The notes under the pieces: generated by a model
What the model saw: only the letters and a program-made list of their open reading frames with translations
What the model was told of the DNA's origin: nothing
Databases searched by the model: none
Shown here: positions 1 through 64,000 of the stretch, in pieces
Layout of the letters: each line of letters opens with the position of its first letter
How positions within the stretch are numbered: position 1 is the first letter of the stretch
Origin: Verrucomicrobiales bacterium
GTDB taxonomy: Bacteria; Verrucomicrobiota; Verrucomicrobiia; Limisphaerales; J093
NCBI GenBank assembly: GCA_015075445.1
Contig: JABTUJ010000005.1
Coordinates: 1-64,000, forward strand
DNA length: 64,000 bases
Direction of reading: 5' to 3'
Program-made: the position numbers and the translations under genes

Positions 1-33
1 GGCAATGGCATCCGTGCTTGGCGGCGGGCTTAA
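1..33 (+). CDS. 3' tail of an upstream gene (partial)
   Basis: Frame 1 reads ten sense codons (ending AWRRA) and a TAA stop at 31-33. The next gene's ATG follows at once at 34. The abutting stop and start suggest that this is the last part of a gene co-transcribed with the PEP/pyruvate-binding protein. Nothing about its function can be read from ten residues, and it could also be non-coding leader. Confidence 0.35.
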   Translation, partial: GNGIRAWRRA

Positions 34-2676
34 ATGATGAATACCGATTTGAACTCCTTCAGCACCGGGCTGCCCGGTTTGGACCGGATGCTGTGCGGGC
101 TGGTGGCGGGCGACAACGTCGTGTGGCAGGTGGACACAGTGGACGACTACCTGCCGTTCGTGACGCCCTTCTGGGAGGAGGCACGGCGGCAGGATCGCAA
201 GCTGGTGTACTTCCGGTTCGCGCGGCACCGCGAGCTGATTGCGGACCCGGCGGGCGGGAAGGTGTACGTGATGCGGCCGGAGGACGGGTTTGAGCGGTTT
301 CTGGGGGGCATCCTGAGTGTGATCGAGCGGGAGGGGATCGGGGCGTGCTACGTGTTCGACTGGCTCTCGGATCTGGCGGCGGACTGGTACAGCGATCACA
401 TGCTCGGGAACTTCTTCCGGATCACCTGCCCGTACCTCTGTGATCTGAAGACGATTGCCTACTTCGGGCTGAAGAAGAACTCGCATTCGTTCCAGGCGAC
501 GGAAGCGATTCACCGGACCGCGCAGGTGATCCTTGAGGTTTACCGCAAACCCGGGCACGTGTACGTGCATCCGCAGAAGGTGGACCAGCGCTACTCGCCG
601 ACGCTGTACTTGCTGCACCGCTGGCACGGGGCGGAGTTCACGCCCGTGACCAACAGCGCGGTGATCACGGAGACCCTGGCCGACGTGCCGCAGCCGTGGA
701 TGGACTTCAGCATCCATCGCCCGGGCGTCTGGCTCGAGACGTTCCGGCAGGCGGAAGCCACGTGGCAGGCGGTGAAGGCGGGGCGGCAGCCGGCCAGCGA
801 AGCCGACGTCTGGTTCCGGCGGGTGCTGAAGATGGTGGTGACGCGCGACGTGCGCTTCTCAGCCCTGGCGCAGCGGTACTTCGATCTCGGCGACCTGATC
901 GAGATCATGAAGCGGATGATCGGGACCGGGCAGATTGGCGGCAAGACGCTGGGGATGCTGCTGGCGCGGGCGATCCTGCGGCGGGCCGCGCCGCGCTGGA
1001 GCGACCGGCTGGAGAGTCACGACTCGTTCTACATCGGCTCGGACGTGTTCTACACCTACCTCGTCGAGAACGGGTGCTGGTGGTTGCGACGGCGGCAGGG
1101 GGATTTCGAGGCGTATCTGCAGCAGGCGGCGGAGGCGCGGGAGCGGATCCTGCGCGGGACGTTTGCCGAGAGCGTTGGGGAGCAGTTCGCCGAGATGCTC
1201 GAGTACTTCGGGCAGTCGCCGATCATTGTGCGGTCGAGCAGCCTGCTCGAGGACAACTACGGCAACGCCTTTTCGGGCATGTACGACAGTGTCTTCTGCG
1301 CGAACCAGGGGTCGCCGGCGCTGCGGCTCGAGGCGTTCATGGCGGCGGTGCGGACGGTGTATGCGAGCACCATGTCTCCTGAGAGCCTGGCGTACCGGCA
1401 GCATCACGGGTTGCTGGATCAGGACGAGCAGATGGGGTTGCTGGTGCAACGGGTGTCGGGCGAGCTTTACGGGCGGCACTTTTTCCCGCAGGTGGCCGGC
1501 GTGGGCTTCTCCTTCAACCCGTTCGTGTGGAAGAAGACCATCGATCCGCAGGCGGGTTTCCTGCGGCTGGTCTTCGGTCTGGGCACCCGCGCGGTGGACC
1601 GCACGGACGACGATTACACCCGGCTGGTCGCGCTGAACGAACCGGCGCTGCGTCCCGAGGGGACGGGGTCGGATGCGCGACAATACGGGCAACGCCGGGT
1701 CGACGTGCTGGACCTGCAGGCAAACGCCCTGGTGACACGCGAGTTTGCGGAGGTGGCGCATGAGCTCGAGACGGACCTGCTCGAACTGTTCAGCGAGGAG
1801 AACAGCAGCCGGGCTTCGGGTTCGGCAGCGGAGGGCGGGACGGCGGCGCCGGTGCTGGATTTCGACCGGATGCTGGCGCAGACGCGGTTTGCCCCGGACA
1901 TGCGGGAGCTGCTGCGGACGCTCGAGACGGCTTACGACAATCCGGTGGACATCGAGTTCACGGCAAACTTCCTACCGGACGGCCAGTACCGGATCAACCT
2001 GCTCCAGTGCCGGCCGTTCCAGGTCAAGATCCTGGGCACGGGCAGCCGGGCGAAGATCCCGACCTCGCTGACGGCCGAGCAGAAGCTGATCGAGTCCGAA
2101 GGGCCGGTGGTCGGGCACAGCCTGGCGACGGGCATTCACCGGTTGATCTACGTGGTGCCGGCGGTGTATGCGCAGCTTTCGATGAGCCAGCGGTACTCGG
2201 TGGCGCGGGCGATTGGGCGGCTGACGCATCTGAATGACGGGGCGAACCAGCGGACGATCATGCTGGTGGGCCCGGGGCGCTGGGGCACTTCAATGCCGTC
2301 GCTCGGCGTGCCGGTGTCGTTTGCCGAGATCAACACCGTCTCGGTGATCTGCGAACTGGCGTTGATGCACGAGGGCCTGGTGCCGGACATCTCCCTGGGG
2401 ACGCATTTCTTCAACGACCTGGTCGAGATGGACATGCTTTATTTCGCCGTGTCACCCGGGAAGCCGGGACACCTGCTGAACGAAGCCTGGCTGTGTGCGC
2501 AACCCAACCGGCTGGCGGAGCTGCTGCCGACGGTGCAGGGGCTGGCGGACGCGCTGCGGGTGATCGATCCCGGCCGCGACGGCCAACCGCCGCTCTGTCT
2601 CAACGTGGACTCGATGAACCAGCGGGCGCTCTGCTACCTCGATCCGGGCGCGCCGGCGGGCGGGGCGGGCGAGTGA
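34..2676 (+). CDS. PEP/pyruvate-binding domain protein with degenerate KaiC-like N-terminus
   Basis: An 880-residue protein. Residues 10-20 (STGLPGLDRML) match the opening of KaiC/RecA-type ATPases, but the Walker A loop that should follow is absent (VAGDNVVWQVD), so the N-terminal domain probably does not hydrolyse ATP. From about residue 300 (GGKTLGM) to 660 (LQCRPF) it looks like the PEP synthase/pyruvate phosphate dikinase ATP-binding domain, with the signature IIVRSSSLLED near 398. The swivelling phosphohistidine domain and the PEP-binding barrel of true dikinases are missing. The last 220 residues (VGPGRWGTS near 745) are conserved-looking but unassigned. The reaction is unknown; nucleotide- or phosphate-dependent sensing or phosphotransfer to a partner is an inference. 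Two ATGs are adjacent at 34 and 37. Confidence 0.8.
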   Translation: MMNTDLNSFSTGLPGLDRMLCGLVAGDNVVWQVDTVDDYLPFVTPFWEEARRQDRKLVYFRFARHRELIADPAGGKVYVMRPEDGFERFLGGILSVIEREGIGACYVFDWLSDLAADWYSDHMLGNFFRITCPYLCDLKTIAYFGLKKNSHSFQATEAIHRTAQVILEVYRKPGHVYVHPQKVDQRYSPTLYLLHRWHGAEFTPVTNSAVITETLADVPQPWMDFSIHRPGVWLETFRQAEATWQAVKAGRQPASEADVWFRRVLKMVVTRDVRFSALAQRYFDLGDLIEIMKRMIGTGQIGGKTLGMLLARAILRRAAPRWSDRLESHDSFYIGSDVFYTYLVENGCWWLRRRQGDFEAYLQQAAEARERILRGTFAESVGEQFAEMLEYFGQSPIIVRSSSLLEDNYGNAFSGMYDSVFCANQGSPALRLEAFMAAVRTVYASTMSPESLAYRQHHGLLDQDEQMGLLVQRVSGELYGRHFFPQVAGVGFSFNPFVWKKTIDPQAGFLRLVFGLGTRAVDRTDDDYTRLVALNEPALRPEGTGSDARQYGQRRVDVLDLQANALVTREFAEVAHELETDLLELFSEENSSRASGSAAEGGTAAPVLDFDRMLAQTRFAPDMRELLRTLETAYDNPVDIEFTANFLPDGQYRINLLQCRPFQVKILGTGSRAKIPTSLTAEQKLIESEGPVVGHSLATGIHRLIYVVPAVYAQLSMSQRYSVARAIGRLTHLNDGANQRTIMLVGPGRWGTSMPSLGVPVSFAEINTVSVICELALMHEGLVPDISLGTHFFNDLVEMDMLYFAVSPGKPGHLLNEAWLCAQPNRLAELLPTVQGLADALRVIDPGRDGQPPLCLNVDSMNQRALCYLDPGAPAGGAGE

Positions 2677-2680
2677 CGCG

Positions 2681-3784
2681 TCAGATGTTCTCGCCCAGGC
2701 TCGGCTCGGCGGGATAGGCGACCTTGATTTCCGGTTCAAGCGGACCGGTCTCGGTGGCGAGCACGCGGTAATTGCGGATCTGGAGCGAGATGCGCTGGCC
2801 GTCTTCGAGGCCCAGTTGGGCGTACTCCTCCTTGGTGATCCGGCCACGGATGAGCAGGCCGGATTCAAGCTCGATTTCCAGCCGCAGCATCGTGCCCAGA
2901 AAGTAGGTGCGGCGCAGCGTGCCGAGATAGCGGTAGAGCGAGAGGTCCGGAGACACCTGGACCGCATAGGGCCGGAAGCCGATGCGCAGGCGGTGACCGT
3001 CCGGCAGGCCGAGCGCGGGGACCTGGATTTCATGGAGGCTCGCCATTCCGCCCCAGACCTCGAGCTCGAGGACGTTCATGACCCCGATGAAGCGGGCCAC
3101 GAACTCGTTGATGGGGGACTCATAGACTTCGCGGGGCGAACCGATCTGCTCGAGGTGACCGCGGGAGAAGATGACGATGCGGTCGGCCACCTCCATCGCC
3201 TCCTCTTGGTCGTGGGTGACAAAGAGGGTGGTGACATTGAGGTCGTGGTGCAGCTTGACGAGCCACTCGCGGAGCTCCTGGCGGATCTTGGCGTCCACCG
3301 CCCCGAACGGCTCATCGAGCAAGAGCACGCGGGGTTTCGGGGCGAGGGCGCGGGCGATGGCGACACGCTGGCGCTGGCCGCCGGAGAGCTGGTGGGGGTA
3401 GCGACGTTCCAGACCCTCGAGGCCGAACAGCCGGAGGAGCTCCATGACCCGCTGCTTGATCTCCCGCCGCTTCCATCCCTTCACCTTGAGTCCAAAGGCG
3501 ATGTTCTTGAACACGCTCATGTTCTTGAACAGCGCGTAGCTCTGGAAGACGAACCCGATGTTGCGCTGCTGGACCGGCACATCATTGACCCGTTCGCCGC
3601 GGATGAAGATGTCGCCGCCGGTCGGGAGCTCGAGCCCGGCGATCATGCGCAACACGGTGGTCTTGCCGCCGCCACTGGGCCCCAGCAGGGCCATCAGCTC
3701 GCCATCGGCCACACTGAAGCTCACGCCTTCAACCGCGACGGTCGGGCCGAACTTCTTGCTCACATTGCGCAGTTCGATGCTCAT
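2681..3784 (-). CDS. cysA: Sulfate/thiosulfate ABC transporter ATP-binding protein CysA
   Basis: A 367-residue ATPase that would power the CysT-CysW sulfate permease at the inner membrane. Walker A is GPSGGGKTT (35-43), the ABC signature LSGGQ is at 133-137, Walker B LLLDEP at 154-159, and the switch histidine is in VTHDQEEA at 191. A C-terminal regulatory (TOBE-like) region of about 120 residues follows, as in CysA/PotA-type subunits. The open frame extends much further upstream, but the family start MSIELRNV at 3784 is preferred: it overlaps the stop of the upstream gene as ATGA. Unusually, cysA is the last gene of the operon, separated from the permease genes by three amino acid enzymes. 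It converges on the preceding plus-strand gene with 4 bases between them. Confidence 0.9.
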   Translation of the reverse strand: MSIELRNVSKKFGPTVAVEGVSFSVADGELMALLGPSGGGKTTVLRMIAGLELPTGGDIFIRGERVNDVPVQQRNIGFVFQSYALFKNMSVFKNIAFGLKVKGWKRREIKQRVMELLRLFGLEGLERRYPHQLSGGQRQRVAIARALAPKPRVLLLDEPFGAVDAKIRQELREWLVKLHHDLNVTTLFVTHDQEEAMEVADRIVIFSRGHLEQIGSPREVYESPINEFVARFIGVMNVLELEVWGGMASLHEIQVPALGLPDGHRLRIGFRPYAVQVSPDLSLYRYLGTLRRTYFLGTMLRLEIELESGLLIRGRITKEEYAQLGLEDGQRISLQIRNYRVLATETGPLEPEIKVAYPAEPSLGENI

Positions 3785-5277
3785 GGCGTTCCGCGGGAAT
3801 CGGCTGCAGCGGGGGACGCTCCGCCCAAGGCGCGCGCGATTCTGGCCCAGATCCACTCGGGATCCTCCAGCCCGACCGAGAGGCGGATGAGGTGGCGCGA
3901 CACGCCACACGCTTCCGCCCAGGCGAGCTCGCCGTAGTGCGCCAGGAGGGTGAACGGACAGGCCAGCGTGAAGACCGTCCCCAGACTCGGCCCCTTGCAC
4001 AGCGCGAGCCGATCGTAGCAACGCGGCGAAGCCACCGCGGCGTCCCGGGGCAGGAACGTCACCAGCGAACCCCAGCCGCCGTCCGGGCGCCGAACCGCCT
4101 CGTAACGGTCCTGGAACTCCCAGCGGGGGTACCAGACGCACTCGACCGCCGGATGCTGACGCAGACGCTCGGCGATGCACAGCCCGTTCGCGTTGTGGCG
4201 CCGCATCCGTTCCGGGAACGTGCGGCCCTGCTGTTCAATCACACGGGCTTCGCTTCCCCACAGCAATTCCTCATGGCCGGCTTGGACCCGCGGCTTCAGA
4301 GCGGCGTGATACGGCGAGCGCGGGTTGCAGATGACGGCCCCGCCCATCGCGTCGCCAGTGCCAACGATGTACTTCGTCAGGCTGGTGGCGATGAGATCGG
4401 CATGCGGGCGGAGGTCGACGTTCAGCGGCGTCGCGACGACATCGTCCACGACCAGTGGCACCCGGTGTCGGCGCACGACCGGCGTGACGCGGGCCAGGTC
4501 CGCAGACCCCAACAGCGGGTTGCCGGGGATTTCACAGAAGCAGGCCGCCAGCGGGCCGCGTTGCAGCACCGCCTCGAGGTCCTCGGCGATCCGTTCGAGC
4601 GCGGGCAACAGATGGGCGCCGTGCCCGAACTTCTCCTGGAGCTTGAGGGTGTCCACGTACGGAAACCCCAGTTGCGCGGTGGGCCGATCGGGGGTGCGAT
4701 GGCGGACCGCCTCGAGGGCGGTGGCCTGGGCTGCCATCCCGGTCGGCGTGAGAAACACGTCGTCCTCGGCGCAGTCGTACCAGGCGGCGAGCTGGCGGCG
4801 CAGGGACCGGAGGATTTCCGGCGTTTCCGGCGGGGACAGATCATCGGCCAGCCAGGCCTCCGCCTGACGGCTCGAGACGATCCAGCCGGTGTGCTGCCAG
4901 AAGGCGCGCAAGGCGGGTTCGCCGTCCAGGTTCGTGCGTACCCCGGCGAGACCCCGTTGCTGGACGACCTCCGCCGGCGCGCCGGTGGTCCGGGTGATGA
5001 ACGTGGCGGCGGCGCGCGCCTTGGCGGGCGAGGGAAAAGGCAGGCAAGGCTGGTCGGGCGCGAGCATTCGGCTCACTTCCAACACCAGCGGATGGATGAG
5101 GAAACGCGGGTATCCCTGGCCCAGGTGAGCCAGCACCTCGGGTCGCTTCTCTTCGTAACCGACCACGTCCTGCCAGCGCGGCAGCGCGACGGAGACCGCG
5201 TGCACGGAATCCGGCAACGGCTGGCCCAGATCGGCGCCTTCCCAGCGCGGCGCGGTGAGGAGGTCGCGCGGCTTCAC
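3781..5277 (-). CDS. PLP-dependent cystathionine gamma-synthase-like protein, long form
   Basis: A 498-residue fold-type I PLP enzyme of the Cys/Met metabolism family. The Schiff-base lysine is in TSLTKYIVGTGDAMGG near residue 300. It is about 110 residues longer than bacterial MetB, with an N-terminal extension (RWQDVVGYEEKRP near residue 35), and resembles the longer cystathionine gamma-synthase type known from fungi. The expected reaction joins cysteine to an activated homoserine, or a related gamma/beta-replacement; the substrate cannot be read from the sequence. It overlaps the genes on both sides by 4 bases (ATGA), so it is translationally coupled to the upstream metB-like gene and to cysA downstream. 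Two distinct family members in one operon suggest complementary substrates. Confidence 0.8.
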   Translation of the reverse strand: MKPRDLLTAPRWEGADLGQPLPDSVHAVSVALPRWQDVVGYEEKRPEVLAHLGQGYPRFLIHPLVLEVSRMLAPDQPCLPFPSPAKARAAATFITRTTGAPAEVVQQRGLAGVRTNLDGEPALRAFWQHTGWIVSSRQAEAWLADDLSPPETPEILRSLRRQLAAWYDCAEDDVFLTPTGMAAQATALEAVRHRTPDRPTAQLGFPYVDTLKLQEKFGHGAHLLPALERIAEDLEAVLQRGPLAACFCEIPGNPLLGSADLARVTPVVRRHRVPLVVDDVVATPLNVDLRPHADLIATSLTKYIVGTGDAMGGAVICNPRSPYHAALKPRVQAGHEELLWGSEARVIEQQGRTFPERMRRHNANGLCIAERLRQHPAVECVWYPRWEFQDRYEAVRRPDGGWGSLVTFLPRDAAVASPRCYDRLALCKGPSLGTVFTLACPFTLLAHYGELAWAEACGVSRHLIRLSVGLEDPEWIWARIARALGGASPAAADSRGTP

Positions 5278-6431
5278 CCGAGCACCTCGCTGAGCGCGGC
5301 GTCCAGGTCAGCACCCAGGTCGTCCACGTCTTCAATACCGACGGACAACCGGACCAGGCCATCGGCAATGCCGACGCGACGGCGGACGTCCGGGGGCACC
5401 GAGGCGTGCGTCATCGAGGGGGGGTGACACACCAGGCTTTCGACACCGCCGAGGCTTTCGGCGAGGGTGAAGCAGCGCAGGCGCCGGCAGAACGCGAGCG
5501 TCGCTTCGACCGAGGCCTCGAGCTCGAAGGTGACAATGCCCGAGCCGGCGCGCATCTGGCGGCGGGCGAGGTCGTATTGCGGGTGACTGGGGAGGAACGG
5601 GTACCGGACGTGGCGAACGCCGCGGCGGGTTTCCAGCCACGCGGCCAGGACGAGCGCGCTGGTGCAGTGCCGTTCCATGCGCAGCGCGAGGGTGCGCATA
5701 CCGCGGGTGGTCAGCCAGGCGTCGAAGGGTCCCGGCTGGAGGCCCAGGGCCTTTTGAGCGAACACCATCTGCTCGTGCCACGCCGGATCGTTCGTGGCCA
5801 CCACGCCCCCGAGGCAGTCGCTGTGGCCGTTCAAGTACTTGGTCGTCGCCGCGAGCGAGAGCGTGGCGCCCAGGGCGAGAGGCTGTTGGAGGTAGGGCGA
5901 CGCAAACGTGTTATCCACCACGGTGGTTGCCCCCACCTCGCGGGCCACGGCGCTGAGACCCGCCAGATCCAGGACTTTGAGCAGCGGATTGGTGGGGCTC
6001 TCGAGCCAGACCAGGCGCGGGCGGCGGCGACGGATCTCGTCCCAGTTCGCTGGTTCGGCCAGATCGATGTAGGTCACGTCCAGACCGAACTTGCCGAACA
6101 CGCGCTCAAAGAGGCGGTACGTGCAGCCGTAGAGATTCTGCTCCGCCACAATCCGGTCGCCGCTCCGAAGCGTCGAAACCACGGCCGTGATGGCGGAAAC
6201 GCCGCTGGCGAACGCGGTGGCGTGCCGGGCGCCTTCCAGCGACGCGACGGCCTGTTCGAGGAGACGGAAGTTCGGGTTACCCGACCGGGTGTAGTCGAAG
6301 CCATCCGGATTTCCGCTCGCGAAGGTGGCGGTGAGGAAGACGGGGGGCATGACGGCGCCGGTGGTGCCGGCAAAGCCGCGACCCGTATGGACGGCGCGCG
6401 TGGTGAAGCCGCCGGAGTGAGGGAGGCTCAT
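5274..6431 (-). CDS. metB: Cystathionine gamma-synthase/lyase-family PLP enzyme
   Basis: A 385-residue protein, the normal length for the MetB/MetC/MetZ family. The PLP lysine lies in ATTKYLNGHSD near residue 198, the same place as in E. coli MetB. The N-terminal segment TRAVHTGRGF and the motif YTRSGNPN are family hallmarks. The likely role is transsulfuration or sulfhydrylation in methionine/cysteine synthesis, using cysteine made by the neighbouring CysK. Whether it acts as gamma-synthase, gamma-lyase or O-acyl-homoserine sulfhydrylase cannot be settled from sequence alone. The start codon lies 3 bases after the cysK stop, and its stop overlaps the next gene, so it sits in the middle of a tightly packed operon. 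Confidence 0.85.
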   Translation of the reverse strand: MSLPHSGGFTTRAVHTGRGFAGTTGAVMPPVFLTATFASGNPDGFDYTRSGNPNFRLLEQAVASLEGARHATAFASGVSAITAVVSTLRSGDRIVAEQNLYGCTYRLFERVFGKFGLDVTYIDLAEPANWDEIRRRRPRLVWLESPTNPLLKVLDLAGLSAVAREVGATTVVDNTFASPYLQQPLALGATLSLAATTKYLNGHSDCLGGVVATNDPAWHEQMVFAQKALGLQPGPFDAWLTTRGMRTLALRMERHCTSALVLAAWLETRRGVRHVRYPFLPSHPQYDLARRQMRAGSGIVTFELEASVEATLAFCRRLRCFTLAESLGGVESLVCHPPSMTHASVPPDVRRRVGIADGLVRLSVGIEDVDDLGADLDAALSEVLG

Positions 6432-6434
6432 CGC

Positions 6435-7394
6435 TCAGGGCACCGGATCGCTCTCGACGCTGAGGTCGGCAAACAGCCAGGAAGAGAGGTACCGTTCGCA
6501 GCAGGACGGGACGATGACCACGATCTGTCGGCCTTCATTCTCGGGTCGTTGCGCGAGCTGGAGGGCGGCCCAGATGGCAGCGCCACTAGAAATGCCCACC
6601 GGGATGCCCTCGAGCTGGTTCACCGCCTTCGAGATCGGGCCCGAATCCTCCTCCTTGACCTGGATGATCTCGTCCAGGATGGCGGTGTTGAGCACCTCGG
6701 GGACGAAGCCGGCCCCAATGCCCTGGATCTTGTGGGGGCCGGGGGCGCCACCGGAGAGCACGGGGGAACGGGCCGGTTCCACGCCGATGGCGCGGAAGGT
6801 GGGCTTGCGCGGCTTGAGCACTTCCGCGACGCCGGTGATGGTCCCGCCGGTGCCGATGCCGGCCACGACGATGTCCACCCGGCCGTCGGTGTCGCGCCAG
6901 ATCTCCTCGGCGGTGGTGCGGCGGTGAATCTCCGGGTTGGCGGGGTTGGCGAACTGCTGGGGAATGACGCTGTTCGGGATCTGGGCCCGCAGTTCCTCGG
7001 CCCGGGCCACGGCGCCGCGCATGCCTTTCGCGCCCTCTGTGAGCACCAGTTTCGCCCCGAGGATCTTGAGGAGCTTCCGCCGTTCCAGACTCATGGTCTC
7101 GGGCATCGTGAGAATGAGCTTGAGACCGCGGGCGGCGGCGACGAACGCGAGGGCGATGCCGGTGTTGCCGCTGGTGGGTTCGATGAGGACGGTGTCGGGC
7201 TTGATCCGGCCCGTGCGCACGCCTTCCTCGATCATCGCGACGCCGATGCGGTCCTTGACGCTGCCCAGCGGGTTGAAGAACTCGAGTTTGAGGAGGATTT
7301 CGGCCCGGGCGCCGTGGTTCTTGGCGACCCGGTTGAGGCGCACCAACGGGGTGTTACCGATGGTGCCGGTGATGTCGTCGTGGATGCGAGCCAT
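6435..7394 (-). CDS. cysK: Cysteine synthase A (O-acetylserine sulfhydrylase)
   Basis: A 319-residue PLP enzyme that converts O-acetylserine and sulfide to cysteine in the cytoplasm. The PLP lysine is in LGSVKDRIG (K47). The substrate loop TSGNTG is at 74-79, and the phosphate-binding GIGTGGT is near 180. Length and motifs are those of CysK/CysM. The start ATG at 7394 is chosen over the longer open frame because a ribosome binding site (AGAAAGGAAACC) lies just upstream and the family begins at this point. It follows the permease gene cysW by 40 bases, so sulfate uptake and cysteine formation are transcribed together. Confidence 0.93.
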
Positions 7395-7434
7395 GGGTTT
7401 CCTTTCTGGAGGGGTTGGGGTTTGGAGCGAGGGA

Positions 7435-8373
7435 TCAGGACGAAGGCCGGACGCGCGGCTCCCGGGGTTCCGCGGGCGCGGGCTCAGGCGGCAGCACACG
7501 CTGGGCGAGGGTGAAAGCCCGCTGCTGTTTCCATTCGAGAAACGACTTCAAGACCAGGGTCAGGAGGGCCAGGAGGGCGAGGAGGCTGGCCACGGCGAAC
7601 GCGCCGGTGGCGTTGTACTCGTGGTAGAGCTTGTCCACCCGCAGCGGCACCGTGTCGGTCTTCCCGGCGATGTGGCCGGAGAGCACCGAGACGGCGCCGA
7701 ACTCGCCCATCGCCCGGGCATTGCAGAGGATGATGCCGTAGAGCAGGCCCCACTTCACCGACGGGAGCGTGACCTGCCAGAAGGTGGTCCACCCGCTGGC
7801 CCCGAGCGTCAGGGCCGCCTGCTCCTGGTCGGCGCCGGTGGCCTGCATGACGGGAATGAGCTCGCGCGCCACGAACGGGAAGGTCACGAAAAGCGTGGCC
7901 AGCACGATGCCGGGGACGTTCCACACGATCTGGATGCCGTGGTCCTGCAGCCAGTGTCCGAGGTGCCCCTGGAGCCCGAACATGACAAGATAGATCAAGC
8001 CTGCGACCACCGGCGAGATCGAGAACGGCAGATCGATGAGGGTCACCAGGAAGGCCTTGCCGCGGAATTCAAACTTGGTGATTGCCCAGGCCGCCGCCAC
8101 GCCGAAGACCGTGTTCAGCGGCACCGTGATGGCCGCCACCAGCAGCGTCAGCTTGACCGCCGCGATGGTGTGAGGTTCGGCCAGTTCGGCCGCGTAGAAA
8201 CTCCAGCCCTTGGCCAGCGCCTGCCAGAAGACGTTGACGAGTGGCAGCAGGAGAAACACCGCCAGGAACACCGTGGCCAGCCCGATCAGGACCCGCCGTA
8301 CCCAGCCGACCTCCTCCGGACCGCGGGAGGCGGTCTCGGCGGCGCGCAGTCGGGAAGGGAGGATTCCAGCCAT
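7435..8373 (-). CDS. cysW: Sulfate ABC transporter permease CysW
   Basis: An integral inner-membrane protein of 312 residues with about six hydrophobic segments. The binding-protein-dependent transport signature is present in the cytoplasmic loop ([18 protein letters not shown] followed by GEFGAV). It forms the permease heterodimer with CysT and is powered by CysA. The ATG at 8373 lies 11 bases after the cysT stop; an in-frame ATG at 8409 would overlap cysT by 25 bases and add 12 residues. Neither has a strong ribosome binding site, so the start is uncertain. The C-terminus has a proline-rich tail (PPEPAPAEP). Confidence 0.9.
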
Positions 8374-8384
8374 GGGCGATCGTG

Positions 8385-9209
8385 TCAGTGTTGCCAGGCA
8401 CTGACCCACCGTTCGAGGAGGTTCAGCACCCCGAGCAGGAGGAAGGAGAACACCAGCAGCACCACCGCGATGGCGATGGCACCGGCGAAGTCGTATTCCT
8501 CAAGGCGAATGACAATCAGAAGGGGCGCGATTTCCGAATGGTACGGCTGGTTGCCGGCGATGAAAATAACCGAGCCGTATTCGCCGATGGCCCGGGCGAA
8601 CGCCAGCGCAAAGCCCGTCAGAACCGCCGGCAGCACCGTGGGGGCGATGATGCTCAGGAACGTGCGCAACCGGCTGGCCCCCAGCGTGGCCGCCACTTCT
8701 TCAACCTCGCGTTCGAAGTTCTGCAGCACCGGTTGCAGGGTGCGCACCACAAAGGGCAGACCGATGAACGTCAGCGCGATGACCACCCCCAGCCGGCTGA
8801 ACGACCCCTCGATCCCCAGCGGAACGAGCCATCGCCCCAGCCAACCGTTGGCCCCGAACAGCTCCGAAAGCGTCAGCCCCGCCACCGCCGTCGGCAACGC
8901 GAAGGGGAAATCGACCAGCGCGTCCAGGAACCGTTTGCCGGCGAACTCGTACCGGACGAGCACCCAGGCCACGAGCGTCCCGAACACCGCGTTGATGAGC
9001 GCCGCAATCAGGGACGCCCCGAAGGTCAGCCGGTAAGCCGCCAGTGCCCGCTCGTGGGTGGCCACGGCCCAGAACTCCGACCACGACAAGTCCAACAGTT
9101 TCCAGAACAGCCCGGCGATGGGCAACAGCACGATGACGCCCAGGTAACTGAGCGTATAACCCAGGCTGAGGCCGAAGCCGGGCAGGACGTTGAACGATCT
9201 TACAGCCAT
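8385..9209 (-). CDS. cysT: Sulfate ABC transporter permease CysT
   Basis: A 274-residue membrane permease with about six transmembrane segments. The EAA-type loop is AATLGASRLRTFLSIIAP followed by ARAIGEYGSV, characteristic of CysT/CysU. It is the first gene of the sulfate operon. No periplasmic sulfate-binding protein (Sbp/CysP) is encoded in this operon or anywhere in the window, so the transporter must use a binding protein made elsewhere. Upstream lie 45 untranslated bases, then a short Cys-rich ORF, a dyad and a dispersed repeat. Confidence 0.92.
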   Translation of the reverse strand: MAVRSFNVLPGFGLSLGYTLSYLGVIVLLPIAGLFWKLLDLSWSEFWAVATHERALAAYRLTFGASLIAALINAVFGTLVAWVLVRYEFAGKRFLDALVDFPFALPTAVAGLTLSELFGANGWLGRWLVPLGIEGSFSRLGVVIALTFIGLPFVVRTLQPVLQNFEREVEEVAATLGASRLRTFLSIIAPTVLPAVLTGFALAFARAIGEYGSVIFIAGNQPYHSEIAPLLIVIRLEEYDFAGAIAIAVVLLVFSFLLLGVLNLLERWVSAWQH

Positions 9210-9252
9210 CCGGTAGCACAGAAGACGTCGTTAGCTTAGGAAACGGACTCTC

Positions 9253-9351
9253 TCACGCAACGCATTTGTCACGCGTACCCGGGCAGGTCCCGCAACGGGC
9301 ACGGCGGCGTAAACTAGAGACGAAGACAACTATGTCAATCAAGATTGTCAT
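9253..9351 (-). CDS. Possible Cys-rich leader peptide upstream of the sulfate operon
   Basis: A 32-codon ORF ends 43 bases before cysT on the same strand. Its first half is hydrophobic (MTILIDIVVFVSSL). The second half is RRRARCGTCPGTRDKCVA, with three cysteines in the last 13 residues after an arginine run. Cys-rich upstream ORFs ahead of cysteine-biosynthesis genes are known to act in translation-coupled attenuation in some bacteria, so a cysteine-sensing role is plausible. No ribosome binding site precedes the ATG. The longer open frame on this strand starts further upstream inside a dispersed repeat and is less likely. No comparative support could be examined. Confidence 0.35.
   Translation of the reverse strand: MTILIDIVVFVSSLRRRARCGTCPGTRDKCVA
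9333..9350. promoter_or_regulatory. Imperfect 18-base dyad, possible operator
   Basis: TGTCAATCAAGATTGTCA is an 8-base inverted repeat around a 2-base centre, with one mismatched pair. It is AT-rich for this genome and lies in the divergent gap between the sulfate operon and the activase gene, overlapping the start of the short Cys-rich ORF. The spacing and symmetry suit a dimeric regulator. Which regulator, and whether it is used, is unknown. Confidence 0.3.
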
Positions 9352-9374
9352 GTTTGAGCAATCAGCGCAAAGCA

Positions 9375-9453
9375 CCGCTGGAAGTCGGCGTACTCCCCAC
9401 GCTCCGCGCCTTGCCGGCAGTGTGGACGCCGCGAAGCGTGGAGACGGCATGCC
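9375..9453. repeat. Dispersed intergenic repeat, copy A
   Basis: It begins CCGCTGGAAGTCGGCGTACT and continues for about 79 bases. It aligns with the segment at 39283-39362, which begins CCGCTGGAAGCCGGCGCACT, at roughly three-quarters identity by eye with a 2-base gap near the end. Both copies lie outside genes. Confidence 0.65.
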
Positions 9454-9535
9454 TCCCATCAAGCCGGGACGGTCGGCAGGCGTGCAGAATCAATTCTGTC
9501 TGGCCCTTTACCCTACACTCTCACCCGTGAACACC

Positions 9536-12500
9536 ATGGGCAGCCATCGCGGCGAGCTGCTTTGGCCGCGACCCTCGAACGACGGGTTGGCACCATCGCC
9601 CCGCAGGTTCCTCGGCCTGGACGTGGGCAGCGAGACCATCAAAGTCGTTGAGCTAGGCCCGGGCCCTGGGGGTCTCGAGTGGCGGCGACGCCAGCGGGTC
9701 GAGCACCACAAAAACCCCGCGCGGGCCCTGGAAACGCTGCTCGAAGACTGGGCCTGGTCCGAGGCGACGGCCGCGGCGATCACCGGCACCTATCAAGATC
9801 TGGTCTGGTGGCCGGCCGTCCCCGTCAAACAAGCGCAAGCGCGGGGCTGCCGCTTCCTGCTGGGCGACCGCCCGGCCACGGTCGTGTCCCTCGGCAGCCG
9901 TGGGTTCTCCGTCCTCGAACTGCGCCCCGACGGCGTCGAAGTCTGGCGGCAGAACAGCCGCTGCTCGCAGGGCACGGGGAATTTCCTGCGGCAGTTGCTC
10001 GAACGTCTGTCGTTGTCCGTCGAGCAAGCCGACGCCCTCTGCGCCGATGAATCTCACCCGGCCGTGTTGTCGGCGCGCTGCCCGGTGATTCTCAAGACCG
10101 ACGTCACCCACCTTGCCAACCGCGGCGAGGCGCGCGCCCGCATCGTCGCCGGCTGCTTCGACGCCGTGGGGGAGAACGTCCGGGCCTTCCTCAAGCCCGG
10201 CCGCAGCCCGGACCTTGTCGTGCTCATCGGCGGCGTCGCCCAATCCTTGCGGATCCGACGGAACTTCCGCGAGTACTTGGGGCGCTGCGGCATGGCCCTC
10301 GCCGAACTACCCGAGGACTCCGGCCTCTATCTCGAGGCGCTGGGCTGCGCGCTCGTGGCCGCCACCCACCCCGACCCGCAACCCCTCTCCGGCCCGCTCC
10401 TGCGCCCCGCCGAACCGCGTCGCCTCGAGCGCGTGCCCTCCCTCGCCACCGCCCTCGAACGGGTGCGCCGCCTGCCCGCGGAACCGCCCCAACCGCCGGT
10501 CAACGGCGACGTGCCCCCCGTCGTTCTTGGCCTCGACATTGGCTCCACGGGCTCGAAAGCAATTGCCATCACGTGCGCCGAAGGCACCCCCGTCTGGCAG
10601 AACTACCGCGCGACGGCCGGTGACCCGGTCGGCGCAGCCCTCGCGCTTGTGCGCGAGTGGGTCACCAGCCCCGCCGGCCGTTGCCCGGTCCGCGGCTTCG
10701 GCGTCACCGGCAGCGGACGGGAAATCGCGGGCGCCCTGCTCACCGCCTGCTATGGCGCAGGGCAGGTGTTCCTGCTGCACGAAATCGCCGCCCACGCCGC
10801 CGGCGCCGTCTCCTACGACGCCCGGGTGGACACGATCTTCGAGATCGGTGGTCAGGACGCGAAGTACATCCGGTTGGCCGACGGGCGCGTGATCGACTGC
10901 GCCATGAACGAGGCATGCAGCGCGGGGACCGGCTCGTTCCTGGAGGAGCAAGGCCGCAAGTTCCAGGGCGTTACCGGCGTCCGTGACCTCGAACGGGAAG
11001 CCCTGCGGGCCAGGGACGGCGTTTCCCTCGGCCAACATTGCTCGGTGTTCATGGCCGAGATGATCGACCAGGCGGTTCTCGGCGGCGTCGAGCAATCCGC
11101 CATCATCGCCGGCCTCTACGACTCGGTGATCCAGAACTACCTGCACCGGGTGAAAGGCAACCGCCCCGTGGGCCACGTCGTGTTCTGCCAGGGCATGCCG
11201 TTTGCCTCGGACGCCCTCGCCGCCGCGGTGGCGCGCCAGACCGGTGTTGAGGTCGTCGTGCCCCCGCACCCCGGCATGGTGGGCGCGCTCGGCATCGCCC
11301 TCCTGGCCCGCACCGCCCTGCCCTCCCGCGCCGGAGCGGGACTCGAACTCGGTCGGTTCCTGACCGCCTGCGTCACCAGCCGCGATGCCTTCCAGTGTCG
11401 CGCCACGGCCGGCTGCGGCGGCACCAGCCAGCACTGCCGGATCGAACGGCTCCACACCCTCGTGGCGGGCCAACCCGCCCGTTTTACCTGGGGCGGCGCC
11501 TGCGGGCTGCATGATCGCGCGTTCCAACGCCGCCGCCTGTCGGCCGAGGCGCCTGACCCCTTCCGCGAACGCGAGGAACTCATGGCCGAACTGGCAGCCC
11601 GGTTGGGCGTCAGCCGCGGCCGGCCGCGCGTGGCCGTGACCGACGAATTCCTCCTGCCCACCCACTTCCCCTTCTTCGCCCGCTTCCTCCACGAACTCGG
11701 CCAGGATTTGATCATTCTCCGCCGCGCCGATCGAGCCATGCTCAAGCGCGGCATCCAACTGTCCAACGTCCCGTTCTGCGCCCCGCTCCAGCTCTTCCAT
11801 GGCATCGCCGCCGACCTCGCCGCCACCGACGCCGAGCGGATTTTCATCCCGCGGCTCCGCCACCTGCCGACCCCCCGCGAGGGTCTCCCGGCCGTGAACT
11901 GCCCCGTCGCCCAGGCTGGCGCCGACGTCGTCGGCTGGGACCTGCAGTCAGACCTCGGCGAACGGCTGCTCGCGCCTCCCGTGGACTTCGGCCCCGACCA
12001 CCTCCACGGCGCTGCCCTGCTCGAGGCCTGCCGCCAGATCGCGCAGGAACTGGGCGCCGACGAGGCCGCCTGCCACCGCGCGCACCAGCAGGCCGTCGAG
12101 GAACAGCGCGCGTTCGATCATCGCGTCCAGGCCCTCGGACAACGCGCCCTCGCCTTCGCCCACTCACATCAGATCCCCGCCGTCGTGGTGCTCGGCCGCC
12201 CCTACACGATCCACAACCCGGTCCTGAATTCGAACGTCCCTGCCATCCTCCGGGAACAGGGCGCGCTCGCCCTCCCTGGCGAATGCTTCCCCCTGCCATC
12301 GAACACGCCCGAATACGCCGAACTCTACTGGGGACACGGCCGCCGCATCCTGCGGACCGCGCATGCCGTCCGCCATCAGCCCGGCGCTTACGCCGTCTTT
12401 TGCAGCAACTACTCCTGCGGTCCGGACAGCCTGTGCCTGCCCTTCTGCAGCCACCTGATGCAGGGCAAGCCCTTTCTCATCATCGAAACCGACGGCCACG

Positions 12501-13915
12501 CCGGCGACGCCGGCACCCGCACCCGCGTCGAAGCCTTCCTCCACTGCGTCCACCAGGACTTCCCCTCCGCCAGGCCCTGTTCGCTGCCCGCACCGGCGCT
12601 GCCCGAGCCCACCGGCCCGGTCTGCTTCGAGACCGTCCGCCTTCGCGGCGACACCCTCCTCCTGCCCTGGATGGGCCACGGTCCCTCGGTCCTCGCCGCC
12701 TGTTTCCGCGCCTTCGGGCTGGCCGCCGAAAGCCTCCCCATCCCGGACGCCGAAGCCCTCCGCCTCGGCCGCCGCCACACGTCCGGAAAGGAATGCCTCC
12801 CGCTGTGCCTCACCCTGGGCAACTTCCTCAAGCGCCTCTACGCCGAACCGGATCGCCACTTCACCCTCGCCCTCGCCCGCAGCCAAGGCCCCTGCCGGCT
12901 CGGCATGTATCACTGGTTCGACCGGCTCGTGCTCGATGAACTCGGCTGGCGCGACCGCGTCCACCTGGTGACGCCCTGCGACGAGGAATACTTCGCCGGC
13001 ACACCGCCCGGATTCGCCTGGCTTTCCGTCGTCGCCCTCATGGCCCACGACCTCCTCCAAGCCGCCCGTTTCGATGTCGCGCCCGTCGAGTCGGTTCCCG
13101 GCAGCGCCGAGGCCATGTACCAGCGGTACCTTCGCGAGCTCATCCGGCTCTGCGACGCCGCCGGGCAGATGCCCCTGTCCTCCCGCAGGTGCCTGGCCGA
13201 AGTACTGACCGGTCGTTGGTTCGGCATGCGCCGCCTGCTCGCCCGCGCCGCCGACGAATTCGCCGCCCTCCGCACCCCTCGCGCCGTCCCCACGGTCCTT
13301 GTCGTGGGGGAGATCTACGTGCGCCTGGACCCGTTCGCCAACCACTTCCTCACCGACGCGCTCGAACGGCAGGGGGTCCGCGCCCTGCTCGCCCCGCTGA
13401 GCGAGAACCTCGAGTACTCAAACCAGCTCGAACGCCCCCGCTCCGGCTGGCCACGGCTCCGTCACGCCTTCGGTCAAGCCTTGCAGGAGCGTCTCTACGA
13501 CCGGGCATACGCCCTCCTGGCCCGGCGCCTGGACTGGCCCCCCCGCCTCCGCGCCGCCGCGGCCGTCGCCGCGGCACGCGACTACCTGCAACCCGAGCTC
13601 GAAGGCGAAGCCATCCTTACCATCGGCGTTCCGCTCGAGGCCTGGCGCACCCGCCACATCGCCGGGGCGATCAATGTGGGTCCCCTCGAGTGTCTGCCCA
13701 CCAAGATCGCCGAGGCCCAACTGTTCCATGCCTCGGCCCGCGAAGGCCTGCCCACGCTGACGCTCACTTTCAACGGCGAACCACCGGACCCGCTCGCCCT
13801 CGAGAGCTTCCTCTTCGAGGTCAAGGAGCGGTTCCACCGCGCGTCCAGCCCGGACACGGCCGGTCGCCTGACCGCTCGTCCCGCCGCCGTGGCCACACCG
13901 GGCACGGCACGGTGA
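9536..13915 (+). CDS. 2-hydroxyacyl-CoA dehydratase activase fusion (two BadF/HgdC domains plus DUF2229)
   Basis: A 1459-residue cytoplasmic protein. The first ASKHA-fold domain starts at FLGLDVGSETIK (about 25) and has a Cys-Gly loop CSQGTGNFL. The second starts at VLGLDIGSTGSKA (about 330) and has NEACSAGTGSFLEE near 457; the cysteine there matches the [4Fe-4S] ligand of HgdC-type activases. From about 700 (RVAVTDEF) the DUF2229 region follows. From about 880 (VVVLGRPYTIHNP, CSNYSCGPDSLC) it resembles the HgdB-like dehydratase subunit. Activases use ATP to drive an electron into a dehydratase or reductase; the substrate here is unknown. ATG 9536 is chosen; a GTG at 9527 is also in frame. 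It stands alone, divergent from the sulfate operon. Confidence 0.85.
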   Translation: MGSHRGELLWPRPSNDGLAPSPRRFLGLDVGSETIKVVELGPGPGGLEWRRRQRVEHHKNPARALETLLEDWAWSEATAAAITGTYQDLVWWPAVPVKQAQARGCRFLLGDRPATVVSLGSRGFSVLELRPDGVEVWRQNSRCSQGTGNFLRQLLERLSLSVEQADALCADESHPAVLSARCPVILKTDVTHLANRGEARARIVAGCFDAVGENVRAFLKPGRSPDLVVLIGGVAQSLRIRRNFREYLGRCGMALAELPEDSGLYLEALGCALVAATHPDPQPLSGPLLRPAEPRRLERVPSLATALERVRRLPAEPPQPPVNGDVPPVVLGLDIGSTGSKAIAITCAEGTPVWQNYRATAGDPVGAALALVREWVTSPAGRCPVRGFGVTGSGREIAGALLTACYGAGQVFLLHEIAAHAAGAVSYDARVDTIFEIGGQDAKYIRLADGRVIDCAMNEACSAGTGSFLEEQGRKFQGVTGVRDLEREALRARDGVSLGQHCSVFMAEMIDQAVLGGVEQSAIIAGLYDSVIQNYLHRVKGNRPVGHVVFCQGMPFASDALAAAVARQTGVEVVVPPHPGMVGALGIALLARTALPSRAGAGLELGRFLTACVTSRDAFQCRATAGCGGTSQHCRIERLHTLVAGQPARFTWGGACGLHDRAFQRRRLSAEAPDPFREREELMAELAARLGVSRGRPRVAVTDEFLLPTHFPFFARFLHELGQDLIILRRADRAMLKRGIQLSNVPFCAPLQLFHGIAADLAATDAERIFIPRLRHLPTPREGLPAVNCPVAQAGADVVGWDLQSDLGERLLAPPVDFGPDHLHGAALLEACRQIAQELGADEAACHRAHQQAVEEQRAFDHRVQALGQRALAFAHSHQIPAVVVLGRPYTIHNPVLNSNVPAILREQGALALPGECFPLPSNTPEYAELYWGHGRRILRTAHAVRHQPGAYAVFCSNYSCGPDSLCLPFCSHLMQGKPFLIIETDGHAGDAGTRTRVEAFLHCVHQDFPSARPCSLPAPALPEPTGPVCFETVRLRGDTLLLPWMGHGPSVLAACFRAFGLAAESLPIPDAEALRLGRRHTSGKECLPLCLTLGNFLKRLYAEPDRHFTLALARSQGPCRLGMYHWFDRLVLDELGWRDRVHLVTPCDEEYFAGTPPGFAWLSVVALMAHDLLQAARFDVAPVESVPGSAEAMYQRYLRELIRLCDAAGQMPLSSRRCLAEVLTGRWFGMRRLLARAADEFAALRTPRAVPTVLVVGEIYVRLDPFANHFLTDALERQGVRALLAPLSENLEYSNQLERPRSGWPRLRHAFGQALQERLYDRAYALLARRLDWPPRLRAAAAVAAARDYLQPELEGEAILTIGVPLEAWRTRHIAGAINVGPLECLPTKIAEAQLFHASAREGLPTLTLTFNGEPPDPLALESFLFEVKERFHRASSPDTAGRLTARPAAVATPGTAR

Positions 13916-13921
13916 ACCGGT

Positions 13922-13954
13922 GCGCGGAACCGGACTGTCGCGCGGAACCGGACT
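13922..13954. repeat. Short tandem repeat before fabG
   Basis: The 15-mer GCGCGGAACCGGACT occurs at 13922-13936 and again at 13940-13954, a period of 18 bases. It lies between the activase stop and the fabG start. No function is evident. Confidence 0.6.
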
Positions 13955-13991
13955 TGAGTTCCCGTGGTTCCCCGCCAAGATTCTCCGGCCT

Positions 13992-14735
13992 ATGAGTCTG
14001 CTTGCCAACCAAGTCGCCGTCGTCACGGGCGCCGGCCGCGGGATCGGTCGTGCCATCGCCCTGCGCTTTGCCGCGGAAGGCGCCGATGTCGTCTGCGTTT
14101 CCAGGACCGCCGAGAATGCGGAGAAGGTGGCCGTTGAAGTGCGCGCCGCCGGACGCCGCGCCTGGGCTCACGCGCTGGACGTGGCGGACGCCGCCGCGGT
14201 GCAGGGGACCGTAGCCCAGATCCTCGAAGCCGCCGGCCGTGTCGACATCCTGGTCAACAACGCCGGCATCACCCGCGACGGACTCCTCATGCGCCTGAGC
14301 GACGAGGACTGGGACGCCGTGCTCAACACCAACCTCAAAGGCGCCTTCCTCTTTACGCGCGCCCTGAGCCGCAGCTTCATCAAGCAGCGCGCCGGCCGCA
14401 TCATCAACGTCGCCTCCGTCATCGGCCTCATCGGTAACCCCGGCCAATGCAACTACGCCGCCAGCAAAGCCGCCCTGCTCGGCTTCACCAAGTCGGTCGC
14501 CCGCGAACTCGCCACCCGCGGCATCACCGTCAACGCCCTGGCCCCGGGATTCATCGAGACCGACATGACCGGGGGACTGGCCGACGAGATCAAGCAACGC
14601 ATCCTCCACCAGGTGCCTCTGGGCCGCTTCGGGCAGCCCGACGACATCGCCCACGCCGCCGTGTTCCTGGCCAGCCCCCAGGCGAGCTACATCACCGGCC
14701 AGGTGCTGGTCGTGGACGGCGGCATGGTCATGTGA
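13992..14735 (+). CDS. fabG: 3-oxoacyl-[ACP] reductase FabG
   Basis: A 247-residue short-chain dehydrogenase that reduces 3-oxoacyl-ACP with NADPH in fatty-acid elongation. The cofactor motif TGAGRGIGRAIA is near residues 13-24, NNAGI is in place, and the catalytic Ser and YAASK (YxxxK) are present. The tail PQASYITGQVLVVDGGM is typical of FabG. The open frame starts upstream at 13920, but the first 24 codons are a repeat-derived extension, so the ATG at 13992 is used. acpP and fabF follow on the same strand, giving the common fabG-acpP-fabF order. Confidence 0.93.
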   Translation: MSLLANQVAVVTGAGRGIGRAIALRFAAEGADVVCVSRTAENAEKVAVEVRAAGRRAWAHALDVADAAAVQGTVAQILEAAGRVDILVNNAGITRDGLLMRLSDEDWDAVLNTNLKGAFLFTRALSRSFIKQRAGRIINVASVIGLIGNPGQCNYAASKAALLGFTKSVARELATRGITVNALAPGFIETDMTGGLADEIKQRILHQVPLGRFGQPDDIAHAAVFLASPQASYITGQVLVVDGGMVM

Positions 14736-14891
14736 AAAGCGCCGTGGACACGCAACCGGAAAGCCCGTTCCAGTGCTGTGCCCGCGCTGTCGCTTCCCCC
14801 CTTCTCCCGGAACCCAGACGAAAGGTAATCGGGGCTTGACGCCCTCGGGTGCCTTGCATAGACACACCCGCAACACGAGATCGGAGACAAC

Positions 14892-15140
14892 ATGGCCGCA
14901 GAGAAATCGGTAGATCAAAAGGTCCGCGACATCGTCGTGGAACAGTTGGGTGTCAAGGCGGAGCAGGTGACGCCGGAAGCGAAGTTCATCGAGGACCTCG
15001 GCGCGGATTCGCTGGACGTCGTCGAGCTCGTCATGGCCCTCGAAGAGGAGTTCGGCAACGAGATCCCCGACGAGGAAGCCGAGAAGCTCACGACGGTGGG
15101 CGACGTCATCAAGTACATCGAAGACCAGCAGCAGAAGTAA
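14892..15140 (+). CDS. acpP: Acyl carrier protein
   Basis: An 82-residue acidic protein that carries acyl chains on a 4'-phosphopantetheine arm. The attachment serine is in the invariant motif [10 protein letters not shown]. Length and the predicted three-helix pattern match AcpP. A ribosome binding site (GGAG at 14883-14886) precedes the ATG. It lies 156 bases after fabG and just before fabF. Confidence 0.96.
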
Positions 15141-15177
15141 CCCGCGGACGGTTTTCCTCGGGCAGCCACGGCTGGCA

Positions 15178-15199
15178 GGCAGCAGCGCGCTGCCCTTTT
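15178..15199 (+). terminator. Weak intrinsic terminator or attenuator after acpP
   Basis: GGCAGC and GCTGCC form a 6-base stem around a 5-base loop (AGCGC), followed by CTTTTC. This could lower transcription from the highly expressed acpP into fabF. The stem is short and the T-run is interrupted, so the call is tentative. Confidence 0.4.
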
Positions 15200-15204
15200 C
15201 ATTT

Positions 15205-16453
15205 ATGGGTTGGACCGATCGACGAATTGTCATTATTGAGATATGCGTCGACTCTGCTGGGCCACGACCTGACACCTTCTGGCAGAACTTCTCGCTGGGC
15301 CTGCGGGGCCGACCGCATCTCCCTGTTCGATCCCTCCCCCTTCGATACCCAGATCGCCGCCGAGGTCCGCGACTTCAACCCCGTCCCGTGCTTCCCTTCC
15401 CCCAAGGATGAGCGCCGCACGGACCGCTACACCAAGTTCGCCCTCGGCGCTGCCCTCGCCGCCCTCCGCGACTCCGGCCTTGACCTCGAGCGCGCCAACC
15501 GCGACGAGATCGGCGTCTTCCTCGGCTCCGGCATTGGCGGTCTCCATACCACCGAGGAACAACACAAGATCCTCTTGAACCGGGGCCCCGGCCGCCTCTC
15601 CCCCTTCATGATCCCCATGCTCATCCTGAACATGGCCTCCGGCCTGTTCTCGATGTTCCACAACCTCCGCGGCCCCAACCTCGCCACCTGCTCCGCCTGC
15701 GCCACCGCCTCCCACGCCATCGGCGAAGCCTGGCGCACTCTCAAGATGGGCGACGCCACCGTCATGTTCGCCGGCGGCGCTGAAGCCACCATCACCCCCC
15801 TCGGCATCGGCGGCTTCTGCGCCATGAAGGCCATGAGCACCCGCAACGCCGAGCCCAAACGCGCCTCCCGCCCCTTCGATGTGGATCGCGACGGCTTCGT
15901 CATGGGCGAAGGCGCCGGCGTCCTCGTCCTCGAAGAACTCGAGCACGCCCGCGCCCGCGGCGCCCGCATCTACTGCGAGGTCGCCGGCTACGGCAACACC
16001 GCCGACGCCTACCACATGACCGCCCCCTCCCCGGAAGGCGAGGGCGCCGCCCGCTGCATGCGCATGGCCCTCCGCTCAGCCGGCCTCCAGCCCACCGACA
16101 TCGCCTACATCAACGCCCACGGCACCTCCACCCCCCACGGCGACCTCTGCGAAAGCCAGGCCATCCAGGCCGTCTTCGGCGACCACGCCCGCCGCCTCCT
16201 GGTCAGTTCCACCAAAGGCGCCACCGGTCACATGCTCGGCGCCGCCGGCGCCGTCGAAATGGCCGTCTGTGCCAAGGCCATCCAGACCGGCCACGTGCCC
16301 CCCACCATCAATCTCGACAAACCGGACCCCGGGTGCGTGCTGGACTATGTCCCGCAGACGGCCCGCGAGTGGCCTGTCGGGGCCGCCGTCAACAACTCCT
16401 TCGGCTTCGGCGGCCACAACGCCTCCGTCATCGTCAAACGCTTCCACGGCTGA
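15205..16453 (+). CDS. fabF: 3-oxoacyl-[ACP] synthase II FabF, 5' end disrupted by indels
   Basis: The condensing enzyme of fatty-acid elongation. From [13 protein letters not shown] (about 15310) to the end the frame is intact and has the catalytic Cys ([10 protein letters not shown]) and both His residues ([11 protein letters not shown] and [12 protein letters not shown]). The first 35 codons are scrambled. TDRRIVI reads in one frame from 15205, STLLGHDL in the frame of the body, and DTFWQN again in the first frame; CGADRISL returns to the body frame. Restoring three or four single bases in homopolymer-like runs would rebuild a normal N-terminus. This looks like sequencing or assembly error in an essential gene, although a real lesion or a downstream start cannot be excluded. 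Confidence 0.8.
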
Positions 16454-16479
16454 CCCACGGGCCCAACCCGCTTCGGGCT

Positions 16480-16572
16480 GTTCATTCGTCTGTCCCCATT
16501 CGCCGTTCACGATCCCCTGATTCGCTGCGGGCCTCGGTCCAGCGCGGGTTCATTCGTCTGTCCCCATTCGCC
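16480..16572. repeat. 25-base direct repeat pair
   Basis: An identical 25-mer starting GTTCATTCGTCTGTCCCCAT lies at 16480-16504 and 16548-16572. The similarity continues a few bases further with a 1-base gap, and a shorter echo (TTCGTCTGTC) is at 16591-16600. It lies in the gap between the convergent fabF and chelatase genes and reaches almost to the chelatase stop. Confidence 0.8.
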
Positions 16573-16575
16573 TGT

Positions 16576-17472
16576 TCAGGATCGGGCTCCTTCGTCTGTC
16601 ATGCGGAGCGCCTCCCGCGCCCGCTCCAGAATCACCTCCGTCAGCAAAGGTTCGAACCCGATCCCCGGCGCGTACCAGATCCGTTTTCCCTGCCGCTCCG
16701 TCGGGTTGCGCCACGTGGACCGGCCCGCTTCCAACCGACCGCGCACCGTCGCCGCGGACTCTCCCAGCAGCACGGGGATGTCCTCCACCACATGGAGCCC
16801 GTCGCTGATGAAGTACGGCACCACCACCACCTGCCGGCACCGCGCCGCCGCCACCACATCCCCGATCCGCGGGTCATCCTCCATGAAGGCCCCACACACC
16901 TCGGCATAAGCTCCCCGCGCCCGGATCCGCTCGACCTGCCGCTCGACGGCGCTCCGCGAGGCACTCGTCCTTCCCGTGCCATGCCCGACGGCAATCAGCG
17001 TGAGTTCCTCCGGCCGGGGCGCCCATGGAAACGGATGGCGCATCACGACGTCCTGGGCCCGCGCCAGCAAAACCCCCGTCATCCCGGGATGCGTCCCCAC
17101 CGGTCGCGTGTAGATCAAGACCGACGCCCCCCTCACCTGCACCCGCGCATACTCGACGTCTCCCTCCGACTTCAGCCCCAACGCCCGCGGAATCACGTCG
17201 TCGACGAAATACCCCTCGCCGATGAACAGGGGCACCACGACCACCCGCGGCGTCGTGCTGGCCGCCAACACCTCCGCCCAGCCCGGCTCCTGTTGCCAGA
17301 AGCACTCCCGCACCGACGCAAACAAACCTCGCTCCCTTAGCCGCGCCGCATGCCACCGCGCCGGTTCCGCCGACCCTTCATTCGCCCGCGAGCCGTGCGC
17401 CAGCACCAGCAGCGTCGTGTCGGCAAACGCCGCGCCTCCCTGCCCCGCCGCCGCTTCCACCCCGGCCTTCAA
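16576..17472 (-). CDS. cbiX: CbiX/SirB-type sirohydrochlorin chelatase
   Basis: A 298-residue two-domain chelatase. Each half has a metal-binding histidine motif: LVLAHGSR near residue 25 and AVGHGTGR near 163. Family members insert iron or cobalt into sirohydrochlorin to make siroheme or cobalamin precursors. Siroheme is the cofactor of assimilatory sulfite reductase, so the gene fits with the sulfate operon at 2681-9209, although the two loci are 7 kb apart. It overlaps the upstream carbinolamine dehydratase gene by 4 bases (ATGA). Which metal it inserts cannot be told from sequence. Confidence 0.82.
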   Translation of the reverse strand: MKAGVEAAAGQGGAAFADTTLLVLAHGSRANEGSAEPARWHAARLRERGLFASVRECFWQQEPGWAEVLAASTTPRVVVVPLFIGEGYFVDDVIPRALGLKSEGDVEYARVQVRGASVLIYTRPVGTHPGMTGVLLARAQDVVMRHPFPWAPRPEELTLIAVGHGTGRTSASRSAVERQVERIRARGAYAEVCGAFMEDDPRIGDVVAAARCRQVVVVPYFISDGLHVVEDIPVLLGESAATVRGRLEAGRSTWRNPTERQGKRIWYAPGIGFEPLLTEVILERAREALRMTDEGARS

Positions 17473-17801
17473 CGCAACGCGTCCACCTTCGCGGCGAGAA
17501 TGAAATCGTTCTCACTCAGCCCGTCGATGGCATGCGTCCAGAGCACCAGCCGCACCTTCCCCCAGCTCAGGTGGATGTCCGGATGATGGCCCTCGCGCTC
17601 GGCCAGTTCCCCCACCCGGTTCGTGAACGCCAGCGCCGTCCGAAAATCAGGAAACGCGTACTCGCGCTCCAAGTGATGCTCGTCCACCACCTTCCAGCCC
17701 CCCTCCAACCGCTGGTGCATAGCACGCAATGCCTCGCCTTTGAGCGGGCGCACGCCCCCCTCACACGGCCCACACTTCTGCTCGGTCAACTCAGTCTTCA
17801 T
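17469..17801 (-). CDS. phhB: Pterin-4a-carbinolamine dehydratase
   Basis: A 110-residue protein of the PCD/DCoH family, which dehydrates 4a-hydroxytetrahydropterin. The signature EGHHPDIHLSWGKVRL with the paired histidines is present near residue 70, and the THAIDGLSENDF motif follows. No aromatic amino acid hydroxylase is visible nearby; in many bacteria this protein is linked instead to molybdopterin or other pterin use. It is the first gene of a two-gene unit with the chelatase. The N-terminus has a CGPC pair that is often seen in this family. Confidence 0.88.
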   Translation of the reverse strand: MKTELTEQKCGPCEGGVRPLKGEALRAMHQRLEGGWKVVDEHHLEREYAFPDFRTALAFTNRVGELAEREGHHPDIHLSWGKVRLVLWTHAIDGLSENDFILAAKVDALR

Positions 17802-17990
17802 GCTCGGTCATTGGTTTGGCTCAATCCGGTGATGAAAGTGGCACACGCTGCGGCCGATGTCCTCTAGAAACATCCGGCGCTGGAGCCACGGGCAGTTCAC
17901 GGGGCATTCCGACCAGCCACGGTGCCACGACGGGAGTTTTGCCTTCCTTCCCCGACCTGTCCGGGGTAAAGCCTTGGCGCAGCGACCACT

Positions 17991-20672
17991 ATGCACGAGG
18001 CGGAATGGCAGACCCGCAAGCAGCGCATCGATACGCGCCTGCGCGGCCTGAATCCGCCTTGGGACATCATCCCCTACCACGCCGGACTGGACGTCGCGCG
18101 CTTGACCCGCCACGCCGTCACCGAGTTCCCCACGGCCAACGGCCCCGCCGATTACGCCCTGTTCGTCCACGGCCGGTTCCTCGGCATCCTGGAAGCCAAA
18201 AAACTCGCCGTGAACCCGCAGAACGTCCTCGAGCAGGCCAAACGCTACGCCCGCGGCGCGTTCCATGGCCCCGGCGACTGGCGCGGCTACCGGGTCCCCT
18301 TCCTCTACGCCTGCAACGGCCCGATGATCTGGTTTCTCGACGTGCGGGCCGAAAAGCCCGTTTCCCGCCAGCTCAGCGCCTTCCACACGGCCCCCGCCCT
18401 CGAAGCGCTGTTCGCGTTCGACCTGAAGCCCGCCCACGACTGGCTGCTTGACACCCCGCCCGACATCCTCCCTCTCCTCCGCGAATACCAGCGCCAGTGC
18501 CTCCTCGCCACCGAAGCCGCCATCCTGGCTGGCCGCCGGGAACTGCTCGTCGCCATGGCCACCGGCACGGGGAAGACCCTCCTGACCGTGGCCCAGATCT
18601 ACCGGCTGCTGGAAAGCAGGCTGGCCCGGCGCATCCTCTTCCTGGTGGACCGCAAGGCGCTCGCCGCCCAGGCCGTGCGGGAGTTCCATGCCTTCAGCAC
18701 CCCGCAGAACCGGAAGTTCACCCAGGAGTACGAGGTCTATTCCCAGCGGTTCCAACGCGAGGACTTCGGCCCCGACACCCCTTTCGATCCCCAGGTCCTG
18801 CCCAACGCCTACCTCACCCACCCCAGACCCAGCCAGACGTTCGTCTATGTCTCGACCATCCAGCGCATGGCCCGCAATCTGTTCGGCGCGGAGGCCTGCC
18901 TCCCGCAGGCCGCCGATGACGCCGAGACCGACCCCGACGCCGAGCGCCTCGACATCCCCATCCACGCCTTCGATCTGATCGTCGCCGACGAGTGTCACCG
19001 CGGCTACACGGCCCAGGAACTGAGCGTCTGGCGCGACACCATCCAGCACTTCGACGCCGTCCGGATCGGCCTGACCGCCACCCCGGCCGCTCATACCACG
19101 GCGCTCTTCGGCCCGCCGGTGTTCCGGTACACCGTCGAGCAGGCCATCCTCGACGGTTACCTCGTGGACTATGAGCCCGTCGCCCTCAAGTCCCACGTGC
19201 GCATGAATGGCGTCTTCCTCCGCGAAGGCGAAACCGTCGAGCGCGTGGACACCGAGTCGGGCCAGCGAACGCTCGATCAACTCGAGGACGAACGGGAGTT
19301 CGCAGCCCCCGACCTCGAACGCCGGATCACCGCGCCGGACAGCAACCGCCAGATCATCCAGGAGGTGGCCCGCTACGCCTACGAACACGAGGCGTTCACG
19401 GGCCGCTTTCCCAAGATACTGATCTTCGCCGTCAACGACCTCCCTCACACGTCGCACGCCGATCAACTGGTCCGGATCTGTCGCGAGGTGTTCGCCCAGG
19501 GCGACGAGTTCGTCCAGAAGATCACCGGCAACCCAAACGTCGACCGCCCCCTCCAGCGCATCCGCGAATTCCGCAACCGCCCCCACCCGAAGGTGGTGGT
19601 GACCGTCGACATGCTCTCGACCGGCGTGGACATCCCCGCCCTCGAATTCATCGTGTTCCTGCGCCCGGTGAAGTCGCGCATCCTCTGGGAACAGATGCTC
19701 GGGCGGGGCACCCGACGCTGCCCCGACATTCACAAGTCCAAGTTCGTGGTGTTCGACTGCTTCGACGGCACGCTCATCCGCTATTTCCAGAACGTCTCCA
19801 GCTTCGCGATCGAGCCGCCGCGGGCCACCCCGCTGCCAATCCCCCGGATCATCGAGAACATCTGGCAGAACGTGGACCGGGACTACCACGTGAAAGTCCT
19901 CACCAAGCGGCTGCTGCGTGTTGATAAGGACATGAGCCCGGAAGCGCGCACTGCCTTCGCCCGGTGGGTGCCCGACGGCGACATGGGCGCCTTCGCCCGG
20001 GACCTGGCCGGTCGGCTGAAGCGGGATTTCACCGGCACGATACAGTTGCTCCGGGATGCCCAGTTCCAACGCCTGCTGCTCGAGTATCCGCGCGCGAAAC
20101 GCCCGTTCCTGGTCGGACTCGAAGTCCAGGACCAGGTCACCTCCCGGAAGCTCGAGCGCTACGGCGCGTTCGACACCGCCGAGGGCTACCTGGATGCCTT
20201 CGCCGCGTTCGTGAAGGCCAACGCCAGCCAGGTCGACGCCCTCGCCGTCCTGCTCCGCCGCCCCCGAGACTGGCGACCCGCGGTCCTGGACGACCTGAAA
20301 CGCGCGATGGCCAAAGAGGGATTTGACCCCGCGCAGCTCCAGCGCGCGCACCGGGCACGGGGGTTCAAGTCCCTGGCGGATGTCATTTCGATGGTCAAGC
20401 ACGCCGCCGCCCACCAGGCCCCTTTGCTCACCGCGGAGGAGCGGGTCAACCGGGCCATGGACCGCTTCCTCGACGGGCGCACCCTGACCACCGAACAGCG
20501 CCAGTGGCTATCCCTGGTTCGGGAACACCTGGTCCAGAACCTGTCCATGGATGAAGAGGACTTTGACCTCACCCCGCTCCTGGGCCGGCGGGGCGGAAAG
20601 GCGAAGGCCCGGAAGGTGTTTGGGGAGTTGGAGCTACTGGTCACGCAGCTCAACGAGGCGATGGTCGTATGA
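17991..20672 (+). CDS. hsdR: Type I restriction enzyme R subunit HsdR
   Basis: An 893-residue motor-nuclease subunit. The N-terminal nuclease signature is ADYALFVHGRFLGILEAKK (D...ExK, about residues 50-70). The helicase Walker A is ATGTGKT near 190 and the DEAD-type box DECHRG near 332. LTATPAAHT and TVDMLSTGVDIP are further SF2 motifs. The C-terminal part binds the methylase core in this family. It cleaves unmethylated foreign DNA together with HsdM and HsdS. Its stop overlaps the start of the next gene by 4 bases, the beginning of a coupled five-gene cassette. Confidence 0.92.
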   Translation: MHEAEWQTRKQRIDTRLRGLNPPWDIIPYHAGLDVARLTRHAVTEFPTANGPADYALFVHGRFLGILEAKKLAVNPQNVLEQAKRYARGAFHGPGDWRGYRVPFLYACNGPMIWFLDVRAEKPVSRQLSAFHTAPALEALFAFDLKPAHDWLLDTPPDILPLLREYQRQCLLATEAAILAGRRELLVAMATGTGKTLLTVAQIYRLLESRLARRILFLVDRKALAAQAVREFHAFSTPQNRKFTQEYEVYSQRFQREDFGPDTPFDPQVLPNAYLTHPRPSQTFVYVSTIQRMARNLFGAEACLPQAADDAETDPDAERLDIPIHAFDLIVADECHRGYTAQELSVWRDTIQHFDAVRIGLTATPAAHTTALFGPPVFRYTVEQAILDGYLVDYEPVALKSHVRMNGVFLREGETVERVDTESGQRTLDQLEDEREFAAPDLERRITAPDSNRQIIQEVARYAYEHEAFTGRFPKILIFAVNDLPHTSHADQLVRICREVFAQGDEFVQKITGNPNVDRPLQRIREFRNRPHPKVVVTVDMLSTGVDIPALEFIVFLRPVKSRILWEQMLGRGTRRCPDIHKSKFVVFDCFDGTLIRYFQNVSSFAIEPPRATPLPIPRIIENIWQNVDRDYHVKVLTKRLLRVDKDMSPEARTAFARWVPDGDMGAFARDLAGRLKRDFTGTIQLLRDAQFQRLLLEYPRAKRPFLVGLEVQDQVTSRKLERYGAFDTAEGYLDAFAAFVKANASQVDALAVLLRRPRDWRPAVLDDLKRAMAKEGFDPAQLQRAHRARGFKSLADVISMVKHAAAHQAPLLTAEERVNRAMDRFLDGRTLTTEQRQWLSLVREHLVQNLSMDEEDFDLTPLLGRRGGKAKARKVFGELELLVTQLNEAMVV

Positions 20673-21589
20673 GCGTCACGCCGGTAGAATGCTCCCAGTG
20701 CGGCAAGCCTTCGCTGGTTGGGTGGGTGCGCGCACGCAGCTTGCTGTGCGAGTCCTGTGTTCGTTCATCGGCTGGCTTCGACCCGTCGTGGGTCAATTCG
20801 TACAAGATGGTCTTCGCCCCCATTAGCGATGGCATCGGCGGATGGGTTCAAGACCATGAGCTCACCTTTGGAGACGTGAGGCGTTACCTTGACGCGTGCT
20901 TAGACCATGAGGGAACAGCGGATACTCCGATGCCTGCGTCCCATAGCCTGGGTACCTTTGTGGAGCTTCTTTCGCTTTTAGAGCAGCTCAAGCAGCAAGG
21001 TCTTGCCGCGAAGGCCGACGGTTCAGACGCCCAACAGGAAACAGCCTGCATCTTGGCGGTCCGCGACCATTCCATTCGGAGGTTGCGCGCAAGGCTGCAA
21101 GACTGGAGGCCACAAGGTGGGGAGAAGCAATCCAGGAACTCGATGCCGTCAGGGGAGATTACTCTGCGCACATTCCTGATGGAGGTTCTCGCCTCGAACG
21201 TCCAGGTTGAATACCTGAAATGGATACTACTCGAACCCAAGGGCGACGCTCTCGGCATCATCCTTAAGTTCATGGAGGCTCAGGCGGCAAAGAACCGGGA
21301 GGTTCTGGAGATCACACGCCTGAGAGCCATATTCAGCCTTGTTCGACCAGTCTCACTAGGAATCGGACAGGCGGAATTCCACGGATATGTAGCCTTCATT
21401 CCGTCACAAGGGGAGAGCGTTGTGCTAGAAAGCGCCCACTACGGGAACGCCCTGTACCTGATGCCGAAAGACCTGTGGCGCGAATTGAGCCAGTTCTCCA
21501 AAAGCGAGCTGATCTATCCAGGCGTGCCGGGAGTTAAAAGGCTTGAACATCGGCGACACTGGTTTCAGCACCTCCGCGCAATGCTCTGA
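20669..21589 (+). CDS. Unknown zinc-ribbon protein inside the type I RM operon
   Basis: A 306-residue protein that I do not recognise. The N-terminus has two cysteine pairs (CSQCG at 8-12 and CESC at 27-30), consistent with a zinc ribbon. The rest has no familiar enzymatic motif; the middle (about 95-140) is predicted helical and charged, and the C-terminal 100 residues look globular (GIGQAEFHGYVAFIP). It overlaps hsdR by 4 bases and ends 29 bases before hsdM, so it is co-expressed with the RM subunits. Its DNA is visibly less GC-rich than the flanking hsd genes, a sign of separate acquisition. A role in regulating or extending restriction is inference only. Confidence 0.75.
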   Translation: MSVTPVECSQCGKPSLVGWVRARSLLCESCVRSSAGFDPSWVNSYKMVFAPISDGIGGWVQDHELTFGDVRRYLDACLDHEGTADTPMPASHSLGTFVELLSLLEQLKQQGLAAKADGSDAQQETACILAVRDHSIRRLRARLQDWRPQGGEKQSRNSMPSGEITLRTFLMEVLASNVQVEYLKWILLEPKGDALGIILKFMEAQAAKNREVLEITRLRAIFSLVRPVSLGIGQAEFHGYVAFIPSQGESVVLESAHYGNALYLMPKDLWRELSQFSKSELIYPGVPGVKRLEHRRHWFQHLRAML

Positions 21590-21618
21590 CAGGACACCCC
21601 TTTTTGCCACCGCAACCC

Positions 21619-23034
21619 ATGTCCGACATCGTCCAGAAACTCTGGGGCTTCTGCCACACGCTGCGTCACGACGGCATCGACCACGGCGACTACATCGAGC
21701 AGCTCACCTATCTGCTCTTCCTCAAGATGGCCGAGGAGCGCGGCGCCGCAGTGCCGAAAGGCTCGGACTGGACCAGCCTCAAGCACAAGTCGGGCGCCGC
21801 CCTGGCGGATCACTACGCCGAGGTGCTCCGAACCCTGGGCCGGCAGGGGGGCATCCTGGGCGAGATCTTTACCCAGGCCCAATCCCGCTTCAACAACCCG
21901 GTGAACCTGAAGCGCGTCGTCACCCTGGTGGACGAGGAGGACTGGTCCGCGATGGATGTGGACGTCAAGGCCGCCGCGTTCGAGGGGTTGCTCGAAAAGG
22001 CCGCCAGCGAGGGCAAGAAGGGCGTGGGCGGCATCTTCACGCCCCGCGTCCTCCAGCGGTCCATCGTCCGCGTCATGAAGCCGGATCCCCGGGGCAAACC
22101 GGACTGGAAGATGTGCGACCCGGCCTGCGGCACCGATGGGTTCGAGGTCTGCGCCTATGAATGGCTCGTGGCCGAGGCCAAGGGGGTGTTCGACCGCGCC
22201 GACGCCCGGCGGATCAAGACCCAGACCTACTTCGGCCAGGATATTCTGCCCCGCGCGCGGCGCCTGGCCCTGATGAACCTCTTCCTCCACGGCGTCGAGG
22301 CCCACATCCACCTGGGCGACTCGATCTATGAACCCGACCGCGGCGAGCGCTACGACGTCGTCCTCACCAACCCGCCTTTCGGCACCAAGGGCGCCAACCA
22401 GGCCCCCGAGCGGGAGGACTTCACCATCGCCACCAGCAGCAAACAGCTCAACTTCGTCCAGCACGTCCTGACCCTTCTCAAGCCCGGCGGGCGCGCGGCG
22501 ATGGTCCTGCCCGACAACTGCCTGTTCGAGGACAAGGCCGGCGAAGTCTTCGAGATCCTCATGCAGGACTGCGCCCTGCACACCGTCCTGCGCCTGCCGC
22601 GCGGAACGTTCACGCCCTACAGCCAGGGGGTGAAGGCCAACGTCATCTTCTTCCAGAAAGGCCGTCCCACTGAGGAGGTCTGGATCTTCGACGCCCGGTC
22701 CAACGTGCCGGGCATCACCAAGAAAGACCGCCCGCTGACCCCGCAGCACTTCGCCGAGTTCGAGGCTGCCTACGGCAAGGACCCGAACGGCCTGAGCAAG
22801 CGGAAGGACACCGGCGAGACGGGCCGCTTCCGGCGGTTCCGCCTCGGCGAGATCAAGGAGCGCGGCTACAAGCTGGACATCACCTGGCTCAAAGACGAGT
22901 CGCTCGAAGACAGCGATGAGCTGCCCGAGCCGCAGGACCTCGCCAGCGAAGCCATCACCGAGTTCGAAGCCATTGTGGATGACCTGCGGGATATCATCGC
23001 ACTCCTGGAAAGGGAGGAGGGGGTGGAGAAGTGA
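21619..23034 (+). CDS. hsdM: Type I restriction-modification methyltransferase HsdM
   Basis: A 471-residue N6-adenine methyltransferase. The catalytic motif NPPF is at about 251-254. The SAM-binding motif I reads DPACGTDGF (about 167-175), where most HsdM proteins have Gly, Ala or Ser in place of the Asp. The N-terminal helical domain (LTYLLFLKMAEER) is typical. With HsdS it methylates the recognition sequence on the host chromosome. Start ATG 21619 (MSDIVQKLW) matches the family; the frame is open back to 21604. Its stop overlaps the GTG start of hsdS. Confidence 0.93.
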   Translation: MSDIVQKLWGFCHTLRHDGIDHGDYIEQLTYLLFLKMAEERGAAVPKGSDWTSLKHKSGAALADHYAEVLRTLGRQGGILGEIFTQAQSRFNNPVNLKRVVTLVDEEDWSAMDVDVKAAAFEGLLEKAASEGKKGVGGIFTPRVLQRSIVRVMKPDPRGKPDWKMCDPACGTDGFEVCAYEWLVAEAKGVFDRADARRIKTQTYFGQDILPRARRLALMNLFLHGVEAHIHLGDSIYEPDRGERYDVVLTNPPFGTKGANQAPEREDFTIATSSKQLNFVQHVLTLLKPGGRAAMVLPDNCLFEDKAGEVFEILMQDCALHTVLRLPRGTFTPYSQGVKANVIFFQKGRPTEEVWIFDARSNVPGITKKDRPLTPQHFAEFEAAYGKDPNGLSKRKDTGETGRFRRFRLGEIKERGYKLDITWLKDESLEDSDELPEPQDLASEAITEFEAIVDDLRDIIALLEREEGVEK

Positions 23035-24404
23035 CGGGGGGACTGCCGGCGGGGTGGGCTGAGACTACCCTTGAGCGAGCCGGAACGTGGCGCAGTGGTG
23101 GGACCCCTTCGCGCCGCCGGCCCGACTTCTTCGGGAAGGGCATCCCTTGGGTGAAGAGCGGGGATTTGCCGGATGGGCCGATCCTGAGAACCGCAGAGGA
23201 GCTCACCAAAGAGGGCCTTGCGAATTCCACGTCGAAACTACTGCCGCCAGGAACAATCTCCATGGCTCTTTACGGGGCAACGATCGGAAAGCTCGGGACA
23301 ATGACCTTCCCGGCGGCGACTAACCAGGCATGCGCCAATGTCATTCCGGACGGACAGCTAATCGAAGCCAGCTACCTTTTCTATTATCTGCTTGCTGAGC
23401 GCCAGAGATTCATCGAGCAAGGACAGGGCGGAGCACAGCCCAACATTAGCCAGGAAATCGTTCGGAATCATCCGCTCCGCCTCCCCCCTCTCCCCGAACA
23501 ACGCCGGATCGTCGCGAAGCTGGAGAAGCTCCTGGGCAAGGTGGACGCCTGCAAGGAGCGTCTGGCCAAGATCCCCGTCCTCCTCAAACGCTTCCGCCAG
23601 GCCGTCCTCGCCGCCGCCTGCTCGGGAAAGCTGACGGCGGATTGGAGGGGGGAGGCACCACCGAATAGCCTGCTTCCGCTCGAGCCTCCAAATCCCGGTG
23701 ACATGATCAACGTTGAGGAGATCGTGGACGCGCCCGGCTCATGGCGTTGGATTCCCCTCCAAGCAGTGTGCGACCCCGGCCGTTCGATCTGCTACGGTGT
23801 CATCAAGCTGGGTGCAGAAACCCCAAACGGGATCCCATGTCTTCGGACCAGCAACGTAAAACCACTCGCCATCGACACCACGAACGTGAAGCGCATTGCA
23901 GTAGCCATATCGGATGAGTATCGGCGCACCTTGCTCCGTGGTGGAGAATTGCTTGTCAATGTCCGGGGAACGCTCGGCGGTGTGGCGGTTGTGCCGCCTG
24001 ACATGCACGGCTGGAATGTCTCCCGTGAGGTCGCCGTCGTGCCGGTTCAGGGCGTCCTCCCGAGATTCATAGCCCTCTGGATCGCGTCAGTGCCTTGTCA
24101 AGACTGGCTTACCGGGGCCGCCAAAGGCGTAGCTTACACTGGCATCAACATAGCCGATCTGAAGTTGCTTCCGGTCGTAATACCGTCGCTCGCCGAACAA
24201 TCGGAAATCGTCCGCCGCGTGGACGCCCTCTTCGCCGTGGCGGACCAGATCCAAACCCGCTTCGAGCGGGCGCGGGAGCAGGTGGAGAAGCTGACCCCCG
24301 CCCTGCTGGGCCGCGCCTTCCGCGGTGAACTCGTTCCGCAGGATCCGAATGATGAACCGGCGTCTGCTCTTCTGGCGCGGATACGGGCGAAACGAAACCT
24401 ATGA
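23031..24404 (+). CDS. hsdS: Type I restriction-modification specificity subunit HsdS
   Basis: A 457-residue protein with the classic two-TRD layout. TRD1 is about residues 1-150 and opens with LPAGWAETTLERAGTWRSGGTPSRR. A conserved helical spacer (LPPLPEQRRIVAKLEKLL) runs at about 150-205, TRD2 at about 215-385, and a second spacer (SLAEQSEIVRRVDALF) at about 390-445. The two TRDs each recognise half of a bipartite target. The TRD-coding DNA is less GC-rich than the spacers, as expected for segments exchanged by recombination. The start is GTG at 23031, overlapping the hsdM stop. Confidence 0.93.
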   Translation: MTGGLPAGWAETTLERAGTWRSGGTPSRRRPDFFGKGIPWVKSGDLPDGPILRTAEELTKEGLANSTSKLLPPGTISMALYGATIGKLGTMTFPAATNQACANVIPDGQLIEASYLFYYLLAERQRFIEQGQGGAQPNISQEIVRNHPLRLPPLPEQRRIVAKLEKLLGKVDACKERLAKIPVLLKRFRQAVLAAACSGKLTADWRGEAPPNSLLPLEPPNPGDMINVEEIVDAPGSWRWIPLQAVCDPGRSICYGVIKLGAETPNGIPCLRTSNVKPLAIDTTNVKRIAVAISDEYRRTLLRGGELLVNVRGTLGGVAVVPPDMHGWNVSREVAVVPVQGVLPRFIALWIASVPCQDWLTGAAKGVAYTGINIADLKLLPVVIPSLAEQSEIVRRVDALFAVADQIQTRFERAREQVEKLTPALLGRAFRGELVPQDPNDEPASALLARIRAKRNL

Positions 24405-24826
24405 AACCGATCCGCAAGCGCATTACCCCGCTGGTCCGCTGGAATCCGTCACTGGAGAACCTCCGTGCCCTGTCCATCCGGCAGCCGTGGGCCTGGCTGA
24501 TCGTCAACGGTTACAAGGACGTCGAGAATCGGAGTTGGCCGACGCGGCACCGCGGACCGCTGCTCATCCATGCCGGGGCGAGCCAGGTCCGCCTGCGCGA
24601 GGATGCGACATGGGTGGAGGAGCGCTTCGACATCCGTCTGCCCGTGGAGTATGACTTCGGCGGCATCGTCGGAATCGTGGATCTGCTGGACTGTCGCGAG
24701 CGAGTTGACTCCCCCTGGTATGTTCCGGAGTCGTTTGCCTGGCGGTTGGGCAAGCCGCGTCGCCTGCCGTTTCGCCCGGTCAAAGGGGCGTTGAGCCTGT
24801 TCGGGCCTTGCTTCCGCGGCCGCTGA
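24401..24826 (+). CDS. ASCH-domain protein at the end of the RM operon
   Basis: A 141-residue protein with the ASCH/PUA-like signature ALSIRQPWAWLIVNGYKDVE and then RGPLLIHAG, normally associated with RNA or modified-nucleotide binding. It overlaps hsdS by 4 bases (ATGA), so it is translated with the RM genes. Because some PUA/ASCH-like folds recognise modified bases, a role in nucleic-acid recognition alongside restriction is possible but is only inference. It could also be a passenger gene. Confidence 0.8.
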   Translation: MKPIRKRITPLVRWNPSLENLRALSIRQPWAWLIVNGYKDVENRSWPTRHRGPLLIHAGASQVRLREDATWVEERFDIRLPVEYDFGGIVGIVDLLDCRERVDSPWYVPESFAWRLGKPRRLPFRPVKGALSLFGPCFRGR

Positions 24827-24947
24827 ACTCGCGGCTGTGCGGAGGAACCCCTACGATCGCGCCGGATCAGATGATACCGACCCGACCCGACCCAGCTATC
24901 GCCGGGGAGAACCGGAGCGCTCCGCAGTTCTCGCCATGCGTCAGAGG

Positions 24948-25265
24948 TCAGATAAGGCCCAGCCAACGCTTCACACCGTCCTCGACCTGCGCCATCTGTT
25001 CCGGACCCAAGACGCTGAGTCGACGGAGCAACACTTGCGGCGGAACGCTGCGAAGACCTTGCGCGTCAAAGGCGCCGGGCTGCAGTCCCGCCACAGCCAA
25101 GGGAATCTCAAAGCGAGTGCCGCGCAGTGCGGTCGTGTGCGGCACGATTTCGTACACGGCCCGTTCGTTCTCCAAGAACGGAACGTTCAGTATCACCCCC
25201 GGGCGCACCTTGGCCGCCAAGCCCAAATCCACTTGCCAGACTTCACCGCGGCGACCGATTGGCAT
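24948..25265 (-). CDS. MazF/PemK-like toxin
   Basis: A 105-residue protein with the MazF/PemK fold pattern: the opening RRGEVWQVDLG, then KVRPGVILNVPF, and the threonine-containing segment VPHTTALRGTRFEI. Such toxins cleave mRNA and arrest growth. It lies directly downstream of a small antitoxin-like gene and overlaps it by 23 bases. It is transcribed against the RM cassette, a common place for toxin-antitoxin modules. Confidence 0.82.
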   Translation of the reverse strand: MPIGRRGEVWQVDLGLAAKVRPGVILNVPFLENERAVYEIVPHTTALRGTRFEIPLAVAGLQPGAFDAQGLRSVPPQVLLRRLSVLGPEQMAQVEDGVKRWLGLI

Positions 25266-25473
25266 GTTGCTGCTCCTCCTCCCGGTCGTACGCCAGGAAG
25301 CTCTCCTCCGCCGAGGCGATTAGGTCTGCCTCGGTGACCACCCCGTAGGCGTCGTCGCAAATGAGCCCGTCCCTGCGCTGGCGATAGATGGCGTGCATGG
25401 ATTGCTCGATCTGCTGCAGTTCCCGGGTGCTCAACTGCGGCAACGCGGCTTGGATCTCAGCGACCGTGCTCAT
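25243..25473 (-). CDS. Putative antitoxin of the MazF-like toxin
   Basis: A 76-residue acidic, mostly helical protein (LSTRELQQIEQSM, then ADLIASAEESFLAYDREEE). I see no recognisable DNA-binding domain, unlike AbrB- or RHH-type antitoxins. The position immediately upstream of, and overlapping, the toxin gene is the main reason for the call. The C-terminal DREEEQQ segment could wrap the toxin, as antitoxin tails do. Confidence 0.65.
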   Translation of the reverse strand: MSTVAEIQAALPQLSTRELQQIEQSMHAIYRQRRDGLICDDAYGVVTEADLIASAEESFLAYDREEEQQHANRSPR

Positions 25474-25513
25474 GGCGAGACACTACCCGTGCGGTGCCGG
25501 TTGGCAAGGGCAG

Positions 25514-25619
25514 GCAATGGGGTCAAACATTGACATTTGACATTTCCCGCCGAACGGTGGCAGGCGTTGGGGAGCTGGTAGAATGTCAAATGTCAAATGT
25601 CAATGTTTGACCCCATTGC
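25514..25619. repeat. REPIN-like palindrome with 32-base perfect arms
   Basis: The left arm 25514-25545 and right arm 25588-25619 are perfectly complementary (32 bases) around a 42-base loop. The outer part is CAATGGGGTCAAACATTG. The inner part is a run of TGACATT units; the right arm has one extra unit. The element lies between the antitoxin and the DUF1592 gene. GGGGTC-headed palindromes of this kind are typical of REP/RAYT-mobilised elements, though no transposase is in the window. Confidence 0.8.
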
Positions 25620-25769
25620 GTCCCCCGGGTCTCCGCGGCAGATCATCGCGACCCGTCCTGAAACGGCCTGGAAGCCCTCGTGGGCACGACCAGCGGACAG
25701 CCCGAGTCCAACTAATGCCATTTATGTATCGGAGTTGCACCGGCCCCGTCCCAGGGCCACACTCCCCCC

Positions 25770-28166
25770 ATGCAGCTTGGCCCCGCCGACCGAACCGCCG
25801 CGCCACTTGCCGCGGCCCTGACCGGCCTTGCCGCGCGGCCGCCGGCCTTCCCGCTGCTGGCCCTGTGGCTCTTGGTCACACCCCTCCCCGTCGCTGGGGA
25901 ACCGGAGGAACTCGTCGCCCGTGGAGCGAAGATCTACGCGAGCCTCTGCGTCGGCTGTCACGGCCCGCAAGGCGAAGGGGTCGCGGACAGGTACGATGAA
26001 ACCCTGTACGGCACGCGCTCCGTCGAGTCTCTCGCCCGACTCATCCACCGCACCATGCCCGAGCCGGCACCCGAGCAATGCGTGGACGAAGACGCCAATG
26101 CGGTAGCCGCCTACATCCACGGCGCCTTCTACTCCCCGGAGGCCCGCGCCCGCCTGCGCCCGCCCCGCGTCGAGCTGGCCCGGTTGACCAACCGTCAGCT
26201 CCAGGAATCCGTGGCCGATCTGGCCGCCCGCTTCGCCCGCGGCAAACCCGCCACGACCGCCGGGGGGCTCCGCGCCGAGTACTTCCAGTCCAAGGGCATG
26301 AACAAGAAGGACAAACGCGTCTTCGACCGCGTCGATCCCGCGGTGGACTTCGACTTCGGTGACGGCGCCCCCGGCGAAGGGATCGAACCGGACCAGTTCT
26401 CCATTGCCTGGCAGGGCTCGCTGCGGGTTCCCGACACGGGGGATTACGAGCTGCGCCTGAGCACCCCGAACGGCGCCCGCCTCTATGTCAACACGGACCC
26501 CCGCGCCGGGGACGCCAATCTCCGCGACGACAGTGACGCCCGTCGCCACACGGCCAGCCTCGATCTCTGGGTGAGTTCCGGGGGTGAACTCCGGACCGCC
26601 ACCACCCGCGTGTTCCTGCTTGGAGGCCGCAGCTACCCGCTGCGACTCGACTTCTTCAAGTACAAGGAACCGCGGGCCTCGGTGCGCCTCGAGTGGCGCC
26701 CACCGCACGGCGTCTGGTCCGTCCTCACCGGCGAGCACCTCTCCCCGGACACCTCGCCTGCGGTCGTCGTGCTGGCCACGCCCTTGCCGCCGGACGACGG
26801 CAGCCACGGCTATCCGCGCGGATCCAGCGTGTCGAAAGACTGGCAGGAAGCCATCACCCGCGCGGCCCTCGAGGCGGCCCAGCAGGTCGTCGCGCGACTG
26901 CCAACTCTCAGCGGGGTTCCGGAGCAGGCAACCGATCGCGCGGAACGCCTGGAGCAGTTCGCCGCCACGTTCGCCGCGCGCGCCTTCCGCCGGCCCCTCA
27001 CCGAGGAACTCCACGCGCGCTATGTCCGCGCGCCATTTCGGTCGGCCCCCGACCTTGAGACCGCCGTCAAGCGCGTCGTGCTGCTCGTCCTCACTTCGCC
27101 CCGCTTCCTCTATCCCGAACTCGGTGAACCGCTCGACGACTGGACCGTTGCCGGCCGTCTGGCCCTCGGGTTCTGGGATTCCCTGCCGGACGCCGAACTC
27201 GAGGCCGCCGCCGCGCGCGGCGCCTTGCGTACTCCGGAGCAGGTGCGTGAGCAGGCGGAACGCATGGCCGCGGACCCGCGCGCTCGTCAGAAACTCCGCG
27301 AATTCCTCCACCACTGGCTCGCGCTCGAGGAGACCGACCATCTCGACAAAGACCCGCTCACGTACCCCGGCTTCGACGAGGCGCTGGCGGCCGATCTGCG
27401 CGCCTCCGTGGACCGGTTTCTTGAGCAAGTCGTCTGGAGCGAAACGTCGGACTACCGGCAGTTGCTGCTCGCCGATTACCTGTTCCTCAACCCCCGGCTC
27501 GCCCGCTTCTACGGCGCCACCCCGCCGCCGGACGACACCTTCCAGCCGGTCACCTTCGAACCTGAACACCGTGCCGGACTCCTCACCCACCCCTACCTCC
27601 TTGCCGCCCACTCGTATCATCGGTCGTCCTCGCCCATCCATCGCGGCGTCTTCCTCACCCGCAACATCCTCGGCCGCTTCCTCAAACCGCCCCCCATGGC
27701 CATCGAGTTCATGGACGACCGCTTCGATCCCTCGCTCACCATGCGCGAGAAGGTCACCGAACTCACCCGCTCGGCCACCTGCATGGCCTGCCACACCACC
27801 ATCAATCCCCTCGGCTTCAGCCTGGAACATTTCGATGCCGCCGGCCGCTTCCGCACCACCGACAACGACAAGCCCGTCGATGCCACCGCCGATTACACCA
27901 CCCCCGACGGCGAAGTGATCCCGCTCCGGAGCCCGCGCGACCTCGCCCGCCACGCCGCCACCAGCCCGGACGCTCACCGCGGCCTTGTCCGCCAGATGTT
28001 CCAGCACCTCGTGAAGCAGGCCCCGGCAGCCTACGGTCCCGACACCTTATCCCAGCTCACCGACGGCTTCGCCCGCTCCGAATTCCATCTCCGCCGGCTC
28101 TTCCTGGACATCAACCTCCTCGCCGCCACTCACGGCCTCGCGACCCCACCTCAGGCTCACCAATGA
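25770..28166 (+). CDS. Secreted planctomycete-type DUF1592/DUF1588/DUF1585 cytochrome protein with PA14 domain
   Basis: A 798-residue exported protein. A hydrophobic signal segment (FPLLALWLLVTPLPVAG) is at about 26-43. A c-type heme site CVGCHG is near 60. A PA14-like domain (GLRAEYFQSKG to VRLEWRP) spans roughly 170-320. The DUF1592 part (AARAFRRPLTEE) starts near 405, and DUF1588 (HRSSSPIHRGVFLTRNILG) near 615. A second CMACHTTINPLGFSLEHFD motif is near 672, and DUF1585 is at the end. These proteins are numerous in Planctomycetes and Verrucomicrobia and are always paired with a DUF1552 partner; a role in surface breakdown of complex polymers is suspected. The gene is coupled to the DUF1552 gene by a 4-base overlap. 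The exact start is uncertain. Confidence 0.88.
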   Translation: MQLGPADRTAAPLAAALTGLAARPPAFPLLALWLLVTPLPVAGEPEELVARGAKIYASLCVGCHGPQGEGVADRYDETLYGTRSVESLARLIHRTMPEPAPEQCVDEDANAVAAYIHGAFYSPEARARLRPPRVELARLTNRQLQESVADLAARFARGKPATTAGGLRAEYFQSKGMNKKDKRVFDRVDPAVDFDFGDGAPGEGIEPDQFSIAWQGSLRVPDTGDYELRLSTPNGARLYVNTDPRAGDANLRDDSDARRHTASLDLWVSSGGELRTATTRVFLLGGRSYPLRLDFFKYKEPRASVRLEWRPPHGVWSVLTGEHLSPDTSPAVVVLATPLPPDDGSHGYPRGSSVSKDWQEAITRAALEAAQQVVARLPTLSGVPEQATDRAERLEQFAATFAARAFRRPLTEELHARYVRAPFRSAPDLETAVKRVVLLVLTSPRFLYPELGEPLDDWTVAGRLALGFWDSLPDAELEAAAARGALRTPEQVREQAERMAADPRARQKLREFLHHWLALEETDHLDKDPLTYPGFDEALAADLRASVDRFLEQVVWSETSDYRQLLLADYLFLNPRLARFYGATPPPDDTFQPVTFEPEHRAGLLTHPYLLAAHSYHRSSSPIHRGVFLTRNILGRFLKPPPMAIEFMDDRFDPSLTMREKVTELTRSATCMACHTTINPLGFSLEHFDAAGRFRTTDNDKPVDATADYTTPDGEVIPLRSPRDLARHAATSPDAHRGLVRQMFQHLVKQAPAAYGPDTLSQLTDGFARSEFHLRRLFLDINLLAATHGLATPPQAHQ

Positions 28167-29482
28167 AGACCACCTCCCGCCGCCAGTTCCTCCACCGCCT
28201 CGGCCTCTCCACTGCCGCCCTCCCCTGGCTCTCCGGCCTGCCCGGCCTACGCGCCGCGCTCGGCGAACCGTCACGCCCCAAACAACGCCTCGTCTTCCTC
28301 TTCACGCCCAACGGCACGGTCCCGCCCGACTTCTGGCCGGACGAAGCTGGGCCCGCGTTCAACCTCAAACGCATCCTCGCGCCGCTGCAGCCATTCCAGG
28401 ACCGCCTGCTGATTCTCAAGGGCATTGCCAACAAGATCCGCGGGGATGGCGACGGCCACATGCGCGGCATGAGCTGCCTGCTCACCGCCATCGAACTCCT
28501 TCCCGGCAACATCCAGGGCGGCTCCGACACCCCGGCCGGTTGGGCCAGCGGCATCTCGATCGACCAGGAGCTCAAGAACTTCTTTCAGAGCCGCCCAGAA
28601 ACCCGCACCCGGTTCGGCTCCCTCGAACTCGGCATCGACGTCCCCAACCGCGCCGATCCCTGGACCCGCTGGACGTACGCCGGCTCCAACCAGCCCGTGG
28701 CCCCCCTGAGCGATCCCTATCAGGTCTTCGAGAAGCTCTACGGTCAGATGACCGATCGCGAAAGCCTGGTCAGTGTCCTCGATGTGGTGACCCAGGACCT
28801 GCGCCAGCTCGCCCGCCAACTCGAGGCGACGGACCGTGCCCTCCTCGATCAGCACGCCACCTTCGTGCGCGAGATGGAACAGGAGCTCCAGGCCGCCGAC
28901 CGGGAACCCCTCGCCCACCCCGTCCCCGTCCTCGAACCCGGCGTGCGCTCGCAAAACGACGAGATTCCGCGCCTCTTCGAGCTCCAGACCGATCTGCTCG
29001 TCAACGCCTTTGCGAACGATCTCGCGCGCGTGGCCACCGTCCAGTTCACCAACTCGGTCGGCCAAGCTCGCTGCCGTTGGCTCGGTATCGAGGAAGGCCA
29101 CCACTCCCTGTCCCACGATCCCGACCTCAACGCCGAGTCACAGGAGAAGCTCGTCAAGATCAACACCTGGCTGTGCGAGCAACTCGCCGCCCTCGCCCGC
29201 AAGCTGGACGCCCTCCCCGAGCCCGGTGGCGACGGCACCCTGCTCGACCACACCACGCTGGTCTGGACCAACGAGCTCGGCAAGGGGAACTCCCACACCC
29301 TGGACAACATCCCCTTCGTGCTCGTCGGGGGCGGCCTCGGCTTCAAGCTCGGCCAGTCGCTGCGCTTCCAGCGTGTCGCCCACAACCGCCTCTGGCTCGC
29401 CCTCGCCCACGCCGTCGGCCATCCCCTCGAGACGTTCGGCAACCAAGCGCACTCGGACGGGGGACCGCTGAGTCTCGCTTAG
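28163..29482 (+). CDS. Tat-exported DUF1552 protein
   Basis: A 439-residue protein with a twin-arginine signal (SRRQFLHRLGLSTAALPWL), so it is exported folded, probably with a cofactor. The body matches the DUF1552 family (LVFLFTPNGTVPPDFWP near 45, GDGDGHMRGMSCLLT near 95). It starts within the last codons of the DUF1592 gene (ATGA overlap); the two form a fixed pair in this phylum. The biochemical function is not established. Confidence 0.88.
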   Translation: MKTTSRRQFLHRLGLSTAALPWLSGLPGLRAALGEPSRPKQRLVFLFTPNGTVPPDFWPDEAGPAFNLKRILAPLQPFQDRLLILKGIANKIRGDGDGHMRGMSCLLTAIELLPGNIQGGSDTPAGWASGISIDQELKNFFQSRPETRTRFGSLELGIDVPNRADPWTRWTYAGSNQPVAPLSDPYQVFEKLYGQMTDRESLVSVLDVVTQDLRQLARQLEATDRALLDQHATFVREMEQELQAADREPLAHPVPVLEPGVRSQNDEIPRLFELQTDLLVNAFANDLARVATVQFTNSVGQARCRWLGIEEGHHSLSHDPDLNAESQEKLVKINTWLCEQLAALARKLDALPEPGGDGTLLDHTTLVWTNELGKGNSHTLDNIPFVLVGGGLGFKLGQSLRFQRVAHNRLWLALAHAVGHPLETFGNQAHSDGGPLSLA

Positions 29483-29492
29483 CCCCAGCGGC

Positions 29493-30080
29493 TCAGGCTC
29501 CGGCTCCGGTGGAGGCGGCTCGCCGGAGTTGGGCCAGCAAGCTGCCTATGTCTTCGGGGCACAGTGTTTTGATGCGGGACCAGTGTCTCAGGGCCTCGGC
29601 CATGAGTGACGCACGCCCCTCGAAAGGCAACTTCGAACATCCTGTTTCCGCTACCAGGCGCCGGAAATGGGTGTTCTTCACATCCGCGTCACGGCGCATC
29701 GCCTGCCAATCCCAATTCCGTGCGTGGGGATGACCCGCCAGGACGAAAATCTCGAGCTCCTCGATCGCCGCCGCTCCCAGGACCCGCTGGGAGGGGGTCG
29801 TCAAACGCTCCGCCAGATCCACAAGGCTCCGTTCCCGCCCGCCCACGCCGTCGCGGTCAAGGAGAAGCACGATCACATCGAACATCGGGTAGAGCGGGAG
29901 AACCGCACGGCGCAAGTACGCCTCATCGAATCCCCGGCGGACCCCACCCAGTTTGGGGCGGCGGCAAACCTCCACCAGGGCCCGGGGACGGCATTCCGCC
30001 GCCATCCGCTCGACAACCGGTCGGGCAATGAACTGATCGCGCCGGAAGTCCTCCGTCACGACGAGGATCCGGAAACTCAT
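29493..30080 (-). CDS. TOPRIM-like DUF4276-type partner of the ATPase
   Basis: A 195-residue protein. It has a TOPRIM-style pattern: a first-strand glutamate (VVTEDF, E10), an acidic DxD after a hydrophobic strand (VLLLDRDG, D75 and D77), and further acids in IEELEIF (107-110). This resembles DUF4276/OLD-type metal-dependent nuclease folds. It starts at 30080 (MSFRILVV) and overlaps the ATPase stop by 4 bases; the open frame extends upstream into the ATPase. Together they resemble ATPase plus TOPRIM defence pairs such as PARIS or Gabija in organisation, but no known system is confirmed. Confidence 0.7.
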   Translation of the reverse strand: MSFRILVVTEDFRRDQFIARPVVERMAAECRPRALVEVCRRPKLGGVRRGFDEAYLRRAVLPLYPMFDVIVLLLDRDGVGGRERSLVDLAERLTTPSQRVLGAAAIEELEIFVLAGHPHARNWDWQAMRRDADVKNTHFRRLVAETGCSKLPFEGRASLMAEALRHWSRIKTLCPEDIGSLLAQLRRAASTGAGA

Positions 30081-31399
30081 GGCGACTCCTCGCTGGCCAG
30101 AATCGCCGCTACGTTCTCGAACCATCCCGAACTGTGAAGCTGGCCGGCACTCGCGTGCTTCCGCACCTCCTCCAGCCATTGGAGCTCAGCCAGACGCTGC
30201 GCCCTCGAATGGTTGCCCACACGATAGATGAGGACCGCATGGGCCAGATCCTCGTCGGTGAGGAAGTCCAGCAGCGCGGGCGAGTGGGTCGTGGCGATGA
30301 CCTGCAGACCTTCCGCCCGCGTGCGCAAACGCAAGAGCTCCAACAGGAGGTAGGCTCGGTTGGGATGTACGCCGTTCTCCAGCTCCTCGATGAAATAGCA
30401 GCGGGCAGGACCGGTCCCCAACACGGCGGCTGCGTAGCCCAAGAAGCGCAACGTCCCGTCGCTCGCGCTTTCGGCTGAGAGAGCACGTCCGCCGTGCTCC
30501 AGAAGACGCAACTGTATCCGCCCGACCTGATCGACCTCCGGAAAGTCCAGATCGGTGACGTCCAGGGGAGCCAACTCGCTTAGCCACTCAAGCAATGCCG
30601 CCTTTGACATCGGGTCGCTGCAGATCGCCTCCAACACCGACGACAGGTTCTCTCCTCGTTCCCCCAGACTCCGTTGTCCGCGGAAGGAAGGCTTCCTTAG
30701 AGTGGTGGGCTCGAGGTTCAAGAAGAGTAGGTGCGCCAGCGATTCCAGGAACGCGCGGCATTCGGATGTGACGGCCGCCGGACATCCCGGGTGTTCGGCC
30801 AACTGCGTGACGGCGGGTTGGTCGCTCCGGATCCGTTCCGATGGACCCAGCCGCCCCTTGGAGGGTCGTTTGCGATAGCGCACGCGGATCTGCTCGGAGC
30901 CAGTCCGTTCCTCTGTATGAAAGGTTGGGTACTTCTCGCTCGAAAGCGAAAGGGACTCGTAAGCCAACTGCGGTATCCTGGTTCGTTCCCCCACTTCAAC
31001 CTCGATGCGATAGGTCGCCACCGCCGCCTGCCCACCCGCCACCACGCGGGTTTCGACTGCCAAGGCGAAACGGTTGCCGGGCGGGCTTGAATCGCGGGCC
31101 ACGGCTTCGAGCACGCCGCCGCGAATACCCTCCCACTGAGGCTCGCCGCTGGGACCCGCACGCTCCCCCAGGATCTCCACCAGGCTATACCCTCGCGCTA
31201 CCCCATGCAGGAAACGGAGAGCATCGCGTAGATTGCTCTTGCCGCTGGCGTTGGTGCCAATGATGAGCGTAAGCCCACCAAATTGGACCGTGACGCCCTC
31301 TGGCTCCGTGAGAGGCGTGACGATTCTGTTCGGCGGCTTGGCCCGCGGGGCAAGTGCCACGAAACTCTTGAAATTCGTCAACGTCAGCTTCTGGATCAT
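30077..31399 (-). CDS. AAA_21/RecF-like ATPase of a two-gene module
   Basis: A 440-residue ABC/SMC-type ATPase. Walker A is GTNASGKSN (48-56), preceded by LTNFKSF as in RecF and OLD proteins. A signature-like SASDGTLRFLGYAA lies before Walker B (CYFIEELENGVHP), and the switch histidine is in ATTHSPALLDF. There is no long coiled coil, so it is a small AAA_21-type protein. The TOPRIM-like gene follows with a 4-base overlap. Such pairs usually detect phage or foreign DNA through the ATPase and act through the partner; that role is inferred here. Confidence 0.82.
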   Translation of the reverse strand: MIQKLTLTNFKSFVALAPRAKPPNRIVTPLTEPEGVTVQFGGLTLIIGTNASGKSNLRDALRFLHGVARGYSLVEILGERAGPSGEPQWEGIRGGVLEAVARDSSPPGNRFALAVETRVVAGGQAAVATYRIEVEVGERTRIPQLAYESLSLSSEKYPTFHTEERTGSEQIRVRYRKRPSKGRLGPSERIRSDQPAVTQLAEHPGCPAAVTSECRAFLESLAHLLFLNLEPTTLRKPSFRGQRSLGERGENLSSVLEAICSDPMSKAALLEWLSELAPLDVTDLDFPEVDQVGRIQLRLLEHGGRALSAESASDGTLRFLGYAAAVLGTGPARCYFIEELENGVHPNRAYLLLELLRLRTRAEGLQVIATTHSPALLDFLTDEDLAHAVLIYRVGNHSRAQRLAELQWLEEVRKHASAGQLHSSGWFENVAAILASEESP

Positions 31400-31521
31400 C
31401 GATGACCCTGTTCCCTTCTGAGCACTGCGTCAGTGTACCCCGGTCCCCCGCTCGTCGTCTACGACCGCAAGCGACAGTTCCCCCGCCCCGCAGCCGACCA
31501 CCACCCCTCCCGCCCTGTCCC

Positions 31522-33504
31522 TCACTCCAGCTTGCGCCGCGCGGCCTCGGCGGCCCACTGCACCCGCGGAATCCGGGCCAGCTCCTGCAGCAACGGCAGC
31601 GCGGGTGTGGCAGCAGGCTTGCCGATGTTCCCCAACGCCGTCGCCACGGCGCGGAGCACATGGACCTGCTCGCCCTTCGCCGCACCCGCTGCCATCAAGG
31701 CCGGGACGGCAGTGGCGGCTTCGGAACCCAAGGCACCCAGGGCGTTGGCCGCCATCATCCGCACCGCCACCTCGGAATCCTGTAACGCACTCACGAGCGC
31801 CGGCAGCGCCGGCTGCGCCCCGCTCCCCAGATCGCGCAACGCCACCGCCGCCAGGCCACGCCGCACCGGGTCAGGATCGGACGTCAGGATGTGGCTGAGC
31901 TCGGCGGCGTTACCAGGCGGAATCGATGGATCACCCACCTGCGCCGCCGCCGCCCAGGCTTCGGCACCCGTCCTCGCGAGCACGATGTTGTCCACGCCCA
32001 AGTGGTAGCCAGATGACGCCTCGCGCTTGCCCTGGCAAACAAAGGTCAGCGTATGCCGTCCTCTGCCCAGCCGCACCCAGCCCACCGGGTGCGCCAGCCC
32101 GACGTAGGTCTCGAGCGCGTACCCGTCGAACTGCGTCGGCGGGCGCACGTCCGCGCCGGGCTCATGTTCGAGTTGCGGCGGCCGGGGCGGTTGACCGTCC
32201 AACAGCACCTTGTAGACGCCGTAGTCCGCCGCCTGCGCCACCTCCGTGAACAGCTCGTAATCGCCGTCCTCGACCACCTCGAACGGCACCTCGAGCTTCG
32301 CGCCCGGCCCCTGGGCCTCGAAATACAGCACGTCCTTGGACCAGAACAGTTCCGGCAACACCGATACCCGGCCGCCCTCCGTGCGGCATTCGGCCAGCGC
32401 GGCTTCCACCTCGATCTGACGCGCGTTGCCGTGGGGCAGCCGGGCCGAACCATACGGAACCTCGGGTTGATCCTTGGCGATGCCCTCCTGATACCAGAAC
32501 GCCACGCTCGACATCAGATCCGTGCGTTCCCCGAAAGCCGACTTCACCGTGCCGTCCGCGTGATAGGTCCACCCGCGGTGCTCGAGCTCTGCTTTCAGCG
32601 ACTGTTTGAACGGGATCGGATCCACCAGGTGCCAGCGGTACGCCGTCATCCGCGCACCCACCCCGGTCCCTTCCGCCACCGTCACACCATAGTGGGGCCC
32701 GTCGTTCACGTGCAGGCCCCAAGCGTCGTTGAAGTAATCTTCGCTCCCCGTGCCCGCGATCGACGGCGGCTGCCCGTCCACCCAGAAGAAATCATCACCC
32801 TCCCCAAACCAGCCCGCCTCCGCCTGAACCACCGACAGCACGGTCCCCACGTAGTGACCCTTGCCCCGGACGTTCAGCAATTCGTACGGCGATCCATCGG
32901 CGGGCGCGGGCAAGGCCTGTCGGTAACGCGCGTGGAAGTAGGGCGTGCGCGCCGGGAGCGAACGGCACCGCGCCCAATCCACATGATAATAGAGCATGCT
33001 CACCCGGCGCCGACCTTCGTTCGTGACGGTGATCTTGCAGGACTTGCGGAAAGGCATCGGCCAATAGCAGTTCCGCGCCCGACCACCGGAACTGTTGCGA
33101 ACCATGAGCGACTCCACCTCGGCCTCGACGCCGTTCCCGACCGCGAAGAAATCCCCGACCGGCGCATCCACGCTCGGGGTCTCACTGCCGTCGTAGTAGA
33201 CGCGCAGACGCAGCAGCCGGGGCCAGCCATACTCGTTGTCGGCGATCGTCATCCACAGGTGGGTGATCCAACCCGGCCCCTCGAGATCCGCGAGCACCAC
33301 CGTCTCGCCCGGGATGGGCCGCAGGCTGTCGTCATTCGAACTCCAGTCCGGGTGGTTGGAGGACGATCGATGCGCCGTGAACTGCTTGGGCTGGGTCAAA
33401 CCATACGGGTCCGCGGTCCGCAGGCCGGTCGGTTGGACACAACCCGTGAGGACACAACAGCACGACACGACCCCGAACAGGAGACCGAGGGAGGATGAGT
33501 TCAT
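31522..33504 (-). CDS. GH172 (DUF2961) lipoprotein with C-terminal HEAT repeats
   Basis: A 660-residue exported lipoprotein. The signal ends in the lipobox LTGC (about residues 19-22). The GH172/DUF2961 body runs from about 60 to 340 and contains SNDDSLRPIPGETVVLADLEG and the conserved GTGSEDYFNDAWG. GH172 enzymes act on fructofuranose or arabinofuranose linkages. A middle beta-rich region (350-530) may bind carbohydrate. The last 120 residues are HEAT-like repeats (AVALRDLGSGAQPALPALV, ANALGALGSEA). Start ATG 33504 fits the signal peptide; 15 codons further upstream are open. The papain-like and HtrA genes lie upstream on the same strand. Confidence 0.83.
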   Translation of the reverse strand: MNSSSLGLLFGVVSCCCVLTGCVQPTGLRTADPYGLTQPKQFTAHRSSSNHPDWSSNDDSLRPIPGETVVLADLEGPGWITHLWMTIADNEYGWPRLLRLRVYYDGSETPSVDAPVGDFFAVGNGVEAEVESLMVRNSSGGRARNCYWPMPFRKSCKITVTNEGRRRVSMLYYHVDWARCRSLPARTPYFHARYRQALPAPADGSPYELLNVRGKGHYVGTVLSVVQAEAGWFGEGDDFFWVDGQPPSIAGTGSEDYFNDAWGLHVNDGPHYGVTVAEGTGVGARMTAYRWHLVDPIPFKQSLKAELEHRGWTYHADGTVKSAFGERTDLMSSVAFWYQEGIAKDQPEVPYGSARLPHGNARQIEVEAALAECRTEGGRVSVLPELFWSKDVLYFEAQGPGAKLEVPFEVVEDGDYELFTEVAQAADYGVYKVLLDGQPPRPPQLEHEPGADVRPPTQFDGYALETYVGLAHPVGWVRLGRGRHTLTFVCQGKREASSGYHLGVDNIVLARTGAEAWAAAAQVGDPSIPPGNAAELSHILTSDPDPVRRGLAAVALRDLGSGAQPALPALVSALQDSEVAVRMMAANALGALGSEAATAVPALMAAGAAKGEQVHVLRAVATALGNIGKPAATPALPLLQELARIPRVQWAAEAARRKLE

Positions 33505-33555
33505 GCGGATCAATCGGAGAAGGAACAGGGGCAACCCGGCAACGACCACGCCTCC

Positions 33556-34542
33556 CTACTCGACCCACGCGGCGTCGTTCATGTAGGCCTGCGCGTAGGC
33601 ATAGGGCATGGACCCATCGCGCCCGTCCCGACTGGTGTTGCGGAACAGCAGCACGCCCCCACCCGGTTGGGCCGGGTCCTCCCGGTAGCCCACCAGCAAC
33701 ACGCTGTGCCCATCGCGAACGGCGTCGGGGGAACACATCTGGAGCACCTCGTCGACCCATCGCTCCTGTTGGGGCCAGCGAAACCCGCCGCAGACCGGCC
33801 AACCGGCGTTCAGGGTACGCCGGATCGCCAGCAACTGCGCGTCGGTCAACCCCGTGTGGACATCCCATTCCTTGATCCAGTGGAACCGCAACCCCACCGC
33901 CAACCGGCTGCTCGCCTCGGCCTGGATCTCAGGCGAGGGCGGCGCCGCCTCGTTGCCCTTCGGGCGGTATGGCATGCGTTCGTCCAGACAAATGCCATGC
34001 CGCTCGAACCCCTTCCAGAGATCGGAAAAGAAAGCCCCGTCCGCAGCATCGCCGGCCGCCTGGTTCGCCGCCCAGTTCAGGAACTCGACACTCAACCGCG
34101 GCCCCGTTCCCTGCCGCTTGCCCAGGGCATACTCGAGCGCCCCAACGACGGTGAAAACCGAACACGTCGGCCGCTCTCCCTGCCGGCTACGATCCAGACC
34201 CCAGCGATCGAAACAAGGCCGCAAGTCCACCGCCGGAGCAAGGCAACTCCCCTCGCCCACGACCGTACGGTCCGCCACCACCATGTCATCGCGCGCCAAA
34301 GCGGGCGGATCCCCCGCGTCAGTCCGGACACCGGCCAGGACCGTCAAGAGGGCCAGGAGAACCCCGGGAACGAGGGCATTCGATCTCGCGTTCCACCTGG
34401 AAATCGCGCGACCCGAGATCGGTCTGAGAGTCCGCAGAGCTCCGGGCCGATCCTGCTCCGCTTGAAGAGGGTGCGTCACGCCGCGCACGCTCGCGCAGGA
34501 CGCCCCCGCACTCAAGCCAAAGCTACGCCCGGCCCCTCGCAA
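33556..34542 (-). CDS. Papain-like (C1 family) cysteine peptidase, probably exported
   Basis: A 328-residue protein. The catalytic Cys is in GERPTCSVFTVVGALEY with the oxyanion Gln just before it, the His is in RDGHSVLLVGY, and the Asn is in LFRNTSRDG, in the normal C1 order. A hydrophobic segment (ALVPGVLLALLTVLAG) at about 55-70 looks like a signal sequence, so the true start may be an internal GTG near residue 19 rather than the ATG at 34542. It lies 2 bases after the HtrA stop and about 50 bases before the GH172 gene, suggesting an envelope-protein operon. Confidence 0.78.
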   Translation of the reverse strand: MRGAGRSFGLSAGASCASVRGVTHPLQAEQDRPGALRTLRPISGRAISRWNARSNALVPGVLLALLTVLAGVRTDAGDPPALARDDMVVADRTVVGEGSCLAPAVDLRPCFDRWGLDRSRQGERPTCSVFTVVGALEYALGKRQGTGPRLSVEFLNWAANQAAGDAADGAFFSDLWKGFERHGICLDERMPYRPKGNEAAPPSPEIQAEASSRLAVGLRFHWIKEWDVHTGLTDAQLLAIRRTLNAGWPVCGGFRWPQQERWVDEVLQMCSPDAVRDGHSVLLVGYREDPAQPGGGVLLFRNTSRDGRDGSMPYAYAQAYMNDAAWVE

Positions 34543-34544
34543 AC

Positions 34545-36029
34545 TTACTCCGCGGTCTCCTTCAGGATGACAAAGCGGCTCACACCGTCGCGGACGAGGT
34601 TCACCACCACGCCCTGCTTGAGGTCCGCCTCCCGCACGGCCTGTCGAAACTCCCGCAGCGTCCGCGTCTCGGTCTGGTTGATCTCGGTGACGATGTCGCC
34701 TTTGCGCACGCCCCTCTGGGCGGCGATGCTGTCCGGCTCCACACCGGTCACCACCAACCCGTCGGTGTACTCCAGCCCCATCTCCCGCGCCAAGTCGCGC
34801 GTGAGCAGGCGGACCGAAATGCCCAGGTCCGTGGTCTCGGGCGTCGAGGGCGTGGCGCGTCGATTAAACGCCGGGGTGGCTTCCTCCGGCCACTCCGCCG
34901 GACTGACGCTGACCTTGACGGGCTTGCCCCGCCGCACCACGTCGAGCGTGACCGGCGCGCCGACCTTCTTGGCCCGGATCTCGCCCCGCAACTGCTGCGC
35001 GGTCGCCACCGGCTTGCCGTCCACCGCCGTGATCACGTCGCCCAGCCGCAACTCCGACTGCGCGGCCGGCCCCTCCTTCACCATCCCGCGCACCACCACC
35101 CCGTCACGGACGCCTTCCACCAGATCCCGATACTCGGCGTCGTCACTCAGCGCCCGGATCTCGATGCCCAGCCAGGCCCGCGTAAACTTGCCCGTCTCGA
35201 TCAATTGCTCGGCCACCTCGCGTGCCAGGTTGCTGGGGATGGCAAACCCGATGCCCGTGCGCAGCCCCCGGATCAGCGTGTTGATGCCCATGATCTCGCC
35301 GTCGATGTTCACCAGCGGCCCGCCGCTGTTGCCCGGGTTGATGTTGGCGTCGGTCTGCAGGAAGTCCTGATCCATCGAAGGATCCGGAATGATGGACGAG
35401 CGCCCCTTCGCGCTCACATGCCCGAAGGTCACGCTGTAGTCCAACTCGAAAGGCGCCCCGATCGCGATGGCAAACTCACCCACCCGCACCTTGTCGGAAT
35501 CGGCGAACTTCGCCGCCGGCAACCCCTGGGCGTCCACCTTGATCACCGCAACATCCGACTGCGAGTCCACCCCCCGCACCTCGGCATCGTACTCCTTCCC
35601 GTTGCTGAACCGCACCTTGATGCGGTCCGCCCCCTCGACCACATGGCCGTTCGTGAGGATGTAGCCGTCTTCGCGCATCACCACCCCCGAGCCCTGCCCG
35701 CTGTAGACCGGCGGCCGGTTCCGGCGCGGCTCGGCTCGTTCGCGGAAGCGCTCCTCCATGTCGCGGCGGAACTCCGGCGGCAGCCATTCCCAGAGCGGGT
35801 TCTCCTGCATCCGCGCGCCCGAGTAGTCGGGCTTGTAAGCCACGCGGATGACCACCACCGAGGGCGAGACCTTGTCCGCCACCTCGATGAACGCCTGGTT
35901 CAACTTGCGAGCCAGGCTCATCGCCTCCGATTCCTGCGCCCAGGCCGGAGGGGCGCTCACCGCCCCACCCACCGCCACAACCGCCAGCGCCATCGCTGCC
36001 GAGTTCCACCACTGCTTCATCGCTTTCAT
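34545..36029 (-). CDS. htrA: Do/HtrA-family periplasmic serine protease
   Basis: A 494-residue protease-chaperone. The signal peptide is MKAMKQWWNSAAMALAVVAV ending at AWA. The triad is His in ILTNGHVVEG (about 128), Asp in SQSDVAVIKV (about 158) and Ser in NPGNSGGPLV (about 234). Two PDZ domains follow (about 275-370 and 410-490). It degrades or refolds damaged envelope proteins. Start ATG 36029 is taken because it opens a good signal peptide; the frame extends 15 codons further. It is the first gene of a three-gene minus-strand group. Confidence 0.92.
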   Translation of the reverse strand: MKAMKQWWNSAAMALAVVAVGGAVSAPPAWAQESEAMSLARKLNQAFIEVADKVSPSVVVIRVAYKPDYSGARMQENPLWEWLPPEFRRDMEERFRERAEPRRNRPPVYSGQGSGVVMREDGYILTNGHVVEGADRIKVRFSNGKEYDAEVRGVDSQSDVAVIKVDAQGLPAAKFADSDKVRVGEFAIAIGAPFELDYSVTFGHVSAKGRSSIIPDPSMDQDFLQTDANINPGNSGGPLVNIDGEIMGINTLIRGLRTGIGFAIPSNLAREVAEQLIETGKFTRAWLGIEIRALSDDAEYRDLVEGVRDGVVVRGMVKEGPAAQSELRLGDVITAVDGKPVATAQQLRGEIRAKKVGAPVTLDVVRRGKPVKVSVSPAEWPEEATPAFNRRATPSTPETTDLGISVRLLTRDLAREMGLEYTDGLVVTGVEPDSIAAQRGVRKGDIVTEINQTETRTLREFRQAVREADLKQGVVVNLVRDGVSRFVILKETAE

Positions 36030-36170
36030 GTCATGATTTCTGCCACTGCACGCTTTGATGCCTTCGATGCCCACGCGGGCCGAACGTTCAATCCCCGGCG
36101 CCCCCGGCGCTCACGTTGACGCCCGCCCCCCGGCCGCCTAATCTGCCGCACGGCAAATGAATCGCAACCG

Positions 36171-36899
36171 ATGTTGAACGTCGTCGAAAACCTGCTCGTG
36201 CTCCAGGACCGGGACCGCGCCTTGACCCAGCTCCAAGCCGAGTTGGCCGCCGTTGCCCCCCAGCGCGCCGGGGCCGCCAGCCGGGCCCGCGCCGCCCAGA
36301 CGACCCTCGAGGCCGCCCGACAGAAAACCCTGCAGCTCGAAGCCGAACGCAAGCGCCTCGAACTCGAGGTGCAGTCGCGCAAGCAGCTCATCGAGAAGTA
36401 CTCCCTCCAGCAGTTCCAGACCAAACGCAACGAGGAGTACCGCGCCCTGACCCACGAAATCACCACCTGCCAGACCGCCATCGTCAAGTTCGAGGATGAA
36501 GAGCTCGAGATCATGGAGCAGTTGGAACAAGCCCAGAAGGCCTGGCTCGCTGCCAAGGAGGCCGCCGCCCACGTCCAACTCGAGGCCGATCGTGTCGTGG
36601 CTGACCTCAACGCGCGCGAGCAGAACCTCCGCCAACAGCTCGCGTCGCTCCAGCAGGGCCGCGCCGAACTCGCCGCCTCCGTCGAACCCGGGCTCCTGGC
36701 CCGCTATGAACGCCTCCGCAAAACCAAGGGCGACCGCGTCGTCTCGGGCGTCGAACACGGCGCCTGCGGCGGCTGCCACGTGAGCCTCCCCGCCCAAGTC
36801 ATCATCGGCTGCCGCTCCGGCCAGGAACTCACCCAGTGCCCCAACTGCGGCCGCATCCTCTTCTACACCCGCGACATGGACATGGTTCGGGCGGAGTAG
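36171..36899 (+). CDS. Coiled-coil C4 zinc-ribbon protein (CT398/DUF164 type)
   Basis: A 242-residue protein. Residues 5-170 form a long charged coiled coil (EAARQKTLQLEAERKRLELE). The end has two cysteine pairs, GACGGCHV near 198 and QCPNCGR near 222, forming a zinc ribbon. This matches the CT398-like family of bacterial hairpin coiled-coil proteins with zinc ribbons. Proposed roles include links to secretion or RNA metabolism, but none is firm. The radical SAM gene follows 17 bases after the stop. Confidence 0.85.
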   Translation: MLNVVENLLVLQDRDRALTQLQAELAAVAPQRAGAASRARAAQTTLEAARQKTLQLEAERKRLELEVQSRKQLIEKYSLQQFQTKRNEEYRALTHEITTCQTAIVKFEDEELEIMEQLEQAQKAWLAAKEAAAHVQLEADRVVADLNAREQNLRQQLASLQQGRAELAASVEPGLLARYERLRKTKGDRVVSGVEHGACGGCHVSLPAQVIIGCRSGQELTQCPNCGRILFYTRDMDMVRAE

Positions 36900-36916
36900 C
36901 CCCCCGCCGCGTCCCG

Positions 36917-38530
36917 ATGCCTGAGATCGTCCTGGCCGCGCTGAACGCGAAGTACTCCCACGCCGCCTTCGGGCTGCGCTATCTCCTCGCCAACCTGGGG
37001 GAACTCCGCTCCCGCGCCGCCCTCGCCGAGTTCACCCTGGACCAGCGCCCCCTCGAGATCGTCGAGCAGGTGCTCGCCCTCCAACCCCGCATCGTCGGCT
37101 TCGGCGTCTACATCTGGAACGTCCGCCCGACCACCGAGGTCGTCACCCTGCTCAAACGTCTCCGCCCCGAGATCGTGATCGTGCTGGGCGGTCCCGAGGT
37201 CAGCTACGAGACGGACACCCAGGAGATCGTGCGACTCGTCGATCACGTAATCCCCGGCGAGGCCGACCTCGCCTTCGCCGCCTTCTGCCGTGCCTGCCTG
37301 ACCGGCCAGCGACCCGCCGCGCGGATCCTCCCCGCTCCCCTCCCGGACCCCGCCCGGCTCGCCCTGCCCTACGACGAGTACGACGACCGCGACCTCGCGC
37401 ATCGCGTGGTCTATGTCGAGGCCTCGCGGGGTTGCCCCTTCGAATGCGAGTTCTGTCTCTCCTCGCTCGACATCCCGGTGCGCGCCTTCCCCCTCGAGCC
37501 CTTCCTGGCGGCGATGGACCGCCTCCTGGCGCGAGGTCTCCAGCACTTCAAGTTCGTGGATCGCACCTTCAACCTGAACCTGCGGACCAGCACGGCCATC
37601 CTCGAGTTCTTCGCCGACCGCTGGCGGCCCGGTCTGTTCCTGCACTTCGAGATGGTGCCGGACCGTTTCCCCGCCGACCTCCGCGCCCGCGTCGCCCGCT
37701 TCCCCGCAGGGGCCCTACAGTTCGAGGTCGGCATCCAGACGTTCAACCCCGAGGTCGCCACCCGCATTCATCGGCGCCAGGACTGCGGCCGCCTCGAGGC
37801 CAACCTGCGCTTTCTCCGTGAAGAGACCGGCGTGCATCTGCATGCCGACCTCATCTTCGGCCTGCCCGGGGAATCCCTCGACAGCTTTGCGGCCGGCTTC
37901 GACCGGCTCCTGGCCCTGCGACCCCACGAAATCCAGGTGGGACTGCTCAAGCGCCTTCGCGGAACCCCGATCGGTCGCCACGACATTGAGTGGGGCATGG
38001 TCTATTCCCCGCTCGCCCCTTATGAGCTGCTCGAGAACCGGTTGCTCGACTTCGCCACCGTCCAGCGGCTCCGCCGGTTTGCGCGGTTCTGGGACTTGCT
38101 CGCCAACAGCGGCCGCTTCACCCACACGGTGCCGCTGGTCTGGGAAGGCGCTCCTTCACCCTTTCACGCATTTCTCGCCTGCAGCGACTGGCTCTTGAGC
38201 AGCCTCGGCCAACACCACGCCATCGCCCTGCCCCGGCTCACCCACGCCCTCGAACGCTACCTGACCGAGGTCCGCCGTCTGCCCCTCGATCGCGTCCGTG
38301 CGTGTCTTTCCCGGGATGCAACCCCGCCCGTCGCTGATTCGCGGGGCACCGCCCGCCAACGCCGCCACCAGGCCGAGGATGCTACAAACCACGCGCCTCG
38401 AACTCCGCCGCGAACCCCTCCCGAAAGGTCGGGAAGCGGAGCTGATAGCCGAGATCGCGGCGCAGCTTCCGGTTCAGCACCCGCTTGTTCGTCGCACCCC
38501 GCCGCGCCGCCGGCGCCGACGCCTCGGTGA
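36917..38530 (+). CDS. B12-binding radical SAM protein
   Basis: A 537-residue protein. Residues 1-140 have a cobalamin-binding Rossmann pattern (PRIVGFGVYIWNVRPTTEV, VIVLGGPEVSYE). The radical SAM cluster motif is CPFECEFC (about 173-180). HLHADLIFGLPGES near 310 is typical of this superfamily; the C-terminal third matches DUF4080-type proteins. The substrate is unknown. The last 70 residues are low-complexity (APRTPPRTPPERSGSGAD) and lie antisense to the SDR gene, overlapping it by 149 bases. The natural protein may end near RACLSRDA, with the tail arising from loss of a stop or a frameshift. Confidence 0.83.
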   Translation: MPEIVLAALNAKYSHAAFGLRYLLANLGELRSRAALAEFTLDQRPLEIVEQVLALQPRIVGFGVYIWNVRPTTEVVTLLKRLRPEIVIVLGGPEVSYETDTQEIVRLVDHVIPGEADLAFAAFCRACLTGQRPAARILPAPLPDPARLALPYDEYDDRDLAHRVVYVEASRGCPFECEFCLSSLDIPVRAFPLEPFLAAMDRLLARGLQHFKFVDRTFNLNLRTSTAILEFFADRWRPGLFLHFEMVPDRFPADLRARVARFPAGALQFEVGIQTFNPEVATRIHRRQDCGRLEANLRFLREETGVHLHADLIFGLPGESLDSFAAGFDRLLALRPHEIQVGLLKRLRGTPIGRHDIEWGMVYSPLAPYELLENRLLDFATVQRLRRFARFWDLLANSGRFTHTVPLVWEGAPSPFHAFLACSDWLLSSLGQHHAIALPRLTHALERYLTEVRRLPLDRVRACLSRDATPPVADSRGTARQRRHQAEDATNHAPRTPPRTPPERSGSGADSRDRGAASGSAPACSSHPAAPPAPTPR

Positions 38531-39266
38531 TGGGCAACGCTGTCGGGAAGGGGCGACCCGTGCGTGCGGCCAACCACTCGAACAGGACCCGCTGCGTCAC
38601 CGGTTCGTCATCGCTGACGTTGTAGATCTCCCCGTTCCGGCCGTGTTCAAGCGCCGCCCGGATCGCGCCCACAACATCGTCCCGGTGGATCATGTTCAAA
38701 ACCCGGGTCCCGTCCCCTTCGAGCCGCGCTTCGCCGGCCAGAAACTGCCGCAGCCAATAGCCGCGCCCCGGCCCGTAAATCCCCGACAACCGCAGGATCA
38801 CGGCCGGAAATCCCCGCTGCTTGGCCGCTTCCTGGAGGAGCTGTTCCGTCTCGACCAGGATCCGACCCGTGGGTGACGCCGGTTCGACCGGGCTGCTCTC
38901 GTCCACCTCCGATCCGTCGTTCTGCGCATAGACCCCCGTGCTGCTGGTGTAGACGTAGCGACCCAACGACGCTCCCCCCAACCAGTCCAGCAAGTGCCGC
39001 GTGCCGTCCAAGTACACCCGCCGGTACTCCGTTGCGCCGCCCCCGCCAGCCGATACGCAGTTCACCACCCAGTCGAACGCGGGCGGCATGACCCGCAGGC
39101 TCGCCGGATCCGTCACGTCCCCGCTCACCCGTCGGAGCTCCGGAGGCGCGGTCCCAGCCACGCCGGGCCACGATCGGCGCAGCCCCCACACCTCATGCCC
39201 CTGCCCGGAGAGGTGCTCCGCCAGGGGCAGCCCGACGTACCCGCAACCGACGATCAAGACGCGCAT
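38382..39266 (-). CDS. Atypical SDR (NAD-dependent epimerase/dehydratase, YeeZ-like)
   Basis: A 294-residue protein. The nucleotide-binding motif is IVGCGYVGLPLAEHL (GxxGxxG), followed by YVYTSSTGVYAQ and LRLSGIYGPGR, as in extended SDRs. The usual YxxxK is missing: the expected place reads PTGRILVETE. This is seen in atypical SDRs such as YeeZ. Catalysis is therefore doubtful; a binding or regulatory role is possible. Start 39266 (MRVLIVG) is preferred over the ATG four codons upstream. It is convergent with the radical SAM gene and overlaps its tail. Confidence 0.83.
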   Translation of the reverse strand: MRVLIVGCGYVGLPLAEHLSGQGHEVWGLRRSWPGVAGTAPPELRRVSGDVTDPASLRVMPPAFDWVVNCVSAGGGGATEYRRVYLDGTRHLLDWLGGASLGRYVYTSSTGVYAQNDGSEVDESSPVEPASPTGRILVETEQLLQEAAKQRGFPAVILRLSGIYGPGRGYWLRQFLAGEARLEGDGTRVLNMIHRDDVVGAIRAALEHGRNGEIYNVSDDEPVTQRVLFEWLAARTGRPFPTALPITEASAPAARRGATNKRVLNRKLRRDLGYQLRFPTFREGFAAEFEARGL

Positions 39267-39282
39267 GGCCGCCAACATAGCG

Positions 39283-39362
39283 CCGCTGGAAGCCGGCGCA
39301 CTCCCTACGCGTTGCGCCGGACCGGCGGTGTGGAAATCGCCAAGCGTCTGGAGCGCGTGCGG
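39283..39362. repeat. Dispersed intergenic repeat, copy B
   Basis: It begins CCGCTGGAAGCCGGCGCACT and matches copy A at 9375-9453. It lies just upstream of the SDR start codon and runs into the tandem repeat at 39342-39446. Confidence 0.65.
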
Positions 39363-39446
39363 TTGACCGCCGTTTTGCGTAAGGGGCAGGAGACGTCGCG
39401 AAGCGTCTGGAGTGCGTGCGGTTGACCGCCGCTTTGCGTAAAAGGG
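39342..39446. repeat. Two-copy tandem repeat, 59-base period
   Basis: AAGCGTCTGGAGCGCGTGCG (39342) and AAGCGTCTGGAGTGCGTGCG (39401) start two units of about 45 bases that differ at only a couple of positions across 40 bases. It fills the gap between the SDR gene and the PQQ-propeller gene and ends about 25 bases before the latter's stop. Confidence 0.75.
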
Positions 39447-39471
39447 AGGCTGCCGGCAAACCCCTTGACCC

Positions 39472-41100
39472 CTACGGCGCCTGGGCCCCTTCGGCCAACG
39501 CGTACAACCGGCTCATCGTCGTCAGGTACAACACCCCGTTCGCCGCCGTGCAGGTGGCGCTGATCGGGGACCGCAACTCGAGTTCGGTCAACAACCGCAT
39601 CTCGCGCGATGCCTCAAACACCAGGAACTGCCCGCGTCGCGTGCTCGCGTACACCTTGCCGTCCGCCACGAACGGCGAGGCCCAGAAATCGCCGCTCGCC
39701 GCATGGGTCCACAGTCCTTCGCCCGTCCGGATGTCCACGCAGTGAAATCCCCCTTCGCAATCGCCGATGAACAGCAGGCCGTCGTGCACCGCCGGCGTGG
39801 CAAAGACGTGCTTTCCGAGACGGTACCTCCAGATCTCTCCCGTCGTCGTGATCTCCCCGGTCTGGGTCGCGTCAATACAGGTCACCCACGACTCGTTCTT
39901 GCCCCACCACAGATCGCCGCCCCCGGCCACATACACGCGATTCTCGTGGAAAACGGGCATCCCGAAGATGTCGCTGGGGCTCTCGCGCCGGTTCTGGTGG
40001 TACCGATGGATATCCACCTTGGGGGCCTGTGGATCGAAGTCGAAACGCCAGACCAGCTTCAGCGTGGCCGGCACCTCGCCCGCCACGGCGTCCTGGGCGA
40101 GCGGTTCGAAGGCGTAAATGACCGCGTCGCCGCCGGCCAGGAAGATCAACGGGCGTCCGTCGACCACCCCCAGCGCGGGGGACGACCACGAACAATGGAA
40201 GATCAAGTCGCCCCGGACGGAGCGGTCGCGTGCCAGGTAGTGCCCCGTGCGTTTGTCGAGCACCACCAACCCCGGGGCGTCGGGTCGGCGGATGCGCCGA
40301 TGCGTGTTATCCACCCCCGTGCCCGAGTTCAGGTAAAGGTGATTGCCGTGGATGAGAATCGAACTGTGCGCGGCGTCATGCGACCAGATCCCCGCTCCGC
40401 TGCTCAGATCGAACATCCAGAGGATGTCGGCATCCAGCGGGCCGGGTTCGATGCGCTGGGGCGTGGGCGCGCTCGGGATCAGGGTCCCGTCGGGCAGGAA
40501 CGCCTCGGGCGCCCCGCGGGCCAGTGTGTTCGTGGGCTGGGGCGCGTAGTAGATCGCCTCGTTGAGGAACGGGCCGTCGTTGCCGTTGGCCATGCCGTGC
40601 AGGTCCAGGCACAGCACCACCCCGCGGTTGTCTACCACATAGACGCGATCCCCTTCGATGGTGGCCGGCGAGCAGATCCCGCTGTTCGGCCAGTCGAAGT
40701 AGATGTCCTCGACCCGCTTGGGCACCACGAGCTGCCACAGGAAACGACCGTCCCGCTCATCAAAACACATCAGCACACCCCGATCCCCTTCGTGCTTCGG
40801 GTCGCGCGGATTCTGGTTGTTCGTGCCGATTAGGACCCGGCCGCTGCCAATGACCGGCGTGCCATGGGTCTCGCTGCCCAACAGCGCCATCCACCGCACG
40901 TTTCGCCCCGTGGACGGCTCGAAGCCGGCCGGCAGACCGCGTTCGGTCGATACCAGGTTGCGGGACCAGAGCTGGCCCCACGCGGGCTGGTCCCCCGCCT
41001 GCAGAACCGCTGCCAGCGCGAAAGGCCCGCACCATCGCCACCCTCTGGCTCCGACCACCGCCCTCACACCTCGCCCAGACCGGTTCGAGAAGATGCGCAT
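39472..41100 (-). CDS. Secreted PQQ-like beta-propeller protein
   Basis: A 542-residue protein with a signal-like N-terminus (GPFALAAVLQAGDQPAWG). It has repeated propeller blades with the W..P pattern (GEIWRYRLGKHVFATPAV, GEGLWTHAASGDFWASP). It lacks the conserved catalytic residues I would expect of a quinoprotein dehydrogenase, so it is more likely a scaffold or an uncharacterised secreted propeller, a type frequent in PVC bacteria. Start ATG 41100 is chosen (MRIFSNRSG); the frame extends 12 codons further. It is divergent from the sugar operon at 41318. Confidence 0.78.
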   Translation of the reverse strand: MRIFSNRSGRGVRAVVGARGWRWCGPFALAAVLQAGDQPAWGQLWSRNLVSTERGLPAGFEPSTGRNVRWMALLGSETHGTPVIGSGRVLIGTNNQNPRDPKHEGDRGVLMCFDERDGRFLWQLVVPKRVEDIYFDWPNSGICSPATIEGDRVYVVDNRGVVLCLDLHGMANGNDGPFLNEAIYYAPQPTNTLARGAPEAFLPDGTLIPSAPTPQRIEPGPLDADILWMFDLSSGAGIWSHDAAHSSILIHGNHLYLNSGTGVDNTHRRIRRPDAPGLVVLDKRTGHYLARDRSVRGDLIFHCSWSSPALGVVDGRPLIFLAGGDAVIYAFEPLAQDAVAGEVPATLKLVWRFDFDPQAPKVDIHRYHQNRRESPSDIFGMPVFHENRVYVAGGGDLWWGKNESWVTCIDATQTGEITTTGEIWRYRLGKHVFATPAVHDGLLFIGDCEGGFHCVDIRTGEGLWTHAASGDFWASPFVADGKVYASTRRGQFLVFEASREMRLLTELELRSPISATCTAANGVLYLTTMSRLYALAEGAQAP

Positions 41101-41317
41101 CGCGCGACTATGCCGTCCCGTCCGCTTGCCTGCCAACCGGATTCCCCCACTCCCTCAGCTACCCCCGGCTGCTACCTCCGGCTTGCCTCGCCACTGGCAC
41201 CCGGTATCCTCCGGGCCATGTCAACCGGGCATCCCTCTCCCGAGCCGGCGTGTCAACTCGCCTGCCCGTCCTTGGTGATACCCCTTTCCCCTGGTCTCCC
41301 AGCCCCCGTTTCTTACC

Positions 41318-42157
41318 ATGCCTGATCGCTCTCTCACTGACCGTTTGGCCGTCTGCAGTTGGTCGCTCCAACCCACCTCGGCCGATGACCTGTTCCAAAA
41401 ACTCGCCGCCACCGGCATTCCGCGCGTGTCCCTCGCCCTCGATCCGGTGCGGGAAAACCGCGACGGCGCGTGGGCGGACTTCAAGGAACGCTGCGCCCAG
41501 CAGGGGATCACCTGCGTTTCCGGCATGATGACTGCGATTGGCGAGGACTACTCGACTCTCGAGTCCATCAAGCGCACCGGCGGGGTCGTGCCGGACGAAC
41601 ACTGGGAGGGGAACTGGCGCAACTTCGAGGCCAACGCCGACCTCGCCGTGCGCCTCGGCCTCAAGTTCGTCATGTTCCATGCCGGCTTCCTGCCGCATGA
41701 GGAGAGCGACCCCGCCTTCGCCAAGCTCCTCGCTCGACTGGCCAGGGTCGCCGGCCTCTTCGCCGCCCGCGACATCGTGATCGGCTTCGAGACCGGCCAG
41801 GAAACGGGCGAGACCCTTGCCACCTTCCTGCGCAAGCTCGACCGCCCGAATGTCGGCATCAACTTCGACCCGGCCAACATGCTCCTCTACGACAAGGGGG
41901 ATCCCATCGCCGCCCTCCGGACGCTCGGGCCCTGGCTGCGCCAATGCCATCTGAAGGACGCCACGCGCACCCGCGTTCCCGGCACCTGGGGCGAGGAGGT
42001 CGTCCTGGGCACCGGCCAAGTGGACTGGCGCGCGTTTTTCGCCGTCCTGCGCGAGCTCCAATACACCGGCGACCTGGCCATCGAACGCGAGGCCGGCACC
42101 CAGCGCGTCGCCGACATCCGCACCGCCCGCGAGTATGTCGAGCGCCTGTTGGCATGA
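41318..42157 (+). CDS. Sugar phosphate isomerase/epimerase-family TIM-barrel protein
   Basis: A 279-residue xylose-isomerase-like/AP-endonuclease-2-type barrel. Metal-ligand-like acids are in IGFETGQE, NVGINFDPANM and LAIEREAG, with histidines in VMFHAGF and QCHLKDA. It is the first gene of a three-gene unit with an oxidoreductase and a sugar symporter, so conversion of an imported sugar or sugar acid is likely. The precise substrate is not readable. Confidence 0.83.
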   Translation: MPDRSLTDRLAVCSWSLQPTSADDLFQKLAATGIPRVSLALDPVRENRDGAWADFKERCAQQGITCVSGMMTAIGEDYSTLESIKRTGGVVPDEHWEGNWRNFEANADLAVRLGLKFVMFHAGFLPHEESDPAFAKLLARLARVAGLFAARDIVIGFETGQETGETLATFLRKLDRPNVGINFDPANMLLYDKGDPIAALRTLGPWLRQCHLKDATRTRVPGTWGEEVVLGTGQVDWRAFFAVLRELQYTGDLAIEREAGTQRVADIRTAREYVERLLA

Positions 42158-42259
42158 GCGACGCGCGCCCGTAACCCGACCGGCTGAAAAACCGCTCCCT
42201 CTCCACCCAGCGCCTTCGCCAACCAACGCCACGATCCAACCCTCGTCTCCTCTTTCTCT

Positions 42260-43291
42260 ATGAGCCAACCCGTCAACGTCGGCATCATCGGCCTCGGCTT
42301 CATGGGCCAGACCCACATCAAGGCCTACCGCCAGGTCCCCGGCGCCCACATCGCGGCCATCGACGCCGTCGCCTGCCGGCCGACGGCAACCTCCACCGGC
42401 GTGGCCGGCAACATCGCCACCACGGATGCCATCCACTTCGATCTGTCAGTGGTGAAAGCGTACCGGGACTACCGCGAGCTCCTGGCCAACCCGGACGTGC
42501 ACCTCGTGGACATCTGCCTGCCCACCCCGTTGCACGCCGAGACCGCCCTCGCTGCCCTCGCCGCCGGCAAACATGTCCTTTGCGAGAAACCCCTCGCGCG
42601 CCGCACGACCGTCGCCCGCGAGATCCTGGCCGCCGCCCAGACCGCCCGCGGCTACTTCATGCCGGCGCACTGTCTCCGGTTCTGGCCCGAATGGGCCTGG
42701 CTCAAGACGGCCCTCGCCGAACAACGCTTCGGCAAGGTCCTCACCGCGAAGTTCACCCGCCTTTCCGAGCCGCCCGCCTGGAGCCAGAGCACCTACCTCA
42801 AAGGCGATGACTCCGGCGGGGCCCTCTTCGACCTCCACATCCACGACACCGACTTCGTCCAGTTCTGCTTCGGCCGGCCGCGGGCCGTGATGGCGACTGG
42901 CCAGTCCCGATTGAGCGGTGCCATCGACCATGTCTTCACCCTGTACGAGGTCGCCGACGGGGCCAGTGTGATGGCCGAAGGCAGTTGGCTCATGGGGCCG
43001 GGCTTCGGTTTCAAGATGGCCTACCGCGTGGGCTTCGAGCGCGCCACCGTGGACTACGACAGCACCCGCGGCGCCGAGGCCCTGAAGGTGTTCGCCCTCG
43101 ATCAACCCCCGCAGACCGTCAAGGTCGAGGGTGGCGACGGCTATGTCGGCGAAGTCCGCCACCTGATTGAGAGCATCCAGGCCGGCACCCCGCCCTCGGT
43201 CGTCACCGCCGCCGACGGCCTTGGCGCCGTCGAGATCTGCGAGGCCGAGGAGCGTTCGGTGCAGAGCGGCCAGTGGGAGCGACTCGATTGA
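42260..43291 (+). CDS. Gfo/Idh/MocA-family NAD(P)-dependent oxidoreductase
   Basis: A 343-residue cytoplasmic dehydrogenase. The N-terminal Rossmann motif is NVGIIGLGFMGQTH; the family motif is CEKPLARR near 112. The C-terminal part has the GALFDLHIHDTDFVQF segment containing the catalytic His region. It follows the isomerase gene by 102 bases and precedes the symporter. These enzymes oxidise or reduce sugars, inositols or their derivatives; the operon suggests catabolism of a sugar imported by the FucP-like carrier. Confidence 0.88.
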   Translation: MSQPVNVGIIGLGFMGQTHIKAYRQVPGAHIAAIDAVACRPTATSTGVAGNIATTDAIHFDLSVVKAYRDYRELLANPDVHLVDICLPTPLHAETALAALAAGKHVLCEKPLARRTTVAREILAAAQTARGYFMPAHCLRFWPEWAWLKTALAEQRFGKVLTAKFTRLSEPPAWSQSTYLKGDDSGGALFDLHIHDTDFVQFCFGRPRAVMATGQSRLSGAIDHVFTLYEVADGASVMAEGSWLMGPGFGFKMAYRVGFERATVDYDSTRGAEALKVFALDQPPQTVKVEGGDGYVGEVRHLIESIQAGTPPSVVTAADGLGAVEICEAEERSVQSGQWERLD

Positions 43292-43344
43292 ACCGTCCGC
43301 CCGATGACGAAAACCCACACCCCCAGCCAGAAGGGTCTGCCTCC

Positions 43345-44682
43345 GTGAACACTCCCACTCCTCCCGCGCCCCGCGCGCTTTCCCCGGCCCCGCTGGTGGC
43401 GGGTGACATCCTCATCCCCTTCATCCTGATCACCAGTTGCTTCGCGCTTTGGGGATTTGCCAACGACATCACCAACCCGATGGTGAAGGCCTTCTCGAAG
43501 ATTTTGCTCATGAGCAACTTCGAGGGGTCGCTCGTGCAATTCGCGTTCTACGGCGGCTACTTTGCCATGGCCTTCCCTGCCGCCATGTTCATCAAACGCT
43601 ACTCCTACAAGGCCGGGATCCTCATGGGCTTGGGCCTGTATGCCGGTGGCGCGCTCCTCTTCATCCCGGCGAGTTGGATGATGGCCTTCTGGCCGTTTCT
43701 CGTGGCTTATTTCATCCTCACTTGCGGGCTGTCCTTCCTGGAAACCAGCGCCAACCCGTACGTGCTCTCCATGGGCACGGAGGAGACCGCGACGCGCCGC
43801 CTCAACCTGGCGCAGGCCTTCAACCCCATCGGCTCACTGCTCGGCATGTTCACCGCCCAGCAACTGATTCTCGCCCGGATGAACGAAGCCTCGCGTGAGG
43901 CACGCGAGGCCATGGATCCGGCGACCTTCCAGCAGGTCACGGCTCATGATCTGGCGGTGATCCGTACACCCTATGTGGGCATCGCCGTGGTCATCATGGT
44001 GGTCCTGGTCCTCATCGCGCTCGTCAAGATGCCGCGGCAGTCGCAGCGGGATCATCACCTCGATCTCGGCCCCACTCTGCGGCGGTTGGCCGCGAACCGG
44101 CGCTACCTCGAAGGGGTGGTGGCGCAGTTCTTCTACGTCGGCGCGCAGATCATGTGCTGGACGTTCATCATCCATTACGGCACCGAACTGTTTACCGCCC
44201 GCGGGCTCTCCGAGCAGGACGCCGAGGCGCGTTCCCAGGGCTACAACATCGTGGCCATGGCCCTGTTCTGCGGGAGTCGCTTCATCTGCACCTTCCTGCT
44301 CCGCTTCTTCCATCCCGGCCGCCTCCTGATGTACCTCGCCATCGGCGGCTTCTTCCTCACCGCCGGCACGATCCTGTTGCCGGGCATGGCCGGCCTCTAC
44401 TGTCTGGTCGGCATCTCCGCCTGCATGTCGCTCATGTTCCCGACCATCTATGGCATCGCGCTCCAGGGGCTGGGCCAGGACGCCAAGTTCGCCGCCGCCG
44501 GCCTCATCATGGCCATCCTGGGCGGCTCCGTTCTGCCCCCGCTGCAGGGCGCCATCATCGACCTCGGCCAGGTCGGGCCACTCTCCGCCGTGCGCGCCTC
44601 CTTCGTCCTCCCGGTCGTCTGTTTCGTCGTGATCGCCCTCTACGGCCTTCGCACCTGCCAGCGCCAGCCTGACCGGCCTTGA
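43345..44682 (+). CDS. FucP-type sugar:proton symporter (MFS)
   Basis: A 445-residue membrane protein with about 12 hydrophobic segments. The first, ILITSCFALWGFANDITNP, closely resembles the FucP opening, and LETSANPYVLSMG is the other FucP hallmark. It imports L-fucose or a related sugar with protons. A GTG at 43345 gives the family length; the frame is open upstream to 43273, overlapping the dehydrogenase stop. No strong ribosome binding site marks the start. It closes the sugar operon. Confidence 0.87.
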   Translation: MNTPTPPAPRALSPAPLVAGDILIPFILITSCFALWGFANDITNPMVKAFSKILLMSNFEGSLVQFAFYGGYFAMAFPAAMFIKRYSYKAGILMGLGLYAGGALLFIPASWMMAFWPFLVAYFILTCGLSFLETSANPYVLSMGTEETATRRLNLAQAFNPIGSLLGMFTAQQLILARMNEASREAREAMDPATFQQVTAHDLAVIRTPYVGIAVVIMVVLVLIALVKMPRQSQRDHHLDLGPTLRRLAANRRYLEGVVAQFFYVGAQIMCWTFIIHYGTELFTARGLSEQDAEARSQGYNIVAMALFCGSRFICTFLLRFFHPGRLLMYLAIGGFFLTAGTILLPGMAGLYCLVGISACMSLMFPTIYGIALQGLGQDAKFAAAGLIMAILGGSVLPPLQGAIIDLGQVGPLSAVRASFVLPVVCFVVIALYGLRTCQRQPDRP

Positions 44683-44713
44683 CGGCCCCCCCCGCACCCC
44701 CAAGCATCGCGGC

Positions 44714-45691
<978 letters not shown>

Positions 45692-45726
45692 CGAGACGCC
45701 CCTCAGGCCCTCCCGCCGCCGTTCCC

Positions 45727-47061
45727 ATGTCCCGCTCCGCTTCGCGTGCCAACCCCGACGCTGCGGCCGACACCGCCTCGGCCGGGCACCGCCGCCTTCG
45801 CCGCCCCCTCCTGCTGGCCCTCGCGCTCCTGGCCACGCTCCTCGCCCTCTGGTTCCGCGAACCGCTGCAGTACCGCCTCGTCGCCACCGCCGTCCTCCGC
45901 AACCCCGCTCCGACTCCCGATCAGGTTGAGACCCTGATCGACCAAGCCCCCAACCCTCGCACCGCCCTGCTCGCCGCCTGGAACTCCGACAGGATCGTGC
46001 ATCGCCAGGTGGCCGTCCGTCACCTGCCCCGCGTGTTGCCTCACGAACAACCGCTCCCGCCGGAGCTCGAAACCCTCCTGCTCGGCGCCGCCCTGGACCC
46101 GGACCTGAACGTTCGCCAGACCGCCCTCAGCCTCCTCCAGCAGCGCCGCCACCCGGCCCACCCGGCCCTCGCCGCAGCCCAATTGCGCGACCCCGATCCC
46201 GAGTTGCGCGTCCTCGGCGCTTCGCACTTCCGGTTCGGCACCTCCGTCGGCGTCCCGACCGTCCTGCCGATACTCTTGGATCCCGATCCGCTGGTCGTCA
46301 CGGCCGGCCTCAAACTCCTCGAACATTGGAGCGGCCAGGATTTCGGCGTGAAGCTGCGCGAAGCCGCCGCCCTCAACCACCCGCAGACGGGCGCGATCGA
46401 GACCCGCGCCGGCGGCGAGGCGAAGGCGAGTGCCGGCGCCGAACGCGCCCGGGCCTGGTGGAACCAGCGACAGAACGAGTTCCCCCCGGTCGCCCTCGAA
46501 CTGCCCGCCGCGGCTTTGGCCTCCCGCCGCCCCCTGCCCGCGGGGGACTTCCAGCTTCGCACTCTCGAGGGGCGCAAGGTCCGGCTGGCGGACTACCGCG
46601 GCCGTGTGGTGTTGCTCCATTTCTGGACCACCTGGTGCCCGGCCTGCCTGACCGGGATGCCCACCCTTGTCGCCCTCCAGAACTCCCGCACGAACTCCCT
46701 GACCATTCTGGGCGTGTCGCTCGATCTCGTCCCGGACAGCCACGGACACATCGGCGGACACCCGGTGGCCGGAGAGAGGGAGGCGATCGAGGAGGAACAC
46801 GGGCATCGCGAAAGCCGGGCCGCGGCACGGCAACGCGCACGGGAGAAGGTGGTCCGCGTCGCGGCGTCGCAGAGACTCAACTACCCCGTGTTGCTGGATG
46901 AACGGAATGAGGTCGGCGGGCGTTTCAACGGCGGTGAGCTTCCCACCACCGTCATCCTAGACGCCCAGGGTTACGTCCGACGCCGCTTCCTTGGCACCCG
47001 CTCCCTCCCGGTCCTCGAGGCACTCGTAACCGAAGCGGCGCTCCCGCTGCCCTCACCCTGA
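45727..47061 (+). CDS. Membrane-anchored HEAT-repeat and thioredoxin-like fusion
   Basis: A 444-residue protein. One transmembrane segment (LLLALALLATLLALWF) at about 34-50 anchors it. Residues 60-220 form HEAT-like helices (QTALSLLQQRRHPAHPALA). From about 270 a TlpA/redoxin domain follows, with WTTWCPACLTGMP near 304 giving the redox pair CPAC. It is likely a periplasmic thiol-disulfide protein; the HEAT part may bind a partner. The order TM-HEAT-thioredoxin is not a combination I recognise from standard TlpA proteins. Confidence 0.82.
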   Translation: MSRSASRANPDAAADTASAGHRRLRRPLLLALALLATLLALWFREPLQYRLVATAVLRNPAPTPDQVETLIDQAPNPRTALLAAWNSDRIVHRQVAVRHLPRVLPHEQPLPPELETLLLGAALDPDLNVRQTALSLLQQRRHPAHPALAAAQLRDPDPELRVLGASHFRFGTSVGVPTVLPILLDPDPLVVTAGLKLLEHWSGQDFGVKLREAAALNHPQTGAIETRAGGEAKASAGAERARAWWNQRQNEFPPVALELPAAALASRRPLPAGDFQLRTLEGRKVRLADYRGRVVLLHFWTTWCPACLTGMPTLVALQNSRTNSLTILGVSLDLVPDSHGHIGGHPVAGEREAIEEEHGHRESRAAARQRAREKVVRVAASQRLNYPVLLDERNEVGGRFNGGELPTTVILDAQGYVRRRFLGTRSLPVLEALVTEAALPLPSP

Positions 47062-47073
47062 AAAGGTGCCGTC

Positions 47074-47136
47074 CTGTAGGCCGCGTGCCCTCACGCGGCG
47101 GGGGGTGCTGTAGGCCGCGTGCCCTCACGCGGCGGG
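47074..47136. repeat. Tandem pair of identical 29-base hairpins
   Basis: The same 29-mer, starting CTGTAGGCCGCGTGCCCTCA, occurs at 47074-47102 and 47108-47136. Each copy contains the stem GCCGCGTG/CACGCGGC (8 base pairs) with a CCCT loop. The pair lies between the convergent HEAT-thioredoxin and carB genes and may act as a bidirectional terminator, though no T-run follows. Confidence 0.8.
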
Positions 47137-47175
47137 CTGGACCTCTCCTCACCGGAGACTGAGGACCCGATTCGT

Positions 47176-48771
47176 TCACGCCGCCGGCCGAGGGCAGCCG
47201 GCCTCGGGGCTCGCACCGGATCTCCCAACCGTGGCCGCCAACTCCTCCTCGACCTCCACGATTTCACGGATCTGCGCCAGGAACCAGCGGTCAATCTTGG
47301 TAAGCTGGAATACGTCCTCGATGGTGAAGCCCGCCCGAAACGCATGGCGCAGGAAGAAGATCCGCTCGGCGTTCGGCACCGTCAGTTTCCGGCTGATCAG
47401 GTCCCGCGGCAGCAGGGCCCGGTCTTCGTACACCTCGTTCCCCAATCGCCAAGGCTTGCCGTCGCCCCCCAACCCGTGGCGGCCGATTTCGAGCGAGCGA
47501 AGGCACTTCTGCAGACTTTCCTTGAAGGTCCGCCCGATGGCCATCGCTTCGCCCACGCTCTTCATCTGGGTGGTGAGGGTGGGGTCGGCCTGGGAGAACT
47601 TCTCGAAGGCAAATCGCGGCACCTTGACGACGACGTAGTCGATGGTGGGCTCGAAACTGGCCGGCGTCTCGCGCGTGATGTCGTTGCGGATCTCGTCCAG
47701 CCGATACCCCACCGCGAGCTTGGCAGCGATCTTCGCGATGGGAAAACCCGTGGCCTTCGAGGCCAGCGCCGAACTGCGCGACACGCGCGGGTTCATCTCG
47801 ATAATCACCAGTCGGCCGGTGTCGGGGTGCACGCCGAACTGGATGTTCGAACCGCCGGTCTCAACCCCCACGGCCCGGATCACCGCGAAGCTCTGGTCGC
47901 GCATGATCTGGTATTCCTTGTCCGTCAACGTCTGGATGGGCGCCACGGTGATCGAATCCCCCGTATGGACGCCCATCGGGTCCAGGTTCTCGATCGAGCA
48001 GATGATCACGCAGTTGTCCGCCTGGTCGCGCATCACCTCCATCTCGAACTCCTTCCAGCCCAGCAGCGATTCCTCGATGAGGATCTCGCGCACCGGCGAA
48101 AGGTCCAACCCCCGCTTGGCCAGCTCCTCGAACTCCTCGCGGTTGTACGCGATCCCGCCCCCCGTCCCGCCCAGGGTGAAGGCGGGCCGGATGATCAGCG
48201 GCAGGCGACCAATCCGCTCCGCAATCGACCGCGCCTCCTCCAGGGAGTGCGCCACCCCGCTGACCGGCACGTCCAGCCCGATGGACAGCATCAGCTCCTT
48301 GAACACCAGCCGGTCTTCCCCCTTCTCAATCGCGGCGGCGTTGGCCCCGATCATCTCCACTCCGTACCTGGCCAGCACGCCGCCGCGATCCAACGCCATG
48401 GCCGTGTTCAACGCCGTCTGTCCACCCAGCGTGGGGAGCAGCACCAGTTTGTGCGGCACGTCGGATGCCGGCGCATCCCCGGACGTCGGCTCGGGCAGTG
48501 GGACGCCCAGACGTCGGAGTTCCTCGCATTCCCGCGCGATGATCTTCTCCACGCACTCCGGCGTGATGGGTTCGAGATAGGTGCGATCGGCGAACTCCGG
48601 GTCCGTCATGATGGTGGCGGGGTTCGAGTTCACCAGCACCACCCGGTAGCCCTCCTCCCGCAGCGCCTTGCAGGCCTGCGTGCCGGAGTAGTCGAATTCG
48701 CAGGCCTGACCGATGATGATCGGCCCGGCTCCGATGATCAGCACCGTGTGGATGTCCGTGCGTTTAGGCAT
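47176..48771 (-). CDS. carB: Carbamoyl-phosphate synthase large subunit, N-terminal half (split CarB)
   Basis: A 531-residue protein, half the usual CarB length. It contains the first ATP-grasp (carboxyphosphate) domain: [19 protein letters not shown] at the start, [18 protein letters not shown] near 180, and [19 protein letters not shown] near 220. It ends at the oligomerisation region ([16 protein letters not shown]) and does not include the second ATP-grasp or the allosteric domain. No C-terminal half is encoded on either side. Split CarB proteins are known in some archaea and Aquifex. It makes carbamoyl phosphate for arginine and pyrimidine synthesis together with the missing half and CarA. 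Confidence 0.88.
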
Positions 48772-49138
48772 GGGGCGAGTTCAGGCTTGGTCCCGCATCC
48801 GTGGAAACCCGTGTCGCCCCCCACCACCGCCGCCACGACTCCGACTTTGGAGCACACCGCCGGGACATGTTCCATCGGACGCAAAGCCGGCGGTGATCAA
48901 ACACGGATCCTCGCGCACGTGCCATCCAATTCGTGCAGCCAACGCCACGGCACGACGAAATTCTCCACGAGCCTTGCCGGGCAGCCCGGAGCCTGGCGTC
49001 GGTCAGGTCGGGAGGATCGGATCGTTCAAATGTTAAATGTTAAGATACGACCCCAAAGACGCACCCGGCCACGGCGGCGTGGTGGACGCCCCGAACTTCC
49101 ACCGACTCGTCCGGGCGTACTCCGAGACGGACTCCGCC
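48772..49138. other. Intergenic region with a REPIN-like half element
   Basis: These 367 bases lie between the divergent starts/ends of carB and the prepilin-like gene. The only structure noticed is a half-copy of the 25514 palindrome at 49025-49054. Small plus-strand frames here have no family-like residues. No promoter for carB was identified by eye. Confidence 0.55.
49025..49054. repeat. Solo half of the REPIN-like element
   Basis: A 30-base segment beginning TTCAAATGTTAAATGTTAAG and ending CGACCCC. It matches the right arm of the 25514-25619 palindrome at 23 of 30 positions, keeping the AAATGT units and the terminal GACCCC. No complementary left arm is nearby. Confidence 0.6.
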
Positions 49139-49927
49139 TCACCACATCCCATAGGTGTCGTACTTCTGCGAGGCGCGGTAGATCCTCATGGCGCGGATGT
49201 CTTTCCAGGCCACCGAACCATCCAGCCGGCCCACGTTGCCTCCGCGGGCTCCGATGTCCGCGCAGGTCTCGTTCGGCGCATTGTCGTTGGTCTCGTAATA
49301 GGCGTCCTCGCGGACCACCGGACCGGCCGCCGCGTGTGGCGTCAGGTTCCGCAGGTAGGGGTGACAGAACACATTGAGATCGGCCACCAGCACCAGGGTC
49401 GGATCCTCGGATGACCGCTGCGGCGAGAGCCACGTGGCGTTGGCCGGACTCACCATCGCCCACGGGGTGTTTGTGTGTCCTCCGAGATAGTGATAGCCGA
49501 TGGCGAACCCAAACCCCTCATGCACCCGCCAGTCACGCTTCGTGCGGAAGGAGGGGGCCAGGTTCGGGCAGTCCAGGACATCAATCCCACCACTGTACTG
49601 GATGAGTAACGCCCGACTGTTGGTCGACAGAATGGGCGTGTGGGTATCATCCGGATCGAAGGCGTCGGTCAAGCCGCGTGGGAGCCAATCCTGAAAGTCC
49701 ACGGCATAGGTCTGGGCCGCGATGATGAATTGGCGCGCGTTGCTCTGGCAGGCGGCCCGGCGCGCCCGTTCCTTGGCAGACGCCAGCGCCGGGAGCAACA
49801 GGGCGGCGAGGATCGCGATGATCGCGATGACCACCAGCAATTCGATCAACGTAAACCCACGGTCATCGCTCCGACCGCTGCGGTTGTCCCGGCCTTGCCT
49901 TTGGAGGCGATCAACGGCGGTGGTCAT
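49139..49927 (-). CDS. Prepilin-type N-terminal cleavage/methylation protein
   Basis: A 262-residue protein with a type IV prepilin-like leader: [20 protein letters not shown], with Gly24 before the cleavage site, Phe25, and Glu at +5 (E29). The C-terminal domain is the long variety seen by the dozen in Verrucomicrobia and Planctomycetes ([26 protein letters not shown]). Such pseudopilins are thought to be exported by type II or IV pilus machinery. Start ATG 49927 (MTTAVDRLQ) is preferred to the longer frame. Confidence 0.88.
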
Positions 49928-50158
49928 AACCTGCCCAGGATAGTGCCACCCTGTGCGTTGCGCCAATCCAACGCCCCTGCGCCAGCCACACCCACAGCCA
50001 AACACTCGTCCAGCACTCGCACGCCATCGTTTACGCGGTGGGTCGCGGCGGCAGTATTGAGCCGGCCGTGAGACGGTTCTCCCGGGAACCAACACCAGCG
50101 ATGCGCGAGACGCGCCCCATCAGCCTCATCGTGCAGGACATGCTGCAGGAGGCGCGGG

Positions 50159-50193
50159 CAAAAAAAGAGGACCGGGCAAGCACCCGGTCCTCT
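50159..50193 (-). terminator. Strong intrinsic terminator of the giant P-domain gene
   Basis: On the minus strand an 11-base perfect stem (AGAGGACCGGG with CCCGGTCCTCT, around a 6-base loop) is followed by seven Ts. It lies 24 bases past the stop of the 50217-59564 gene and clearly ends that transcript. Confidence 0.9.
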
Positions 50194-50216
50194 CTGTGAT
50201 TATGTGGCGTTTCGGC

Positions 50217-53200
50217 TTACCGCCGGATACGTCCGAACAGCATCGCTTCGCTCGGGGCGAAGGTGTACGGGCTGGTGGCACCCGTCACGTCCTGCCAAGG
50301 CCCCACGACCGTCGGAGCGGCCTGCAGCGTACCCCGGCCCGTCCATTCCACCGTGAGGGTCCCGTCGGGATTGCGGCGAATGGCCGTGAACTCCGGCTGT
50401 CCGGCCTCGGAGACCTCGAGGTTGAAGGTCTGCACGGCGGTGCTGACACCGTCGCTGACCATGACCGTGATCACGCTCGTGCCGATCTCCTCATCGATGA
50501 GGCTGACCGTTGCGCTCACGGCCGTGGAACTGACCGTGAAGTTGACACCCGAAACCAGGTTCGAGTTCGACCATTCGGCGCGGTAGGTGAGCTCGGTCAG
50601 CGCGTTGTCAACATCGCTGACGTTGAGCGGAACCACGACTGGCGTGCCCGCGGAGCCCGTCTGATCCGGGATCGCTGCCAGCACCGGCGGGTAGTTGACG
50701 AATGTCACGGTCAAGTCGAAGGCCGCGAAGCCCTTGCTCAACGTGTCGTCCGCTTCAAGGATGACGCGGGTCTGGCCGACGGCGTTCAGAACCGGCGTGA
50801 TGGTGACCGTATACGAACCACTGGCACCCGCGATCACCACGCTCTGAACCAGAGCGGTGCTCTCGGCATAACCGCTGACCGTCACGTTCGGCGTCCGGGT
50901 GTTGGTGACCGTGAAGGGCACCACAAGCGCAACGTTCTTCGGGGTCGATTGTGCCGCGATAGTGGAGATGATCGGGTACGAGGCCGGCTCGACGGTGACG
51001 ACGAACGGCACTCGGGTCGAGGACGCCTCGTCCATCGCGGTCACCGCGATCTCCGCCGCACCCAACGGTCCGGACGGCGTAAACGTCAACCGCCAGTTGC
51101 CCGCGCCCGCGGGCTGGAGCGTGACTCGGCCGCGCGAGGGATCGGTCACCGCAGCACTCACCACGAGCGCCGTGGCAGGCGAATCAACGTCTGCGACGCT
51201 GAACATCATCGCCAGCGGAATGTTGACAGGTGTGGAGGTGTTCGCGAGGCCCGTCACCATTGGCGGCTGATTGACGTAGCGGACCGTCAGCGGGAAGGCC
51301 ACGGTGTTTGTGGCCGCCGGGGTCTCCAGCGTGACCGTGATGACCGCCGTTCCGTCGTTCTTGCTCACCACCGAGGGGTAGTTCGGTCGCGGCGTGATCA
51401 CCAGGGTCCGGCCGGTGCCGTTTCCGGTGATCTCGAGGGACTGGATCAGTCCTGGCGGATTCACTTGGCTGCTCTCCACCTTCACCACGACGTCCTCCGG
51501 GTCAACACCCGGGGCGAACACGTTCACGGGCACCGCCAGCGTCACGTTTTCATCCGTGACCTGAGGCTCGATCGGAGCGATCACCGGCACATCGGTGAGG
51601 ATGCGCAGCAACCAACCGCCCGCGATGACACCCGCTTCCGATTGCTGATCGTCCTGCACGTAGAGCGACCAGTCGCCGTTCGGGTTTGTTCCGTTGAAGA
51701 CGGACAACGTCTTGCCGTACGGTCCCGCAGGAGCGGGGGCAAAGAACGTCTCGGTCGTGCGATAGCTGGTCGGCTTGTAGGTGCCGGCCGCGATCAGGGT
51801 GTTGTCCGGCAGACTCGCCGACGCGTCATCCGCGAAGTTGAGCCGCAAGTTGCTGACAGGCGCCCCGCCGCCTGCGCGGCTCATGATCACTACGCTCTGG
51901 CCTTCCGGACCGACCAGCAAGATGCTGACGTCGTCAGGGAAGCGATGGGCGAACTTCGACAGGGACACCGACACGCCAACCACCTGGCCCTCCACGCCTG
52001 CGATGTTGATCACGGACGGATACGGCGTTGCGGCCGCGTTGTCGTTGATGGTGATGCCTTCGACGTTGGCTCCCAAGGCGGAGACGGCGGGTGCCGCAAC
52101 CCTCAGGACGAAGCTCTCGGTCGAAACCAGCCCGCCGCCCGCCGGCGGCGCCGGCTCAGCGACGCTGATCGTGATCTCCGTCTCACCCGTGGCAGCCCCC
52201 ACCGGCTCGACAAACAACTGTCCGCCGGCCAACTCGATGTTGCTCAGCGGCACCAGACTTGTGTTGGATGAGGTGTAACTGAGGATGAGGTTGTTCTTCG
52301 GCGTCTCCAGATCGCTGTAGTCGAAGTTGACGCTGGCCACGGTGCCGGCCGCGATGGTTTGGTCCGCGATCGGCGTGATGACCGGCGGGTAGTTCACCAC
52401 CGTGAACACCACCCGGAACTTGCTTGTCGCCGTGCGGCCGTCGGCGTTGGTCGCGTTCACCGTGACCTCGGTCTGGCCCGCCACATTGAGCGAGGGCTTG
52501 GCGCTGACGGCGAAGTTGGTCCCACTGCCGATGAAGGTGATGTTCGTGTTCGCCACCAAGGCCGTGTTGGTAGAGGTGGCAGTGAACGTGAAGCCCGGAT
52601 CACCGATCGAGTCATCGGCGATGGTGAAGTTCTGCTGCGCCGGGGTGTTCATCTCCTGCGTCAGATTCTGCAGGCCCATGATCACTGGATCCGTCGTGAT
52701 CGCCAGCGACCAACCACCGGTGATGACACCGGCATCCGACGGTGTGTCGTCCACGACGTACAGCGACCAGGTCCCATTGGGCGAATGCCCGTTGAAGGTC
52801 GCCAGGTTCGTGCTGTAAGGCGAAGCCGGTGCCGGCGCCGGCAGGTTGTAGCCGGAAGGAATCTTGTAGTCCGCCGGACGGTAGGTGCCGGTCACCAGCG
52901 CGGTCCCCTGCGGCACGGCGTTGGCGGCCGCCGCATCGAACGTCAGGGTGACATTCGTTACCGCCGTCCCGCCACCGGTGCGATTCATCAACATGACCTT
53001 CTGACCCGTGGGGCTGACCAGCAGCGCACCAGCATCCTGCGGGAATCGGTGGGCAAATCCGTTGAGGGTCACCACCACGCGCGAGACGTGGCCGTTGAAC
53101 CCGTTGACCTGGATGGCTGACGGATAGGGTGTCGCAGCCGCATTGTCGTTGATGACGATGGGCGTGCTGTTGGCAAACACCCGCTCCGGGCTGGGCCGAA

Positions 53201-56200
53201 CGGTCAGCACGAACGAGGTCGTCGTCGTCTTATTGCCAGCGTCCTTCACTTCCAACGTGATGACGGCCTTTCCATTCACTCCCTTCTCGGGCGTGATCTG
53301 CACGGTACGATTCGTGGTCGAACCGCCGGACGGCGACACGACGATGCTCGCGTTCTTGACCAACGTCTGATCCGACGACGTCGCCGTGACGGTCAGCGCC
53401 CCGGGTTCGCGGTCGGTCACGACGAACGGAATCGCCGGAGTCGGCGTACCGGCCGGAGTCACCTGGTCGGCGATCGCACTGATCGTCGGCGCCTGATTGA
53501 CCGGCCGGATTTGTAGGCTGAACTCATTGGTCACGTAATTGGTACCGACGTTCGCCCATTGATCGGTCACCACGAGTCGGATCGTGACCGTGCCAGACTG
53601 AACGCCCGTGTTGGGGATCAGCTTCAGTTCCAACAGATCGCTCGGCAGGCCGACCAGCTTGTTCGTGACGGTGTCGAAGAACCGCAGGTTGGCGTTCGTG
53701 ACCACGTTCTGATCCAGGGAGGTAGCCTCGATCGTCAGCCGTGCGAGAGGGGTGTCCACGTCCTGGACGAGGAAGGAAACCGTGACGGGCACGCCCTCGT
53801 CGGTCACCTGATCCAGGAGCCGCGAGAAGGTGGGCGGGACGTTCACGGGCGTGACGCTCATCGGCACCACGGTGCTGGCGCTCGCCCCATCCGACCGGCT
53901 CACAATCAGCCTCAGGTTGTTGGTGCCGTATTGGTACAGCGCTGGCTTCACTGTTGCCGTGTAATTGGTGGAACCGGTCGCGACCGGCGCGAACGTCACG
54001 TTGGCGTTCGGCAGGAGCGTCGGGTTCGAGGACTCGGCGCGCAGTGTCAAGTTGCTGGCGGCCGTCGAGCTGTCGAAGATCGACAGCGAGATGGTGCCTT
54101 GGGTGTCCTGCGCCATAATCAGCGGCGTGTTCGGCGCCGGCGAACTCACGAGGATCGTTGGGCGCGGGGTGATCTTCAGCACCCATCCCTGGGCGATCTG
54201 GCCCACTTGGGAAGCCGCGATATCCCGGACGTAGAGTTTCCAGTCGCCGTTTGGATTGAGACCGCCCAGCGTGGCCAGCGTCTCGCCGTAGGGGCGTGCC
54301 GGTGCCGGAGGCGTCATGCTCTCGTTCGGGTTGTAGTTCGACGGCTTGTAGGTCCCGGACACCAAGCTGCCACGGATCGGGATTTCCGCGCCGCCGTCAT
54401 CGAAGACGAGCTGCACGTTCTCGGCCGGGTTGCGAATGCCGGTACCCGACATGAGCATCACCGCCTGCCCGCTTGGGGCCACCAGCAGGACGTCCACATC
54501 ACCCGGGGCCGTGTGCGTCAAGCCCGCGAGGGTCACGGTGACTCGGTGCACGTTGCCCACCACGTTGCTGACGCTGATGACCGAGGGATACGGCTGCGCG
54601 GTGTTCGCGTCGCGGACCGTGATGGGAGCGGTATTGGCAAATACGGCCTCCGGCGAAGGTGTCACCGTGAGCCGCAGCGTGGCCGTGGTCGTCAGTTTGC
54701 CAGCACCGGCCAGGCCGCCGTCTTCCACGGTGATGGTGATCACCGCCACGCCGGTACGAATCCCCACAGGGATCAATTGGATCGTCCGGTTCTCACCATT
54801 GTTCACGAGCACGATGTTGCTGTTGGGCACCAAGTCCTGATTGCTGGAGACGGCCGTGACCACGAGGTCCTTTGCCGGCGTCTCCACATCCGCCACCCTG
54901 AAGGTGATGTTCGTGGTTGCCGTTCCGGCCGTGACCGACTTGTCAGCGAAGTCGGCCGCCAGGATCACGGGCGCTTGATTCACCTGGTTGACGTTCAGGG
55001 TCACCGAGTGCGTCGTCGTATTGGTGCGATCGGTGATCGAGAAGGACAGCACCGTGCTGCCGAAGGCGTTCGTAGCTGGTTTCGCCAGCACGACGGCATC
55101 CGCCCGGCCCGCACCTTCGTCCCGTGCTCGCACGGCGTTGGTGGCATAGGCGAACTTGATGTTATCGACTGGCAGGAGGCTCGGCACCGAGGAGCCAAAT
55201 ACAACGTTGCTGGTCCCGAGGGTGGAATCCACGTCGCTGAACGTGAACACGATGCTGGCCTCTCCGTTCTGGTTGATCGTGTAGACGTTGGTCGCGGTCG
55301 TCACAAACGGCGGTTGGTCCACATAGGTCACCATCAAGGGGAAGGACCTCGAACTCGTGGAAGTGCCATCGGTCACGGTCAGCGTGATCAGGTTTGTCCC
55401 GTGCTCGGCACTCACCGCCGACGGGTAGTTGGTGGTGGCCGTAATCAACAGGGTCCGCGTCAGGTTGGTGCCGCTGACCACCAGGCCTGCGGGTACCACC
55501 AAACCATCCGGCCGGTTGCCCGAGGCTGCGGCTGTGACCGTCAGGCTTGCGGGGTTAACCAGCCCGGCACTGAGCTCGATGGGCACTTCGAGCGGGGTAT
55601 TCTCAGGTGTGGTTTGGGCACCGATCGGCACAATGACTGGCGCGGTATCCAGGAGCAGCCGCCAGCCACCCGCAATCTGGCCACCCTGCGGGAAGGTGTC
55701 GTCGAGCACGAACAACTCCCAGGTACCGTTGGCCGCGTCACCGTTGACGCCCGCCAACGTGGCGGCGTAAGGGACACCGGGAGCGGGGGCCGGCATTGGC
55801 ACGACCGTGCCATATTGCGCCGGGCGATAGTTGCCGCTGGTGATCGCACCGCTCTGCGGGATCGCGTTGGCGGCGGTGTCGGTGAAGGTAATGTTGGCGT
55901 TGTTCACGGCCGTGCCACCGCCCGCGTGCGCCATCAGCATGACCTTCTTGCCCGCGGGCGAGACGAGCAGGACGTTGAGGTCCTGCGGGAACGGATGGGT
56001 TAGTCCGAAGAGTCGGACTTCTGCCTTGCGGACCACGCCGCCCACGCCACTGACCGTGATCTTGGACCCATAGGGGGTTGCCGTGCCATTGGCGGTCACG
56101 GGGTCGTTCAAGCCCCGGAGCCCCTCCGGGATGATGATGGCGGTCGGGTTCTCGAAGGCCAGGTTGGGCAGCACGGTTAGCAGGAAGGCGCTGGATTCCT

Positions 56201-59200
56201 TCTGGCCCGTGCCGTCGTCCGCCTTCAGCGTGATGGTCGTTTGGCCCGTACGCACCCCGGCAGGAGCGGCCCGAACACTCCAGGTGTTGGTCCCGCCGGC
56301 GTCGACACCGATCTTCGTGATGGTGATGTTGCCATCCGGGAGCAACTCCTGATCCGAGGAACTTGCGGTCACCACGATCGTCGTGGGCGTTTCCGGATCC
56401 CAGACCTTGAACTCGGTCGGCCCGAACACGGTCGCGCTGAGGATGCTCGAGTTCGGAACGGTCTGGACGAACTCGGGCGGGTTGTTGACCGCACGCACCG
56501 TCAGTTTGAAGGTCCGGCTGTCGCTGTACGGGCCATTGGCAACGGTGACTTGGATGTTCGCCTCCCCATTCAGGTACTTCCGCGGGGTGATCGTGAGCGT
56601 CCGTGTGGCACCGCTGCCGGCGATGTCAATCTTCTCGACCAGCGTCGGGTTGGTCACCGCGGTGGCGGTTACCGTGACGGTACCGGCGGACTGGACATCG
56701 CCGATGGTCACGACGACGTTCACAGGCGTAGCCTCATCCGTCGCCACGTCCGCAATTGGCTGGATCGTCGGCTGCGTCAGGATGTCGAGCTGCCAGCCGT
56801 TGGCGATGGAGCCCTTGACATCCCCGTCGGTCGCCACCGAGTCGATGATATACAGCGACCAGGTGCCATTCGGATCGGTTCCCGTAAACGCGCTCAGATT
56901 CGAGGCATGCACGGTGGGCGCGCCTGGGAACGGCGGTACGGTGCCGGTCACCGCCGGCCGGAAGACGCCCGAGCTGAGGGGACTCGGAATGGCCACGGTC
57001 GCCTCTCCGGTAAAGTTCGTGTTGGCCAGGACGAGGTTAATGTTCGCCGCGGCGGTGGTTCCTCCCCGGCCACTCATCAGAACGACGTTGGTGGACGGGC
57101 CCACCAGCAGGATATCCACATCCCGCGGAACCGGGTGGTTGAAGCCGAAGAGCGACACTTTCACCTCGGCGACCTTCCCGAGGAGGTTGCTCACCACGAT
57201 GCTGGACGGATAGGGTTCGGCTACGTTGGTGTCATAGATGGTGATGGGAGCCCCGTTCGCATAGAGCGGGTTGTTCGGGGCGAGCACGCTCAATCGGAAG
57301 CTGGTGGAAGCCTGGCCCGCCGCAGGGTCCGTGACGGTCAACAGAACGTCCGCTTCCCCGGCCGCGTTGCCGACCGGGTAGAGGGTCACCGTGCGCGATC
57401 CACCCGTGCCCAGCAGCACGATGTTCTCGGCCGGGAGCAGCTTGGTGTTGGTCGAGGCCGCCGTCACTACCAAGTCGCCCGCGTCATGATCGACATCCGC
57501 CACGGTGAACGCGATGGGACCCACCGGGACACCCGCGGGTGTGACCTGCTTGGGAATGACCGAGATGGTGGGATTGTCGTTCACCGAGTTGATGACGTAT
57601 TGGACGACGTTCGTGGCCCGGAAGCCATCCTTCGCCCACGCTTCCACGGTGATCGGGACGGTGCCGAAGAAGTTCAGGGCGGGTGTGAGTTTGAGCGTCG
57701 CGTTCGTCCCGGTGAGGGTCGTCTCGACGGCGACGTTGGCGGACCCGGAGCGGGCGACGACGTTGGTCACCTCGCTGTAGGTGCTCGCCACGCTGAAGGG
57801 CACGGTGACGACCACGTCCTCGTTGTTCGTGATGTTCACCAGGTTGAGGATGGCCGGGGCTGGGAAGATGTTGAGCAACCACCCGCCCTGGATCCGGTCG
57901 GTCTTCAGGGTGGTCTGGTTCATCATGTACAGCTCCCAGACACCGTTCGGATTGGTGCCGATGAACTCGCTCAGGGCGCTCGCATAGGGCACGGCGGGCG
58001 CGGGCGACAGCAGGTTGCCGGTTCGATAACTGCCCGGCCGATAGGTGCCCGTCACGATCGGCCCGTTCTCGGAGATTGCGTTCGCGGCCGCGTCATCCAG
58101 GGTCAACCGCGTATCGAACACCGGCGTGATTCCACCCGCGCCGCGCATCAAGGCGACCTTGTTCCCGGCCGGGCCGACCAGGAGGAGATCGAGGTTGGCG
58201 GGATCAGGGAACTGCAGGTTGGCCAGCACGACGGTCAGTTTGCCGATGAGCCCGGTCACACCGGCGACGGTGTTCGACGACGGGTACTTGGTGGCCCGGT
58301 TCTCCAGCTCAATCGCCACGGGATCCGTACTCGCGAAGACGGCATTGCCCGCCGCATTCACCGTGACGTTGAATGTCGCCGTGTTGGTCCCACCGGCCGC
58401 GTCCACGACCTGGATCGTCAACGTGGTGGTCCCGGTCGCCGCACCCTTGGGTGCGACCGTGACGATCCGGTTGGTGGCCTGCGCGCCGGTCGCAAAGAAG
58501 ACATGGTCCAGCGGAACGACCGCCGGGTTCGAAGAGGCGGCAGCGCTCAGCACGAGGTTGGCCGCGGGGGTGTCGATGTCGGTGACGTGCGCGTTGAGGC
58601 TGGCGGCGACGCCGGCAACCGTGGTGACCTGATTGGTGCTCAGCACAATGGACGGCGCCTGGTTCACGAAGGTCACGCGGAGTTCGAAGGTGGCGGTGAC
58701 CTCCGGCCCTTTGCCGTCCGTCACCTTCACGGTCATCGTGTTGGTCCCGTAAGCATTCGTCTTGGGCGTGATGGCGAGTGTCCGGTTGGCGCCGCTGCCT
58801 CCGGGAACCAAGCCTGCGTTTTCGACCAGCGCCGTGTCACCGGAGGTGGCGCTCACCGTGAGGCCTTCGGGGGCGACGGTCTGGCTGCCCACCGTGAGGT
58901 TGAGCGTCGTGGACTTGTTCTGTTCCACCGTGACCACGTTGGTCGCCAGACTGATCGTCGGTGGCGTCCAGAGGTTCAAGGTCCAGGAACCGATCGCGCC
59001 GGCGTCCGTCACCTTGTCGTCCATCACGTAGAGCTGCCACGTGCCGGCGGCGCCGCTGCCGATGAACTCGGCGAGGGTCGTGGCGTAAGGACCCGCGGGC
59101 GCACCGGCCGGGAAGGGGAAGTTGTCCCCCTTGTAGCTCGCCGGCTTGTAGGTGCCGTCCGTCAGGCGACTGAACTGCGGCAGGGCATTGGCCGCCGCGT

Positions 59201-59564
59201 CGTCCAGCGTGAACGTCACCTTGCTCAGGCTCGCGTCGGGGACGCCGATGCCCGCGTCGCTCATCAACACCACTTTCCGCGGCGTGGCCGCGTTGGTGTT
59301 GACCAGCAGCAAAGCCATGTCGGGGGCATAGCCGTGCGTGACACTGCCCAGGGTCACCGTGACCTTCTCGACGGTGTGGGTGATGTTCGTGGGCACCACC
59401 ACCTTGGAGGGGTAGGGCGCCGCAGCCGCGAAATCGTTGACCGTGATGCCCTCATTATTCGTCACGCTAAACTGCGCGACGGCGGACACCACGAATGTCA
59501 CTGCGGCTAACGCACCAACCAGCAATCGCTCGAGACGACGGGTGCAGTTGTGGATAGTCCTCAT
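50217..59564 (-). CDS. Giant secreted protein with seven P-domains and many Ig/cadherin-like repeats
   Basis: A 3115-residue exported protein. The signal peptide is at about 10-32 (LLVGALAAVTFVVSAVAQ). Seven proprotein-convertase P-domain-like modules begin near residues 36, 408, 766, 1136, 1640, 2128 and 2494. Each opens with a P[IV]xIxDxNxAxPYPS-like strand and ends in WxLYVxD...GxIxGGWxLxI. Between them lie Ig/cadherin-like domains (NNAPV-type linkers such as VNQAPVILA and VNQPPMVTG). The C-terminus has GTLTVEWTGRGTLQAAP and ends in LFGRIRR, the tail common on exported PVC proteins. No protease catalytic domain is present, so it is likely a structural or adhesive surface protein. A ribosome site (GAGGGA) precedes the ATG, and a terminator follows the stop. 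Confidence 0.88.
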   Translation of the reverse strand: MRTIHNCTRRLERLLVGALAAVTFVVSAVAQFSVTNNEGITVNDFAAAAPYPSKVVVPTNITHTVEKVTVTLGSVTHGYAPDMALLLVNTNAATPRKVVLMSDAGIGVPDASLSKVTFTLDDAAANALPQFSRLTDGTYKPASYKGDNFPFPAGAPAGPYATTLAEFIGSGAAGTWQLYVMDDKVTDAGAIGSWTLNLWTPPTISLATNVVTVEQNKSTTLNLTVGSQTVAPEGLTVSATSGDTALVENAGLVPGGSGANRTLAITPKTNAYGTNTMTVKVTDGKGPEVTATFELRVTFVNQAPSIVLSTNQVTTVAGVAASLNAHVTDIDTPAANLVLSAAASSNPAVVPLDHVFFATGAQATNRIVTVAPKGAATGTTTLTIQVVDAAGGTNTATFNVTVNAAGNAVFASTDPVAIELENRATKYPSSNTVAGVTGLIGKLTVVLANLQFPDPANLDLLLVGPAGNKVALMRGAGGITPVFDTRLTLDDAAANAISENGPIVTGTYRPGSYRTGNLLSPAPAVPYASALSEFIGTNPNGVWELYMMNQTTLKTDRIQGGWLLNIFPAPAILNLVNITNNEDVVVTVPFSVASTYSEVTNVVARSGSANVAVETTLTGTNATLKLTPALNFFGTVPITVEAWAKDGFRATNVVQYVINSVNDNPTISVIPKQVTPAGVPVGPIAFTVADVDHDAGDLVVTAASTNTKLLPAENIVLLGTGGSRTVTLYPVGNAAGEADVLLTVTDPAAGQASTSFRLSVLAPNNPLYANGAPITIYDTNVAEPYPSSIVVSNLLGKVAEVKVSLFGFNHPVPRDVDILLVGPSTNVVLMSGRGGTTAAANINLVLANTNFTGEATVAIPSPLSSGVFRPAVTGTVPPFPGAPTVHASNLSAFTGTDPNGTWSLYIIDSVATDGDVKGSIANGWQLDILTQPTIQPIADVATDEATPVNVVVTIGDVQSAGTVTVTATAVTNPTLVEKIDIAGSGATRTLTITPRKYLNGEANIQVTVANGPYSDSRTFKLTVRAVNNPPEFVQTVPNSSILSATVFGPTEFKVWDPETPTTIVVTASSSDQELLPDGNITITKIGVDAGGTNTWSVRAAPAGVRTGQTTITLKADDGTGQKESSAFLLTVLPNLAFENPTAIIIPEGLRGLNDPVTANGTATPYGSKITVSGVGGVVRKAEVRLFGLTHPFPQDLNVLLVSPAGKKVMLMAHAGGGTAVNNANITFTDTAANAIPQSGAITSGNYRPAQYGTVVPMPAPAPGVPYAATLAGVNGDAANGTWELFVLDDTFPQGGQIAGGWRLLLDTAPVIVPIGAQTTPENTPLEVPIELSAGLVNPASLTVTAAASGNRPDGLVVPAGLVVSGTNLTRTLLITATTNYPSAVSAEHGTNLITLTVTDGTSTSSRSFPLMVTYVDQPPFVTTATNVYTINQNGEASIVFTFSDVDSTLGTSNVVFGSSVPSLLPVDNIKFAYATNAVRARDEGAGRADAVVLAKPATNAFGSTVLSFSITDRTNTTTHSVTLNVNQVNQAPVILAADFADKSVTAGTATTNITFRVADVETPAKDLVVTAVSSNQDLVPNSNIVLVNNGENRTIQLIPVGIRTGVAVITITVEDGGLAGAGKLTTTATLRLTVTPSPEAVFANTAPITVRDANTAQPYPSVISVSNVVGNVHRVTVTLAGLTHTAPGDVDVLLVAPSGQAVMLMSGTGIRNPAENVQLVFDDGGAEIPIRGSLVSGTYKPSNYNPNESMTPPAPARPYGETLATLGGLNPNGDWKLYVRDIAASQVGQIAQGWVLKITPRPTILVSSPAPNTPLIMAQDTQGTISLSIFDSSTAASNLTLRAESSNPTLLPNANVTFAPVATGSTNYTATVKPALYQYGTNNLRLIVSRSDGASASTVVPMSVTPVNVPPTFSRLLDQVTDEGVPVTVSFLVQDVDTPLARLTIEATSLDQNVVTNANLRFFDTVTNKLVGLPSDLLELKLIPNTGVQSGTVTIRLVVTDQWANVGTNYVTNEFSLQIRPVNQAPTISAIADQVTPAGTPTPAIPFVVTDREPGALTVTATSSDQTLVKNASIVVSPSGGSTTNRTVQITPEKGVNGKAVITLEVKDAGNKTTTTSFVLTVRPSPERVFANSTPIVINDNAAATPYPSAIQVNGFNGHVSRVVVTLNGFAHRFPQDAGALLVSPTGQKVMLMNRTGGGTAVTNVTLTFDAAAANAVPQGTALVTGTYRPADYKIPSGYNLPAPAPASPYSTNLATFNGHSPNGTWSLYVVDDTPSDAGVITGGWSLAITTDPVIMGLQNLTQEMNTPAQQNFTIADDSIGDPGFTFTATSTNTALVANTNITFIGSGTNFAVSAKPSLNVAGQTEVTVNATNADGRTATSKFRVVFTVVNYPPVITPIADQTIAAGTVASVNFDYSDLETPKNNLILSYTSSNTSLVPLSNIELAGGQLFVEPVGAATGETEITISVAEPAPPAGGGLVSTESFVLRVAAPAVSALGANVEGITINDNAAATPYPSVINIAGVEGQVVGVSVSLSKFAHRFPDDVSILLVGPEGQSVVIMSRAGGGAPVSNLRLNFADDASASLPDNTLIAAGTYKPTSYRTTETFFAPAPAGPYGKTLSVFNGTNPNGDWSLYVQDDQQSEAGVIAGGWLLRILTDVPVIAPIEPQVTDENVTLAVPVNVFAPGVDPEDVVVKVESSQVNPPGLIQSLEITGNGTGRTLVITPRPNYPSVVSKNDGTAVITVTLETPAATNTVAFPLTVRYVNQPPMVTGLANTSTPVNIPLAMMFSVADVDSPATALVVSAAVTDPSRGRVTLQPAGAGNWRLTFTPSGPLGAAEIAVTAMDEASSTRVPFVVTVEPASYPIISTIAAQSTPKNVALVVPFTVTNTRTPNVTVSGYAESTALVQSVVIAGASGSYTVTITPVLNAVGQTRVILEADDTLSKGFAAFDLTVTFVNYPPVLAAIPDQTGSAGTPVVVPLNVSDVDNALTELTYRAEWSNSNLVSGVNFTVSSTAVSATVSLIDEEIGTSVITVMVSDGVSTAVQTFNLEVSEAGQPEFTAIRRNPDGTLTVEWTGRGTLQAAPTVVGPWQDVTGATSPYTFAPSEAMLFGRIRR

Positions 59565-60152
59565 GGCTTCCCTCAATTGGTGATGTGGTTGCATTCCAGA
59601 CAAATTGTGGCGCCAACAAACCAAGTTGGCTAACTCTTGGCAAGAAGAATCTTAAGCCGACTACGGCAACCCACTAGGCCCCACAAATCCGCACCACGAA
59701 CCCCCGCCCCCCGCCCCCCGCCGTGGACGATGCACCGCCCCGCCCTCCGGTCGTGATCCTCCCGTCCGGCGCCCGCTCTGGATCCCGCCTCCCACCTCCA
59801 TGCGGTCCTGAACCGTGGCCTGTATCACAGCGACATACTATTGGGAATGAATCGCTTACGACAGCAGTCGTCCCGGCATGAACGCGCTCCCGCACCTCCT
59901 CTCGCAACCCCCGGGTTCCCCGACCCGATTTCGCCGCCACCCCGTGCGGTTCCTTGCCCCCACACACCCCACGAGACACCCCGGTCGTCGCACCTATCGA
60001 CCGCGGAAGATGTTCCGACACCCACGACCTCCCAAACTGCTCTCCCTCACCCGGTGGATGACCTCGCTGGCGCCATGCGCTAATCTCCGTGCAGGTGGCG
60101 CCCCGGACCTCGCTCAAGCCGGCCGTGCTTCTGGGCGCACCCTCGTTGTCAC
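59565..60152. other. Divergent intergenic region upstream of the giant gene
   Basis: These 588 bases contain the 5' region of the giant gene. A small inverted repeat GCCAAC/GTTGGC (59612-59617 and 59625-59630) is in a less GC-rich stretch near 59580-59670 that probably carries its promoter. Next comes a C-rich run (about 59700-59720). Small open frames on both strands (for example 59674-60243 minus) lack family features and overlap the start of the U32 gene, so they are not called. Confidence 0.5.
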
Positions 60153-62963
<2,811 letters not shown>

Positions 62964-63111
62964 CCGGCAGGGCAGGTTCCCGCTGGCAGGTTTCGGCTTG
63001 CCCCACCTACCGCGCTCGGATTCCATAATCGCGCTGCAAATCGAGCGTAAGGCTGGCTTGGAACAACCCCAGCGGCTCGCAGCCCGACAAACCCGAACCC
63101 CGTTGCCGACC

Positions 63112-63687
63112 ATGACCCGCCTCACCTTGGGAACCCTGTGCGCCGCCCTCGCCCTGTTCGTCTGGGGCGCCGCCTTCTGGATGAGTCCGCTACCCTATAC
63201 TGTCCTGGGCCGAACCGCCGACGACGCGGCCGCCGGCAAGGCCTTGCTCGAGCATTTCCCCGCCGACGCCACCTACGTGCTGCCCGGGATGTACAACCCG
63301 GACGACCGGCTCACCGCCCTCCACACGACCGGTCCCATCGCGATGATTCACCTGCGGCGAGCGGGTCGGCCGGTGATGTCGCCGCTGGTCCTGGCGACGG
63401 GCTTCCTGCAGCAACTGGCGACGGTGATGCTGATCGGCGCGCTGCTGACGCGGGCGGCGCCGGCTCTGCGCAGCTACGTGGCCCGGGTGCGGTTTGTCAC
63501 GGTGGCAGGCATCGCGGTCGCGGTGTTCACCGACCTGGGGGCCCCGATCTGGTGGCATCATCCCTGGCCTTTCCACCTCGTTTCGGCCGTCTATACCGTG
63601 ACGGCGTGGTTCGTGGCCGGACTGGTCCTCGCCGCGTTCCTCCGTCCGCCGGCCCCGCTCGCCGTGACGGTACCGGTCGCCGCCTGA
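63112..63687 (+). CDS. Small membrane protein of unknown function
   Basis: A 191-residue protein with about four hydrophobic segments (TLCAALALFVWGAAFWM at the start, LQQLATVMLIGALL, VTVAGIAVAVFTDLG, VTAWFVAGLVLAAFL). The soluble loop after the first segment contains TYVLPGMYNPDD. I do not recognise a family with certainty. The ATG at 63112 opens a signal-anchor-like segment; the open frame extends to 62998 but the extension is unlike a protein. It lies about 150 bases after the U32 gene and may be transcribed with it. Confidence 0.75.
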   Translation: MTRLTLGTLCAALALFVWGAAFWMSPLPYTVLGRTADDAAAGKALLEHFPADATYVLPGMYNPDDRLTALHTTGPIAMIHLRRAGRPVMSPLVLATGFLQQLATVMLIGALLTRAAPALRSYVARVRFVTVAGIAVAVFTDLGAPIWWHHPWPFHLVSAVYTVTAWFVAGLVLAAFLRPPAPLAVTVPVAA

Positions 63688-64000
63688 ATCCCCGCTCGAG
63701 AAGCCCGGCGTCGGAACCGCAGGCGTGAGACAAAATCCCGGCTGCCTCGGCGGCTGATCCTCTGTGTCCTCCCGAGCTCTGTGCTGAATCCCGGTCCGGT
63801 TGTTCAGCACAGAGCTCGGGAGGACACAGAGAACAACCGCAGCGGACAGCCCCCCTTTCGGTATCGAGCTTTCTAGGTGCCTCGGCGCAAAATCGAGCCC
63901 AGCACGAACAATCCGAAGATTTGTGTCGCACACCCCGGAACCGCGCACCGGTCATTTTTCCCTCGAAATGCGGGCGGGCCCGGCGCAGGCTCCCACGCCA
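63688..64000. other. 3' region with palindrome, no gene recognised
   Basis: These last 313 bases hold the large palindrome at 63760-63831. Minus-strand open frames through this part (63190-63955) are shadows of the membrane-protein gene and of the palindrome. The final 150 bases show nothing I can identify, and a gene crossing the window edge cannot be excluded. Confidence 0.5.
63760..63831. repeat. Palindrome with 29-base perfect arms
   Basis: The left arm 63760-63788 begins CTCTGTGTCCTCCCGAGCTC and the right arm 63803-63831 is its exact reverse complement, around a 14-base loop. No T-run follows on either strand, so it is not a standard terminator. CTCTGTGTCCTC-type palindromes recur between genes in many bacterial genomes and may be REPIN- or MITE-like. 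Confidence 0.8.

Follow-up and report, generated by a model that had tools for sequence, protein, structure and literature searches.

A pair of overlapping genes on the minus strand of the window (the whole stretch of DNA analysed here, 64,000 nucleotides) encodes an OLD-type ABC ATPase and a small, putatively TOPRIM-like protein (Table 1). With a probability of roughly 0.7, the pair is a two-gene, probably mobile, PARIS-like sensor/nuclease module directed against phages or mobile elements. A defence role is supported by guilt by association: the Hma loci in which some relatives are found, the patchy distribution of the pair and the replacement of its allele in a sister genome. The small protein represents a widespread and apparently uncatalogued partner family (131 relatives in the scan of the genome collection; at least 14 phyla) that would be added to the OLD-ABC/TOPRIM kind of defence; current PADLOC models would miss this effector family or barely touch it.

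Table 1. Positions of the module, its motifs and the nearby restriction-modification cassette in the window, and of partnered ATPase loci in the same genome.
Feature	Position	Strand	Remarks
Module interval, end of one flanking gene to end of the other	29472-31519		Not alignable as a whole to sister genome G329; flanks about 90% identical
RecF/OLD-like ABC ATPase (AAA_21), putative sensor	30077-31399	minus	440 aa; PF13304 7.5e-30
ATPase Walker A, residues 48-55	31235-31258	minus	
ATPase C-terminal tail, residues 421-430, LHxSGWxEDA type	30110-30139	minus	Candidate partner-docking segment
Stop/start overlap (ATGA), 4 bases	30077-30080	minus	TGA 30077-30079, ATG 30078-30080
TOPRIM-like small protein, putative nuclease effector, distant DUF4276 relative	29493-30080	minus	195 aa
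Small protein E10	30051-30053	minus	E in 77/78
Small protein D15	30036-30038	minus	78/78
Small protein D75-R76-D77	29850-29858	minus	78, 76 and 77 of 78
Small protein E108-x-E110	29751-29759	minus	Each 78/78
HsdR	17991-20672		Type I RM cassette
HsdM	21604-23034		Type I RM cassette
HsdS	23031-24404		Type I RM cassette
ASCH-domain protein	24401-24826		
ORF without Pfam match	24808-25323 or 24837-25337		
Partnered OLD-ABC loci in the window's own genome	C46 (window), C5:76143-76817, C2:77774-78304, C16:120844-121230, C36:20678-21142		

The preliminary description of this DNA had reported two genes overlapping by 4 bases, an ATPase with the motifs GTNASGKSN, IEELENG and ATTHS and a 195-residue protein, and all of these are present. 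The best PADLOC profile for the ATPase is PDC-M07A (5.6e-62), followed by HEC-01A (7.8e-39), AriA (1.6e-29) and AbiLi (1e-21). In its AF2 model (pLDDT 89.9) the ATPase takes the ABC-head fold shared by SMC, Rad50, the retron/Septu PtuA and Ts OLD. When ATPases with different partners are compared, the sequence of the C-terminal tail varies with the partner type, which makes the tail a candidate docking segment.

On its own, the window's small protein has no match in Pfam (even at E 10), NCBIfam or PADLOC, and single-sequence searches with it are nearly blind, yielding no related locus in the genome contig collection and no meaningful PDB sequence match. A profile built from three small proteins then gave 131 relatives (one genome per species), of which 80 were kept, together with one viral contig. 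The pairing goes beyond chance: the ATPase gene lies directly upstream of the small-protein gene on the same strand in 83 of the 83 loci examined, and the acidic residues of the small protein are nearly invariant. The overlap is exactly 4 bases in 55 of the 83 loci, a count that is favoured by choosing the start nearest to the end of the ATPase gene; translational coupling is probable. Pairwise distances of ATPases and small proteins correlate with r 0.81 over 73 pairs (the best of 2000 label permutations reached 0.13), and the two proteins are co-inherited.

The distribution of the pair is broad and patchy. Among 71 labelled rows, at least 14 phyla carry it, and the ATPase tree has 23 phylum-label changes against a minimum of 13. 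The pair is present in 5 of 14 genomes of the taxonomic family and, in the wider sample of the phylum, in 2 of 288. Mobile-element records contributed one locus from a viral collection and one plasmid record, from Brasilonema; no phage record contained the small protein. On one short contig (L169, G328:C272) the small protein has no recognisable family ATPase upstream; further upstream lies a reading frame that is transposase-like, as judged by reading alone.

The acidic residues singled out in the preliminary description (E10, D75-R76-D77 and E107-E108-x-E110) are where it placed them, and an alignment of 78 members provides the conservation counts of Table 1. The patterns used in the search spanned E10-D15 and E108-E110; neither D75 nor D77 was a selection criterion. 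Near-invariance of the acids is not only an effect of these patterns, because rows found by one pattern alone keep the residues of the other (E108 and E110 in 12 of 12; D15 in 24 of 24 and E10 in 23 of 24). The order E10, D15, D75, D77, E108, E110 is also the order of the two-metal ligands of OLD TOPRIM domains that are given in PMC7049728: E377, D381, D431, D433, S478 and E480 of Ts OLD, and E400, E404, D455, D457, T506 and E508 of Bp OLD. The first spacing, E-x4-D as against E-x3-D/E in those OLD proteins, is one residue longer. The pattern of an OLD-type active site, with a glutamate after β1, DxD after β3 and further acids after β1 and β4, is found in the small protein: its AF2 model (pLDDT 90.5, pTM 0.88) has a β-α-β-α-β-α-β core that places E10 after β1, DxD after β3 and ExE after β4.

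Structure prediction assigns the small protein a TOPRIM-like topology, to which structure searches lend no more than suggestive support. OLD TOPRIM chains score VIA Z 6.0-6.8 over alignments of 153-158 residues, which are among the longest in the list (6nk8: Z 6.8, 157 residues, 17% identity); higher scores go to lumazine synthases (up to 7.7) and to a designed protein (8.0), over 132-135 residues. The top fold match in BFVD is a RloB-like protein (probability 1.00, TM 0.54/0.50, E 8.6e-3), and Foldseek against the PDB gave no match at E<=0.001. That the protein has some other Rossmann-like fold, of the lumazine-synthase, PIWI/MID or flavodoxin type, and is no nuclease is improbable. The appearance of lumazine synthases and MID domains at Z 7-8 in the same search and the empty Foldseek result speak for it; against it stand six near-invariant acids at the ends of β1, β3 and β4 in the ligand order of the OLD proteins, the RloB-like first match in BFVD and a profile similarity to DUF4276. 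The earlier proposal of an ATPase with a TOPRIM-like partner is supported by acid pattern, predicted topology and profile similarity, and the fold itself is no more than suggested.

Between the small protein and DUF4276 there is a distant relationship, seen as a weak profile similarity. An hhalign comparison with DUF4276 proteins of the same phylum gave a probability of 35.5 and a score of 32.9, which none of 60 column-permuted controls equalled (maximum 24.3); a second DUF4276 subgroup gave 11.0 and 26.9 (control maximum 24.1), and RloB 8.5 and 25.6 (control maximum 19.4). The negative comparison, with the ATPase alignment, scored 19.5, a value reached by 8 of 60 controls. Weak matches to DUF4276 occur in 19 of the 78 members and to HEC-01B in 18. 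The gathering score of DUF4276 (PF14103), 30.2 bits, is reached neither by the window protein, which has no match, nor by the relative L133, at 24.4 bits. The label "DUF4276-type" in the preliminary description is loose, given that the window protein itself lacks a Pfam match. RloB (PF13707) matches none of the 78 members, and neither does PDC-M07B.

In a partner-labelled tree of 48 ATPases, in which the window family is represented by 20 rows chosen from 77, each partner type occupies one side of a branch: the TOPRIM-like family with its 20 rows (100/99), RloB with 11, DUF4276 with 9 and 6, and PIN-like partners with 2. The tree needs four changes among these five partner types, which is the minimum. 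The nearest sampled relatives of the window-family ATPases, sister to them at 100/96, are PIN-paired (PADLOC PDC-M07) and number only those two rows. ATPases paired with RloB are a clade apart (100/100), one long RloB branch, L126, being of unsure placement, and the DUF4276-paired ATPases fall into another clade than the window family. The window's own genome (G000) contains OLD-ABC ATPases with all five partner types: the window family, two subgroups of DUF4276, RloB and PIN-like. Its only PDC-M07B match lies on contig C36, with an ATPase of its own, and none is found on C46.

ATPase clades that follow the partner, together with partner-specific tails, suggest that the nuclease has been exchanged on a common sensor and that the pairing of the window is a lineage of its own. 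A further-reaching proposal, tentative and rather doubtful, is that OLD-ABC ATPases have swapped RloB, DUF4276, TOPRIM-like and PIN partners, with the tail serving as a partner-specific docking code, and that in the window lineage the ATPase licenses the nuclease and does not merely cage it; orphan nucleases would therefore be tolerated. The tree fits this proposal, with the PIN-paired ATPases sister to the TOPRIM-like-paired clade.

The pair is neither PARIS, Gabija, HEC-01 nor PDC-M07, because its ATPases group in a single supported clade, to which PIN-paired ATPases are the closest of the relatives sampled. AriB, the partner in PARIS, belongs to DUF4435, a family that is absent from the 12 Pfam families matched by the 78 members and to which hhalign gave a probability of 0.3 (one DUF4435 protein). 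PARIS is likewise made of two genes, for an OLD-type ABC ATPase that the window ATPase resembles (the AriA match above) and a TOPRIM-like protein; the window-family partner differs in lacking a DUF4435 match, and the window ATPase is closer to PDC-M07A. With PDC-M07 the ATPase type is shared, but PDC-M07B, which is PIN-like by reading of two sequences alone, is a different partner. HEC-01 and DUF4276 pairs also join an AAA_21 ATPase to a small protein with E, D and ExE motifs, and the Hma-embedded setting recurs; the window protein itself matches neither HEC-01B nor DUF4276. RloA/RloB resembles the pair in its downstream TOPRIM-like protein and differs in partner family and ATPase clade. OLD nucleases and Gabija share the ABC ATPase and TOPRIM chemistry, the acid order agreeing with Ts and Bp OLD, whereas the window ATPase and putative nuclease are encoded by separate genes that no UvrD-like helicase gene adjoins. 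Membership in PARIS, Gabija, PDC-M07, HEC-01 or RloB was rejected on one or another of these grounds: partner family, gene layout or ATPase clade. From the earlier comparison with PARIS and Gabija there survives an OLD-type ABC ATPase in a gene of its own, without an AriB-family partner and without the single chain and helicase of Gabija.

PMC12839542 describes OLD-ABC ATPases with TOPRIM, HNH, PD-(D/E)XK or PIN partners in BREX and DUF499-centred loci, and its TOPRIM-linked OLD-ABC dyads of BREX/BR systems are of the same general kind as the window pair; its main text does not name DUF4276. A search of literature text, with preprints and most subscription papers outside its scope, returned nothing on DUF4276, on HEC-01 with PADLOC or on PDC-M07.

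The defence context of the pair is real but partial. A homologue of the DUF499 ATPase (HmaC) lies within the examined flanks of at least 9 of 83 loci, and in 6 of 83 the pair sits between the DUF1156 methylase (HmaB) and HmaC; the control regions gave 0 of 16. In two of these six, L068 and L077, more than 2 kb separate HmaB from the module, and in the latter an FRG-domain protein with TPR repeats (4562-6208) is encoded between the two. PMC12111858 and PMC12988326 treat genes found between Hma genes (HECs) as candidates for defence, and for several of them action against phages is confirmed there. The window locus is not itself between Hma genes; it is flanked by a DUF1552 gene and a DUF2961 gene. 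In most loci the pair has no known defence gene as a neighbour, and some neighbours are housekeeping or ordinary metabolic genes. In a PADLOC tally, the 125 nearest neighbours were not clearly richer than 125 control genes, a set into which CRISPR genes had come by chance; defence families occur in both. Among the matches listed for seven single-contig genomes, no N6_Mtase lay within 20 kb of the pair. The defence module of the preliminary description is accordingly favoured by the Hma loci, patchiness and allele replacement, and not by clear PADLOC enrichment over controls.

The sister genome G329, a genus mate, is collinear with the window over 1-48.4 kb, with a nucleotide identity of about 84-92%, save for three intervals: 17885-25507, which is all but absent, the module interval, and 45690-47228. 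Its counterpart of the module interval is a divergent allele of 1158 bp (L163, 15579-16736). The small protein there has 191 residues, an open frame and intact motifs, and is 44.7% identical to that of the window; of the ATPase, only residues 1-57 and 345-440 are left, in different frames, with the middle missing. The proteins that flank the module are 83-93% identical between the two genomes. A small protein of this low identity and pieces of an ATPase, set amid conserved flanks, argue that the whole unit has been replaced or has diverged very fast. The state of the G329 genes is unsure, since both flanking genes show split frames in its assembly. Another genome, G340, has a DUF1552 orthologue with no visible module beside it; it was dropped as a family-level empty site and says nothing on insertion.

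A type I RM cassette does lie in the neighbourhood, as had been noted. Window 17885-25507, which holds this cassette and the ASCH-domain gene, has the appearance of a clean insertion, with almost nothing at that place in G329. The proximity of the cassette says little about the pair: the cassette is a separate insertion of 7.6 kb without counterpart in the sister genome, and on this ground it was ruled out as belonging to the module. The toxin-antitoxin pair that was also claimed was not confirmed beside the cassette, where the ASCH-domain protein and an ORF without Pfam match lie.

In the mechanism that we propose, for which we infer nuclease activity, a physical complex, a trigger, a target and defence itself, the OLD-type ABC ATPase would be sensor and scaffold, and the small protein a two-metal nuclease that stays inactive, or is not assembled, as long as the ATPase senses no sign of infection. 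The released nuclease would cut nucleic acid, perhaps tRNA or another host RNA as AriB does, otherwise DNA, and the cutting would stop growth or the invader. PARIS is the precedent: according to PMC12409363, an AriA hexamer holds AriB until a trigger frees it, and AriB cuts tRNA. The same parts might obey another logic, in which the ATPase activates the nuclease within an obligate complex, in the manner of Gabija and OLD, in place of PARIS-like sequestering and release; this is a real alternative, though less likely than not. The broken-ATPase allele of G329 hints that the nuclease may need the ATPase instead of being caged by it: the nuclease frame is open and its motifs are kept, a state that could last if the nuclease did no harm in the absence of the ATPase. 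The split frames beside it weaken the argument, the orphan nuclease may simply be silent, and the ATPase is retained in all 83 sampled loci.

That the pair is a toxin-antitoxin or element-maintenance module, with the nuclease as toxin, the ATPase as neutraliser and no specific role against phages, is unlikely. Overlapping genes, patchy spread, a plasmid copy and a solitary position in most loci are what such a module might present, but the pair is embedded between Hma genes in several phyla, PADLOC ranks the ATPase's nearest profile among defence candidates, and tested relatives of the OLD-type sensor (PARIS, Gabija, HEC-04) are reported to act on phages. A housekeeping or repair pair, a RecF/Rad50-like ATPase with an accessory metal enzyme, is very improbable: the fold is that of SMC and Rad50 heads and some neighbours are metabolic, yet the pair is rare in the phylum sample, its phylogeny conflicts with taxonomy and its allele has been replaced wholesale at a collinear locus.

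Comparison of partner types offers a testable picture of one sensor scaffold changing its nuclease, and G329, with its broken ATPase and open nuclease frame, is a natural case for testing whether ATPases of this type hold back their effectors or license them. Elsewhere in the window, the interval 45690-47228 contains an AhpC-TSA/HEAT-repeat gene (45727-47061) that is missing at that place in G329, and an open frame of 3135 residues occupies 50217-59624 on the minus strand.
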